From: Gautieria morchelliformis | Lineage: Eukaryota; Basidiomycota; Agaricomycetes; Gomphales; Gomphaceae | Reading direction: 5' to 3' | NCBI GenBank assembly: GCA_015179125.1 | Contig: WHVA01000002.1 | Coordinates: forward strand, 124,001 to 188,000 | Length of the DNA stretch: 64,000 nt | Shown: in pieces, positions 1-64,000 of the stretch | How the letters are laid out: every line of letters starts with the position of its first letter | How positions within the stretch are numbered: position 1 is the stretch's first letter | Notes under the pieces: generated by a model | What the model was told of the DNA's origin: nothing | Database searches by the model: none | Seen by the model: only the letters and a program-made list of their open reading frames with translations | Translations under genes and position numbers: made by a program

Positions 1-2080
1 TGTCACTGAGAAGAGCAACATTGGGCTGCATAAAAAAAGGCAAGTCTGTGTGATCAAGCCATGGGCAAATAATATCCACACATCACGCATCAAGTTGGAT
101 GAAATCTTCACAAGTGACTGTCGACTTTCCTGTGCATGCGAGGCCCTAGAGCTGAAGGTTGCCAGTTGATCTCCGTGTTTGTATGCTCCTCATGCTCTCC
201 CAGCACAATCAGATTGCACGTACCGCCAAGTCTGAAACCAAGCACAGGGTGTAGAACAAATCCCTGGCAGGCTCTCACATCACGTTGAGGGTGGCTTGAT
301 AGGAGTATGAACAGAATCCAAATTGCCCTGAGGCCCGAGGGAGCCAATGTAGGTACCATCATTGGACATATGACCATGCATGTGAGGAGGCCGGAGATAG
401 TGTGTGCGACGGCGGATCATATGTCCCGCTACGGAGGTATCTAGACTAGAGTCCATCAGGGAGCTCTGCTCTGCGAAGTGCTATCGATGGCTATGTGATG
501 CCGATAGACGTAGTACCCCCTTTTCCCTGATACTTTAGTGATGGAAAAGGTGGAGGACGGTCGAAAATTGTGACATAACCGAACGGTGGGCTTCGAAATT
601 AACCGGTATGGCATCGCAACCTACCACGCAAGAAGACAGAGGCCGGACGTCGAAGAAAGGTCTCCCGATTTATTGAAGAGCTGGCCAAAAAGCCATGCTG
701 GGGCGTTGACCACGCGTTCAAGTTCTTAGAGAGTACTTATGGTAAGAGACACACAGCGGGCACCTTCGCATGTTGGCTCTCCGAGTCCGAGAATGATAAA
801 GATTCCAATCTCAGAGTTGTAATCGTAGCGGCGGCGGCTGCCGCCTCAGTCCCCGACTCTCTCTGAGTTGAGTCTAAAATAGGGAGTTACAAATGGCCGT
901 TAACAATCTCTTTTTTGTTCGTGAGCGGTTACAGTAATGTGTTTTTCGATCGTGAGAGATTTCTATTCTAGTATGGATAGCACTGATCCACGCCTTCTTT
1001 TATCCCAGAGATCACCTCGTTTTGTGTAAGCAATGGGGCGAAGATGCTTATATGTTGCACAGTGGATGCATCGGTAACGTCAAAGTGATTTAGAAGGTTG
1101 TCTGAGAAAAATCAGACACGGTAAAAGGCGTGCTTACCTGTTCAAGTTGTATCACCATGGGTGATGAGTTTGATTCACATAATGGATACGGGTCCTGCTG
1201 AGTTGCTCTCGGTGTATCACGTCTTTCGTTCGAGGAGATGGAGGTATGCGCAGGACAGATGCCCACTTGCTCGGGAAGAATGGTGGTATGCGCGGAACAG
1301 TCGGCAATCGCGCTATCGTGTATAACCTGTTCGCCTTAGCATCTTTTGACCTTTCGATGATTTTCCATCATATAGGGGTAGATCCTGCGTGGAAAGCTCC
1401 GCGACACTAAGAAGCCGTTGCTGCGGTGGAATTACCTGACAAGACAGGAAGTTCTGCCAAGGGTAGAGTTTTAGTTGCTCTCGGTGTCACGTCGCTGAAT
1501 CTCGCAGTTTCTCTGTCCAGATGGATGTATTCGGTCTACCCGGGATATTTGACGAAGAAAGCTGGTGAACGAGTTTATTGAGCATCAAACGAGGACACAT
1601 CCCAGGTGGAGTACGTACGTCGTTAGACAATGTCTTCCTCATATTCAGAGTCGATACTTGCAATGCGTGGCGCTTGGAGTGAGGGATGGAGAGTGTATAA
1701 TGTTATCACTCGTGTGAGGAAGACACGGGTTTACGATGAGAGGGGGTCGCGGGGAAAGCAAGTGTTTGAGAGGGTTTCCCGCGGTGAGTGAGCACGCATT
1801 CTGGGCTGCTTCTGGCGAATTCTTTGTGCCATGCTGGCATGTAGGTCCAAGTTTGGGGCTAGCAGGAAAGGTCGTGATACGCGCATTCAACGTGGGATTC
1901 TTCTTCTCTATAGCATCTGGACCGCTAAAACACCTGGCCCTTTACCTTCATCTTTCACCTTCCGATGCTCTGGCGTGGCTACCGTGAACGCATTGGCGTG
2001 GCTGACGGGGAGAATGGTGAGTCTTTGACGGGGTTTTTCGTCATTCTCCCTCATCGGGTGGATGCCCTACTCAATAACAA
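1..2080. other. No recognisable gene
   Basis: I see no coding region with a recognisable family here. Short open frames on both strands have low-complexity or shadow-like translations. A phrase of about 18 bp (core TTGCTCTCGGTGT) occurs near 1203 and again near 1472, followed in both cases by a CACGTC core, so part of this stretch may be a decayed repeat. An inverted repeat, GGGAGAATG against CATTCTCCC, lies at about 2007-2050. Confidence 0.4.
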
Positions 2081-2116
2081 ACACACACCCCTCCATGTCG
2101 CTTCCATGTAGAGGGG

Positions 2117-5100
2117 TTATACGTCGGATATGCGTTGATAAATATATAGATGACCATCGACACCATCCATGCTGTTAAGAAATACGCTATCAGTCACGTT
2201 AGGGTTTAATGGAACGCATATCCCTTTTTCAGCTTTACCATCATGTGACCACCAAACATTGTTATATAGAAAGCGACATGTAAAATGGTTTTCACTTTTG
2301 TAAATAATACCTTGTAATTGATAACACGTATTCACTATGCCACGAACATCTAAATTTATACAGGGAATTGGACGAGGTTTTACATCAATAGAAGATTCGA
2401 ACCATAAACAGCACGGAGGTGTACACATACCAATAGAAGTCGAATGACAACGAATACTTTCGTGACAAGACAATTGACCCAGTCTTGTATACTTGCCTCA
2501 TATGCGTCTGTATTCAAATTGAGATGAGGAGCATATACATTCCATGCAGTATTGAAAAACTGTGTAGGTAATACAGTTGGAATGTGATTTAACATGAAAG
2601 GGGTGGAAGACGTGAAGCATGTTAAGCATGCGACAGAACACATCGCTTCTGAGTGAATATATTGCAAAATGTCAGATGCTGCTGTGGGAAGCGGACCAGC
2701 AGGGAAGAGTGCATTATTTTCATTAACCAACAGGGCATATAATTTGTCGCGTGCACAATTAAATCCCGTTGAGTTCAACCCATTATGCTGAATAAGTAAA
2801 TTTAATGCATCTGACATTTTTCTACTTATCATAGATTGAATAGACCATTCAGCTCTCCAAGATAGGGATCCATTAGAATATAATGCATAGAGACACATGA
2901 TGATTGCATCATAAGGACACGACCATTTTAAGGCATCCCAGACACACCCAGAAAAAGTTTGTGGAAGATGTATTGTATGTGAAGGACCATTACTACTTAC
3001 CAAAGTTGGATTTTTAACTCTTGATGTATTTTGATGTAAATTCTCAAAGGAAATATTTACTTTAGGGTGTGAAAGACCTTGATCACATTCAATATCAGGA
3101 ACATCTCTAAACTGACCATCGATAAAGCCATATTTTACAAGAGTATTATGTGCGAGACATTCTAAACGCAAATCTTCCATTTTCAATGCATATGAAAAAG
3201 GTTTATTCAACTGCTGTTGTGTGACAGGATGCATACTATAAAAACCAGTACACGATTGAGCTCTGGAAGCCTGTACATATGCTGCAAATCCTGACATTGA
3301 TAAATCCGCTAATACTTTATTGCCTGTCCTTGACATGCATGGCTTGTTAAGATAGAAGACACCAGGAACCAGCACCCCTTACGTAAGCTACCAGCCCTCT
3401 CTTGACATTCTTAATTCCACCCACCCACATCATATTTTGGCATATCTAAGTCCTAAGAGGTTTTCTAAATATATCTAGCTTGAACTTGTAGGAAAGGATT
3501 TAGCCAAATAATGCATGATAGCTGAGTTATACAACCTTGAAGTACATGTTAAGAAAAAAGATTTTTTTTACCAAATGCTTTATTTCGTCCTTTGGAACCA
3601 TTTGGACACTTTTAGTATTTTGCGAACTCGACATTTGGCGTGTCACGTGATATGATTTGTCAGCGTTCTCAGCGCTTGAACCTCGGTTCCGAAGACGCAT
3701 GACCATTTCGGGGGGTCCCGTGACACGTGACACCGAGCGTTGGGCAAACTTGGGCAGAGTTGCCTTGACCAATAATATATTAGCAAATCAGATCAAAAGT
3801 AGAGTAACTATAGACAAAATTCACACAACTTCTATATATCAAAACTGATGGTCTGGCACACTTTTGAAAAATCAACATCCAAGTCCTTCGATTTGGTGCG
3901 TCACGTGATCTAAGCGCCCGCTTACGTCAGGGGTGCCGGTTCCTGGTGTCTTCTACCTTAATGCAAATGCCGGCTCAATAGGTAATTGATATCTAGTGAC
4001 TTGTTTTTTAATTGTTAACTCTGAATTCTCTGTGAAATCGGTAGTAAAAGACCATGTAATAGGCTCAATAAGAAAGTAGGATGGTGGTAACCCTTTACAC
4101 TGTACAATACTGTCCGGAAACTCTACAATTACAGCAGTAGCATATGTAAAGTCACATGAACATTGTTTTGTTTCTATATGTCTGACGATCCCTTTTGAAC
4201 CATTTGTAATTTTCAATTCTGAAGATAAATTACGACTACGAAGGATAGGCATTGAATTATACAGTGGTATGAAAGCTGGAAGTGCACCATCTTTATTCAT
4301 GTGAGAAACATTCATTTTCAATAATGTTGACCGATGTGGTTCAGGAACAGTAACACCATTAATGACATCATGTGCTGCACATATTACTAATGAAGGGCCT
4401 GTTGTTGAATTCGAAATCGTAACAGCTTTTTTTATATTAATAGAAGAACGCAACAAGTTTGTGGAAACAATTGCAACTGCCTCTATATTCTCAGGTAAAC
4501 CCATATCGATCCCAAAAGGATTGGTAGAACTTTTAATAACCCTTGAATTAAATAAGTCAACATCATCCATGGTACACTTACGCATTCTCAGATTATTTAC
4601 AGCAGTTGCATACTCGGCATCAGATTCCATACGTTTTTGTTCTGTCAGCTCCACAACAGTATTTACTGATTTCCAAGCCATGTGTCCAAGCCGTTTACAT
4701 ATTTCATTGTTAGATTGGTGTAAACTTTTTGATATAGGCTGATACAAAGCTGTTTCAGATACAGGTGGATGCTGATGAAAGTCACCGGCAAAAATGACAA
4801 TCATTCCTCCAAACCAATCATCAGGACATTCTTTAGCAACTCGTAAAGCATGGTCTAACTCAGATAGCAATTGGGCTCCAACAGAGCCAATTTCATCAAT
4901 GAATAATATGTCCACCGCTTTCCATTCCTGACGAGATGCACGAACTTTATTTAAATTTACTAGTACAGTGTAATCTTCAGTATTCTCACCAGGAGTACGA
5001 TTAGTTTTTCCATTCTTTCGACGTTTAACAGCAGTGCCTAGTCCTTTATGAACAGTCATACCTCCAATGAGTTTTGCAACCCCACCTGTAGGAGCTAGAT

Positions 5101-5315
5101 ACCTTATTGAAAAAGCACATCCATAATAATTCATTACTTCATTCAATGCACCGATAACATGTGTTTTACCAGTTCCCCCGGGTCCTGTCAAAAACATACG
5201 AAGTGGAGGAGGATGTTCAATGCTAGTTTCTGATGGTAGAAATTTCAAGTGTTCGTGAAAGGAACGTAAACGGAACCAGGCATCTGTTGCAATAACAAAA
5301 GCAATCCGTTGCTTA
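2117..5315 (-). pseudogene. Helitron Pif1-type helicase half with C-terminal protease-like domain
   Basis: This is the C-terminal half of the same Helitron protein. It resumes at the TA target site (KQRIAFVIATDAWFR). Walker A is GPGGTGKT near 5.18 kb and Walker B is ILFIDEIG near 4.89 kb. The late helicase motif EPAFALTSHACQGQ is cut by the MITE at TTAA. After CQGQ the frame slips by one base before NKVLADLSMSGFAAYVQASRA, so this copy is broken apart from the insertion. Downstream, about 300 residues carry WSCPYDAIIMCLY (about 2.93 kb) and, after another shift near 2.47 kb, HFTCRFL...WWSHDG (about 2.24 kb). These resemble the Cys and His boxes of a papain-fold or ubiquitin-protease-like domain. 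Helicase function is certain at family level; the protease call is inference. Confidence 0.85.
3351..3957. mobile_element. 607 bp MITE with 38 bp terminal inverted repeats and TTAA target duplication
   Basis: The left end (3351-3388) and the reverse complement of the right end (3920-3957) agree at 35 of 38 positions, beginning GRTAGAAGACACCAGG. TTAA flanks both sides (3347-3350 and 3958-3961). The helicase reading frame confirms the boundaries: joining the flanks through one TTAA restores the motif FALTSHACQGQ. There is no coding capacity inside. TTAA duplications are typical of piggyBac-type insertion, although the terminal sequence does not start with the CCC common in that superfamily, so the autonomous partner is unknown. 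CACGTG-type palindromes occur at about 3644 and 3901. Confidence 0.88.
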
Positions 5316-5642
5316 CAGCCGTTTGCAGTCAAGTCTGGACTCCGGCGCGTGTCGTGCTTTTTGCGCAATTTTATAAATATAGACCCCTCTGATTTTTCCA
5401 CCACAACAACTGAGTTTCTCAGCTAACTTCAATAATAAAACTTTCTGAGATTGTTATTAAGTGAATTTCTGCAAAGAGATTAGAGCCAGGAAAGCCGGCA
5501 TTCCCTTGCTGTACCAATTGCAGCCTTAGGAGGCCTTGTTTGAATTTTCCGGACCTTCTGCACACTTTGAAACGGGCGGTCCTTTTAGAAACTGAAGAGA
5601 AAGTCCACTCTGAGATTTTCACGAAGAGATTTCGGTTTTATT
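5316..5642 (+). repeat. Left terminal inverted repeat of Tc1/mariner element no. 1
   Basis: About 327 bp, matching the reverse complement of 8749-9074 with only scattered differences. Both arms contain the same spurious 67-codon open frame. Confidence 0.92.
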
Positions 5643-5707
5643 TCATCACGTACACTCTAAGGTAATACAACACGGCTCTGCAGCGCCTATGTTCTCTACC
5701 TTGGCTT

Positions 5708-7447
5708 ATGGCAACAATAAAGCGAAAACCCAGCCGTCCTTCCAAGGTGCCATCCAGCCTGAGGACAAAAGCAAAAGAGCCTCTGGTGCAGCAGGGTCCG
5801 CCGCAGGTGTCCGTGTCAAGACCTCGACCGACACCCACTTGGGAATCGGCAGTAGTATCCAACACACACGAGGAGGCAATCGCCTCAGACACCAGGCCAA
5901 GAGTCGCCACAACCACCAAAGCTGAGATTGAGGTGGGAAAGGCACTGGTGGCTATGTTCCAGGGCGAAGGTGCGGACATTCGAGCCTCGGCTTTGAGAGG
6001 GATGGACGACGTGTTAGAGAAGGATATAGAAGGAATGGACAAGGATGCACAGGAGGCTGGAAAGGATCTCAGGGAGCTGGGTGTAGAGTTAGTACATAAT
6101 GCATCTTCATCGATTGATGAGGATGAAGATGAATCCGTTCAGGAGGTCGCTGGTAAGGCCGTTCCAACGCATGGGTAAGCCGGGCTGATCGTATGCTATA
6201 GTTTGGGACATACCATTCCAAGTGCCGACTGGCCCCAAAACCATCGACACTCTCAAAATTGCGTCGGATACGTCATGGGCAAGCTTACAACAGCAAATCG
6301 CAGACATAATGGATATCGCGATGAAGCGGCTGAGCCTGGCTTACAAGCTTAGCACAGAAACAAAAGACGCCCCAGCCCGTGTGTTGAATATGCTGGCACA
6401 CTGGCTGGAACTCAAGGACAGGGCAACCGAGATACACGAGGACCGCCTTAGGCAGCAGGGAGGTAAGGGGCGAGGGAAGAAACTCAAAACGTTTGAAGTG
6501 ATCTTGTTCAACTCGAGGCCTAAATAACACGAAGAGGAGAAGGGAAAAGGCAAGGCCAAAGGCAAGGTGGATCTGGGAAAGAAGCGCAAGCTCGGAAACA
6601 ATCACAGTGACAGTGACACAATTAGTGATGGTGATGATGGTAATGTTCCAGGCCAGGCTCGTTGGGTACTTGCGTTGCAACAGAAATACATGTGTCAGGA
6701 GCATGGTGGAGACTACTGTAAGGTAGGTTTTGGTGGTGTCCATATGAAACTAAAATCAAGTGACCTCAGTTTGTGGGGCTTGTTGCTGGTGAGTGGACCA
6801 ATTGTTGTATTATTAGATTAACACTGGACTTGGGATCATTACAGGAGAAGGGTAAAGCGGACAAAGACCTAGATGAATTACCCATGCCGGTGGGACCCCT
6901 TGATGCTCGGGTCCCGGCAAGGGGAAGAACCGGGGTGAGAGATGCGGCTCCTGCGCCACCGGCTCCCCCCTCAGGGCCTCTGGCATATGCTCCACCCGCT
7001 GGGATGCCGGCGTACCATCCTTACTGGGGTATCCCACCGTATTACCACCCATATCCACCAGCATTTAGTACCCCACATTCCACCACACGAGCAAGTGGAC
7101 ACACCCCTCGTACACGGGATAGCTATCCAAGTTCAGACATTGAGGACATTGAAGATCCCACGCTGTTCCCTCGCATTGAAGAATGGCTTACTGCACTAGA
7201 CCAAGGTCCACTCAGTCAAGATGGGCACGCATTTGCGCCACACGTGGCCGCACTTTTGGAGCAAGGCTATATAAGGATCTCACAGTTGGCAGATGAGTTA
7301 ACAGTGCCAGAGTTGCAGCGACACTGCCAAACACTACCTGAAGGTACAGCAAAGGTCATCTTGAAGCAGGCCACAAAACAGGTCGCCAGAATCAGAAGGA
7401 ACCAAGAACGCGAGAAAAGGCATGCGAAGCACAGGAGATATGCATAA
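5708..7447 (+). CDS. Passenger gene of Tc1/mariner no. 1: multi-exon proline-rich protein of unknown function
   Basis: The gene starts 65 bp inside the left inverted repeat with MATIKRKPSRPSK and ends with a basic tail, NQEREKRHAKHRRYA. Recognisable parts, in order: a basic N-terminus; an acidic helical segment (GMDDVLEKDIEGMDKDAQEAG); a second helical block around IADIMDIAMKRLSLAYKL; a Lys/Gly-rich stretch; a Cys/His patch (CQEHGGDYCKVG, with W in SLWGLLL); a Pro/Tyr-rich linker near 6.95-7.10 kb; and a C-terminal module (FPRIEEWLTALDQGP...GTAKVILKQA) that looks like a small SAM-like helical fold. Introns separate these blocks near 6.2, 6.53 and 6.75-6.84 kb. I recall similar multicopy hypothetical proteins in Agaricomycetes but assign no function. 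It is convergent with the transposase, so it is likely transcribed from its own promoter in the 5.64-5.71 kb gap. Confidence 0.72.
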
Positions 7448-7489
7448 ACTAGACTCATATCATTTTGAAGCCGGAGATACTAATACATC

Positions 7490-8721
7490 CTAATACCCAC
7501 TGTGACTGAACCAACTTTCAGCATCCTGTGGCGTAACAGACCACACCGCCTCATGCAAGCGTACATAAACATCAGTATCATCATCCTGCGACATTGCCGC
7601 ATGGGCAAGATCCCCGTTCCTTCGAATGTAGGCTTTGATTGCCGAAAAAGCCTCCTCAATTGGATTGTAGTCAGGCGAATATGGTGGCAAGAACTCATAA
7701 CACATCCCGCTGTGTGCTGAAGTCAAAATGGTAGTAAATTGAACTAGTTAGTGCTTACCGGTCCAATATCATGTCCAGAATGTCCGGACTCTTATGTATT
7801 CTACAGTTATCCATCACAATGACTGATTTTGGCCCAGGGTAGGGATTCATTTGGTCCAATAGCTGATCAATAAATTGCGCAAAACTTGCTGTTGTGAAAG
7901 ATCCCTCGAGAATATTCACATACAATATCCCATCGAGCGACAGCGCCGGTAGAATGGAGTATCTGTGCAGATTTTCATGCTCGGGTCATAGAATATCTAC
8001 TTGTCACTCACCTCTTTCCCCTCACAAAACACGCTTTCCGCAGGGCTCGTTGGCCTCGGATTGCCCAAGCCCTCCCTCGGTAGGTTGTCCGACGATCGGC
8101 AGCACTCTCGTCCACAAATACCAGCTGCTCTCTTGAGTACATACCAATCCTCGCCACATATTCAGCCCGCTTGATGGCGCTCCGTTCAGCAGCAACCCGA
8201 GTAAGCTAACAGACATTAGAACAATGCCGGTCTATGTGAAAATAAATACCTTTTTCATGGAGAACCCAGATCGTCGTAAGGCCCGCCAGATCATCGCCAG
8301 CGATGCAGTGATACCTTGGATGTTGCGCAGAGCTCGCTGTAGTTTGTCCAAATAGGCGTCGCAGTTTTGACGCAGACATCCATGGAGCAGCTCCAACTGT
8401 ACTATGAGTCTCATAGAAAAATAGTTAAGGTGACTGACGTACATTCATATCTGTATTCCTCAGAGCTCTCCTCCTTCGTCTAGATGCGGGGTCGTTGATC
8501 ACCTCACCCGTTCGACGATGCAGAGCTCGGATTGACTTGATTTTGTTGACACTAATACCACTGTAGGTCGAGACTTCGCTGATGGGCAATATGGAGAGCA
8601 TCTGAATAATGGTCCAGCACAGATCCTCAGACACCCGAACACCATTAGGCATGGGTGGGAGCGAACGACAAAGCGCCAGAAGGTGTGGGAACGGTTTGGA
8701 TTTGACACTACAAGTCTGCAA
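7490..8721 (-). CDS. Tc1/mariner (IS630-like, DDE_3) transposase no. 1
   Basis: Cut-and-paste transposase of the element, in at least five exons. The N-terminal exon (from about 8721) carries a helix-turn-helix-like region (SEVSTYSGISVNKIKSI). The catalytic triad is visible: the first D in FVDES (about 8.1 kb), the second in VIVMDNCRIH (about 7.8 kb) and the E in YSPDYNPIEEAFSAIK (about 7.66 kb). Introns fall after RGKR and just before the LPPYSPD exon, at the same places as in transposase no. 2, which supports common descent. No stop or frameshift is evident in the exons I could follow, so the copy may be functional. The exact start codon is uncertain. Confidence 0.87.
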
Positions 8722-8748
8722 AGCAGGATTCTACCCTAACGCGATGCG

Positions 8749-9074
8749 ATAAAACCGAAATCTCTTCGTGAAAATCTCAGAGTGGACTTTCTCTTCAGTT
8801 TCTAAGAGGACCACCCGTTTCAAAGTGTGCAGAAGGTCCGGAAAATTCAAACAAGGCCTCCTAAGGCTGCAATTGGTACAGCAAGGGAATGCCGGCTTTC
8901 CTGGCTCTAATCTCTTTGCAGAAATTCACTTAATAACAATCTCAGAAAGTTTTATTATTGAAGTTAGCTGAGAAACTCAGTTGTTGTGGTGGAAAAATCA
9001 GAGGGGTCTATATTTATAAAATTGCGCAAAAAGCACGACGCGCGTCGGAGTCCAGACTTGACTGCAAACGGCTG
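8749..9074 (-). repeat. Right terminal inverted repeat of Tc1/mariner element no. 1
   Basis: About 326 bp, inverted copy of 5316-5642. It ends CGGCTG, immediately before the TA target duplication. Confidence 0.92.
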
Positions 9075-9077
9075 TAA

Positions 9078-12000
9078 TACTCAAAGTAAATTTTTTACAA
9101 ATTCCCAAACATAAATCAATGGCTGATATGGCAGGTGGATTGTCATTCAAAGAACATACAGTGGAATGAGGTGGTGCCAATGAAGCAACAGCTACATGCT
9201 TAATATCCTCCTGAGTGAACGTGACAGTCGGTGCTGAGTGCATTTGCTGGCTATCAATATCTGATGTGTTATGGCGGTTCTGCATAATCAATGCTTCTTG
9301 CTGTTTAACTTCTGATTTCCATAATTTAATCAGAGTAGGAGATAATGTGGGCAGAGGAGGTATACTATTATTTAAAGTAAGATGAGTATAATAACCCTCA
9401 TTCATGAACCAATTAGATGATTGTAATAAGCCAAGTACATTGCCAACGCTTGGAAATTTCCTTTTAAATTTGATGGGTCAATATGTAAATCAATGTCAAC
9501 ATCCTCATCAGTACCTGCTAAGATGATACTCATTTCATTTGATCTCTTAAATAACAGATCATGTTTTCGTATACGTTCGGCATCACGTTCATCTTCACAT
9601 TCATACATAGCTTCCCAGTTTGACATTACACGCAAACTAAATGCAGAAAATGCATAACACTGCAACACATCTTCAAAGGATTCATTCTCAAAAATAAGAG
9701 GAACAGTGGGACTAAAAGGTTTGAAGTGCGCTACCATAAATAATGCATATTGATGTTCACTACTTTTTCGAGGAACTGAACAGCCAACAATTCTAGGGAC
9801 TCGTAAATTAGATGCTAACTCAAACATTTCTGGATCAGTATGTAACACTAATCCATGTGTTTGCAAGAGACGATGTGGATATTTTAAGGCAAAGTGTTGA
9901 TAACTAGCGGCATGACTTTCATCAATATCCTTTAATTTCTGGACACGTACACACCGAACAAAGTCATAAAAATGTAACTGACCAAGGTCATCATCACAGA
10001 ACCAGTAATTGAATACTTGATTATTTTCAACTAAGGAACCTTTATAATTGACACTGAGTCTAATACTAGGATGCTGCGAAGGTTCATCTGGTATATCAGA
10101 CGACATTAAGTTACCTTTCCGGTCACCATAAAGGTCTTGAACATGCATTAATAATAACCCTGATGACATTGCTGTGGTTTTGTGCGACACCATAGTGTCA
10201 TCTAATCCTCGCAAGTATCTTACAGCCTGTTGTCCATGGATTTATTGTTGACGGGTGTATTGCGAAAGACAACGATGTAATAGGAGTTTTGCATGATCGA
10301 CATTGGAGGATGGCGGTCGGTTACGAACAGAGGATACAGCATTTGACATCAATGATAACATCTCATATGTTTTAAGGTCCATTTTGGTGATATAATCAGT
10401 AATATAAAACATGGCAGCTTTTGCTGCATGGCCAGACAATATACACTTGATATCATGATTGTGTCGGCTCATTACGAGAATATATGGATTAAAAAAGTTA
10501 ACAGTAGGATCCCGACACATAATATAAACAGAGTTTGTATCTTTATCAAAAAATGAATGGTCGATAATCTCATGTGGGAACAAAAAACGACAGTTATTGC
10601 TCTTTCCATACTTATAACATACTTTCCGATGGGTATGTCTCTGCAGAATTTCACCACATGCTTTTATTTCGTATACGAAATGTTCATTCCACTCTTGCCA
10701 TTCAAAGGGTAATGCATCCATAGCTGGGAGTAAACGTGGCTGTTCAATACGAGGTTCATGATGAGGATCATGCTCATAATCTACATTTGGCAGATGATGG
10801 TAACTAATAGATTCAAAATAAGCAAAAAAACGACGTTCGAAATCACTATCTGTTCTAAGTCTTTTGTGTAACTCAGATGGATTAATACCACCTAATAACC
10901 AAATCAAAAAATGACCGTGAAAGTTAGCATGTTCTGTTAATTCTACGGTTCCAGACCATGCTTGTAAATGTCCAAGAATACCACCCGCTGTACAACTAGT
11001 ATTACTTTTATAATCCCATCCAAATAAATGTTCAAAAATCGTCCGCATAGAAAAAGTAAAAAAATCTGATGCAGCAACAGGGTCTTTTGCCAATCTAAGA
11101 GCACGTTCACCTATAGAAACCAAAGTAGGATACTGAGCTGTCAAATCAACATTAATATCTCCATACATTAACTGAAAGATAGGACTATGAGCTGCAGAAG
11201 GATTTAGTGTTAGATAAATATGTGGCATCCCAAACAGTCCAAAATAGCTGTGGATACAACTGCGGGCATACAATTTTGAACTTTCAGAACCAGGAATATG
11301 GGCTGAAATCATATTTACATGATGTAACAAATCCACACCGACACGATCACTGTCTGATAAACCTTCTGAATTCTTTTCATGCTCTAAATGAGTAGCCAAA
11401 CTTTCAAGCTGTTGAGATGTTAGACTACAAAACCTCTCGGCTATTTTACCAAACTTCTCACGCCGGACAGTGAATGATGTATGCAAGTGACTCAAGCGTC
11501 TTTGATACATATTTAACACTACAAAAATAAAAAATTTATGATATCGGAACAGACGATCATCCAAATCGAGGTAATATTCTGCCTGGGGGTGAAAGCCGAC
11601 AGGACTAACACGTGAGTCATCTTCGAAACCACCAAGACCAAGGGGATATAAAGTAGGGAACATTCCAGGCAATAAAGCAGGATTGTTATATTCATTGATG
11701 GCATCACCATGAGCAATGACAAGATCAGGGACAGATGTATCATGTGGAATTAAGTTACGCAATGCCGCTGCTGCAAATGAACGCGCAGGCATATGAGAAT
11801 TTTCTGGATCTGATAAACCCATTGTTTCAAGCATAAAATCCATCTGTCCAACATCATGTGAAGAACCACCTGCTGGATGAGAAGTAAATCCCGCTGTTTC
11901 TTCTTCAAAAACCTCATTGGGATGACTGTCATGATCATACACAACTCTTTCTTCAATACCTGGCAAATTATCATTTTCAGGATACTCCTCTAAATTAGAA

Positions 12001-13495
12001 AGAGACAATGGCATATCATAATACAGTTTGTTATTCTTTTTCAAAAACATCAAAAAACTCCAAACTTTGTGTTTTCGCACATGAAAGAACATGCCAAGTT
12101 TATGAGGATCAAACTTTTGACGACCAACAAAAACCACCGATAAGACGGCATTTATATCACCAACAGTACGAGGCAATGAATTTGCTGTAGAAATAACATT
12201 CATCTCATGTGCACAGGTATTACCATGATACACAAATGGATCTTTCCCATCGGAAGATTCATACAAACGAGTAACATGAGCAGTAGTTCGATAAATAGCA
12301 CAACACATTTCCTCAATCCAAGTCAAGTCTTGAAGTTCAAGAGGTAACTGACCACGGTAAAAGTTGTCAGCCAATGCAAATCGTGGCATTTTGCCCGTCC
12401 CAGAGCATTGTAACAATCAGCACATAAGTTAATCACTGTAGTTTGGTCACTGTCATGAAAAGATACCGCTGCCTTCCATAGTAGTAAGCCGTTCAATACA
12501 GGTGAACTGTAAGAGACATCTACATGATTGGTCCGATTAAAATACTCAATCAAAAAAGGATCTGAAGAACGAAGAATGGACAAATTGTGAGGCAACTGCC
12601 CATAAGGATGCACAGTTATCGAATAAATTTGCTGGCTTCCATGAGCACGTGCACAGGAAGCACAAGAAGATGGTAAGACATAACAGGTCTCATTCCTATA
12701 TGTCCTCAAGCAATCTTCAATAACCGAGGCAGAAAGAGTCTGTGGCCAAGATGCTATGACTGCCAACTTTTCATCAAAAGCTTCTCTCTGTACACCATCG
12801 CGAATTTGAGTACGTAACTCTTTTTGAATCTGTCCGTGATATGATCGGTGACTATCGTGAGTCATGACACGAGTCACATCAACACCATATTCATGACGCA
12901 AAATACAATCAATTAGTACTTTTCGTTGTAACGGAAAATGTGTCTGAAAAGGTTCATAATACATTAGTACCTGCACCAGAGAAGAGTGATCATATTGCCG
13001 AAGAGCATCACAACGTTCCCGAAAAACAGTAATGAGACTGTCGACCAACGAGGCATAATTATTAACAATGTTAGGCCTTCTTGACACATGTAAACCTCGA
13101 AGACTCATCTTGATAGCTGATGTATTTAACGCACGAGAAGAAAAGGAAAAATTTACCGAAAACAAATCATTATACGGCAACGTTACAGAATTAACGTCTG
13201 TCCTATGCGGAAAGTCTGTAGGAGGCTGACGCAATAGCGAAAAGATGCATTGACCATAGGTAGCTTCAAAAAGACTACCTAGCAAATAGGACCGAGGTGA
13301 ATTGACATCACATTTAACAGCAAGGGGGCGAAGAAGAGAAATAAAGTCAGCGATAGAACAATTCCCAAAATACTGACAGTGATCATAAAAAAATCCGACG
13401 ACGATAACTCGCAAGTGCTCCCTTGGAAAATTAATGTAGGAACGACGAGGACGAACTTTACGCAAGCACACGAGTAAGTCCTTCTTGATTGCCAA
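9078..13495 (-). pseudogene. Helitron Rep (HUH endonuclease) half of the Rep-helicase protein
   Basis: This codes for the N-terminal region and rolling-circle replication initiator of the Helitron. The HUH motif is seen as FHGHFLIWL near 10.9 kb. The two-tyrosine motif is YITDYITKM near 10.4 kb, with Y, Y and K in the expected spacing. Upstream, Cys pairs such as CASCARAH and CADCYNAL match the usual N-terminal zinc-binding part. The reading frame is damaged. It shifts near 12.4 kb, between CADCYNALG and GKMPRFALADN. A single TAA stop interrupts QQ-IHGQQAVRYLRGL near 10242, with the same frame on both sides. Another shift lies near 9.4 kb. The segment ends in frame at the TA where the Tc1/mariner element inserted (SLNDNPPAISAID...FTLSI). 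Nicking and transfer activity is therefore expected to be lost from this copy. Confidence 0.88.
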
Positions 13496-13830
13496 ATCCA
13501 GAGACAGAATTCACTGATCGTTGTTAAAACTCATCCACGATGGATTACCATCGCAGCAAGTATCGACAATTGATTTTATGGATGACTTTAAATCATTTAA
13601 AAATTATAGTTTCATCATATAAAGCAACGGTAACAGGGACGATACTGTCAGGCAGCAAACAGTCATGTGACAATAGGAAGCGCAACTCACGAGCGCGGGA
13701 GAGGACATTTGGGAAAGGCATGAAGGCAGACTAAGAAGGGATGGTGTGGGAGGGGGGAGAGGGGAGGGCGTTTTCACAGCAACCCATCGTTATCTATATA
13801 TAAAACTTACCCCTCTTGGTCGGAGAGACA
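13496..13830. other. Helitron 5' flank / junction with the DIRS element
   Basis: There is no gene here. The stretch lies upstream of the Helitron Rep frame and includes the candidate Helitron 5' end near 13809. A purine-rich tract (about 13740-13775) follows. The precise border with the neighbouring DIRS element cannot be fixed from the sequence. Confidence 0.4.
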
Positions 13831-14552
13831 CGGGCATGGACCCTCCCCCCTCGGATGAGTCAGGGCCAGCCAACAAATTCGAATGCCGCAAGAGAAGGAA
13901 TTAAACTCAGACCATCACAAACCTCGCATGGTGAAAAGCAGCGGGAAATCAAGGACGCGGAGATAGGCGGCCACTCCTTCGCCAGGAAAGGAAAGGTAAA
14001 GTAAGGAAAGGAAGGAATAAAATGCAGGAAAGGGTGCGACAGGCCAATAGGAAACACAAAGAGCAGCAGAAGTCAGGCCGACCCAACGAAGAAGGCTCTT
14101 TACAGAGCACGCGTGGAATGGAATCCCTGGTAAAGAACACAGAGCTCGCCGGTTGAAAGTGAAAGTGCGGCAAACCGGCAAAGATGGCCGCTGATTAATG
14201 GGTTGAAGCCCGCTAAGGACTTGAGCAAGGCAAGACTCTGTAGGGGCAGTTATCAATCTTGCTGTGGTTTTGGGGGAGAGGACCCAGAGGTTTGCCGCAG
14301 GCGACGTGGGAGATCCCGCAGTCAGATGTGGGTGACGCGGGGCGACATGATCGACCCTTGGTGGCAATCTGATGGGAGCACCCGAGATCATGTGATCCTG
14401 AGTCACGTGACCCCCCCGGGGAACCCTGGAATCCCTCGAGCATGAGGGTGCGGAGGGGAACTCCAACACCCACATTCCGTCATTCCGCGAGGAGTGACGG
14501 GATGTGAGTTCCTCTCCGAACTCACACCCCCAAACCACGCAGTGGGAATGCG

Positions 14553-15959
14553 CTAGAACATTTGTAGGCTTCTACATACAATGGACATGCATGACATAAG
14601 TGATGAGTGTGAATCAAGGGCTTCACCCACGAAATCTGGCAGGATCTGCTCAATTTTCCTCCAATACAGCAGGAACGCGCTGGATGACCACCGGCTGATC
14701 ACCATCACAATCCAAGGGTTGATACCCAGCATGAGCATGTGAGTAGTTCCCCCGATCCTCAGGCCGTACCCTTGCAGGCTGCCGAGACTTTCTTTAGCCC
14801 ATATCTCGTTGCACCGGTTCAAGAACCAGTCTCTGGTCAAAGGGGCCCAGTTCCCATCTGCCATCTCAAAGGCAAACAGTGGAGCGTGGGATGGGATGCG
14901 TGCGTTGCAAGTTAAGTGCTGCTCTAGCGCGATGATAGGGCTCGTGAGGTCGTCCACATCGATCAGGTTGATGTCGTCACCCATATGGCACTTTGTCTTT
15001 GAGTAAGGTATGTGGAAGGTTGTGAATTTTCGGCCGTGTCTAGCAACGCCGCGGGAAATGGTGGTAGAGCGGGAAGCGTGGTACACGGGGTCAAAGGCGT
15101 TGCGGGAAGGAATGACAAGCTCAGTGAGTCGGCAGCAAGCCCAGAAGGCTGTGGTTGCAGTTGCGTAGACAGCTGCGTCAAAGGCATTCGAGAGGTTAAG
15201 GTTGTTTTTCAGACTGAGCAGATGCTTCTGCGTGACAGGATCACGGTGGGGACGTTTGTATTCTGGGGGCGTGAGGTTCGCTGCGCCTCTCTTAGCTAGA
15301 GTGAGGGCCTCACCACCATGCCACGGTGCATCTTGGATGATGTGGTAGCGGTATAGTCCCGCGAGCCAGTTTGCAATACACGATTCGCTCACTTTACCTG
15401 CGCCGCAGTTGGCAACGAATAAGCATAGAAGTCTCTCTGACGCGGGGATACGATTAGATTCAGGTACGGATATGGAGTCACAATACTGATGGAAACGTAG
15501 AAGGCCTGCCCCCCAGTTCTCCCGTGTCTTTTTGACCACGGCGTTCGTGAAGACTTCATCGAGGCGTGAAACGTGGCTGGGTGGGACTTCACCCTGGAGC
15601 GCCGCACGGCTGGCCAACGAGTGTGGGGACACCCATGCGGTGATGCGATCACGGGTGAGGACGTGGGGACGGAAGACAGACAGTGCAAGAAAATTTTTCG
15701 GGTCTTTGGAAACACATGGCTTGCGACCACGAGCAGGTTGCGGCAGAGGTGGGGCTGCCAAGCCCACCCCATCTGCTGACGAAGGGCCGGCACCTACCAG
15801 TGCAGCTTGCAAAGGCGAGTTGCTAGACATGGACAAGAAGGGGTTGGAGCTCACTCGGGAGCGTGAATCGGATGGGCAGCCGTTTTTCAGTCGGCCCCAG
15901 CTCACCGCGAGAGATGGGGTCCGACCGGTTGCTCGCCGAGGCAACGTATTCAGAATCAA
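14553..15959 (-). other. DIRS element: tyrosine recombinase part
   Basis: This 468-codon frame has the phage-integrase-like fold expected of DIRS recombinases: an Arg in the CRLTELV segment, a GLRIGGTTHMLMLG segment and the terminal YWRKIEQILPD region with a candidate Tyr nucleophile. It is the reason for placing the element in DIRS and not in Ty3/Gypsy. Confidence 0.85.
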
Positions 15960-18290
15960 TGGTGACGTTAATCGGGGTGAGAGTGTGGCTGATGCGTCTC
16001 ACGGACTCGTTTCTGGGTACATTGCGTGATCTACCGCGGGCAAGGGCGTCAATCACGCCTGTGTTATCGCTGTAGATGCGTATGTGAGAATCGCGGATGC
16101 CTGCATCTGCAATCCATAGAGCTGCCAGCTTGATGGCCATCGTTTCGGCCCAGCCGATGTCGCGACCTGCGCGGTTCCAGTTGCTGCTTAGCCTCCATGC
16201 TGCCCATCGGCCGCCGATCAGCAAGCCGATGCCCCAGGAGGTAGATGCGTCGACCCAGATGTCATGGTCGACTGGGGTGCGTGGGAGGATGCTGTGGGAG
16301 ACGTTTTCTTGTGAGAGTGTCGTTTTCCACCATTCTATGTCATGACGGACACCTCTCGGAATGAATCGCAATACAAACTTGTTGTTTTCGAATGTGCTGA
16401 TGTAACGAGTGAGGGCGGGCAGGAACGATCTGCCGAGTGTGAAGACATATGTGACGTGTTGGAGGGTGCCGAGGAGTTTCATGGCAATCACCATGGTTGA
16501 CTTGGGTCCGGCAAGGAATGCGATTACCCATGCGAGGTATTTCACTCGCTTGCGCTGGGGCATGGCGACTGATCGCACCTGAAGGTCCCACAGGAACCCA
16601 ACGTATTCTGAAATGAATGAGTATACGCTGCCCTTGACGTTCACCGGGTGCCATGGGACGCCGAGCAGCAGTGTGATTGCAATTATGGTATCGAGGTCGT
16701 ACAAGTAAATGTAAACTGTGGTGTGGCTGTCATCTGTGCGTGAATCAACTGGCTCTCTGGCGTTACTGAAGTCATCGACCCACTTCCATGTGGGCCCAAT
16801 GCCGTTTGCTTCGAGGATGTCTGCTATGGCGTCAGCAATGTTGCCCTGGATGCCTCCCGCTGTTGTCAGACCAAAGGGAGTACGTGATCGATGTAGTAGA
16901 ATCCCCTCCAGTGGAGGGCAATGTAGCATTTGTGTGCTGGCAGCACCGGCGAGTTCCGGTATGCTCTTTGCATATCCAAGCACGCGACCTGGGTTCCTGG
17001 TGGTGCTGTGATGAGCTGCGGGAGCAGGTTGCATGAGTAACAGTTCATAGGGCAAATTCAAAGATGCGGAAGTGAGTGATGACGGTGGTGAGTGATCGTG
17101 ACCCGTTCAGGTCTGCTAGTGTGTGTCTGTGTGTGAGCTCATCCAAGTCTGCTGAACCGTTCAGTTCGCATGTAACGCTCAGCGGCGGTTGTCATATGCA
17201 TGTGTGGCCTCGTTCGAAGGTGTCTGTGCATGTTTGCACCATGTGTGTCGATCGGTGTGGATGACGGGATGGGGAATGGGGTCATGTCGGGGTGGGTAGT
17301 ATGATCGATACTCACATATTGCTCGAAGATCCATGCGGAACCCCAGCGGGTTGGGAAATCGTCCGAGTTGAGCATGTCATTCACGGAAATGCCGTATGCA
17401 TCTTTTTTGGATAGGTTTCTGATGAGGCGGAACTTTCCGTCCCCCGGTTCTTTTTCTGCTAGTCCCAGCGGTGATGTGCGGAAATGTCCGCCAAAGATGA
17501 AATGTGTCTCGTTCAAGGTGAACGGGCCCAACATGCGTCCCGCCTCGACCTCTTCTGTTATGTGAGCGTCAACGAACTCCGGGTGGTCTAGAGCCGTCTT
17601 CATGTTGGGTGGAATGAACGTGTGTGTCAAAGGTGGTGGGTTTCTGATTGGCAAACCCTTTTGGATGTCGGTGACAAGGTTGTGGTATCGTGACGAAAGG
17701 CCGGTTGCCTCCAGGGCCGTCTTGAAACCTCCCGCGCTGCACGGTGTGGTGTGTCTGTAAAGTTCAGGTGCGAGTGCACTGCGCCGCTCCGTGGTAAGAG
17801 ATGAGGCAAAGGCTGCATCTATGAGGGGGGTGTCTGGTTGGATTGGCGGAGCATGATCCTTGCAGGTTGAACTTGTAGCATACGGCTGCGCCGTCCGAGT
17901 CGTAGGTGAGGCGCTTGTTTCTGAAGGAAACATTTGTCTTGCAGTCGGGGTGGTTGTGTAGGTGTCTGGCGTTGCAATTGATGGATATGTGGGTGTCTTT
18001 GCTGCCGCAGCGAAGGCATAGCTTTGGGGAGGAATGCTGCATCTCCCTGTTCCGAAAGGATTGGCTGCTGCTCCCCATGCTCGTGCCTGATCTGGTGTAG
18101 CTTGTGCTGGGTGTGTATGGTGAGTTATACGGCTGGTAGCGGGATTCGCGGTTGCCAGACTGGGAGCTTCTAGATGCGGCAACTCTCGTCTCGACAAGTT
18201 CTGCGGTGTGTTCGTCGTTGATGTCCCTGTGCACCATGGCATAACACTCATTGTATTCCTTGCTGAGGATGTCTGGAATGAATGGCTCAA
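15823..18290 (-). other. DIRS element: reverse transcriptase / RNase H part
   Basis: Reverse transcriptase signatures FGLTTAGGIQGN and KWVDDF lie near 16.8 kb. An RNase H domain follows (IWVDASTSWGIG, AETMAIKLAALW, YSDNTGVI) near 16.0-16.3 kb. The part overlaps the gag-like frame upstream and the recombinase frame downstream, as is usual in compact DIRS elements. Confidence 0.85.
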
Positions 18291-19197
18291 CCATTAGTTG
18301 TTGGCGCATCGAAATATCCATGTAGAGGTAAATTTTGAACTTCTCTTCCATGTTCGGGTCACGAACTGTGCGCTCGAAGTGTTCCTTCCAGCCTTCTAGT
18401 ATTCTGGAACCTGGTTCGCAGCAGAGTTCCAGGCATCGCAGGAAGTTGTGGTAAGCTTGGTTGAATTGCGTGAACGTAAGTTTTCTCTCGTCGATGACGC
18501 GAATGGGCTTTGTCAGCGACTTAAACGACTTGATGTCTCGTTCGAGGCGGATGCGTTCCATGTTCTTAATGAGGAAGAAGGACAGAGGCATGTACACGCG
18601 GTGTTGGAACATCGTTATGAGTTGTGTGGGGATTGTGTGGATAATCGTCTGCTGCATGTTAGCTGTCACCATCGCCGTGGAGAACGTCCATGATGGGTTG
18701 GTGTTCGGCGTGGACGTGGGTGCGGCGGCGGTTGCGGCGTTGGTGTTGGTGCTGGGGATGTTGCTTGAGGTGCCGGGGATCGAGAGGAGGCTCAGCTGTG
18801 AGATGTTGGGGATTGGAAGGGTGGTTGTGGACAGCACCGTGACAGTCGCTGTCGGCCCTGCGGGGTTAGGTGGGATGGATGAGTTTGTGAGGTTCGTCGG
18901 GACGCGTCTGGAAAGGATCGCGAATGTGTCAATCAACTGCTGCTCGGATAGTAAGTCCTCATCATCGGAGACGTTCGTGTCGCCATTGATTCTCCTGGCG
19001 CTCCTCTGCGTGTTTCTAAAGTTTCTGACGCTGTTGATGTCAGCTAGTGCTTTCTGACTCATCTCTTCTTCCGGGGATAGAGCGGTCGTGGTCGGTGGCC
19101 CTGTGCCGACGTTGCCTGGTGGGGCCGTGCTCGGTTGTCCGGTCCCGGTGATGAGATTTGGGTGCCCTTCCGACGCTTCGGGTGGTCCGGAGGTCAT
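17764..19197 (-). other. DIRS element: gag-like part
   Basis: This long frame has a Thr/Pro-rich N-terminus, a central helical region and a C-terminal Cys/His-rich zone (CLRCGSKDTHISINC, CYKFNLQGSC, HRCSLC). The arrangement is typical of the first frame of fungal DIRS elements and is presumed to form the particle and bind nucleic acid. Confidence 0.75.
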
Positions 19198-19343
19198 GGT
19201 GAGTGGGCTTTTGTGAAGGAAGTGAAGTTCGCGAAAGAAATACTCGAAGAACTACGGGGAGATGGAGGTAGCGGGAAGAGTTCTGCCAGACTGACAGGAA
19301 GACGATTTCTTTTTATTTGACAGCTTAGCTAATCGCCCTGTTA

Positions 19344-20468
19344 CACCCGTTTGCAGTACCTAAGGCGCGCGTCGGATTTGCTTCCGTTTTAGTGCGCAAA
19401 CTTCGAACAACGATATCTTGCTTGATATCGCTCCAATTCGCTTGAAATTTCATATCTGAAGCTATGTGGACTATAGCTAGGGCATAGAACTAAAAAATCC
19501 AAATAAAACAAGCATTTTTTATTTTGCATTTTGGGTGCTGAGGGGGGAACAATGTCAAGCTTAGCTTACTGTATGTAGTTCAATGCAGGTTTTAATTTTG
19601 TTTGCTACTTTGTACTAATGGTGAGAACCCACTACAGGGGAATCTCCAGAAGAGGGTGTCTTAGGATTGGAGAGGAAGGGCTTAGCTTCTTCTGATGTTG
19701 GATCAGTGAGATCTGACAGTAGGCGTTCATTCTCGATGTTGGATTTCCTCCTGTGTAGCATAAGCCCCGAAAATCTGAGGGATCATATAACGTGGATCAT
19801 ACGCATCATCAAAGTTCGTAATAGCATCTTTGATCCCTTCCACACCGAGTGCCAATTGTCAGGGTTCACGCATTTCCTTCCACAAGTTTCTATTTCCTTC
19901 CATGAGTTTCCGTTACCTTCCGTCAGTTTCCATAACTTTCCGTCACATTCTGTCACATTCTGTCACATGTCACATTCCGTCACCTTCCATAACCTTCTAC
20001 AAGTTTCCGTCTCCCCTATTATGTAAGCCTTGCCAGCGCTATAAGACTGTAGCCTGTGTGGTGGTGTTTCCTCAGCTTGATCTCTGAGGATACCCACTAC
20101 ACAGGCAAGTCCCCATGTATCTATCGTTGGTAGAGTTATAAACTGAGGATACCCACTACACAGTTGGTCATTGTCCTAGTATCGGCTCTTATCTCCTTGA
20201 GTATCTTTGGTTGTGGCTTCGTCATTAGTGTTGCCCTCACACCAATGCACCATAAGGCAACTTCGCCGATCCTGACATGTTCTTGAGCTCGGAAACCGCG
20301 GGGGCGCACACGTATGTGGTGGGGTGAGGGGCGCGGAGGTGCTGGGGTGGGCGAGCTGGTGTAGGAGGACGGGGTGGTAGGGGAGCGGGCGGCGGCGGGT
20401 GCGGGTGTGGGTGCAGGTGCAGGTGCGGGTGCGGGTGCAGGTACGGGTGCAGGTGCGGGTGCGATTGC
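19344..20468 (+). repeat. Left terminal inverted repeat of Tc1/mariner element no. 2 (contains solo LTR)
   Basis: It matches the reverse complement of the right arm in two blocks, 19344-19856 and 20242 to about 20468, separated by the solo LTR. Small indels also distinguish the arms, for example about 10 extra bases near 19550. The inner end dissolves into a GGGTGC hexamer array. Confidence 0.9.
19857..20241. mobile_element. Solo LTR (Ty3/Gypsy-type), 385 bp
   Basis: It begins TGTCAGGG and ends CCCTCACA, so it has TG...CA ends with a short inverted repeat. The 5 bp sequence CCAAT flanks it on both sides (19852-19856 and 20242-20246). The right arm of the host transposon shows the same locus without it, which fixes the borders exactly. 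Inside are repeated CCTTCC/TTTCC phrases, common in basidiomycete Gypsy LTRs, and two copies of a GAGGATACCCACTACACAG phrase about 60 bp apart. It is a fossil left after the internal part was lost. Confidence 0.87.
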
Positions 20469-20470
20469 AG
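20396..20470. repeat. GGGTGC/CACCCG hexamer array, left arm
   Basis: About 12 imperfect hexamer units, GGGTGC alternating with AGGTGC, at the inner border of the left inverted repeat. The unit read on the minus strand, CACCCG, equals the outer terminal hexamer of the transposon. Confidence 0.85.
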
Positions 20471-21093
20471 CACGGACGACACTGAGCTCATCGTGAGGAT
20501 GCTGGGCATATGGTTAGCAGGGTGCGGGGGCGTCGACACACCTTGACACCCAGGGGACTCCACGCAGGCACGCAGGGGACATGGGGGATACCGGCCCAAA
20601 CGGCAGCCGGTAGAGGGACGGGAGCGCGGACGTGACACGACTGGGCTGGCGGCCCTCGAGGCGTGCGAGGGCGTCGCCGCGGTTGGTGTTGCGGTAGTGC
20701 GTGGAGGCGCGGGACGTGGCGGTGGTCATCGCGAGGGTGTTGACGGTAGGAGTGATGGAGCCGCGGTCGGTTGGGGTGCGGGTGGACAACAGGAAGGAAC
20801 TGCTCGTGCTTGTACGAGTAGAAGGGGCGCTTCAAGTCACAATGGTGGACTTGTAGTTGGGACGCGTGACAGCCCTTTCAGCGAGGATGTAAAGTAAGCA
20901 TAAGTAGCAAACTCACCAATAAAAACGGGATAGTGGCCATTCGACACCTGAAAATTACACTTGAGTTGGGGTTCAGCATTGGGAGTAAGGGTGCAAATGC
21001 TGTCGCACGATTCATGTCATAGAATTCTTGGTCAGGGTGTGTGTTTCGGGAACTTCCATTCTCCTTGTATGTACTACCCACACCATCGCTCAT
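20471..21093. other. GC-rich interior of Tc1/mariner no. 2, no gene recognised
   Basis: A GC-rich stretch lies between the left hexamer array and the transposase. One minus-strand frame (about 20.51-20.79 kb, with NTNRGDALARLEGRQPSR) looks more protein-like than the rest but matches no family I know. It may be a remnant of a captured exon. Confidence 0.35.
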
Positions 21094-22297
21094 ATGCCTT
21101 GCCCTGGCAACCCTAAACCTGTTCATCACATGTACAGCAAGGATCTGCGGGATCGCGTTATACACCAAAAATTCAAGCCCAACAAGAAATCAACCGATAT
21201 TGCAATTGACCTCGATATGTCACTACGTGTAGTTCAACACACAATCAAACTCTGGCGGGATGTTGGAGATGTCGTGGCAGAGCCAAAGCGGCTATCTCAT
21301 GGGTCAAAAATGACCTCAGCTCAGAGTGAAGTAAGTAATTCATGTCTGTGTTTAGCTGTAGCTTATTTTATTTTATAACAGTTTCTTCTTGCACTTCTTG
21401 AACGCTCACCCAATCTTTACCTCGATGAGCTTGTCGAAGAGCTAGAGGTGCAGCATGGTATTTTAGTAAGTATATCAACTGTCTGGAGGACGCTTCGACA
21501 TCTTGGCTTGCAAAGAAAGAAAGTGAGTCATTAAATCCTCGAAGAATGACAACCTTTATATTTGTCTCCAATCCAGCTTTCATGGGCAGCCGCAGAGCGC
21601 TGTGAAGCGTCGCGGACTGCTTTCCAGTTTCGTATTGGTAGTGAACCACCAGACCATTTGGTTTTCACAGATGAAAGCGCAATTGACCTTCACACAACGT
21701 ATAGACTAATGGGATGGGCTTACAAGGGATGTAGGCCTCGAGTGCGAGCACGTTTCCAAAGAGGCAAAAGGTAACGATTTGTGCACGGGCCTATTATTGT
21801 ATCGCTAATATCCACTCAGATTTTCAATCCTTCCGGCGCTCTCACAAGATGGAATCATCTATAGCCATATCAAATTAGGGGCATACGACGGTCCAGAGTT
21901 CCTTGGGTTTCTGAAGGGCCTTTTAGAGGTAATGAACCCTTACCCGGCACCACAGAGTGTTCTTGTTATGGATAACTGCGCCATTCACCACATACCTGAG
22001 GTCTCACTCTTATGTGCCCAAAGGTTTTTACCATTATAACCTGTTTTCACTAGTGTCTAATCTTGCATTTGCAGAGGAATCAAACTGATGTATCTTCCGC
22101 CATACTCGCCCGATCTCAACCCGATCGAAGAATCATTCTCCTCCATCAAAGCTCACCTCAGACGTCATGGTGCCGAGTTCCGTGCATGTGTTGCAAGTAA
22201 GGAGAGGGCTGAGCTATTCATGTTTCTCTACGAGGCACTGGATCGGATTACACGCAGACATGCGCGAGGGTGGATGAAGGACTGTGGCTATCTGTAG
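21094..22297 (+). CDS. Tc1/mariner (IS630-like, DDE_3) transposase no. 2
   Basis: The gene starts MPCPGNPKPVHHMYSKDLRDRVI. An N-terminal helix-turn-helix domain (STDIAIDLDMSLRVVQHTI) is followed by a second DNA-binding segment (NLYLDELVEELE...ISTVWRTLRHLG). The catalytic acids are in VFTDES (about 21.67 kb), VLVMDNCAIHH (about 21.97 kb) and YSPDLNPIEESFSSIK (about 22.12 kb). Introns of about 50-60 bp interrupt it near 21.33, 21.52, 21.77 and 22.02 kb, each with GT-AG ends. The exon borders after RGKR and before the LPPYSPD exon are shared with transposase no. 1. The frame appears open throughout, so the enzyme could be active. It ends with HARGWMKDCGYL. Confidence 0.88.
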
Positions 22298-22488
22298 TGC
22301 AGTTGTACTACTGTAATGTAATTTCTTTGTTGTCAGAATGTTGAAAATTATCTGCAATGTGATGGATGATATTGGTAAACAACACTTAGTAGTGCAAAAA
22401 GTACTCATTGTAAGTTCCCGCTCTTCCTACAGTGGCTACAGGATCTCATAATATTATATGTCATGCATTACATGCGGTCTTTCCCAGC

Positions 22489-23720
22489 TCATCCTCTCTC
22501 TTCACCTGTCATTTCCCCCTCATTAACATAATCCCAACTCTCTGGCAGGTCTGAAAGAGATTCAAGCCCAATCGTTACATACTGCCTGTATGGCTCAGTG
22601 GCCTGTAAAGTGTAGCCATCGGCGTCCGAAAATACAACCTTAATGAAGTCTGGTTTCAGCCATTCCAGAGCAGTCTCCTGAGAAAGCGTTAACCATTGAA
22701 TCAAGAGTTTGGAGAATGGCTTCAAGCCGGTGGAGAAGTTTTTCGCGGCATCCTGTTGCTTTAACCTATCAAGGAAACTTCCCCTAGCTTGTAACACAGG
22801 TAACTCGTTGGAGAGCATCATTTGACGGTAATTCTGTTCTAGTAGCGCGAGTGCCCCCTTGGTCTCCAGAATCTCCAGAATCGACCAAAATAAAACCCAT
22901 ATAAACAACTCCAGGTCATCAATTACTTGGTGCACAACTTGCGTTCCAGAGTCCCAAGCAACAATCAGCGCCTGAGACATGAAAGGCAGCGTACCCTAGA
23001 ACAATGTAAATCACAAGCCGCACACAACAACTAAAGACCCACCGAGCGATGCTTTGCTAATTCCCGCTTCTGATCCATCCAACAAATCGCCTGGTCCCCA
23101 TCGCATATGAATCCCACACATCTAGTAACTTCTCGAATCACGGCAAAACTGAAGCAAATATAAAAAAAACGAAAGGACTGATGTGAAAGACGGTACGTAC
23201 TCTGTCACAGGCAGCCGCTCAGCTTCATCCATCAGCATGACGTTCCCGACGCTTACGTTGCGGTGCAACCAGCCGTTCTTAAACAGCCCAAAATGCCCTG
23301 TCAATCACCATTATAGGTAAATCATGTTCGATGCCCTCTTCGTTCACATACCCAACATGGCGTGCACTATGCAACGCACGAGCAATCGAGGACTTTGTGC
23401 AGCTCACAGTGACGTCCCTCGGGTCTCAAAAACAGATCGCATATGTATTCGTTCGTCAGGCCTAACCCCGGTGTATGGCTCTGGTGCACACACGGGCCAA
23501 TACGTTGCGTCATCAGGTATGAGCTTATCCATTCCGTCCTCGACAGGGTATGAGGCAAGGATGTCTGGCAGTCCAAATCCACCCGATAATGCTCGAAACA
23601 TTGTGCCTTCTTCGTTATGGGTTTTCAATGGCCATGAATCTTTCAGAATGACAGTGTCTGGCAAGAGAAAAGATATGCCTCCCTTCAACCTCAAGGGTTC
23701 TCGACCGTCAGTCTCCCGCA
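22489..23720 (-). pseudogene. FunK1-type protein kinase, passenger of Tc1/mariner no. 2
   Basis: Pieces of a fungal FunK1 kinase read on the minus strand. VILKDSWP (about 23.66 kb) is the ATP-lysine strand typical of FunK1. FGLPDILASYPVEDG follows, then LHRNVSVGNVMLMDEAE (about 23.25 kb), the catalytic loop. CDGDQAICWMDQ (about 23.1 kb) sits where the metal-binding segment belongs. QVIDDLELFIWVLFWSILE (about 22.92 kb) is the FunK1 DDLESFFWVL-like helix. The last exon ends NEGEMTGEERG. The catalytic HRD is HRN, replacing the aspartate needed for phosphotransfer. The usual long N-terminal region is missing: the frame runs into the hexamer array and the inverted repeat. I read it as a captured host gene, 5'-truncated and probably inactive. 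Confidence 0.72.
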
Positions 23721-23872
23721 CCTGCACCTGCATCTGCACCCGTACTTGCACCCGTACCTGCACCCGCACCCACACCTGCACCCACACCCACACCCACACC
23801 CGCACCTGCACCCGCACCTGCACCCGCACCCGCACCCGCACCCGCACCCGCACCCGCACCCGCACCTGCCGC
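23719..23872. repeat. CACCCG/CACCTG hexamer array, right arm
   Basis: About 25 units of CACCCG, CACCTG and CACCCA at the inner border of the right inverted repeat. In one minus-strand frame it encodes a Val-Arg/Val-Gln repeat that would be fused to the start of the kinase frame, and in other frames His-Pro or Gly-Ala repeats. These are translations of the repeat, not separate genes. Confidence 0.9.
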
Positions 23873-24525
23873 CGCCACCACCCACTCCCCCACCACCCCG
23901 TCCTCCTACACCAGCTCGCCCACCCCAGCACCTCCGCGCCCCTCACCCCACCGCATATGTGTGCGCCCCCGCGGTTTCCGAGCTCAAGAACATGTCAGGA
24001 TCGGCGAAGTTGCCTTATGGTGCATTGGCACTCGGTGCGGAAGGGATCAAAGATGCTATTACGAACTTTGATGACGCGTATGTTCCACGTTATATGATCC
24101 CTCAGATTTTCGGGGCTTATGCTACACAGGAGGAAATCCGACATCGAGAATGAACGCCTACCGTCAGATCTCACTGATCCAACATCAGAAGAAGCTAAGC
24201 CCTTCCTCTCCAATCCTACGACACCCTCTTCTGGAGATTCTCCTGTAGTGGGTTCTCACCATTAGTACAAAGTAGCAAACAAAATTAAAACCTGCATTGA
24301 ACTACATACAGTAAGCTAAGCTTGCCCTCAGCACCCAAAATGCAAAATAAAAAATGCTTGTTTTATTTGGATTTTTTAGTTCTATGCCCTAGCTATGGTC
24401 CACATAGCGTCAGATATGAAATTTCAAGCGAATTGGAGCGATATCAAGCAAGATATCGTTGTTCGAAGTTTGCACGCTAAAACGGAAGCAAATCCGACGC
24501 GCGCCTTAGGTACTGCAAACGGGTG
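23722..24525 (-). repeat. Right terminal inverted repeat of Tc1/mariner element no. 2
   Basis: About 800 bp, inverted relative to the left arm, with an uninterrupted empty site for the solo LTR near 24033. Its inner 150 bp is a CACCCG hexamer array about twice as long as the left array. Confidence 0.9.
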
Positions 24526-25223
24526 TAATCAGCCCGGCTGTAGCGCGCGGCTTCGTGAACTCAGCCTAGCGCTTCCGCTTCCAATAGGTTAAATGATGAG
24601 AGGACGTTGGCGTTACTGGGAGCAAGGTCTATAGACTCTATAGGATAAAAGTAAGTATGCTCACCGTTGCTAAAGAACTTCTCCTGGCTTCTCTTACCCG
24701 TGATGACAAGTGCGCACCTCCCGCCTGCCGTATCCTTCCTTGCTTTGGTGTCTCTAAACGAGTTCTTCCATGCAACCTCAACATGATCTTATGCAGGGAG
24801 GAGGGCGCTCTGGATGAAGTGCTCAGTGAGCCGATTGTCCTCGCCTCAACCACGTTAAGGAAACGATCAAGAGCACATGCAGTACTGGCTTACCCTGACG
24901 GAGTTCTATGATCCATAGCGACGGTGAAGCTGCGCAACTTTGTCAATCTTGTTTAAAAAATTCCAAGCTATCTTTGCTTGCGAAGCTGGTCTTTCTCTGG
25001 TACATGAAGTGGGTATACATGGGTCATGGTGGCTTGAATGGTTTACATGATCGGAAAAGTATGCGTGCGCCAACGTGCGATGCCGAACCTTTCACTTGAG
25101 AACTCGAAGACAAGCATCAAACGGAACAAGGAAAGGCAGGGAGTGTCTCATCAAGCAAGTTGCGCAAAGGGAAGGTAAGCCAGTCTTCAGTAGTGATGTT
25201 GGGCGGATACATCTAGCGTCTAA
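24526..25223. other. Flank of the transposon, no clear gene
   Basis: From TAATCAGCCCGGCTG onward this is the sequence that adjoined the other side of the insertion site. A minus-strand phrase near 24.62-24.80 kb (WKNSFRDTKARKDTAGG, GKRSQEKFFSNG) is protein-like, without a family I can name. It could be a relic exon. The rest shows only short frames. Confidence 0.35.
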
Positions 25224-27993
25224 TTAATCAACAATCAGAATTTCCTGGTCATCCTGGATCAGCACTCGGCATGGTATTTCTTCTGATTCCTCCTTCACAC
25301 GTCCCTTTTTCCATTCCCCTTTCCCATGTACCTTCGCCTTTCCTTTCCCTTTTCCTTGTGATATCGCTTGCTGAATATCATCGTCTGAGGCCATGAAGGT
25401 TTGACGCCCATACTCGGCACTTGACTCCCATGTCTCCATCGCGCCGTCAGGATCGAGGTCAAGATCAGAAGCAATGAGCAGCGTTGAAACCTCAGGCACT
25501 AAGACCAGCTCAAGGAACTCCTTGTGTAACAGTGGCCGTATACGCTCAAGCTGGAGCATTGGACCGTCACGGCCCAGGGCCGTGGGATCCGCTGGAAACA
25601 TGTTCTGCAGGGCCTGAAAGATCAGTAGAGCTCCCGTTTCCCCATAGCTGTCAAGGACGGTTAACACGCACGGGAATAGCAATGGTATGTCACTTACTAG
25701 CCAGCATGAGAAGTGCTGAGACGAGCATATTGGCCGTCTATCCCACGTGCCTTCTGCATGCCAACCTTGCGGAACTGCTCCTTCACGCGTTGAAAATGAA
25801 TACTTGAAGCCGGGTCCAATATGTATTTAGTGAGTTCGTTATAGAAGCTCTCCACGTGTTCATGAAGAGAAGTGAAATCGATATTTGTAGGCCAATTCTC
25901 AGCGCGAGCACGACTAAGGTGCTGAGTTTCGAAAACATGCTGGCTACAATGACGTCCCAGGAGAACCAGCTGGCCAGGTTTTGGCAGACGTCCATACGCG
26001 CAGGTCAATGTGGGCATAGGTACGCTGTTTGAATTGAGATCCAGCTCCGTGCGTAACATTTGAAGCTTTGTTGACGGTAAATCAGGTAATTGTTCCTCGC
26101 AGTAAGGACATACATCCTTGGGAGGGGAGATGATTCGTGCCGTGTCCCGTAGTGCCATCGGCAGCCCATTCTCTTCTCTGGATGGGCTGCGGACATCACT
26201 GCCTTCATCGCTAGAGGATACAATATCTGATGCACGGAGTGCAGCAACAAATTTACCCCAAAGACCCCGTTGAGTTCTCCCATAACCAATGAATTGCTCT
26301 TGAATGACTTCGTGGGCACTGTCAAGCTTTTTGCGGACGAGCCAGACAGTGGCCTTGTGATATAGACAACCAAAGATCTCCAGAAACAAGTCCTTTTGGG
26401 TCCGAGGAGGTTTCAACGTGCGTGCTTGACTCAATTGAACAAATCCATCCGTAATTTCTTTGACGGTCCAGTCACCTGGCCATACGCATTATCTTTGCGT
26501 CCAAAGATAATGCATCGCGTGTCTTGGATAGAACGACCGTGCCGACTTTCTTGGGATCATTTTTGAGACCGATTGAGGTACGGCTAACCATAGTAGTTTC
26601 ATAGCTTGTGAGGTCCTGAGTAGTGCCAGGTTCAACACCTCCGGGACCGCCTACAGTGTGTGAATCCATACTTGTCTTGTCAGCGATTGGTGACTGATCT
26701 CGTTTGCGTTTGGTTGGAGAGCCGTCAAGGTTCAGCGCACTGGATTTCAATGGCGAGGTGAGGTCATGAGCACGGCGTTTTATTCCTCCCTGTCCACTTT
26801 TTGTCTTCTGACGCATCAGCTCATCATCCAAGCCCACACATTCTTTTACAACATCCACAAGCCCTCGGCGTACGCGATACAGGAGCCGCTGGTTTTTCTC
26901 AATAATTCGAACGGTGGTGAGAGTATGGGTGACCCAGGCGCCTTCATCTGGTATCCAAGTATCCATGCGGTGTGTCGGTTTCAATTCCAGAAGCTCCAGA
27001 TCGTTCTTGAAGTTATTTAGCTGATATCGTGGAAATGTGTCCACTTGTTGCAAGAGGTATAATGGCTCCTTCCCATCCTGTGGTTATAATAACTTTCAAT
27101 TACTGAATGGGTCAGATACTGGTGAAACACTTACTTCAAACCAAATAATCGCCGTCACAGTTCGACTCAACATATCATCCTGTTCATGCCTCTGCAGCTT
27201 TAAACTCTGCATACGTTCGGTGTCCTCCAAAGCATTGCTTCGCTCTTGCTTCCATAATGGTCCCAGATTTCGTTTATATATTGCCTTCCGCAGCGGAGCA
27301 CCAGTAGAGCCAGCACCGATGGTTGTATTGGGAGCAAGTAGTGCCGGACCGGGGCCTTCAGAGGCCAAAGTAGAATTAGCCAGTCCTAAGGTAACCACCT
27401 TCTGTCTCTGGACATTGTTTTTGGAATGTGCGGCACACTCATCGCGAAAGTGTTTTCCTTTGACAGCTTCGAGATATTCACCGTCACAGCATCCACTACA
27501 TAGCCGCGAAATGCAGGTTTTTGCAGCCCGTCGGGGTTGCCCCGTACGTGTTTTACACTTGGTGCAATACACAACACTGGTGTCATGAGCGGTGGTACTC
27601 GGTGGTACTCAACTGATTCGGTGGCCCAGGCACTTGCTGATGAGAAGCGGCATATGGGATGCCCTGGGCCACAGGCGGTGCATAGTAGTTGGTATGGTTC
27701 AAACTCTTTAACTGTTCCACTAATTGTTCAGCAATAGAAAATGGGTACGCTGCCGTGTGCCACACGGTGTGATGACAGGCCCAGTTCGAGCACTGTAATA
27801 TCGTAAGTGTTTCTTTCAACTACTGTGCCGCTACATGAGTACGTACCATTTGCATGATCCTGCCCCGATTTGCAAGGACGGCAGTACCTTTACATGCCTG
27901 GAAATCACCATAAGGAGCATGGCATGCTTTGCAGTATGTGGCTTTGAGTAACTGGGGAAGTGGTGGTAGAGGCGGCGGCGGCACAGGGTGCAT
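25224..27993 (-). CDS. RTC4-like domain protein, multi-exon
   Basis: Start MHPVPPPPLPPLPQ at 27993. An N-terminal Cys-rich part (YCKACHAPYGDFQACKG, CSNWACHH) is followed by a second Cys cluster near 27.5 kb (CTKCKTRTGQ, SRLCSGCCDG) that probably binds zinc. A variable linker rich in Ser and Lys comes next. The C-terminal half has features of the RTC4-like domain: CPYCEEQLPDLPSTKL (about 26.1 kb), HCSQHVFE, WPTNIDFTSLHEHVE, then YGETGALLIFQALQNMFP and LVPEVSTLLIASDLDLD. It ends in a Lys/Glu-rich tail (KGKGKAKVHGKGEW). Budding-yeast RTC4 was named from a telomere-capping screen. Agaricomycetes have many multi-domain relatives of unknown job, so function here is unknown. Exons are separated by short introns near 25.69, 26.45, 27.09, 27.58 and 27.8 kb. 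Confidence 0.72.
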
Positions 27994-28143
27994 TGGCCAG
28001 ATGCTGTACTAAACACTTGAAGAATGAAATTTTTTTACCCAGTTCCACAATGTATACTAATTATATACACGTCAGCGTATCGATTTGTGTGCGCGTTATG
28101 TATCTATCTGTGTGGGGATGGGTGCTAGTGGGGAGGTCTGTGT

Positions 28144-28200
28144 GGTCTATAGACCGCGGTCCATAGACCTGTCTCCCAGCGGCGCGGAACTTCTGGCAAG
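28144..28200 (-). repeat. Dispersed palindromic repeat, copy 1
   Basis: A 26 bp near-palindrome around GGTCTATAGACC (28144-28169) plus about 30 bp of flank. It matches 38427-38482 in inverted orientation at roughly 80 percent, with 24 of 26 core positions the same. It probably marks the end of an unknown dispersed element. Confidence 0.6.
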
Positions 28201-28274
28201 GGTCGACCTCCCCCTAAGATGAGTCACAGGGCTCGGAGGGTAAACCAATAGGATAAGCCAACGAATGAAAAGTG

Positions 28275-28332
28275 GAGTGCCGCATATTTGCGTGTTGCAG
28301 GCCCTCCCTCTCCTTCGGAGAGTGTCGGGGAT
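28275..28332 (+). repeat. Dispersed stem-loop repeat, copy 1
   Basis: The sequence CCCTCCCTCTCCTTCGG with a downstream GTCGGGG forms a stem capped by CTTCGG. The same block, with similar upstream bases (GTGGA..GCATA), occurs at about 38948-39011 and inverted at 43930-43990. Confidence 0.55.
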
Positions 28333-28469
28333 GGATGAGACTAGTCACTACCAAGCCTAATATTGATTCCACATTAGACTTGTAGACAATGATACAGATG
28401 ATACAGATGCAAAAGTTTTCCACGGCATGCGGCATGCACCTATACTTTCATGCTCACAACATTTTACAA

Positions 28470-29555
28470 TAGCGCGCGATAGGGAGTTCTTACAGATCGT
28501 CCGGCCAAGGCACCTACCTCGCGAGGCAGTCCCGCAGATCGTAGCCACCCCCGGGCCCCTCGCGTGCACGCCAGCCGTGCCCCTTGCGCTGGAGACGGCG
28601 GAGCAGACGCACACGGCGGGTCCGGATGCACCTGCATGCAGGGCGCGGCTCCCCCCATCCTGCACAACGACGACCCCGAGTCGCTTTTCTCCTCGCCCTC
28701 CGAGGTCGCCGCAGACACCGTCTTCGAGCAGGCCAAAGCGCGCTTCCAGGAACCAATATTGCCCGCGCTGGCAAACCCCCGCGCGCACGACGCTACATGA
28801 GGGGGACCCCTTCCTCCTCACCCTCACCCTCACGACGCTGAGTCGCAGACGCGCTGTACACGCACGCGTGCGTCTCCCCGCTCGTGCGCTTCCCCGTGTG
28901 CGCGGCTGCGGCGCGCTGTAGGAAGGGCGAGGGCGAGCGGGTGAATGAACTCGGAGCTGCGCATGGTGGCGATTCTCGTCGGGCACAAGTACACCATCAG
29001 CATCCCGCATGCGCATGCCCCCGGCGTCGGCGCTGGAGGCTAGAGCCATGCATGAAGCGTGGTCCGGCGGCAGGGCGTACGACACTGAACAGACCTAGAC
29101 CTCCCGTGCGAGACCCCCGCGCACGCAGGGCATGCACTCTGCCTCCCCGTGCTCAAGCTGCTCCCCACGCCCTCCCACGGCCCGGAGCCTCGAGGCCGCG
29201 AACACGTACCCCACCCCACGTCCACAAGCTGCATCTGGTGCGTGTTGCGTGTTGTCTGTCCCCGCGCGCCACTCCCTCCGGCTCCTCCTTCGGCCTCTCC
29301 ACCACCCGCCCTGCCTCGCGCCGCGGCCCGCTGTCTGTCACGGTGATCAAGGTCGGCCCACTCACGTCGTCCCCCCTGTCCGCCGCGCGCTCCCGCTCCC
29401 GCTCCTGCTCCGTCTCCGAGTCCGCGTCCGCCACCGGCCGACCATCAAGCCGTCGACGCGTGGGCCCGCATGGGTCATGTCCGCGCTGAGCATAGGAAGG
29501 AGCGCCGCAGCCGCAGGCGGAGCGGAACCGGGCGGGTGTCACGGTGGTGCGTAGT
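28470..29555 (+). other. GC-rich tract, probably a decayed coding sequence
   Basis: About 1.1 kb much richer in G and C than its surroundings. Fragments look like protein in different plus-strand frames, for example DDPESLFSSPSEVAADTVFEQAKARF at 28.67-28.74 kb, MVAILVGHKYTISIPHAHAP at 28.97 kb and EARAMHEAWSGGRAYDTEQ at 29.04 kb. Stops and frame changes separate them. I interpret this as a broken GC-rich gene or processed relic of unknown family. None of the long overlapping frames on either strand is convincing on its own. Confidence 0.4.
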
Positions 29556-30271
29556 GTTCTTCGGAACGATTATGATATCGCAATGCGAAAAGCATTCGCC
29601 GATTGGAACCGAAACATGAATCGAGTGAAAGTACGGACCTTGGGACTATAAATAAAGTAGAAAAAATTTACGAACAATATGCATCTCACCTGTCGCGCAA
29701 TGATATTGCCGGAGTGTGAGGGATTGCTCTCATGTTGCATTGTTTCCGTTAGTGAGCGCCACGGCCACGAATATTTCAATCATCCTCTCACGGTGCAAAA
29801 CTAGCTTGTGGAAGTGAATGGCAGCTGGCAGAGGAAAACGTGGACCATCGTGCCACTGGAATTTTTTATATGCGCGGTCCACGAGTCAAACCTGAGGCCT
29901 GAGGCTGGAGGTATAAAGTTGCAAATATTCAGGCTCAGGCCCAGGGTTTGTAGCGGAGCGTTCTTACGGTGCCTCCCTCGGCACCGGCGCCCCTTACCCT
30001 ACGCATATCCTGGACTCCAGGATCCGCCTCTTGGGCACATCGGAATTCGTGTCCAATAATGTCGCTTTCTTCCCAGTCTAGTCCGGCGCTGCTGACGTCA
30101 CGTCATCAATAGCACTTCCCCGGGATTTGTGATGGTGACGAAGCTTCGGGCATTGCAACTCGCAATCAGCTTTCGACGGCCATAAGTACAGCTCAAACTC
30201 CCTTTACAGTAACTTAACACCCGTCACGAGCCTGAAGACAGCAAGACCACTGGCAGCTATCCGACTATACC
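29556..30271. other. Intergenic, nothing recognised
   Basis: No gene or repeat seen. The last 100 bases before 30272 should hold the promoter and 5' UTR of the flavin-reductase-like gene. Confidence 0.5.
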
Positions 30272-31361
30272 ATGTCCGCAACCGATGATTTACCTCCATT
30301 TGACCCCAAGCCTTCCTTTAGAATGACGCAACCTCCCAACCCGTCCTGGTCGATTGGTGACAAGGTTGAAGACGATGCTATGGGGGCGGCTTGGATGCAG
30401 GGAGAGCAGCAAGGCTGGACCGTAGTTGATGCAAGCACTCAGGATCCTAGGTACGACTCCACGAGCTCCCTATGTATAAGCGAGGTCTAACGTGTGGTAC
30501 AACAGGAAACTGTACGCCCTGATGATTAGTGCCATCGTGCCTCGTCCCATCGCCTTCGTGTCCACCTTATCGGAAACAAATGTTCCTAACCTTGCCCCAT
30601 TCAGGTGTGTAAATTTGCCTTGCATCTTGCACGCAAACTTAGTGGCTATCCAGTTGGTTCAACATGGTGCGGATGACGAAGTCTACGAGAACTATCATGT
30701 AAAGTCGTGTCTCAGCCTTGCTTCTTTAGGTGTCTCCAAACCCGCCGACGGTGCTCATCTCTTGCGTCAATTCGCCAACACGCCCGCGTGACAGCACAGT
30801 TAATATCAAAGCAACGAAGGAATTCACGGTGAATATAATCAGCGAGCCGTTCATGCAGCATGCGAACTTCACGTCAGTCGATGCTCCCGAGGGACAGAGC
30901 GAATGGGGTGGGAGTGGTCTAAGGATGGCGCCGAGCGTTCGTGTCACTGCAAGCTGGAATAAAGCGTGTTAGCTGATATATACTTGGATTCATTGCAGGT
31001 GTCGATAAAGCCAGCCAGAGTCAGAGAAAGCGCAGTCAGCATGGAGTGCGAGGTGGGTGTCCCGTTGCACTCCCGTTCCGAGCAGTGTCTTACGTGTAAC
31101 TGATAGCTGTCGCACGTGGTGGAATTGAGCCCTCCGGGTAGCACCACGGTGACGCAGACGGTTATGATGGGATTGGTAAAGAGAATCCATGTCCGCAACG
31201 ACGTTATGACGGAGAAAGGGAACGTGGACCCGGCGCTGCTTCGGGCAGTGTCAAGGATGGGCGACATTAGTTATGCGCGAGTGGGAGAGGGATTCAGACT
31301 GCCCCGGCCGACGTGGGATAATGTGGGAGACGTCGTGACGAACCTCGAACAGGACGAGTAG
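30272..31361 (+). CDS. Flavin reductase-like (FMN-binding split barrel) domain protein
   Basis: Six exons by GT-AG sites and frame: 30272-30450, 30506-30604, 30654-30666, 30730-30936, 30999-31052 and 31107-31361. The protein begins MSATDDLPPFDPKPSF. The FMN-binding core is KLYALMISAIVPRPIAFVST, PNLAPFSWFNMVS and NPPTVLISC, the classic flavin-reductase-like order. GLRMAPS, SIKPARVRESAVSMECE and the C-terminal ISYARVGEGFRLPRP complete the family pattern. Proteins of this type bind FMN and reduce flavins or small substrates with NAD(P)H; the substrate here is unknown. Exon 3 is only 13 bp, but it is needed to encode WFNM in frame. No breaks were found. Confidence 0.87.
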
Positions 31362-31981
31362 GAGGACAGTAATAACCCATTTAGACAGAATTCCATGCAA
31401 GTCCCCGCCTCGGGCGCTGGCCAGTCGGATGGGCCATGTGGAAGAAGAGGAACCCATGGTACGCAAGCGCGGCATTAGCACTGTCTGGCGTGAGATGGAA
31501 GCTGGCAGGAGAATATGTTTTCCTGCAGGGCAGGCCTCGAGGCCGTTCTACATCATTCCTTGCCCACCTGGAACAGAAGAAACTGACACTTATACACTAG
31601 CAGAACGCTCAAGATCCGCGGTCTTGAAGGAATTTGAACTGCCAGTGATGAACTTTGCTGGAGGCCAGGTCTGTATAGGTACACGCTCGAAGATAGTCGC
31701 GCGAGTGGTCTATTTTCGAACGATATACATAGGTCCCGTCCTGGCTAGGACACGTTCCTTGTCCCTGAGGCCTGAGTTGCCGGCCGGCAGAAAATCCCCA
31801 GAGTTCGAGAGCCCAGACTGAGTTGATTGTACCGTCGTGGCAGCGCGCACTAGGTACTGCGAACCATGTGTCACCACAATAATACGTACAATAATATTGA
31901 TGCGGTAACCGCCGAGTTGCAAACGGCGCTGGCAGCCCCCTCCCGTCGCGTATCCGTCCTCGTCTTCTGCGTCCAAGCTCA

Positions 31982-34045
31982 ATGCTTTCCCTTCGTCCAC
32001 ATGCGCGACGAGGACCACGGCTGCGCTCCAAGACCGCCCTGGTCAACGCACTCAGGATCCTGTGGCTCCTTGTCGTCCTGTGGTGCGAGCTCGGGGCCTT
32101 CTTTTGGAGTGCTGCCCGCTGTCGCTGGCCAAAGCAGCCCGGCAGCACCTCTTTTCGTGTCTTGCTCGTGGCGGACCCGCAGGTTCCACGCCCATTCAAA
32201 GGATGGGTCCCGAACCTCACGTGGTTGAAACAGTATATTGTCAACCACAACCTCCGCAAAAGTTGGAACGCGGTCAGAATACTACGACCACAGACTGTCA
32301 TCTTTCTCGGAGACATGCTTCGCCATGGCGGTAAAACTAAGGCAATGACCGAGTACGTCGCGTCGCCTGCTGAGGGTTGCTTGACGCCTCATCCCATATT
32401 GTAGATACGCCGACTACTTTACCCACTTTCAATCCATTTTTTACCTGGGTCCTGCTGTACCTACGTACTATGTTCCAGGTAACCGCGATGTTGGGTTAGA
32501 CTCCACTACTTTCCTTGTATTTCTCTTCCTGACCTACCCCCAGCCTGGGATCCTCTCGCACCTTCTCTGCCCATGCTCGCGACCGCTTCGAGGCTTCCTT
32601 TGGGCCCACCAATCAACTACTCGTATGTGCCTATATTATCTATTACCTGAAACGTGTTTGAGCGTGCCACACTGATCAGACCCTCGGTAACCACACCCTC
32701 GTTCTGTTAGATGCACCAGCCCTCGTAGAGGAAGATTACCGCCGTCATGGTGCGCGCGCGAAGTTTTCAGACTGGCTTGGCATCGATGGCGGCTCGATTG
32801 ACTTTGTTAAATCCGTGGCAATCAGTGTGTATGCTTCAACATTGCCATCCCCTCGGAGCGTATGCTCACGTCTCCTCAGGTCCGCATGACCACCCCGTGG
32901 TGCTCTTTAGCCACATACCACTTTCACGCCCGGATGGCGCCTCCTGTGGTCCCCTTAGAGAACACGGTAACATTCGCCGCGGCGTTGGTCGAGGATACCA
33001 GAGTCTTATGGGCAGAGAAACTTCCAAGTTTCTTTTGGAATACACGTCTCCCGCTGTCATTTTTAGGTATGAATGCCCATGGTTCCTTCTAGATCCCAGG
33101 TATGACTCGTAACACAGCGCCGATGATCACGACTACTGTGAATATCTGCATCCGGCGTCGGCCGAGGACACCGATACAAGCCCCGTCCGAGAGGTCACTG
33201 TCAAATCCTTCTCGATGGCCACGAGGCTCAAGCGACCAGGCTTCCAGCTGCTCTCGCTCTTTAGCCCTTCAGATTCAGATTTAGAACGGACGCAACCTTC
33301 CTATGCAGATGTCCCCTGTCTCCTCCCCAATCAGACCCGAATATATACGCACGCATACGCTCCGCTGTTATTCGGGAGCCTTGTGTTACTTCTGTTCCTC
33401 AGTTTGCGTCGTCCTCGGCCGCTCCATTTAAATGGTAATCACGCCTGGCATGACCCAGCTGCTCTACGCGCGCACGACTCGTCGTCATCCGATACTTCCC
33501 CCACGGCTCCCAGCCCCCCTGCGAGTCCAATACACTACAAGGCTTCGTACTTCCAGCCCCCAGCCCTTCGCAGCGCATCAACGCTCACTTCTAATATTTT
33601 CTATTCGCAACCGCCCACACCGCTCGGCGGCACCCCCCTGCTCACACCGGCGTTCCGACCCTCTTCAGTCGAGGACGAGGAGGGCGTCCAGGAGCTCGTC
33701 GTCTGGCCCGCACAAGCGTCCACCCCAAAGCACTCGCCCTACCCCGAGGAGGACGCCCTCGGCGTCGACAGCGCGTATTTCCTCCCCTCCCCCGGCGCGC
33801 GTCCCATGGTGGCGTCCAAAAAGTCGGTATGGCTGCCGACGTTTGGCCCGCGCGGGCGGCTGACGGCGCGCCCGCATTATCGCTCCGCGCTGCTCATGCC
33901 GTTCGCCCTCGCGGGACAGATGCTGTGGGTCGGCCGCCCGCGACGCGCACATACGTGGCATGGCAGGTTCATGGAAGACGCGCTCCACGTCTCGTTGCTG
34001 CCCGCGTCGGTATACGTCATCATCTCGCTTTGGCTGTCCCGTTGA
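31982..34045 (+). CDS. Cdc1/Ted1-type metallophosphoesterase, membrane protein
   Basis: The gene starts MLSLRPHARRGPRLRSK, followed by a hydrophobic anchor (ALRILWLLVVLWCELGAFF, about residues 22-40). The calcineurin-like metallophosphoesterase motifs follow in order: VADPQVPRP, TVIFLGDMLRHGG, YYVPGNRDVG, HDHPVVLFSHIPLSRP and SADDHDYCEYLHP. The C-terminal half has another hydrophobic segment (PLLFGSLVLLLFLSLRRP), a Ser/Pro-rich cytoplasmic stretch and a final membrane-like segment (SLLPASVYVIISLWLSR). Yeast Cdc1 and Ted1 are ER-membrane, Mn-dependent enzymes that remodel ethanolamine-phosphate on GPI anchors, and this is probably a relative. Introns lie near 32.35, 32.48, 32.64, 32.83, 33.07 and 33.10 kb. 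The gene is on the same strand as the flavin-reductase gene, about 620 bp downstream of it. Confidence 0.85.
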
Positions 34046-34204
34046 CCATCATTCATTGCTATTTTATTGGACACACTACATACTGTTTTGTTTTATTATA
34101 TCGGGGATGAAATCTGAGTCTATTCTTGGGTGATATATATGCTGGAAGGCGACGCGCATTCACGAAGTAATTTGTACATGCCTCTCGGGGCTCACAGCCT
34201 TCAC

Positions 34205-34400
34205 TTGCGGAAATGAGGGGGCTACGCTGGCCAATTTACGGCAAGAGAGAAAGAATCTAGCCCCTGGAAGATTTGCAGAGTCCACCTGCTGCAGAGCCCA
34301 AAATTCGCATGTACGAACCGAGGGGCTGCGCTGCAGTGGCCGGTTTACAGCGCGCAAGAGTGAAAGAATCTAGCTCCTGGAAGGGATGCAGAGTCATTAT
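34205..34400. repeat. Imperfect direct repeat, about 72 bp, two copies
   Basis: Two similar blocks (about 34213-34284 and 34323-34395) share GGGGCTRCGCTG, CAAGAG.GAAAGAATCTAGC and CCTGGAAG with GCAGAGTC. They lie 110 bp apart in the convergent gap between the phosphoesterase and transporter genes. I see no other feature in 34046-34640. Confidence 0.6.
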
Positions 34401-34639
34401 ATATTAGTGCACGACGGACGCTCAAGTTACACGGACAGAACTTAAGAGAGCTGTATAAGAACTCAGCGAGTCGCTGCATCAGCATCAGATAATTGCAATG
34501 AAGATAGTTATAACAACCGTCTCGGCTCAAAACTTGAAACAAAAATGCTACCGTCGGAGATATCATGCAGCGTACCTCCGATCTTCCGATTGACCTATAG
34601 CTGTAATCGGATGAAATCACTGTGCTGGGATGACCCGCG

Positions 34640-37600
34640 GAGTGACAACTAAACATACCGTTTATCTTGTCTTCGGCTTTGTCGAAGTCCCTGAACAGCC
34701 AATAGAAAAGGATACCACCTATGACGCTGGCACCCGCACATCCGACTGCAGATCATGTGAGCATCGGTGTCGATTAGTTTAGTTAGTAACCAGCCCACCA
34801 TAGTTGTAGAGCACGAAAGGATCAACAGATACAGGCGCAAGTGCCAACGAAATAGCATTGCTGACCGCGGATGTCAGAAAGTACAAGGCAAACACGACGC
34901 TTTTCATGCGCAGCGGGGCTTTCGTAAATGCGTATTCCAATCCCGTGATCTAGATTGACGTGTTGAGGTGTGGTAGAGTGGAATTAGAGGACAAATCAAC
35001 ATACCGAGGCAAAGATCTTTTATATACAAGTGAGAATCGTTACGGTTTGGTCGGACTTACTTGGTTCTTACGCACCTCGGCTGTGCCCACTAGGATGTAG
35101 GCGGGGGCTTGCATCTGATGGAGGGGAAATCATAGGAATGTCAGACCTCGTGCAAGATGTGCAGTGACGGATTTCGCAGTGAGGGGTAGGCATGGATGGA
35201 TAATGAAAGGAAAAAAAAAGGCCTTGCGACCTGAGCCAACTCACCCATACATTGATGGGTGCTACACCCTTTGGACATTGATTTCCAAAATCGCCACAAG
35301 GGCTCTACCAATTTCAATGAATTCCAAACAGCAAGACTAGAGCACCAGAGTTATTGATACCTTCTGGTTTATGAAGTGCTGCGTGAGAGCATCTGTAAGG
35401 GGTCTAGGCTGTGCGCCGCGGAACAACCACTACGAACCTGGAGAACTGCGGCGTACACCATGGCTGCGGCAGCAAAAAAGAACCCAAGTGTAATACGCTG
35501 AATTGGCCTAACAATGATGCCAAAGCGACGGAGACCTAGCCAGGTACATTCAGTCTCTGCATTGAAAAAAAAAAAAAACCGAGTGGATCACCTGGATAAA
35601 CGAGACGGTCCTAATTAGGCATATACAAAAACATGAGCCGTCTCCCCAATGTTTGTAAGTAAAATACAATACCATCGTCGGGATGATTATAATGATTGCA
35701 ATGGGGTCGACTAACACGATGAAGATAAGCTAATGCTGTCTAAACAGTAGGCAAAGATGTTTATGCTCACGATTCTTTAACAAATCATTTGGTGTGTTTC
35801 CCGTATGCATGTCTTCAAATCTAATGAGCGAAGGCTCCTTGCAAGTCTCGGTACTTACAACCCGCCTGGTTAACTAACTAGACAGAAAACGTATTCACAA
35901 CCGTGCTATTCTTGGTATGACGTGCCAGGTACTTACGTTACTGGATATCTGATTGTAGCTTATCCAGAAAAGAGGGTACAGCAGACTGGAAGGCCAGATG
36001 GCTTAGTCCTCAAGAACCAGTTAATTCACGTGCAAATCACTTACAAGACTTTACACGCAAAGAGCGTCCTCCGGATCTCATCTACGAACGACGAGTCCCA
36101 TGTGATGTTCTTCTGCTTGGGAGACAAACTCTTGGATGCTTCTCCACCCACTGCGGGTCTTGCAGCATCCCAGTTCGCACCCGAGCGGAAGTTTTTCCAT
36201 GTTCGAGCAGGATTTAAGGCTAGAACCAAATGAACACAATGTAATGCAACGGACTGGATCGGACGCACACCAGAAACCGCTGTACGCGAGCCCGAGCACC
36301 TTTGTGGCTTCGATAATGATACTTCCCCGAGCAGGGGTCTTCACATAGCGGTTACGCTGTAGAACAGAACTTCGCATAAATATTGCGGAATCAGCGCCGT
36401 GCACTTACCCCAAGGAAAAGGACCGCGGGGAGAAGCAGGTACCTTTGGGCAATATTATTAGCCGCGGGGGAGAAACGTGCAGGCTCTAGGTCAACACTCA
36501 CACAATTGTAGGTATCAGATAGGCCAACCAGAAACCTGATCCATGTCCTTGAGATGAGGATCTCCTCCATGAAACATGTTTCTCACCAACTAGCCTTTCG
36601 CACCACACAGTAGCGATGGAACCAATGCTCCCTACGTTGATTAAAAAGTAGAACCTCACAATGGTCCTAAGCACTTGTTATATGACTAACTTGAACGAAT
36701 AATTACCACATGAATATACGCTCTGGAACCACGAGGATAAGCTATCCTAGGCGATGTAAGGGACTGTTAAAACTGCACCCACGGATAGTCAGATTGGCGT
36801 CCACAATGACCCGTTGGCCGTTCTTCTTGGTCTGAATCCATTGACCGCGTTTGGTGTATTGCTCAGCCACAAGCGGAGAGACATTTGCCTTGACTGAAGA
36901 GACGGTGCCGTAAGCTGTCTTAAGAAAGGAGAATTCACGAGAGTACTTACTTCCCCCCGTTCCGATTCCGATGATAAGCAGGGAGACCATGAACCCACCA
37001 AATGCGCCATTGGAATTGCTCTGCAGCAAAGGTGGCACGCTACAAGCTGAGCCGCTGAGAGTTCAAACGCATCCCACCAATAGTTAGAGTACTTGCCTAC
37101 GAGGATGACGTGCCCCACACCCACTACCGCCGTGAAGACCACGATACTCTTGAAGCGCCCCCAATACTGGTCCGCCATGATAGCTGCCGAGATAATAGAC
37201 ATTAATGAATTCCGCTAGGTGATGATAGATAAGCACCCCCAAATATAGGCATGATGAATGCCCAGAGACTGAAAAAGGTGGAGACAGAAACGGCGGTCTG
37301 TATCCCTCGATTCAGTGCACCTGGATTTAAACTACTATTTGTTGGTGGTGAACCTGCACCATTACCACCAACAGGGAGAGGCCGTTCGATGAAATTGCTA
37401 AGGCGGTACAATTGCTGGAGTCAAGTACTAAACGTTATCCGATCAACAGAACACGCACATGAAGACGCTAAAGGTGAGATTGATTTGGGATGAGCAAACC
37501 ATTGGTCAACATAAAAAATATACGACGCTGATGGTGTTCTTTTTTTACCCAGTAGTTCCATCTATAGTAACATAAGAGTGAATAGATGGGATACATCAGA

Positions 37601-38011
37601 AAATACCCACAGTAAGAGAAGCGCTCAGCAAACTCGCAGATGACGATCAACATGGCGGACAACCTGCCCACGGTACCGTCACGATGACTTCCTGGACATG
37701 CATCGTTCAAAGACAGGGAGCGCTCACGGGAGTTGATCAGCGACGCGGGGAAGAGTTCTTAGTTCTTCCTCTGTGGGGACTTGGTGTCCATCGTCATCTG
37801 CAAGCTCAGCTTGGCTAGATTTAACGGTGGACTTCTCCTCATCCAAATCATATGCAGGCTTTTCCACGACGTTGACATGTGCTGTGCTCTGTGGCTTCAG
37901 TGGAACCCTCATTGACACAGCACCTCTTTCTGACCTTCCATTTCTGGATACGTTATGGGCGGGCTTCAGGTCAACTTCAAGAGAGAGGAAAGAAGCACCA
38001 ACACTGCACAC
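34640..38011 (-). CDS. POT/PTR-family proton-coupled peptide transporter
   Basis: Multi-exon minus-strand gene. The hydrophilic N-terminus (HQVPTEEELRTLPRVADQLP) is followed by LSAMLIVICEFAERFSYCGY (TM1, the family signature). NFIERPLPVGGNGAGSPP and QTAVSVSTFFSLWAFIMPIFG come next, then IMADQYWGRFKSIVVF, IGTGG/KANVSPLVAEQYTKRGQ and DANLTI. RYVKTPARGSIIIEATKVLGLAYSG and DEIRRTLFACK follow, then MQAPAYILVGTAEVRKNQ, TGLEYAFTKAPLRMKSVVFALYFLTSAVSNAISL and GGILFYWLFRDFDKAED. These match PTR2-like importers of di- and tripeptides in the plasma membrane. The start could be Met at 38011 or at 37912. The 3' end is uncertain: the frame can run on to about 34345, or a GTATGT at 34650 may start a last intron. 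Part of the gene is copied at 40870-42349. Confidence 0.83.
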
Positions 38012-38559
38012 AGGACCTCATATCTCAGACCCATATAGAAGAAGCCCTAGAACGCGAGTATCAAAGAAGTTTCGTCAAGTGGACCATGGACCACGCGGCG
38101 GCGGCGAAAGATAAGAGGCAGGGCCACCGTATATTGCTAGGCTCCCAGGACTCCAAACCATCCAATTTGGTAACACGTCGGACAGAGCAGAAATAAGAGC
38201 AGACAATCTGTAGCGTTCAACGTTCATTCCCTTGTATCAAGTAGATGGCCTGGCCGGCGGTGTTGTTTATTACATAAAGACTCGTGTTTGCGCTAGCGGG
38301 GTCATTCACCGCCGCTCAATTCTCGACGAGGACGACGTGCCACGGGCCGGTACTTAGCGCCGGGTCGAACAAATACTAACATCACAGATAACAAACCAAA
38401 TATTGTTTCTGCTAGGTATGTTGATTTTGGCCAGAATTTCCGAGCCACCGGGAAAAGGTCTATGGGCCTCGGTCTATAGACCTTTGGATAGACCCACACC
38501 ATATGCACATGCATATCTGCATTATAAATACAGCAACGAAAGTAAAGAAACTAAACAAA
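38012..38559. other. Upstream region of the transporter, no gene
   Basis: No gene seen. It holds the presumed promoter of the transporter and the second copy of the dispersed palindrome (38427-38482). Confidence 0.45.
38427..38482 (+). repeat. Dispersed palindromic repeat, copy 2
   Basis: Inverted relative of 28144-28200. The core around GGTCTATAGACC is nearly identical, and the flank TGGCCAGAATTTCC matches with a few changes. Confidence 0.6.
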
Positions 38560-38972
38560 ATAACAGTAAATAATAGACCTAGTAGCCAAAACGACTAAGA
38601 CGTTGCCGTGGATCCGACCACGATGTAGTGCAAGAAATGGGGGCTGATACCATCGATGTCGCTGTTGATGATTGTTCCGCTTCATGTGAGTTGACGGCCC
38701 ACAAAACACTATGTCCCTCCTGAACCAATGGGGCAGTAAGTCGGCGATCATTCATGCATCAACCTTGAAGGAATGTTTTCTTTTTTTAATTTTCCGTTGA
38801 TCAGCCTACTTAAATCAGGCAAGTTCAACGAAAAGCGCCGCCACCATAAAGCAGACGAGGGCCACTGCGGATTAATTATGGCACCTCTGTTAAAAACACC
38901 CCCAGGATAACTCAACAATTAAAATGAATACAAATATATCCGCGTTAGTGGACTCACGCATATTGCGTTCGA

Positions 38973-39011
38973 GGAGTCCCTCCCTCTCCTTCGGAGAAAG
39001 TCGGGGACTCC
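38973..39011 (+). repeat. Dispersed stem-loop repeat, copy 2
   Basis: GGAGTCCC pairs with GGGGACTCC, and an inner stem is capped by CTTCGG. The inverted copy is at 43930-43968, and a diverged copy is near 28302-28330. It lies upstream of the orphan gene start, so it may sit in the 5' leader or promoter. Confidence 0.55.
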
Positions 39012-39122
39012 CCCTCCTGCGGCTGTCTCACCTACCCGCTCCTTAAATAATTTGCACCTCTGGTAACACAAAATACAACACAGCGACCTTCTTGCACTCT
39101 CCCACATCATCTCACAATCCAC

Positions 39123-40304
39123 ATGGCTGCCTTCTTCTCCATCGTTTTCTCTGCGCGCCTGAGCCTCGTCAACGTTCCCCGCATCATGCTAACAGCGTTG
39201 GCTGGCACCCTTCGGCGATCGGTGGGTTACTGTATCTCACCAGAGTCCTTCACTCTTCCTCACGGCTCTACTCAGTTCTCCAAACACCAACCGATATTAC
39301 CGACAGTCTCTAGCGACGTCAGTCCCGACGTCGCAGCAGAGATGGTATCTGCGGTGAGTTCAAGTTCACCACCGTGACGGTGCACAGCTTCTAATACCCT
39401 GCACATGCAGAAGAAGACCAGTGCCTCCAATTCTGCGCCAGAGTCGCTTCAGCATAGTAGCGACGTCAGTCCCGACGTCGCAGCAGAGATGGCATCTGCG
39501 GTGAGTTCAAGTTCACCACCGTGACGGTTCACAGCTTCTAATCATACCCTGCACATGCAGAAGAAGACCAGTGCCTGCATTTCTGCGCAAGAGTCGCTTC
39601 AGCATCATGATGGCACTCCAACCCAGACCGAGGACGAAGCCAGGGGCCTGTACATGTTAGCCGTGAACGAGGCAAGAAGGCTGGCCCTTCGAACTCGCCG
39701 TCGTTTCGACATGTATGGCCCTCCAGATTGGGTCGATCCAGCTTTGGTGTGTCTAATCCTAAGCTGATGCACAATCCCCACTGACTGGCTCGCTTAGTCA
39801 ATCCTGCCAAATATCGGGCTCCAAAAAGACTACTGCCATGGTTTCATTCCCTCCCAGTATCCCTTCCTCGCACCCCACATACTCATATCCGAACCCTTGG
39901 TTTCTGATCCGTATCCTGTCGGCGCATGGACTAGCATCCTGGATTGTCAAGACCATGATTATGGGAATCGCCTCATTGTAGCTCAGGCACCGTCTGTGGG
40001 CAGTCCCCGTCCTCAGGTGTATAATCCTGCGCCGCAGCCGACTAGTACGGTGTTTGCAGATGAGGCCCCCGACGGGACTTGTTCGGCTTCTCCAGCTTCG
40101 GACACCGTTCCACCATTGGATTCGTCGTCAGAGTCACATTCCGAACGTGACTCTGACTCCGACTCGGGTAGCGACTATAGCGAGTGTCTGACGGTTGAGG
40201 ATAGCAGGGACTTACTGGAAAAGGACTACCCTCTGCTCCCTGCGTCGACATTCTGGATCGAGGAAGACGACGACGACTTGCCTGAGCTCCCTGCAGACTG
40301 GTAG
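39123..40304 (+). CDS. Orphan basidiomycete protein, copy A (with duplicated exon)
   Basis: Four exons with GT-AG borders: 39123-39353, 39411-39500, 39561-39746 and 39798-40304. The protein starts MAAFFSIVFSARLSLVNVPRI and ends DDDDLPELPADW. The middle (DEARGLYMLAVNEARRLALRTRRRFDMYGPPDWVDPAL) is helical and basic. A Ser/Asp-rich acidic region (SHSERDSDSDSGSDYSE) follows. I recognise no family and no catalytic motif. Exon 2 with its intron is a tandem copy of the neighbouring sequence, so the phrase SSDVSPDVAAEM appears twice and KKTSA(C/S) twice. The gene is present in a second, inverted copy at 42640-43818 with almost no differences. Confidence 0.62.
39312..39590 (+). repeat. Tandem exon-intron duplication inside the orphan gene
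   Basis: A unit of about 148-150 bp, covering the end of one exon, a 56-60 bp intron and the start of the next exon, occurs twice in tandem. The intron copies (39354-39410 and 39501-39560) differ by one substitution and a small insertion. The exon parts share GCGACGTCAGTCCCGACGTC. The same arrangement is present in the inverted copy. Confidence 0.85.
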
Positions 40305-40594
40305 CTTGCTGTGGCTTGAATCATTTACTTCTGAATACGTCTCATCTAATATAAGCTTTTCGGCGTCTTTCTCTTCAAAGGAGGCTTAGCTGTACTCACT
40401 AACGAGCCTGAGGGTGGTTGTCTGTGCTCAGCGACGAGATCAGTGGCGGCGCACTTCGGATGACTGATCTATGTCGACCCGATGTGTCCGGTGAGCGTGG
40501 TTGAGTCACATATAATATAAATATAGGTCATCGTGGATTTAGCGGTCCATGGATGGTGTTCTTGGGTTCTCGCTTGTTCGAGCGCAAATTCCTA

Positions 40595-40869
40595 TAAGTA
40601 CATAATCGCCACCACTTTGAGTAGCTCGGCGCTTGCTAGAGGGAGCAAGACCCTGTTTGCTGAAGTCGGCTTTACGCAGATCAATAGTTAGCAATATATG
40701 CAGCTCAATTCTATTCGTCTTTAGGTAGTTTTGGAGGTGAGCCATAACCATATATGATATGGTACCAAGCTTAACTGCGGCTGATAGAAATGAAGAACAA
40801 CCTCTTAGAAAGGCCCCCAGCGTGTAGACTTAAGTAGCGATTCGAAGGACAAGGGGACTAAGTAAGCTG
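40595..40869. other. Unique spacer in the inverted duplication
   Basis: About 275 bp found only here in the window, between the inner end of the left arm and the partial transporter copy. No gene seen. Confidence 0.5.
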
Positions 40870-42349
40870 TAGCTTATCCTCGTGGTTCCTGGAAGAGCGT
40901 ATATTCATGTGGTAATTATTCGTTCAAGTTAGTCATATAACAAGTGCTTAGGACCATTGTGAGGTTCTACTTTTTAATCAACGTAGGGAGCATTGGTTCC
41001 ATCGCTACTGTGTGGTGCGAAAGGCTAGTTGGTGAGAAACATGTTTCATGGAGGAGATCCTCATCTCAAGGACATGGATCAGGTTTCTGGTTGGCCTATC
41101 CGACTGATACCTACAATTGTGTGAGTGTTGATAGAGCCTGCACGTTTCTCCCCCGCGGCTAATAATATTGCCCAAAGGTACCTGCTTCTCCCCGCGGTCC
41201 TTTTCCTTGGGGTAAGTGCACGGCGTTAATTCCGCAATATTTATGCAAAGTTCTGTTTTACAGCGTAACCGCTATGTGAAGACCCCTGCTCGGGGAAGTA
41301 TCATTATCGAAGCCACAAAGGTGCTCGGGCTCGCGTACAGCGGTTTCTGGTGTGCGTCCGATCCAGTCCGTTGTATTATATTGTATTTATTTGGTTCTAG
41401 CCTTAAATCCTGCTCGAACATGGAAAAACTTCCGCTCGGGTGCGAACTGGGATGCTGCAAGGCCCGCAGTCGGTGGAGAAGTATCTCTCCAGCAGAACAT
41501 CACATGGGACTCGTCGTTCGTAGATGAGATCCGGAGGACGCTCTTTGCGTGTAAAGTCTTGTAAGTGATTTGCACGTGAATTATGTAACTGGTTCTCGAG
41601 GACTAAGCCATCTGGCCTTCCAGTCTGCTGTACCCTCTTTTCTGGATAAGCTACAATCAGATATCCAGTAATGTAAGTACCTGGCAAGTCATACTAAAAA
41701 TAGCACGGTTGTGAATACGTTTTCTGTCTTAGTTAGTAAACCAGGCGGGTTGTAAGTACCGAGACTTGCAAGGAGCCTTCACTCATTAGATTTGAAGACA
41801 TGCATACGGAAAACACACCAAATGATTTGTTAAAGAATCGTGAGCATAAACATCTTTGCCTACTGTTTAGACAGCATTAGCTTATCTTCATCGTGTTAGT
41901 CGACCCCATTGCAATCATTATAATCATCCCGACGATGGTATTGTATTTTACTTACAAACATTGGGGAAACGGCTCATGCTTTTGTATATGCCTAATTAGG
42001 ACCGTCTCGTTTATCCAGGTGATCCACTCGGTTTTATTTTTCAATGCGGAGACTGAATGTACCTGGCTAGGTCTCCGTCGCTTTGGCATCATTGTTAGGC
42101 CAATTCAGCGTATTACACTTGGGTTCTTTTTTTGCTGCCGCAGCCATGGTGTACGCCGCAGTTCTCCAGGTTCGTAGTGGTTGTTCCGCGGCGCACAGCC
42201 TAGACCCCTTACAGATGCTCTCACGCAGCACTTCATAAACCAGAAGGTATCAATAACTCTGGTGCTCTAGGCTTGCTGTTTGGAGTTCATTGAAATTGGT
42301 AGAGCCCTTGTGGCGATTTTGGAAATCAATGTCCAAAGGGTGTAGCACC
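40870..42349 (+). pseudogene. Inverted partial copy of the POT/PTR transporter gene
   Basis: Homologous to 35259-36744 in opposite orientation, covering the middle-to-late exons and their introns (FLINVGSIGSIATVWCERLVG, KTPARGSIIIEATKVLGLAYSG, DEIRRTLFACK). Both ends cut through the gene, and neither the start nor the last exons are present, so it cannot make the transporter. Substitutions and small indels are more frequent than between the flanking 2 kb arms: for example RSS against QSS, and the exon following the tryptophan-rich part is shortened near 41490. This suggests the copy is older or is evolving freely. Its right end joins the inverted arm at AGGAAATTTGCGC. Confidence 0.88.
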
Positions 42350-44365
42350 AGGAAATTTGCGCTCGAACAAGCGAGAACCCAAGAACACCATCCATGGACC
42401 GCTAAATCCACGATGACCTATATTTATATTATATGTGACTCAACCACGCTCACCGGACACATCGGGTCGACATAGATCAGTCATCCGAAGTGCGCCGCCA
42501 CTGATCTCGTCGCTGAGCACAGACAACCACCCTCAGGCTCGTTAGTGAGTACAGCTAAGCCTCCTTTGAAGAGAAAGACGCCGAAAAGCTTATATTAGAT
42601 GAGACGTATTCAGAAGTAAATGATTCAAGCCACAGCAAGCTACCAGTCTGCAGGGAGCTCAGGCAAGTCGTCGTCGTCTTCCTCGATCCAGAATGTCGAC
42701 GCAGGGAGCAGAGGGTAGTCCTTTTCCAGTAAGTCCCTGCTATCCTCAACCGTCAGACACTCGCTATAGTCGCTACCCGAGTCGGAGTCAGAGTCACGTT
42801 CGGAATGCGACTCTGACGACGAATCCAATGGTGGAACGGTGTCCGAAGCTGGAGAAGCCGAACAAGTCCCGTCGGGGGCCTCATCTGCAAACACCGTACT
42901 AGTCGGCTGCGGCGCAGGATTATACACCTGAGGACGGGGACTGCCCACAGACGGTGCCTGAGCTACAATGAGGCGATTCCCATAATCATGGTCTTGACAA
43001 TCCAGGATGCTAGTCCATGCGCCGACAGGATACGGATCAGAAACCAAGGGTTCGGATATGAGTATGTGGGGTGCGAGGAAGGGATACTGGGAGGGAATGA
43101 AACCATGGCAGTAGTCTTTTTGGAGCCCGATATTTGGCAGGATTGACTAAGCGAGCCAGTCAGTGGGGATTGTGCATCAGCTTAGGATTAGACACACCAA
43201 AGCTGGATCGACCCAATCTGGAGGGCCATACATGTCGAAACGACGGCGAGTTCGAAGGGCCAGCCTTCTTGCCTCGTTCACGGCTAACATGTACAGGCCC
43301 CTGGCTTCGTCCTCGGTCTGGGTTGGAGTGCCATCATGATGCTGAAGCGACTCTTGCGCAGAAATGCAGGCACTGGTCTTCTTCTGCATGTGCAGGGTAT
43401 GATTAGAAGTGAACCGTCACGGTGGTGAACTTGAACTCACCGCAGATGCCATCTCTGCTGCGACGTCGGGACTGACGTCGCTACTATGCTGAAGCGACTC
43501 TGGCGCAGAATTGGAGGCACTGGTCTTCTTCTGCATGTGCAGGGTATTAGAAGCTGTGAACCGTCACGGTGGTGAACTTGAACTCACCGCAGATACCATC
43601 TCTGCTGCGACGTCGGGACTGACGTCGCTAGAGACTGTCGGTAATATCGGTTGGTGTTTGGAGAACTGAGTAGAGCCGTGAGGAAGAGTGAAGGACTCTG
43701 GTGAGATACAGTAACCCACCGATCGCCGAAGGGTGCCAGCCAACGCTGTTAGCATGATGCGGGGAACGTTGACGAGGCTCAGGCGCGCAGAGAAAACGAT
43801 GGAGAAGAAGGCAGCCATGTGGATTGTGAGATGATGTGGGAGAGTGCAAGAAGGTCGCTGTGTTGTATTTTGTGTTACCAGAGGTGCAAATTATTTAAGG
43901 AGCGGGTAGGTGAGACAGCCGCAGGAGGGGGAGTCCCCGACTTTCTCCGAAGGAGAGGGAGGGACTCCTCGAACGCAATATGCGTGAGTCCACTAACGCG
44001 GATATATTTGTATTCATTTTAATTGTTGAGTTATCCTGGGGGTGTTTTTAACAGAGGTGCCATAATTAATCCGCAGTGGCCCTCGTCTGCTTTATGGTGG
44101 CGGCGCTTTTCGTTGAACTTGCCTGATTTAAGTAGGCTGATCAACGGAAAATAAAAATAAAAATTCCTTCAAGGGTGATGCATGAATGATCGCCGATATA
44201 TTGCCCCACTGGTTCAGGAGGGACATAGTGTTTTGTGGGCCGTCAACTCGCGTGAAGCGGAACAATCATCAACAACGACATCGATGGTATCAGCCCCCAT
44301 TTCTTGTACTCCATTGTGGTCGGATCCTTAGTCGTTTTAGCTACTAGTAATAGTAAATACCGCCA
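42349..44365 (-). repeat. Right arm of the 2 kb inverted duplication
   Basis: Reverse-complement copy of 38560-40594. It includes the CTTCGG-capped stem-loop (43930-43968) and the whole orphan gene. The outer end loses similarity near the CTACTAGTAATAGTAAATAC stretch. Confidence 0.92.
42640..43818 (-). CDS. Orphan basidiomycete protein, copy B
   Basis: Mirror copy of the gene at 39123-40304, with the same start (MAAFFSIVFSARLS), the same four exons, the same duplicated exon-intron unit and the same end (PELPADW). Differences are single bases: for example an Arg/Cys-type change in the SHSERDSDSD region as seen from the opposite strand, and a few intron positions. Both copies appear open. They are transcribed convergently toward the transporter relic between them, and their promoters lie near the outer parts of the arms. 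Confidence 0.62.
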
Positions 44366-44639
44366 GATTGGAAATTTTTGGATTGCTACCTACTGTAAGC
44401 TTGGCATCTTCCCCAAACATTCGACCTTGCTCGGTTTACATCTTCGAATTAGGATCGACTTGTTTGACTCAATGGTCTATTTCCAGTTAATTTCTCACTG
44501 ATGAACAAGAACCATTTACAGGCTCAGCTAGAGTGATGCTCACCGCAGAATGACCAGACACCTTGCAAACTCAGTTACCAAATTCTAATAGATCGATCCA
44601 ACCGTCATCGGACTCATCACTTCCTTATTCTAATTTCCT

Positions 44640-45620
44640 TGTTTTCTACCGATGCGATGGCCTTTGTGCACCGGGACGCGAGCTCCGAAACAGACTTCGT
44701 TATGGAACAGTGTCACGATATGATGTTTTGGCGTGGCTTCCTGCATGCGAGCTTGCATCTGACGGGCAATATGTCCCTGTCCCTGTTCTTTCCCAGGGAT
44801 CTTTGGATCCTGACGCCTTTACACTTCATCAAGGGCTTCAGCGCCGCATCGTGCTTCATTCGTCCTCGAATTCAGGGCGAAAATTCCTTGGACTCAAGTC
44901 ATATGTGTCAAGATTGGCAACGTCCGATTACTAGATCTCAAGGGAACGGTCCACGAGTCTACCTCCAAAGATCTTGTGGATCTCACCCTCCTAGGATCAG
45001 ACCGTGGACTTCCCGCCTGATGGGTCAGGTATTCTGTCCGCCACTGCCCTTTGGGATTCGATTGTGCATGATTCTTTCCTGCTGAATAGGGTAACTGCGG
45101 CCAATCAGTGGATGCTTCTACATTTGCATTGCTATGTCACAGCAGAAACCTGTCTAGACCCGATTCACTCCCAGATGGATATCGCTGTCACGATGGCCTC
45201 GCGAGACGCCCGCCCGCCTTTCAAGTTCATGTCTTTCCTTGGATCGTCCAAAGTTTTTGTCCAAACCAAGCATATAGCGTGCGGCTAACGCCTCCCTTAA
45301 CACGATCCCCTAAAGACCTGTGGAGATTAGACACATCTGAGAAGTACGTAAGGGGTGAAGAGGTTCTTAGTACATTCAGACCGCGTGGCATCTCTGTCGT
45401 GGAAGACTACTTGCGGTTAGTGTCCACCGAACAACGCGCGGCCGACGTACAGGCAATCAAAGTCGTCCTCGCAGCCGCTCCACCTCCCCCACCATCTGAT
45501 TGGCTCGACTCTGATCAAATTTTGCACGAGTCTTTGGCTTTATGGCAGAAACAATTCGGTGATCAGGGCAAGCTGTGTTGGCATTCCATTGTTTACGTGC
45601 GTATGGATGAAGGTCATTGA
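44640..45620 (+). pseudogene. Kinesin-3 (UNC-104/KIF1-type) tail fragment, broken
   Basis: Consecutive pieces in different plus-strand frames follow the C-terminal region of fungal kinesin-3 motors: YVPVPVLSQG and FTLHQGLQRRIVLHSSSNSGRKF (about 44.78-44.89 kb), VKIGNVRLLDLKGTVHESTS (44.91 kb), PPDGSGILSATALWDSIVHDSFLLNRV (45.02 kb), MDIAVTMASRDARPPFKF (45.18 kb) and then VRLTPPLTRSPKDLWRLDTSEKYVRGEE with FRPRGISVVEDYLRLV (45.28-45.42 kb). The motor and FHA domains are absent. At least three frame changes or stops (near 44.89, 44.99 and 45.28 kb) separate the pieces, and some could also be lost introns. This is a fragment of a host motor gene moved here and decayed; the working gene must be elsewhere. 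Confidence 0.75.
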
Positions 45621-46041
45621 AGATTATGCTGCGTCAGGTGCCTTCCGACACAGACCTTTCCGCTCAGTCGAACTCGCAGTTTGAGCCATCAGTGGTTTCG
45701 GATCCGCTAGCACAGATTATGCCCGGAGGTAAGAATTGGGTGATTTCGTTGTATACCGATAGCTGATGGTTTATTAGCGACTCGCCGACTAAGAAGGGTC
45801 ACTTACTGATCCTTACAGATGCGGGAGAGAATGTCTTGCAAAGGTAAGAATCTCTGTAACGGGCAAATATCACAGCTAACTGAATGTATCGTAGGCCTAA
45901 AGAGCTTCAATGCGCTGACCCTGACTCGAGCAGCGCCGTGCCCCCCGATGTGACGGCCTTTGCGCACCGGGACGCGTCCCTTCCCTCGGTGCTCTCGAGA
46001 CGGATCTACGCACCACATCTGAGGCCCCTGCGCGCGATCGC

Positions 46042-46127
46042 GGGACCTGGAGAGATCTGTTGTTCAGTGGAAGTTGAGGGCAAAATTTGTCCTCAACTTC
46101 ACTGGACGACAGATCTCTCCAGGTCCC
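46042..46127. repeat. Long near-perfect hairpin (37-38 bp stem, 11 nt loop)
   Basis: The left stem 46042-46079 pairs with 46091-46127 around the loop GCAAAATTTGT. Two of the mismatches are T opposite G, which in RNA from the plus strand become G-U pairs, and there is one single-base bulge. Confidence 0.9.
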
Positions 46128-46407
46128 CCGAAGGCCTTCCCGGAGCCGTCCCCCCTTCCCCTTCAAACGCTCAGATGAGGACTCACTTGGGATATCAGGT
46201 GAGTCCACATTTTGATTTACCCTAATTTATTCTTGTAACTGTCGATGCGGTCACCGTTGTGTCACCGCCACCAACCCCTCCACCACCACCACCACCTCCA
46301 CCACTTCCACCACCACCACACACTTGTCACATTGGCAATTATTGTGGTAAGCTTCTACACTTTTAATTGGTTGCCATTTACTGACATCGGGCTTTCCATC
46401 CTGGGCG

Positions 46408-46457
46408 GCCACTGTGGCTCGGGGGACACCCCCGAGCCACCCCCGAGCCACAGTGGC
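46408..46457. repeat. Perfect 18 bp GC-rich hairpin
   Basis: GCCACTGTGGCTCGGGGG (46408-46425) pairs perfectly with 46440-46457. The 14 nt loop contains one more CCCCCGAGCCA unit, so the right side is a small tandem duplication. Confidence 0.9.
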
Positions 46458-46941
46458 GGCGTAGGATCACCGGACGAACTGGGAATGGGTACGCGCGTGC
46501 GGCGCGGGCATACGCGTAATTTCCTCTCAGTCATTTCGTACACTACTGACCCCTTACGCTATAGTGTGTGCACCAAGGTCCCGCCCGATATTCCCCGTAC
46601 CTCTATGAGCCCTTTAAAACCACAACATTTTACATTTACATTTCAAAACTCGCAGAAATCCTATATCAAATTTGTAATTCATTGTAAATTCATTTCAATA
46701 GAGAATATAATTGAACCATTGGAGAAGAATCTGGTCAGGGATCAGCCCTGAGAAGGTCATCCATCCCCAGTGAGAATGAGCGCGTACAGAATACTACATG
46801 ATAACAATTACACTGTGAAAAGAGTACATAGGTGGCACCTGCTAGTACTGGGACAGTGACTGAACAAAACGTCAACACCGCAGGCAAGTACGAGGAATCC
46901 ATTATACACACGCATTTTCACAAAATCCCATCACGACCTGG

Positions 46942-47540
46942 TCAAAGGAGGCTTCGAATTATGTGTTCGCCATCGACTAGCACACAGGGTCCTCCCAGCA
47001 ACACCTTGTCTGTCAAGCCTGCTTCGGTAATATAGCTCCTTACCGCATCGTCATCTGTCCCAGGCTGCAGCCAGAGCGCCGGTATTTCGAGGCTTTTGGC
47101 CTCCTTTAGAATAGACAAGGTGATCCTAAGCGGCAAAGGTATGTGAGCATGAGCACAGGGTATTGGGAATGAAACACTAACGCTGGTGGAGTGATTATGG
47201 AGACAGAAGTAGTTGACGGAGAGGGCAGCTCAGATAGTTTGCGCAAGGTATCTATTCCTTGCAGATTATCTTCTTTCTGAGGTAATGTCTGCATGAGTGC
47301 GGGGAACGCGCACGGGAGTGAGGCAAGTTGTAGGACTCACGGGATGAATTGGCGTAACGACTTTGTCGTGAGCTTTATACCATTTGAGTACCTGCCCGGG
47401 GAATACGTTCAACACGAATTCAGCGTCATGAGCAATAATATTGCCTTTGTTCCGAACTTGCTTTCATCCTTACTAGCTCCAATGACTGCGTACTGGGGAG
47501 AAGAGAAGAATCTCTGCTGGAGCTGCACGACAGTAGACAT
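46942..47540 (-). CDS. CoA-binding (Rossmann-fold) domain protein
   Basis: Start at 47540 (MSTVVQLQQRFFSSPQYAVIGAS). The glycine-rich Rossmann turn is YAVIGASKDESKFGT. It is followed by VLKWYKAHDKVVTPIHP, then GIDTLRKLSELPSPSTTSVSIITPP, and finally SLEIPALWLQPGTDDDAVRSYI and VLLGGPCVLVDGEHI. This is the complete short CoA_binding_2 layout of about 140-150 residues, as in bacterial YccU and fungal homologues that bind CoA or a similar nucleotide; the physiological role is not known. Four exons are implied, with introns near 47.44-47.46, 47.30-47.34 and 47.13-47.19 kb, and a GTGAGT donor is visible after IHP. The gene lies just downstream of the alanyl-tRNA synthetase gene, on the same strand. 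Confidence 0.82.
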
Positions 47541-47891
47541 AGTAATACACCGAGGTCTGCACCCGATGTCGATGAGAACTCAGTGTCTAGGAAAGATGAC
47601 AACGGTAGAGACTTTAAATAAATACCGTAAGTTTCCAACGGTGGCCTTTGGAATGAAGGAAGTGATACTCGGGTGCGACGTGGGTCGATGAAGGGCTGTC
47701 ACTGTAGCACCCACTTGTTTTGTACAAACCACTGGGAAAAGATGTGCTATCTATACTCCTCTTGAGCACACGTAACAATGAGGATCAGTTCCTAAGTGGT
47801 ATAGGCCAGTCTCACAGCTGCGCAGCTATGAAAGTACTTGTAACAATTAGTTTATGTATGTACGTTATTTTGTCTACATGTTCACAGCACA

Positions 47892-50800
47892 TTATGACTT
47901 GAACACTTGCAGGTAAGACGATTCTGCGATACGCAGAGCCTCGTCGACCTTGTCTAGATGGACGCCAACACCTTGCGCGGAATCTTCCTTCCCGCCAGCC
48001 TACCACTAACGTCAACAACCCACCAAACCAAGAGACTGTACGGCATACCTTTCCACCCAGTGTCGCTGTCACCCGCGACGCCCAAATGCGGGCATCAAAT
48101 TCTTTGGAGGTCAGAGGTTTAGGAAGATAGTTAACATGAACCACTCTTCCTTCATCAAAGTCAATGCTGAACGTATACATTGCTTTCCCAGCCGTTTTCG
48201 CTTGCGTGGCGATGGCCTGAAGTACCTGACGTCCGATATAAGCTAAATCAGAAATCAGATGCGTAAGTTTTACCTTAGTATTTCCTCCAACTTCCAATAA
48301 TTTGAAGTATCCGGGGGCGTCTGGATGTTCCTTGAAAAATAACATGAAGTCGTCCGTTGCCTTTCGAACAGAGGTGTTAGCTGTAATGCAATAGTACCCT
48401 TTCCACTTACCATCTTACTCGCAGCCTTTTCTCGCGCCTTGTTCTCGTCGTCGAACGCTTTGCGTACCCGCGCAAAACGGTCTTTTAGCTGCGCCTTGCG
48501 AAGCACGGAAATATCCGCTTGATTAAGTTCCTATCCGATTAGATGTCAATTGTTCTTGTTAGAAAGCGTCAAAACGCGTATTAAACGGACGCACGAGAGT
48601 GTACGCCTTAAGAGCCGCATCCTTGTCTTTACCTGACTTCTTCTCGATGAGATCAAACTTGGCAGTCAACGCGTCTGCTACACGATTCACTTCATACGCT
48701 TCTCGTCCTGTTACGGCGGTGACGCGACGAATCCCCTTCGCAATCCCCGATTCCTCGGTGACCACGAGGTCCTTGATAACACCTGTTTTCGCCACATGTC
48801 TGCAAACAATACCTCAGCCACATCATGAAGCGATTCGTTGGGGGAACTCACGTTCCGCCACAGAACTCAACGCTAGTGGAGCGCCACCTTGAGTTCGTGA
48901 TATTCTTCTCCATGTCGTCGACGCTGTATTCTAGGGTAACTACGCGCACTGGATCAGGGTATGCCTCCCCAAATACAGCCCTCAAGCCCGGGATCAGTTG
49001 CGCAGTTTTCAGGTCAACCTCTTTGCTAAAAACCTCGACGTTGCGCTGAATCCAATCGACAGAGAGTCGCTCGATTTTGCTAAGCTCGCTAAGTGTTACT
49101 CCCGTTTTGTGACTGAAATCAAAGCGTAATTTTGTTGGGGCTACGAGGGAACCTTTTTGATCAATGTGGTCGCCCAGAATCTCTCGCAGCGCAAAATTCA
49201 GGATGTGTGTCGCAGTATGGTTGTTCCGAATTGGCCATCGTCGTATCTAACCGGAGCCAGATCAATAAAGACCGCCTGAAACTGTTACGGTCTGCATTTT
49301 ACCTCGTCGTACTCAGCATCGACCTCGCTTCCAACGCTTAGCTCGCCATATTTGAGGTGACCAATGTGCAGCACGTAGCCATTGAATACCTGGACATCTT
49401 CTACCTCGAACACGGCTTCCATGCCGATCATGATCTTTCCTGTATCATGTTCCTGGCCACCACTTTCTGCGTAGAAGTTGGTGCGATCAAGTAACAGACC
49501 AAATCTAGCATCTGCTGGAATGCTTTGCGTATTCTTCAAGAATGACTTGTTATGGTATATGGCTTTGATTTGCCCCTGCACCATCTCTCGTCCTAGATTG
49601 AAAGTTAGCATCTTCAAATACTTACCCAGAGCTCACGTACCATATTTGAACGAGTCGTCTGTCTTAGGTACACTTGCATCTTGTTCCAAAACACCCAGGT
49701 CATGTACGTCAAGCTTGACTACAGCTCTGCCAGCCTCCTTGCCTCGCGCCTTACTGGCCTCTTTCGATTGTGCCTGGGCCTCTTCAAACTGAACATCATT
49801 TACGCTGAGGCCAATTTCTTGTGCCATAAGCCGGGTAAGATCCACAGGAAATCCGTATGTGTCGTATAAACGCCAGACGTCCTTCCCGTGTAACTCTGCA
49901 GCACCCGCCTCTCTCGCACGAGATGCATACCCATCAAAAAGTTTCTCACCCCGGTCCAGCGTTCGCGAGAATGACTGTTCTTCTTCATCAAGGATCTCCT
50001 TCAGCTCATCGCCCTTTCGGGTCAACTCTGGAAACACATGTCCTAGCTGCTGTACAACAATTGGCACGAGCTGCGAGAAGAAACTGCCAATCTGCACGTT
50101 GAGCTTCTTCCTTGCATATCGAGCCCCTCGCCGAAGAATTCGGCGTAGAACATAGCCACGGCCGACACTGTCTGGAACACCCCCGTCAGATAGCGCAAAA
50201 GTGAGGGTACGGGCGTGGTCTGCGATGACACGATACGCTGTGTCAATCCCGTCCGTATCTTCTGCGCCCAGTTTTCCCTCGTAGGGGCGGACACCGGTCA
50301 TTTCCTGAATCTTGTCAAATAGGGGGATGAAGACATCGGTATCATAGTTTGAACGACGATCCTGAATCACCGACACGAGGCGTTCAAACCCCATTCCAGT
50401 GTCAACGTGTTTAGAGGGAAGCGGCTTAAGTGAGCCGTCGTCCTCACGGTTGAAAGTGATAAACACATTGTTCCATATCTCTAGTACATCTGGGTCGTCC
50501 ATATTCACCAAATGGGCAGCATTGCGTCCACCAATGCGGTCATAGTGAATCTCACTACAAGTAATGAGAATGGCGAAGGTTACAACCGATCCAATCTTAC
50601 CTGCAAGGACCGCAGGGGCCTGTTGCCCCCATTTCTATTGACCAGTAAGTAAGCCTAGGAATACAATACAAGACGTATCACCTACCCCAGAAGTTGTCTT
50701 TTGCGGTACCAGTCAAAATATGATCCTCGGCAACGCCATGATCCAGCCAGAACTGACGTGCTTCAAGGTCAGGGTTCAAGCCAGTTTTAGGATCCCCCTC

Positions 50801-51449
50801 GAAGTAGGTGACATAGAGACGATCTTTGGGGAGCTTGTACACCTCTGTGAGAATTTCCCATGAATACGCAATGGCCTCTTTCTGGTCATCCATGAGATAC
50901 GTCAATGGAAAAGACGTGTGTGCCAGCTAACTTTGAAGTAGTCTCCAAAGGACCAGTTTCCCAGCATCTCGAAGAACGTGTGGTGATAGGTATCAAGTCC
51001 TAACAGGTTCACGTATTGGGGAACCGTCGTCATGACATGACAGATCCGATATCTTACCAACGTCATCCAAATCTAAGTGTGTTCTTAGTAGATGCAATAT
51101 GCAAGCAGTAGTTGGATAAAGCACCATTGTGTTTCCCTCCCGCCCTGATACACTTTTGAGTGTTGAACGCGCGTCGTAGTTTTGAGAGGTCAGAGTTAGG
51201 GTCTACAGTACCTAGAAATATGGATTTGTATTGATTCATACCCGCGTTCGCAAACAAGAGAGTGGGATCTTCGTATGGTATGGTGGAAGACGACGGCCAA
51301 AACGTGTGGCCCTTGGCTTCAAAGAAGTCAAAGAAAGCCTGGCGAACTTTTGATGATGTCCAAGGGCCATTGTAGCGTTCCATGGGCATATTGCGAACCG
51401 AGGAGAGTAGTCGGAATGTAGACAGTGGCTGTATGCGCATGCAACGCAC
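47892..51449 (-). CDS. ALA1: Alanyl-tRNA synthetase
   Basis: Class II synthetase that charges tRNA-Ala. The catalytic domain begins [26 protein letters not shown] and continues [56 protein letters not shown] and [16 protein letters not shown]. The recognition region has GMGFERLV and [16 protein letters not shown]. The editing domain carries [10 protein letters not shown] (HxxxH) and EFCGGTHV, the zinc-site residues. The tail ends [19 protein letters not shown]. At about 950-970 residues it is of normal length, with no break found. Among many introns, one exon is only 15 bp (51058-51072, encoding DLDDV in frame). Two start regions are visible: Met at 51449 adds a basic, Ser/Arg-rich leader ([19 protein letters not shown]), and Met at 51389 or 51383 starts the core. 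One gene may thus supply mitochondrial and cytosolic enzymes, as yeast ALA1 does. Confidence 0.95.
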
Positions 51450-51708
51450 AGCGTTGGTTCCGTGTCACGATGCGATGACTCCACATCAGGTCACGTGATC
51501 CGAAGGCAACGCCTGCAAGCGAGATCTAGCAGCGCTCAGCGTTTATTGGTGCACGATATTCGTAACAGCAACAGTACTTCAACATGGGCGCCCAAATTAC
51601 CGTAAAGCAAATAGCACCCTTCCCCCAACTCTTTACTCGTTGCTGGCGTGCTGGCGACAGCGCCTGCCCGTCTAATTTGTGTTCAACTGGCTTGATTCTT
51701 GACCGCAA

Positions 51709-53500
51709 ATGACTGTCCTCAACTTTACTTTCCAAGGTATGGACTAGTGTTCATTATTTTGGCTGGTTCAGACCTAACAGTCTCCCAAGCGGCTTCACCC
51801 CTCATCAACTATACTGGTATGTGGACTGAGGGTATGTTAGTGCATTTGCATAGCAGAGTTTTCGCTCAAACAACACAGGGAGTTTAACCGACGGCTACAA
51901 TGGGTCGTTTCGCGTGACACAAGCAGCGAATGCCTCTGCTTCTTTCCTTTTTGTTGGTGCGCGCCATGCACAATCTGGTTTGGTGTAATTTTTACCCAGC
52001 ACACACAGGCACGGCTGTATCGCTTTTTGGGTGCGTTATGTCGTCATTGGTGCTTGAGATGTTGGTTTAACACGACAACGTGCAGTACTACTCGTCCAGA
52101 TCACGGTAGTTATACCGTTGATGTGGATCAGCTACCCCAGTTTATAGGCTCTGGCTTCTCCGGTGTGAATGAATCCAATAGCTCTTTATCGCATGAGGAC
52201 AATTTGGGATACACGCAACATACCGTTACATTGACCAACGTGCCAGTGCCTAATCAGCCATTTCTCGACTTGGACTTTGTTTCAATAGAACGACAGATTG
52301 GGCAAACGGGGTGCGTGATTAGAATCAGGTTAACTTGCCAAAACTGGGCGCTGACTTCCTGCGTTGCAGAGACAACATATTTCAAGCCACATTGGACGAC
52401 ACGTCCCTGACTTCAGTGCATTATGTGGGTGCTTGGAGTCCTGAGACCGGCGTGTCTTCCGCCCATCAAGGTACTCTCCATAGCACCAAAACGGCCAATG
52501 CCCAAGTAAATATTACATTCCAAGGATCCTCAGTTGTACGTCAAACCGCGTGTACTGGTTGATTCTGTCAGCTGTAACATGTCTCTGTCTGCCAGGAGAT
52601 ATATGGCCAATATGCTAACGCTCCCTACACGGTTACCTTAGACAACCAGGAGCCAGATAGCTTTCAAGGACTTGGTTTTGATTTGGCATCCAACCTTCAA
52701 TATCCACAAACACTGCTCTATCTTGCAGATGGGCTCTCAGAGAATGTCGATCACACCGTGGCGCTCACGAATAGCAACTCAGACGGGAACCGACCATTCA
52801 TCTTTGATTTTGCCGTTGTTCGCAGCACGCATAAGTAAGTAACATTTGCTGCCATCTTGTCTTCGGTTGACAATTTTCGCGTAGTCTCACGGCAGCTACG
52901 CCGATATCTGACGGCAGTTCCAAGCACCATACAGCAGTCGGCACCATTGTAGGCGGAGTCCTTGGAGCACTAGCCCTAATAGCAGTCCTTGGAATAAGCG
53001 CCATAATACTCGTCCGTCGCCGCCGACGTCGTGGGGACGGGATTCAAATGGACCTGATTGACGATGAAATGACATATGTTGTACCATATGATGTCAACTT
53101 TAATGCCCCTCTCCCACCGGTGCCGTCGGGGGATAATCCGATTGCTCCATCATCGAAAGTCCGTCCCGCTGTCCACCACCGCGTCGAACAGAGCATAGAT
53201 TCCGGCGCTGGGCCAAGTTCGATCGAACCTTCAGAAATCTCGGCCAGTTCAAGCACCCACGTCCACACACGTCCTTTGCCGAAAGGCTTGGGTGCCTCTG
53301 GTGCCGTGCCCTCTTCCCAGGCAGTGTCCACTTCATCAAAGGATGCACAGAGACGGGCCATTCTACAACGAGACGCTAATGGCGAGGACTCCCAGGAATC
53401 CGCCCGCGAGGAAGACGCAGGTGTAGTATTGGATCCAGAGGAAGTACCAGCATCGACATGGTTGCCTCCAGCTTATAATCCAGATTGGGATCATAATTAG
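51709..53500 (+). CDS. Single-pass membrane protein with two extracellular beta-sandwich-like repeats
   Basis: The protein starts MTVLNFTFQ; after an intron it continues DLTVSQAASPLINYTGMWTEG. The extracellular part has many N-glycosylation sites and two similar modules, each with a W-containing strand (MWTEG; VGAWSPE), a FRVTQAANASASFLF-like strand, a DGSYTVDVD or YTVTLDNQ strand and a HTVTLTN/HTVALTN strand before FLDLDFVSI or FIFDFAVV. One transmembrane helix (TIVGGVLGALALIAVLGISA, about 52.95-53.01 kb) precedes RRRRRR and a 150-residue cytoplasmic tail rich in Pro and Ser. Such proteins are common in Agaricomycetes, and their ligand is unknown. No signal peptide is obvious with this start, so an upstream exon or start may be missing. 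Introns lie near 51.74, 51.84, 51.96, 52.33, 52.54-52.59 and 52.84 kb. Confidence 0.7.
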
Positions 53501-54594
53501 TCATAAGAGGTCGAGTTTGATTAAATAGTCGTACGTAGACCTTGGTTTCTAGAGGTTGATCTCTTCGCTGTTGTATCTTGTATTGTCGTTTCGCAGCAGC
53601 AGACTGGGCTCGTCTTACATGTGGACCACCTTTGCTGCCAATGCGCCTAATCCACCCCCCACGTTCAACTTTGCTCCTCCTCTCGCCCTAATATTATCTG
53701 AAAGGTAGACTGCCAGTGACGTCCTTGGGTGACCCGCAGGTTCCGAGGGGCGGACGGGTAAACTCAGTCACGTCAACAAGGGGTCTGACACTGCTTCCAC
53801 CAGGGGGGATGCTTTAACCGTAACAGCACTCAGGCGAGGGAAGACAACGAGGGCAGCGAGTGGAAGGTCGACGGAGGAATCGTTGGTGGCAGCATTTGCT
53901 GAAAACCCAGCTCTTCCATGCTCCACCTCAGGAGGCCTGAACCTGCATCCAGCGGCAACATTCTCGTTTACAGCAGTTATACAGCATGAGGATTTGGACG
54001 CGCTTAAGCATGATAACTCTGTTTTGACGTGAAACCCGGACCCAGGTAAAGATTACACAACATCGCCGCGCACATCCAAAAAGATAGAGCGAGAGCGAGA
54101 AAGGGGCTGGCCTCTGATAGGAAATCGATCTGATTTCAGGGGTGGCATAAACACCAGGTTCATCGCCGAGGATATGACTGGTCGAAGTCGTTTACAGTAT
54201 AGTAGCATGGCACTTCCGATACGACGCTCCTAGAGGATGGACATCTGGACTTGAGGAGACAACCTTGCCGCAGAAATCACTAATCGTTCCCAATGCACAG
54301 TCAGTCCTACGCATGACCGCCTAGTCAAATCCGACGCCATAGGTCGACACCAGAAAACAGATATAGACCACGATACAATTACAAAAAGGGAGCTCATGCT
54401 AGGAGGCATTTGATCCCAATGTTGTGAGACTGGACCTAGATTTGTATTGAATAGAACTTTCGGGCCAATTAGTAGGAGTCGCTTGACGGCTCTCGCTCAC
54501 CCGGTACAGCACCTCCATTCTTTCCTTCCTATCGCTCGCTGTACCATCTTCCTTTACGGTATCCACGACTTTCGATTACCCTCGAAACCTGTGG
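53501..54594. other. Intergenic, nothing recognised
   Basis: About 1.1 kb without a convincing gene or repeat. It should include the 3' UTR of the membrane protein gene and, toward 54594, the pyrimidine-rich promoter region of the W2-domain gene. Confidence 0.5.
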
Positions 54595-56240
54595 ATGTCT
54601 CAGCAACAAGCTGCGCCTAAGCCTTCGCTGCAGGGGGTCCGAATCAAAGCCAGGAAGGGTGCCGTCAAGGCCCAAGCAAAGCACGAACCAACTGGTAAGT
54701 TTGTGGCATGTGTAGGCCCATGTGCCGTCATTGACACATACGCGCAAGTTTTCCGAGATCAACTTTATAAACACCTCGAAACCGTCCCCGAGGGTGATTT
54801 TGACTCCTTTACATCTAAACTCGTCCAAGCCGGTTCCACACTTGAATATCTCAAATATGCTGATGCACTCTTCGAAATTTTGCTTGTCGGCGGTCTTCTT
54901 CAGCCCGGAGGGAGCTATGTCGATGATGGCGCACCACCATCGCCATTCTCGATCCTCCAGGCGAAGGAGCCGGCTGAGGTGGATGACATGAAAAAGTATG
55001 TCGACGTTCTAAACAAGCTCATACGAAGGTGCGCGTTCGTAACAATCTCACATTTCAACTGTACGGCCGACCCACCAGTCAAGGTATAAGTACCTCCAGA
55101 AGCCTCTCCAGGAGTCCGCCCTACCAGGCCTTCTCCAGTATGCCAACCGCTGGCCTCAATCTCAGAAAGACAAATTCGCCCTCGCGAGTGGTCTTCTGCT
55201 CTCCCAGGGCCTGGCCAGCGGCGGTGCTCTTTTGAGCCTGACCAAGGACCATTTGGTCAAAAACGGTCCGCACAGCGATATGCTTTATTCATGCTGGTTT
55301 TAACACCTTGGTATAATTAAGATGTCTCTTTGAGCATTGTTACGGTCATTTTCCGTACATATCTGCTCGACCAGTCTATGGAACATCTCGCTAGCACGCT
55401 CAAGAAAGGTGGCATTAAAGACCTTCTCGCCTTCTTCCCTCCTCAGAAGCAGGACGCCAAGGCGCTCGAAGCCCATTTCAAGGCTGAAGGACTTTCACCG
55501 ATCGCGGACTGGTTCACCAAAAAGCAATTCGCTGTCATCAAGGAGGGTCTCGTCAATGGTCTGAAGCAGAGATGTGAACAGGAAGACTCTGTGGCAGATG
55601 TAGCTGTGCAATCACGCTGGTTGATAATATAGTAAACTAATGAACTTTCACAGATTATCGCTTTCGTCAAAAACGAACAGGACGAGCGACCACTTCCCGA
55701 AACTGAGCTCGTCCAATGCATCTGGCAAGGTCTAATGGCCTCGGTCGATTGGAGCGCGCGGCCAGACCAAATTGAAGCGCTCGCCTTGCGTGAAGTGACC
55801 GTAAGGCGCATTGTGTCATCGTCTCTGGTTCGTGTAAAGCTTATCCTGTATTTGTATAGAAATATGCGCCGATCATCGAACCCTTTTGCAATGGACCCAA
55901 AGCGGAAGTCGCCCTCATCAACGTTCTCCAGGCCTACTGCTACGAAGACACTAGAGTTATTAAAGCATTCCCTCAGATTCTCAAGGCAATACTTCACTGC
56001 TGTATATGCTGCGTTAGGTCTAATATTATTTCTCAGGTGTTGTACAACCAGGACTGCATATCGGATCAGGCGATTATCTATTGGCACCAGAAGGGCTCTA
56101 GGCCGCAAGGCAGACAACACTTCCTTAAGACTACAGAAACGCTTGTAAAGGTGTGAAGCCCACTTCTCTTTGTGAAGACATTCACTCAAACTTCCCGGCA
56201 GTTCTTGCAAGAGCAAGAAGACGAGAGTGAAGAAGAGTAA
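54595..56240 (+). CDS. W2-domain protein, eIF5-mimic protein (BZW/5MP) homologue
   Basis: Start MSQQQAAPKPSLQGVRIKARKGAVKAQAKHEPT. The N-terminal helical-repeat region has FRDQLYKHLETVPEGDFDSFTSKLVQAGSTLEYLKYADALFEILLVGGLL and DVLNKLIRRYKYLQKPLQESALPGLL. The centre is EHLASTLKKGGIKDLLAFFPPQ. The C-terminal W2 (eIF5C) domain has IIAFVKNEQDERPLPETELVQCIWQGLMASVDWS, LINVLQAYCYEDTRVIKAFPQILK and the closing acidic-aromatic box IIYWHQKGSRPQGR...FLQEQEDESEEE. The order and the roughly 420-residue size fit BZW/5MP proteins, which compete with eIF5 for eIF2 and eIF3 and tighten start-codon choice. Introns lie near 54.69, 55.03-55.08, 55.26-55.33, 55.60, 55.80-55.86, 56.01 and 56.14-56.20 kb. No breaks were seen. 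Confidence 0.87.
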
Positions 56241-56454
56241 ATGTACATTGCCTCTTACTCCGTTGTGTCCATCCATACGTATGTCTTGTAGCTGTTGCTT
56301 TTAGATCCCTCTATTGTCTACAATACAGAACATCGTGTCTCGCCCAACATGCGATTGTGACTTGACGTTTATGGTAGGTATTATAGGACACCGTACAACA
56401 TGAGTCAAACCAGGGGATAAAATGGATATGGATTTACTTCATATGCAGATTTGG

Positions 56455-59400
56455 TCACCATGCCTGGGGCATGCTTCCGAAATCGCTATTCCAACTGTTC
56501 GGGCCACTCACATTCAAGAATATACCATCCGACCCGTTGATGGGCAAACCTAAATCGCCCAAACTCTGAATGGCACGGTAAATTCAAGTCGGTTCACCAC
56601 AAATCGATAACTAACCTGCTCTTGTAACCACACAGGAATAGATGACGGGCTGAAGATTCCACCTTCTGCCGGCCACACAAAACCAAGGTCTTCGGTTGTC
56701 AATGGAGGTAGAGTAGTCGCAGCGTTTCCCACGAAATTTGGAGGGACGACTAACGTGCCATCCGTGTCCGTCGCAGGTTGTCCACTCACTGGCTGGGGAG
56801 TATGGCTGTGGGAGGCCAGTCCCACCTTACGACGTAGGTTAGCCAGCATCAGCCGCAGGGTTAACGCGTATCTGCACCACACCAAAGACGTCAGCCGCTT
56901 CACCATAAGCCAGGGTTCATGGGTACCGTTCTGCTGCCACATCAGACAGTAGGTTGGCTAGTTGTTCGACCTGCGATGTGATTGCTGCGAGGTCGACTTC
57001 TGCCGGGAAAAGGTTGGCCATTTTTAGCAGGAACAGACCTGAGAATGCGGCAGTGACAAGGCTGTCGTGCACAGCATATCGCAGTGCAGCACTAGTGGAG
57101 ACGTCTTTGGCTTCATGTCCATACGATGAATAAATCTGAGATCATACCGATAGGCCGGGGAGTTCAAGAATGTTGACAGGCAGCTAGATGCGGCTTCTTT
57201 TGCCTGGAATGCAAGCTCGCGCTGTTCAAAAGGCATTTTGTCCCAAGGTGCGCCTCGTAATGCGACACAAACCAGCCACAACTTTGCATAGTAAAGTTCT
57301 CCAGCAAGGATCTTTCTCAGCAGGGATTCGTCGTCCATGTCTTGCGAAGCTATGGCTAGTTGATGTATGTTGTTTGCATCTGCTCGGTGAGTGCTCACCA
57401 TGGAGTTGATCGCAATCCGACCACCATTTCTCTAAGGCGATGTATGCTCTGCGTATGAACGCGAGAGTACTATGATTGACTTGGGCATCCAGCGGTGACA
57501 ATGTCTCGTATATCTGGGCTATGGCAGTAAGATGAGCTTACTGGCACGACTCGAGCCACGACGGCCTTACTTTTCTGCGCGATGAGTTCTATTAGAGAAA
57601 CGAGTCGCACATCGGTGGGAGATGCCATCGGGTGCTTGAGCAATAAACGACAATGCTTGATCGAGTTCTCGTCCCGGAGAACAATTGGTCGGCCAGTTCC
57701 GAGGCTCATTCTGCAAGTTCAGGCGTGAGCTCAGTGAGACAGGGTCAGTAAGGTGAGCGGGATTCACTGATGATCGAACCAGTAAAGACACAGCCATATT
57801 CTAGCAGATACGACTGCGAAAAGTCAGGATTGAGAAGATGTATGGGCATAGATAATACTTACCCAAATGCCGTTCTTCTTCATCTGTTCTCCGTTTCGCG
57901 CCTCCATCGACCATCTTTTCCAGGGCACGGTGTAAACCCAAGTCTAAAGCCATTCGCATGGCATGACCACTCGGCAACCAACCGTTTGTACTCCAGGCCG
58001 ACAGGAGGAGCATGGCTACAATATCCGGGGTGTATGTGTAAGAATACCAGCAGCGTCGTGATCACGCAAGTAAGCCACCTTGAACAGCCTCTTTCCTGAC
58101 GATAGGTCCGAAAAGGGTCGACCTTGCAATTCCCTGGGCTTCTTCTAAGCACTTGTAGAAAGTCGGTGTAGGTGGGCCTGAGCGGCCAGTAAGTCAGCAG
58201 TTCCGCGGTTATAAACTAGTTAACGGACCATTGCCGCTGCGTATTTTGCTTGCTACGGCGAGAATGGCATCGAAACAAAACGGAGTCCGTTCCTTCAGCC
58301 CATCAAAGGTGTCGTACGTCGGGTCGAAGAGGGGGATGAATAAATGGCACCCAGAGAAAAAGCTGTGCGTGCACAGTCAGTCAATAGTCAGCGCGACACC
58401 AATGCTGCATATCCTGACATGTGATACAACTCTTTAGCTTCTTGGTCGGTGACCAGACCCTAGTACGCGAGTCATTCCAATCCAAGTTGTTATGTAATCT
58501 AATCAAGAATATACCTTTTCCAGAACACTTGGGAACGCATTCCGAGGTATGGGTTCCACTCGTCTACGCTTGTTAAGTCTGTTGCAAGAATGGTGTGGTA
58601 TTATATCAGCACCGGGACATTGGGGTCGTATTAAAGGTTAATACCTTGGAGTCTTTGTCGATGAAGCGGCAGCAGCCTCCGCTGCTGCATTAGCCAAACC
58701 TTGCAAGGCTTCGATTGGGGCGTTCATCGTGGATCGAGGTAAAGTGTCCTCTGACTCATCCTCTGAAGAGGGTGTGGTGCTTGGCACAATACCATAGGTC
58801 GCGTATTTGTGTGGCTATGTAATAAATAAATAAATAATAATTGCATTGCTGAATGTGGTAGCTCACGGGCGCAGCAAATCCGGGCAATGGAGGGAATTTC
58901 CTGCTGCCACTTTGCCTGGCCGCCTCGTTCGTACTGGACGAAGAATAATATTCAAGGCCTTTAAAAGATTCATCGGGTGAACCATAATGCGCTGAATGCG
59001 CAGCGGAAATCCCAGAAGGAATTTGAGATTGTGAAGGGAAGTTGGCATTTTGGGTTGTGTTTGACTGAATGGCGGCGAGGATTCTATCCAGTGACGACTG
59101 CATGCCTATCATTTGACTTTGCATAACCTGTGCTACCAATCAGAAACAGTCAAATTGTTCGACAGAATCGAATGATGCACGAACAAGGTACTGCCCCTCC
59201 AGTCGTGATATCCTTCTACATAGGCAGGTCAGTACTGACTGCCAAGATGCTGCGCCAAGACTCACTCGACGGAACCAGTAGACATCAGTGATACATTCTT
59301 CTTCTCCGGTTTCTCAAAGACACAGAGCGTTCCACTCAGTTGACAGCGACGGCACGGAGACTGCCCGGCCCGCCGGGCCTCGTTGAGTGAAATCAAGGGG

Positions 59401-59639
59401 AAACAAGAGTGTTGATTTACCTCTCCCTCACACCGGTTTTTACCCTTGCGGCACGCTGTACAGGCTCTGGCACCTCGTTTGGGGATTTGAACTGGAGGAT
59501 GTGCCTTATCCTGTGTGCTTGGACTTTGAGCGTCCTGCTGCTGCACACCGTTAGCACTACCGTTATTAGGTCCACTGGTGCGCCTTTTTTTGTTAGGAGC
59601 CTCCGAGTTGGAAACCGAGGTAGTAGGAGAGAGAGACAT
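56455..59639 (-). CDS. Zn2Cys6 (Gal4-type) fungal transcription factor
   Basis: Start MSLSPTTSVSNSEAPNKKRRTS at 59639. The binuclear zinc cluster is RACTACRKGKNRCEGE, interrupted by an intron, then SPCRRCQLSGTLCVFEKPEKK; six cysteines are present. A helical segment follows (QVMQSQMIGMQSSLDRILAAI), then a variable Ser-rich linker. The fungal-specific regulatory domain has RVEPIPRNAFPSV, HLFIPLFDPTYDTFDGLKERTPFCFDAILAVAS, LLSAWSTNGWLPSGHAMRMALDLGLHRALEKM and a long helical tail. The C-terminus ends LGDLGLPINGSDGIF...DFGSMPQAW. These proteins sit in the nucleus and bind paired CGG-like sites; the target pathway is unknown. At least eight introns break the gene. No decay was seen. Confidence 0.85.
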
Positions 59640-60930
59640 GGGTTGAAACTTTACTGTACAGGAGCTGGACGCTACCCGCCAGTGCTTGCCATGTCGGGAA
59701 TCACCGGCACGTGTCCATGGACGGATGAAAACATTGCCTGGCTCGCTAATTACTCTCCCTCCTTCTGCTAGTCCGTCTCTGTACAAACATTGCGGCATTA
59801 TTTGCTTCTTTCATCGCACTCGTGACGCCTCGGCCACCCATACAAGACGCTTTACCAATGCTTATGTAGCATAGACGTCGGCCACCATATGCGCTGGCGC
59901 TTACACCCCCCACGGTGGGAGGGTGCAGCCTAGAGCGGTAGATATGCTTCGGCCGACTTATGCCATCCATCATCGTAATTCAAGGCACATCGCCGAACGA
60001 TAACTGCAACTAGTCGTCTGCCTAGTGGAAGAACACAGAAGAATATCAGCAGGCCAATGCCTAGACGGACTTCTATGAAAGACGTCTAAATATATTGCAC
60101 GCATTGTTAAAAATGGGTTTTGTTATCTCCTGGCTGCTCACATGTCTTCCTGTCCACGCCGCAGAACACGAATCTAAGTGCGTTACTGTCGGATTCCATG
60201 CTGTCCTCGGATGTCCCCTAACGTCCTTGGCTAGTATGATGTAGTCACGAGCTCTGATCATGTCAGAAAGACCTCTTCTAGCTCTACACCGAGGATTGCC
60301 CGATTAATGGTAGAGATCGAATCTAACAGCTGATCCCTGTGCACATATCTAGAGTGCGCCACATCTCAGCATAGCATAATGGCATATCCGATTCGTTTTA
60401 TGTCTGAATCCGTGGTGATTGACAAGCATACCGCTGGCGATTACTGTAAAGAGATGGGTCGGTCATAGTAAGCCTAGCTGGATTCGAAGGCTGTTCTGCA
60501 AATGGTCTCAGGTACGACGAGTATCACGCAGTAACGAACCTAAGTGGCAGGATGAAAGTTAAGCAGTTGAGGTCTTACGGTGCCACATTTGCAGCGGTGA
60601 AAGGGAAATTCTTACTTTACAGTAAGGGGACCGACTTATATTCATCTGTGTAGTAGCTTGTATACTGTATGTAGGCTCAACAAAGAAGGAAACCAGGGAG
60701 AGCTTTGTGGCGGTTGAGCGCTGAGCTCTGCTTCAGCGCGCCGGTGACGGTGACGACGCGTTGTCACATTACAATTGCAAGGACTAGCCGCCACATGGGG
60801 TAAATGTACTTACATAAGCCCCACTTACCGAAGACTGAAAGGAACTTCCAGTCGCCCATGGCACACATGTGGTACAAACACTTCACAACACCAACCAGGG
60901 TGGCGTTCATGCGTCCTAGATGTCGGCGTA
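59640..60930. other. Divergent intergenic region
   Basis: The region lies between the divergently transcribed Zn2Cys6 gene and MED14, so it should carry both promoters. I see no additional gene. Small open frames in either direction lack family features. Confidence 0.5.
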
Positions 60931-63900
60931 ATGTCCCAAAGTCTACCGCTCATGAACATGCCTTCATCTCATTCAGGCCCCATTGTTAACGGCATCAATG
61001 GACACCTGCCAAAACAGGAGGTGCCGACACTTGAGGACCTTGAGTCCGAGCTCCCTGTGGTGAACAATGACCAAATTCCGTTGTCTGAAGTCCTCTCGCG
61101 TGTGGTCCAAGATATATATGCAGAGCTTTTGACCTTATCTGATACGTCAGATTCTCACCACTCTCTCTTGCCCGACGTATCTGAAGCTGACCCTTCCATC
61201 CCTACAGTCTTCCCAGTTCATCCGACTCTGCCCGAAAACGAATGCTAGCAGATTTTGTCGTGAAACATAAGAAGCAAGTCGTAAAGCTTTTCGCAGTCGT
61301 AAAATGGGCTAGAGATGCAGAGGATGTGCAAAAATGCATGGTGAGGTTTCGTTCTGTCGCCACCAGCCGAGTATTATGGTCGCTATTAACTCTACTCTAC
61401 AGAATATAACGGCATTTTTGATGGACCAAAATGCTCAATTTGAAGAGGCCGTTGAGGCCGTTACCCTTGCAAGAGAAAGTCTTGCGCCTGCGAGGCAAGT
61501 GCTTGACAAGCTCTGTGGCGTACATACTGACTTGGGTTATCTCAGACTAAGAAATCACGATCTATTGACGTCCCTCGATGTGCTCACAACAGGATCTTAC
61601 CTCCGCCTCCCTACTGCCATCAAGGTGATTGTCAGGTGGAAATGTTTTAGGCGGGAGTTCATTAATTTTTCTTTAGAAACTCATCATTCCTCCAAAGCGA
61701 CTTTCGAAAGATGAGATCTCCCAGACCCTTTCTTCGTTTGATCATCTTATTAGGTTCCGTCTTCGAATGTCGGAACTCGTGCCAGTGGAGATGAACAAAT
61801 ACTCAGTTTGTACGTCCCCTCTCTCGTCACCGGTGACAGAAGGATATATAGCTCACGGTTTTTTTTGGCAACTCACTCCCGCTAATTCCCTATATCGACG
61901 ATCTCTGCTGCCTTCTTTGCTTTTGGCCCAATACCGCACATGACTCGTGGACGACTCGTTGATCGTACATGTTATCATAATGAATGGATACTAATAGCAT
62001 CCGCCCAGGCTCACTTCCACGTTCCTGGTCTTTTTTCTGTGTCACTATCGCTCCGTGGATCAGAGCCAGGGGATGCATGGTTCATGGTAGATGTAGAGTT
62101 CGATATCAAAGTCGGTGGCGATGACACTGGCGTTGTAGGTAAGGAACTGCGCTGTAAATCAGACCGTACAGAGTATTAAGCTTTACATTCTTTGGTAATA
62201 GCTTTTCCGAGATCTCCGACAGGCATTACGAAGCGATATATTGCAGATGAAGCGGATGCCCGTTTAGCACGCTACATGGTCGTACCCACTGAGATGGCTG
62301 TTGAACCTGACATCCAGCCTGGCCCATCCCATGTTCAGGCCCAGCCCCCTGGGCCAAAGCTACCAGAAAATGCTGTGGATGCACCCCTGATGCGGCTCTA
62401 CAATTTCATGCGTTAGTTGCCTTGTTGTCTTCGATGTAGTTGTTGACTATTTCCCCTTCAGAGATGATGTCACTGTCCTACCAGTTGGAAATCCTGCATT
62501 ATCAGGTGCGCCATTGGCGGGGGATAAATGGTGCACAGAGTGGCTTTGACCGCAAAATAGGCTCAACGGATGAGGTCCTTAGGCTGGGCAGATTACCTGA
62601 AAGTCGAGTTCTCGAAGGATCGCAAAACCCTAACAGTTACATATTGGATGTAAGGATGGATTTTTGTCATGGCTTGCCAGCATCCTGAACTCTATTTTTC
62701 AGTCGACAACCAGCACCACCTCGCCCTCCCAATGCACCCCAATTCAAGACCAAAATCCCATTACTTGGCGGAACCTTAAGTATTTCAGTCGAGCCAAAAT
62801 GCAGCACAGGCAGTCGAGGCGACGTTAACAGTGGTTCTATACCAAAAGGCATGAGCCACCCACCAGGCCGGTCTCATAAGGATAGGGTGTTGCATGAGAT
62901 AGGTTTAACCTCGAAACTGCGGCGGACGCAGGGGACGGTAGCACCCTCCAAAACACCATCGGATGAAGTCGAACGGCTACACCTGATGGTCAAATGGAGT
63001 CCTGAAGCGACTGCCCTAGGGTTCCTTACTGCGCCATCGGATTGGCTGGTGCAGTATGAGATCGTGAGTACAATGCCCCCTGGTTGCGCGGCTTTCTCCA
63101 TGGTTAATTTATCTTTATAGTCATCATCCGACCTGGATTTCCAGGGGCTCCTGACTAAAGCTGTACGAGTCCATTCCCAAGCAATTTTGAAGGTCTTCAG
63201 CCGGCAATTGTGTGAAGGCCCTTATCGGAGCGTCTTTCCCAATTCCGACGAAGTGGTGATGTCAATGGATGGTAATTATTTCTCTTAAAAATGTTCAGGT
63301 CAATTCTTGATCTGTCTGCTTCAGGTGACACTCCCGCACTCCAGATTTTCTTGTGTGCTGGAGAAGTCGTAGTCGTCACAATTGACCCTCGTACAGGACG
63401 TCTAAATCTGCGAGATACAGGTGATCTGGCTGCTGCTGGTAGGGGCCCTCGATTCGCAGCGGTATCCGAGAAGATCAATGAAAATCCCATAATGATTGTC
63501 ACCGCTATCGTTAGCTTACGATATAATGTATGCCAAATGTTTAGGCTTGGCGAACAGAATCACCCTAACGGGCCTCTTTCTAGACTATCGTGGAAAGCGC
63601 GGAACAGAAAGCTGTCTCCCTGGGTCTTCAGACGTACAGGCACCGCAATATGTCCCGAGAAGGTGCACGAGATGGCAATTGCTTAATTTCTTTACTAACA
63701 TGCGTCTAGAACTTGCCAAATTCGGTGCATCAGCCCGTGCCCATTTGTTTGTGCAGCTGCAAAATTTTCCGACGCATTATCTCGTTTTAGTTATTGCAGA
63801 CGATGACTTCAAGTTTGCGTTAGTCTCTGTAAAGAGCGTGGTAGAAAATGCACACACCTCTATGGTCATGGACGATATCGGCTGGTTGGACGTGGCTAGG

Positions 63901-64000
63901 ATCCGTGGAAATGAGATTCGCGTACAGCTGAGCCAGTTTGAAGACCGGTTCGAGGCTGGGATGAAGCGTAAGGCTGTAGGTGGGGACTTGATGAGCCGAA
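60931..64000 (+). CDS. MED14: Mediator complex subunit 14 (Rgr1), 5' part; runs off the window
   Basis: Start chosen at MSQSLPLMNMPSSHSGPIVNGINGHLP, the first Met of the open first exon after a stretch without family similarity. The conserved N-terminal MED14 block follows: IPLSEVLSRVVQDIYAELLTLSDT, then LADFVVKHKKQVVKLFAVVKWARDAEDVQKCM. After an intron come NITAFLMDQNAQFEEAVEAVTLARESL, LTSLDVLTTGSYLRLPTAIK and KLIIPPKRLSKDEI. Later exons have AHFHVPGLFSVSLSLRGSEPGDAWFMVDVEFDI, RLYNFM and QLEILHYQV. MED14 is the scaffold that links head, middle and tail of Mediator in the nucleus. Introns lie near 61.25, 61.34-61.40, 61.62-61.68, 61.81-61.87, 62.14-62.20, 62.41-62.46, 62.65-62.70, 63.06-63.12 and 63.27-63.32 kb, and probably further ones. 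The frame is open to the end of the window. Confidence 0.88.

Follow-up and report, generated by a model that had tools for sequence, protein, structure and literature searches.

Two probable members of one fungal IS630/Tc1-type transposon family, each with long inverted repeats and a different second gene

A 64,000-nucleotide stretch of DNA from the fungus Gautieria morchelliformis, all of which was analysed and which we call the window, holds two transposons, E1 (positions 5316-9074; 3,759 bp) and E2 (19344-24525; 5,182 bp), and the evidence supports placing both in a single family of the IS630/Tc1 type, with two members, each of which has long inverted repeats and a second gene. We consider it highly probable that they are diverged members of a single fungal cut-and-paste IS630/Tc1/mariner family, in which a transposase and a convergent second gene, different in each element, lie together within the long repeats (Table 1). 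With two copies in one window, a family of passenger-carrying transposons is a plausible description of what we observe.

Table 1. Features of E1, E2 and the interrupted Helitron, in window coordinates; all gene models for E1 and E2 are hand-made and predicted from the DNA
Feature	Position	Strand	Remarks
Helitron interrupted by E1	3953..12416	-	PIF1, Helitron_like_N and DUF6570 domains
E1 TA target duplication	left 5314-5315, right 9075-9076	.	sequence and reading-frame test
E1 left arm	5316..5651	+	97.9% identity to right arm; TATAAATA, TATA-like site, at 5372
E1 second gene	5708..7447	+	exons 5708-6152, 6202-6462, 6535-6788, 6845-7447; 520 aa, open
E1 DD34E transposase	7490..8652	-	exons 8652-8443, 8396-8250, 8205-8012, 7962-7759, 7709-7490; 324 aa, open
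E1 right arm	8739..9074	-	tip and arm alignment
E2 TA borders	19342-19343 and 24526-24527		basis: sequence only
E2 left arm	19344..20462, blocks 19344-19856 and 20242-20462	+	
385-bp insert	19857..20241	.	TGTCAGGG...CCCTCACA, TG...CA, flanked by CCAAT duplication
E2 DD34E transposase	21094..22297	+	exons 21094-21330, 21382-21522, 21577-21770, 21820-22023, 22075-22297; 332 aa, open
E2 second gene, FunK1-type kinase remnant	22489..23712	-	5'-truncated; introns 54, 79, 47 nt
E2 right arm	23728..24525	-	contains hexamer microsatellite, array 23715-23866

The ends of the elements tie them to each other. The exact tip TACASCCGTTTGCAG has four matches in the 64 kb, all at predicted element tips, and none in 100 dinucleotide shuffles; the 15-base tip TACA[C/G]CCGTTTGCAG lies at 5314-5328, 9062-9076 (reverse), 19342-19356 and 24513-24527 (reverse) and has no other match in the window. 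Only the exact form of the tip exceeds chance, because the 13-base core, when allowed up to two mismatches as a control, gave 5 matches against 2.94 expected. The TA target site duplication by which the superfamily is recognized stands on both sides of E1 and of E2, and together with the four exact tips it bears out the preliminary description, in which the two elements were said to share their ends. The empty sites of E1 and E2 are both TTAA, the sequence at 152 of the 3,135 TA sites in the window; a preference for TTAA, spotted post hoc at two sites, is a lead only.

The transposases are also related, with 41% identity over 292 residues (BLASTP, E 1.6e-77), and the catalytic residues of E1 (D151, D235 and E270 in its own numbering) are kept in E2, with 34 residues separating the last two. 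Both proteins carry the DDE/D catalytic domain of the IS630/Tc1/mariner superfamily: E1 and E2 score 101.5 and 96.9 bits with DDE_3 of Pfam (cut-off 28.6) and 144.9 and 150.3 bits with the IS630 model of NCBIfam, a prokaryote library (cut-off 100). N-terminal HTH matches, several in E2 and one (HTH_33) in E1, all fall under the Pfam cut-offs. When the PDB was searched by sequence with the E1 transposase alone, the best match was SETMAR at E 0.36; a profile made from the two transposases found Sleeping Beauty at E 0.0054, in fourth place after three designed "Cake" proteins. The claim that these intron-bearing DDE transposase genes have the same intron positions stands for all four phases (0, 0, 2 and 2 in both genes) and for three of the four positions, which fall in identical alignment columns, but the first intron is two columns off. 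Both transposases are predicted to be functional.

The arms of E1 are 336 bp long, and those of E2 match over 513 bp (95.7% identity) and 221 bp (93.7%), or about 734 bp; the long inverted repeats first described, with lengths of 326 bp and 740 to 800 bp, are therefore real in both elements. The inner GC-rich block that the elements were thought to have in common is a weaker matter, given that the arms of E1 and E2 align poorly beyond their first 16 bases, and blastn of the whole of E1 against the whole of E2 returned only a 16-base match (E 0.36). The E2 arms are unequal because of the 385-bp insert in the left one, which we read as a probable solo LTR, younger than E2; two copies of CCAAT surround the insert, and the right arm has a single uninterrupted CCAAT. 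To call the repeats "expandable," as had been proposed, is an interpretation of a length difference between E1 and E2 that comes partly from the putative solo LTR and partly from a GC-rich block with a microsatellite. We also compared the outer 70 bases of each arm with the remainder of that arm in a direct-repeat test, and among 300 mononucleotide shuffles, 271 (E1 left), 297 (E1 right), 251 (E2 left) and 27 (E2 right) did as well or better. Further internal repeat pairs are present within the arms of E1 and E2.

Did each element move as a unit, second gene included? For E1, the DNA that it interrupts gives an answer. Removal of E1 and one TA yields a 587-codon open Helitron helicase frame that spans the junction. 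Among 11 values of junction trimming (-3 to 7), the three that equal 2 modulo 3 gave 586 to 588 codons and the other eight gave 28 to 475, and thus the sequence itself calls for a duplication whose length is 2 bp modulo 3. It is the reading frame that makes this join, because the PIF1 match of Pfam stops short of the junction: no such match was found across it, and profile positions 24 to 198 are covered with or without the joined flank. Since the helicase frame is restored without E1, the element entered the Helitron gene as a single unit, with both genes and a 2-bp duplication. The DNA that holds its second gene is therefore not the Helitron's own, and the gene is no part of the ancestral state of this locus; the possibility, raised at the outset, that an inner gene had been there without the transposon is excluded for this gene by the restored frame. 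For E2, a search for repeats linking the two flanks gave nothing below E 0.3.

As first described, each transposase is accompanied by a different multi-exon gene convergent with it, the stops being 42 bp apart in E1 and 191 bp apart in E2. The two second proteins have no resemblance to each other (best E 0.35), and what each gene represents has to be argued separately.

In E1, the second gene has introns of 49, 72 and 56 nt (GT-AG) in a hand-made splice model, in which the acceptor of intron 2 is AAG, a weaker signal chosen by judgement. We see it as a serious possibility, if somewhat short of probable, that this gene was never captured from a host but belongs to the transposon lineage as a permanent accessory, perhaps regulating the transposase or acting as its partner, and was lost or replaced in E2. 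The compact layout of E1 is consistent with that reading, the start codon of the second gene lying 57 bp inward of one arm, that of the transposase 87 bp inward of the other, and the two stops 42 bp apart; so are the open frame through four exons and the Pfam search, in which no family reached its cut-off with the E1 second protein. Against it, E2 has no relative of the gene, and the layout of the gene may resemble that of a family whose members have multiplied in the genomes of mushrooms. Two single-sequence structure models of the protein have mean pLDDT values of 61.4 and 66.0, and Foldseek with the first of these gave 36 matches, the best at E 2.4. A reading of the protein as ubiquitin-like plus SAM-like was set aside as unproven; the stretch taken as ubiquitin-like was modelled as helices.

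The second gene of E2 contains the PF17667 (Pkinase_fungal) domain of the fungus-specific FunK1 kinases, a domain that, like the short introns, points to a fungal source of the DNA and that scores 97.2 bits over profile positions 261 to 386 of 387 (cut-off 24.1) when the stop is read as X, and 19.5, 24.0 and 30.9 bits on the single pieces. Kinases are expected to have the motif HRD in the catalytic loop. The E2 gene has HRN in that place and an in-frame TGA at 23404-23406, and profile positions 1 to 260 are unmatched, such that it falls short of a complete FunK1 domain with the HRD motif. The match begins at residue 84 of its piece, and the frame upstream enters the right-arm hexamer microsatellite; the kinase domain therefore lacks its N-terminal part. 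We infer that the fragment was acquired from the host, and in its broken state it may be debris. Could the kinase instead have entered by a later, unrelated event, such as a nested insertion or an exchange at the microsatellite, in an element that is otherwise an ordinary transposon? This is conceivable, but on balance we doubt it. The gene is broken and the 5' side of its frame abuts the right-arm microsatellite, and the probable solo LTR would be another later insertion within the same element; however, the kinase remnant is convergent with the transposase, as the second gene is in E1, and it lies fully between the arms. The claim that these transposons move host-type genes is accordingly half sustained: the E2 kinase comes from a host-type family, but it is a broken fragment, and the E1 gene matches no Pfam family at cut-off.

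That E1 and E2 are products of chance or of assembly, in the form of unrelated inverted repeats around ordinary genes, is scarcely credible. Another large inverted duplication in the window (35258-44327) could reflect assembly trouble and would speak for such an origin; against it stand the identical tips and TA borders of both elements, the exon-intron structure that their transposase genes share, and the helicase frame restored by removal of E1.

If E1 and E2 are, as we favor, diverged members of one cut-and-paste family, their behavior can be sketched from that of the superfamily, for which the binding of tips, the excision of the whole unit and insertion at TA are established. In E1 and E2, the shared tips are probably bound by the transposase, which would then excise the intervening DNA and insert it at TA. 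The two genes of E1 start 57 and 87 bp inward of near-identical arms, both of which contain TATAAATA; therefore, both genes may use copies of one promoter and would be transcribed from promoters within the arms. We speculate that a second gene could enter such an element through faulty end use or through template switching in gap repair, and, in the case of E2, also through exchange at the microsatellite.

Searches for relatives covered viral and prokaryotic collections. The viral collection yielded no relatives of either transposase, of the transposase alignment, of exons 2 to 4 of the E1 second gene, of the joined helicase piece or of the kinase, and the prokaryote genomes yielded none with the transposase alignment as the query; this says little, because fungal DNA is not expected in these collections. 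Among the titles and abstract openings listed by searches of open-licence papers, none named a Tc1/mariner element with a kinase.

Ant1 of Aspergillus niger is a fungal Tc1/mariner-type element that holds part of an amylase gene and has short repeats. According to the passages of PMC4120734 that deal with their anatomy, ITm elements are at most 2 kb long and usually have one gene and typically short repeats, whereas ends measure about 250 bp in the IR-DR group of Tc1 elements (Bari, Minos, Paris, S, Sleeping Beauty and Frog Prince). The premise that Tc1/mariner elements normally consist of a transposase alone within very short ends is therefore sound as to the usual single gene, but not as to the ends of the IR-DR group (PMC4120734). 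Long inverted repeats in Tc1 elements are already known and are not new here; E1 and E2 resemble the IR-DR group, as it is described there, in having a DD34E transposase and inverted repeats hundreds of base pairs long. In contrast to the ITm norm given in the same passages, E1 (3,759 bp) and E2 (5,182 bp) each have a second gene, and both depart from the usual anatomy of the superfamily (at most 2 kb, one gene), which is typical, not strictly defining. A passage of PMC7325037, a review-type phylogeny, states that extra open reading frames may occur in DNA transposons generally.

Closer in host, the Tc1-mariner families of Sclerotinia, in five rows of a table, are 1.8 to 2.3 kb long with repeats of 48 to 62 bp and 0 to 1 intron (PMC4188875); they have the superfamily and transposase introns in common with E1 and E2 but are smaller, with shorter repeats and fewer introns. 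TIR_1 of Pleurotus, at 1.6 kb in the portion of PMC4905642 that describes it, belongs to the same superfamily and has a DDE_3 domain, as E1 and E2 do, but is shorter than both. MarorTcMar-18 of the mushroom Marasmius oreades is given in the relevant part of PMC9674265 as Mariner-type and 3,972 bp long, and the authors saw a new insertion of a similar but shorter copy in the course of their work; the family's length is near that of E1, and the likeness is one of length and type description only. The gene-carrying Helitrons of Pleurotus ostreatus, as outlined in PMC4289320, are mushroom transposons that enclose other genes but, unlike E1 and E2, have a rolling-circle mechanism.

What might two such elements mean for the genes that they carry? 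One idea, which we put forward as speculation and regard as rather unlikely, is that, in a mushroom lineage of IS630/Tc1 transposons, near-identical arms with promoters enclose a slot in which one second gene can be exchanged for another, and that members of lineage-specific gene families, such as the FunK1 kinases, are spread in this way. If true, this would help explain the scattered expansion of such families. FunK1 kinases are expanded in several fungi, and the non-syntenic regions of Paracoccidioides are enriched for them, a pattern attributed by the authors to lineage-specific duplication; the passages on FunK1 expansion in that paper do not mention carriage by transposons (PMC3203195). 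E1 and E2 hint at a route by which such gene families might spread, and two copies are no proof of it. Two-gene elements would extend the range of structures in a superfamily for which one gene within at most 2 kb is the usual description, and a kinase remnant between cut-and-paste ends makes one route of FunK1 spread directly testable.

In both E1 and E2, related transposons of the IS630/Tc1/mariner type, insertion was at the central TA of TTAA (n = 2); with each element and one TA copy removed, the resulting empty site is the same tetranucleotide, which may reflect a target preference or chance, given two sites. The inner portion of each E2 arm has a GC content of 69%, and in both arms this GC-rich portion is terminated by one and the same hexamer microsatellite. 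The left arm also carries a 385-bp insert that reads as a solo LTR. An open frame of 53 codons lies in the right arm; its C-terminal portion is also legible in the left arm, with a few amino-acid differences, and no Pfam family reached the cut-off for it.

Coordinates of features in the window
Feature	Position	Location or strand	Detail
Solo LTR	19857-20241	E2 left arm	385 bp; CCAAT duplication
Hexamer microsatellite	20395-20463	E2 left arm	11.5 copies
Hexamer microsatellite	23715-23866	E2 right arm	25.3 copies
53-codon open frame	23992-24153	E2 right arm	
Empty site, E1	5313-5316		TTAA
Empty site, E2	19341-19344		TTAA
Open frames	14553-19251	minus	inspection by eye
Frames between duplicated blocks	36742-38017	minus	inspection by eye

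By eye, the frames at 14553-19251 resemble a tyrosine-recombinase retroelement; the four that were scanned gave no Pfam match at 0.01.

A large inverted duplication spans 35258-44327. Positions 42350-44327 are an inverted copy of 38610-40593 (98.9% match), and 40870-42349 of 35258-36744 (96.0%); the two blocks are contiguous in the inverted copy and are separated, in swapped order, on the left side. This arrangement resembles the outcome of inserting a circle or tandem junction, and an assembly fault could also be its source. The frames between the blocks recall a peptide transporter when read by eye; when four pieces from them were scanned against Pfam, nothing matched at E values of 1 or below. 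Two copies of a 61-base repeat (28271-28331 and 38947-39007; 77% identical) lie ~10.7 kb apart.
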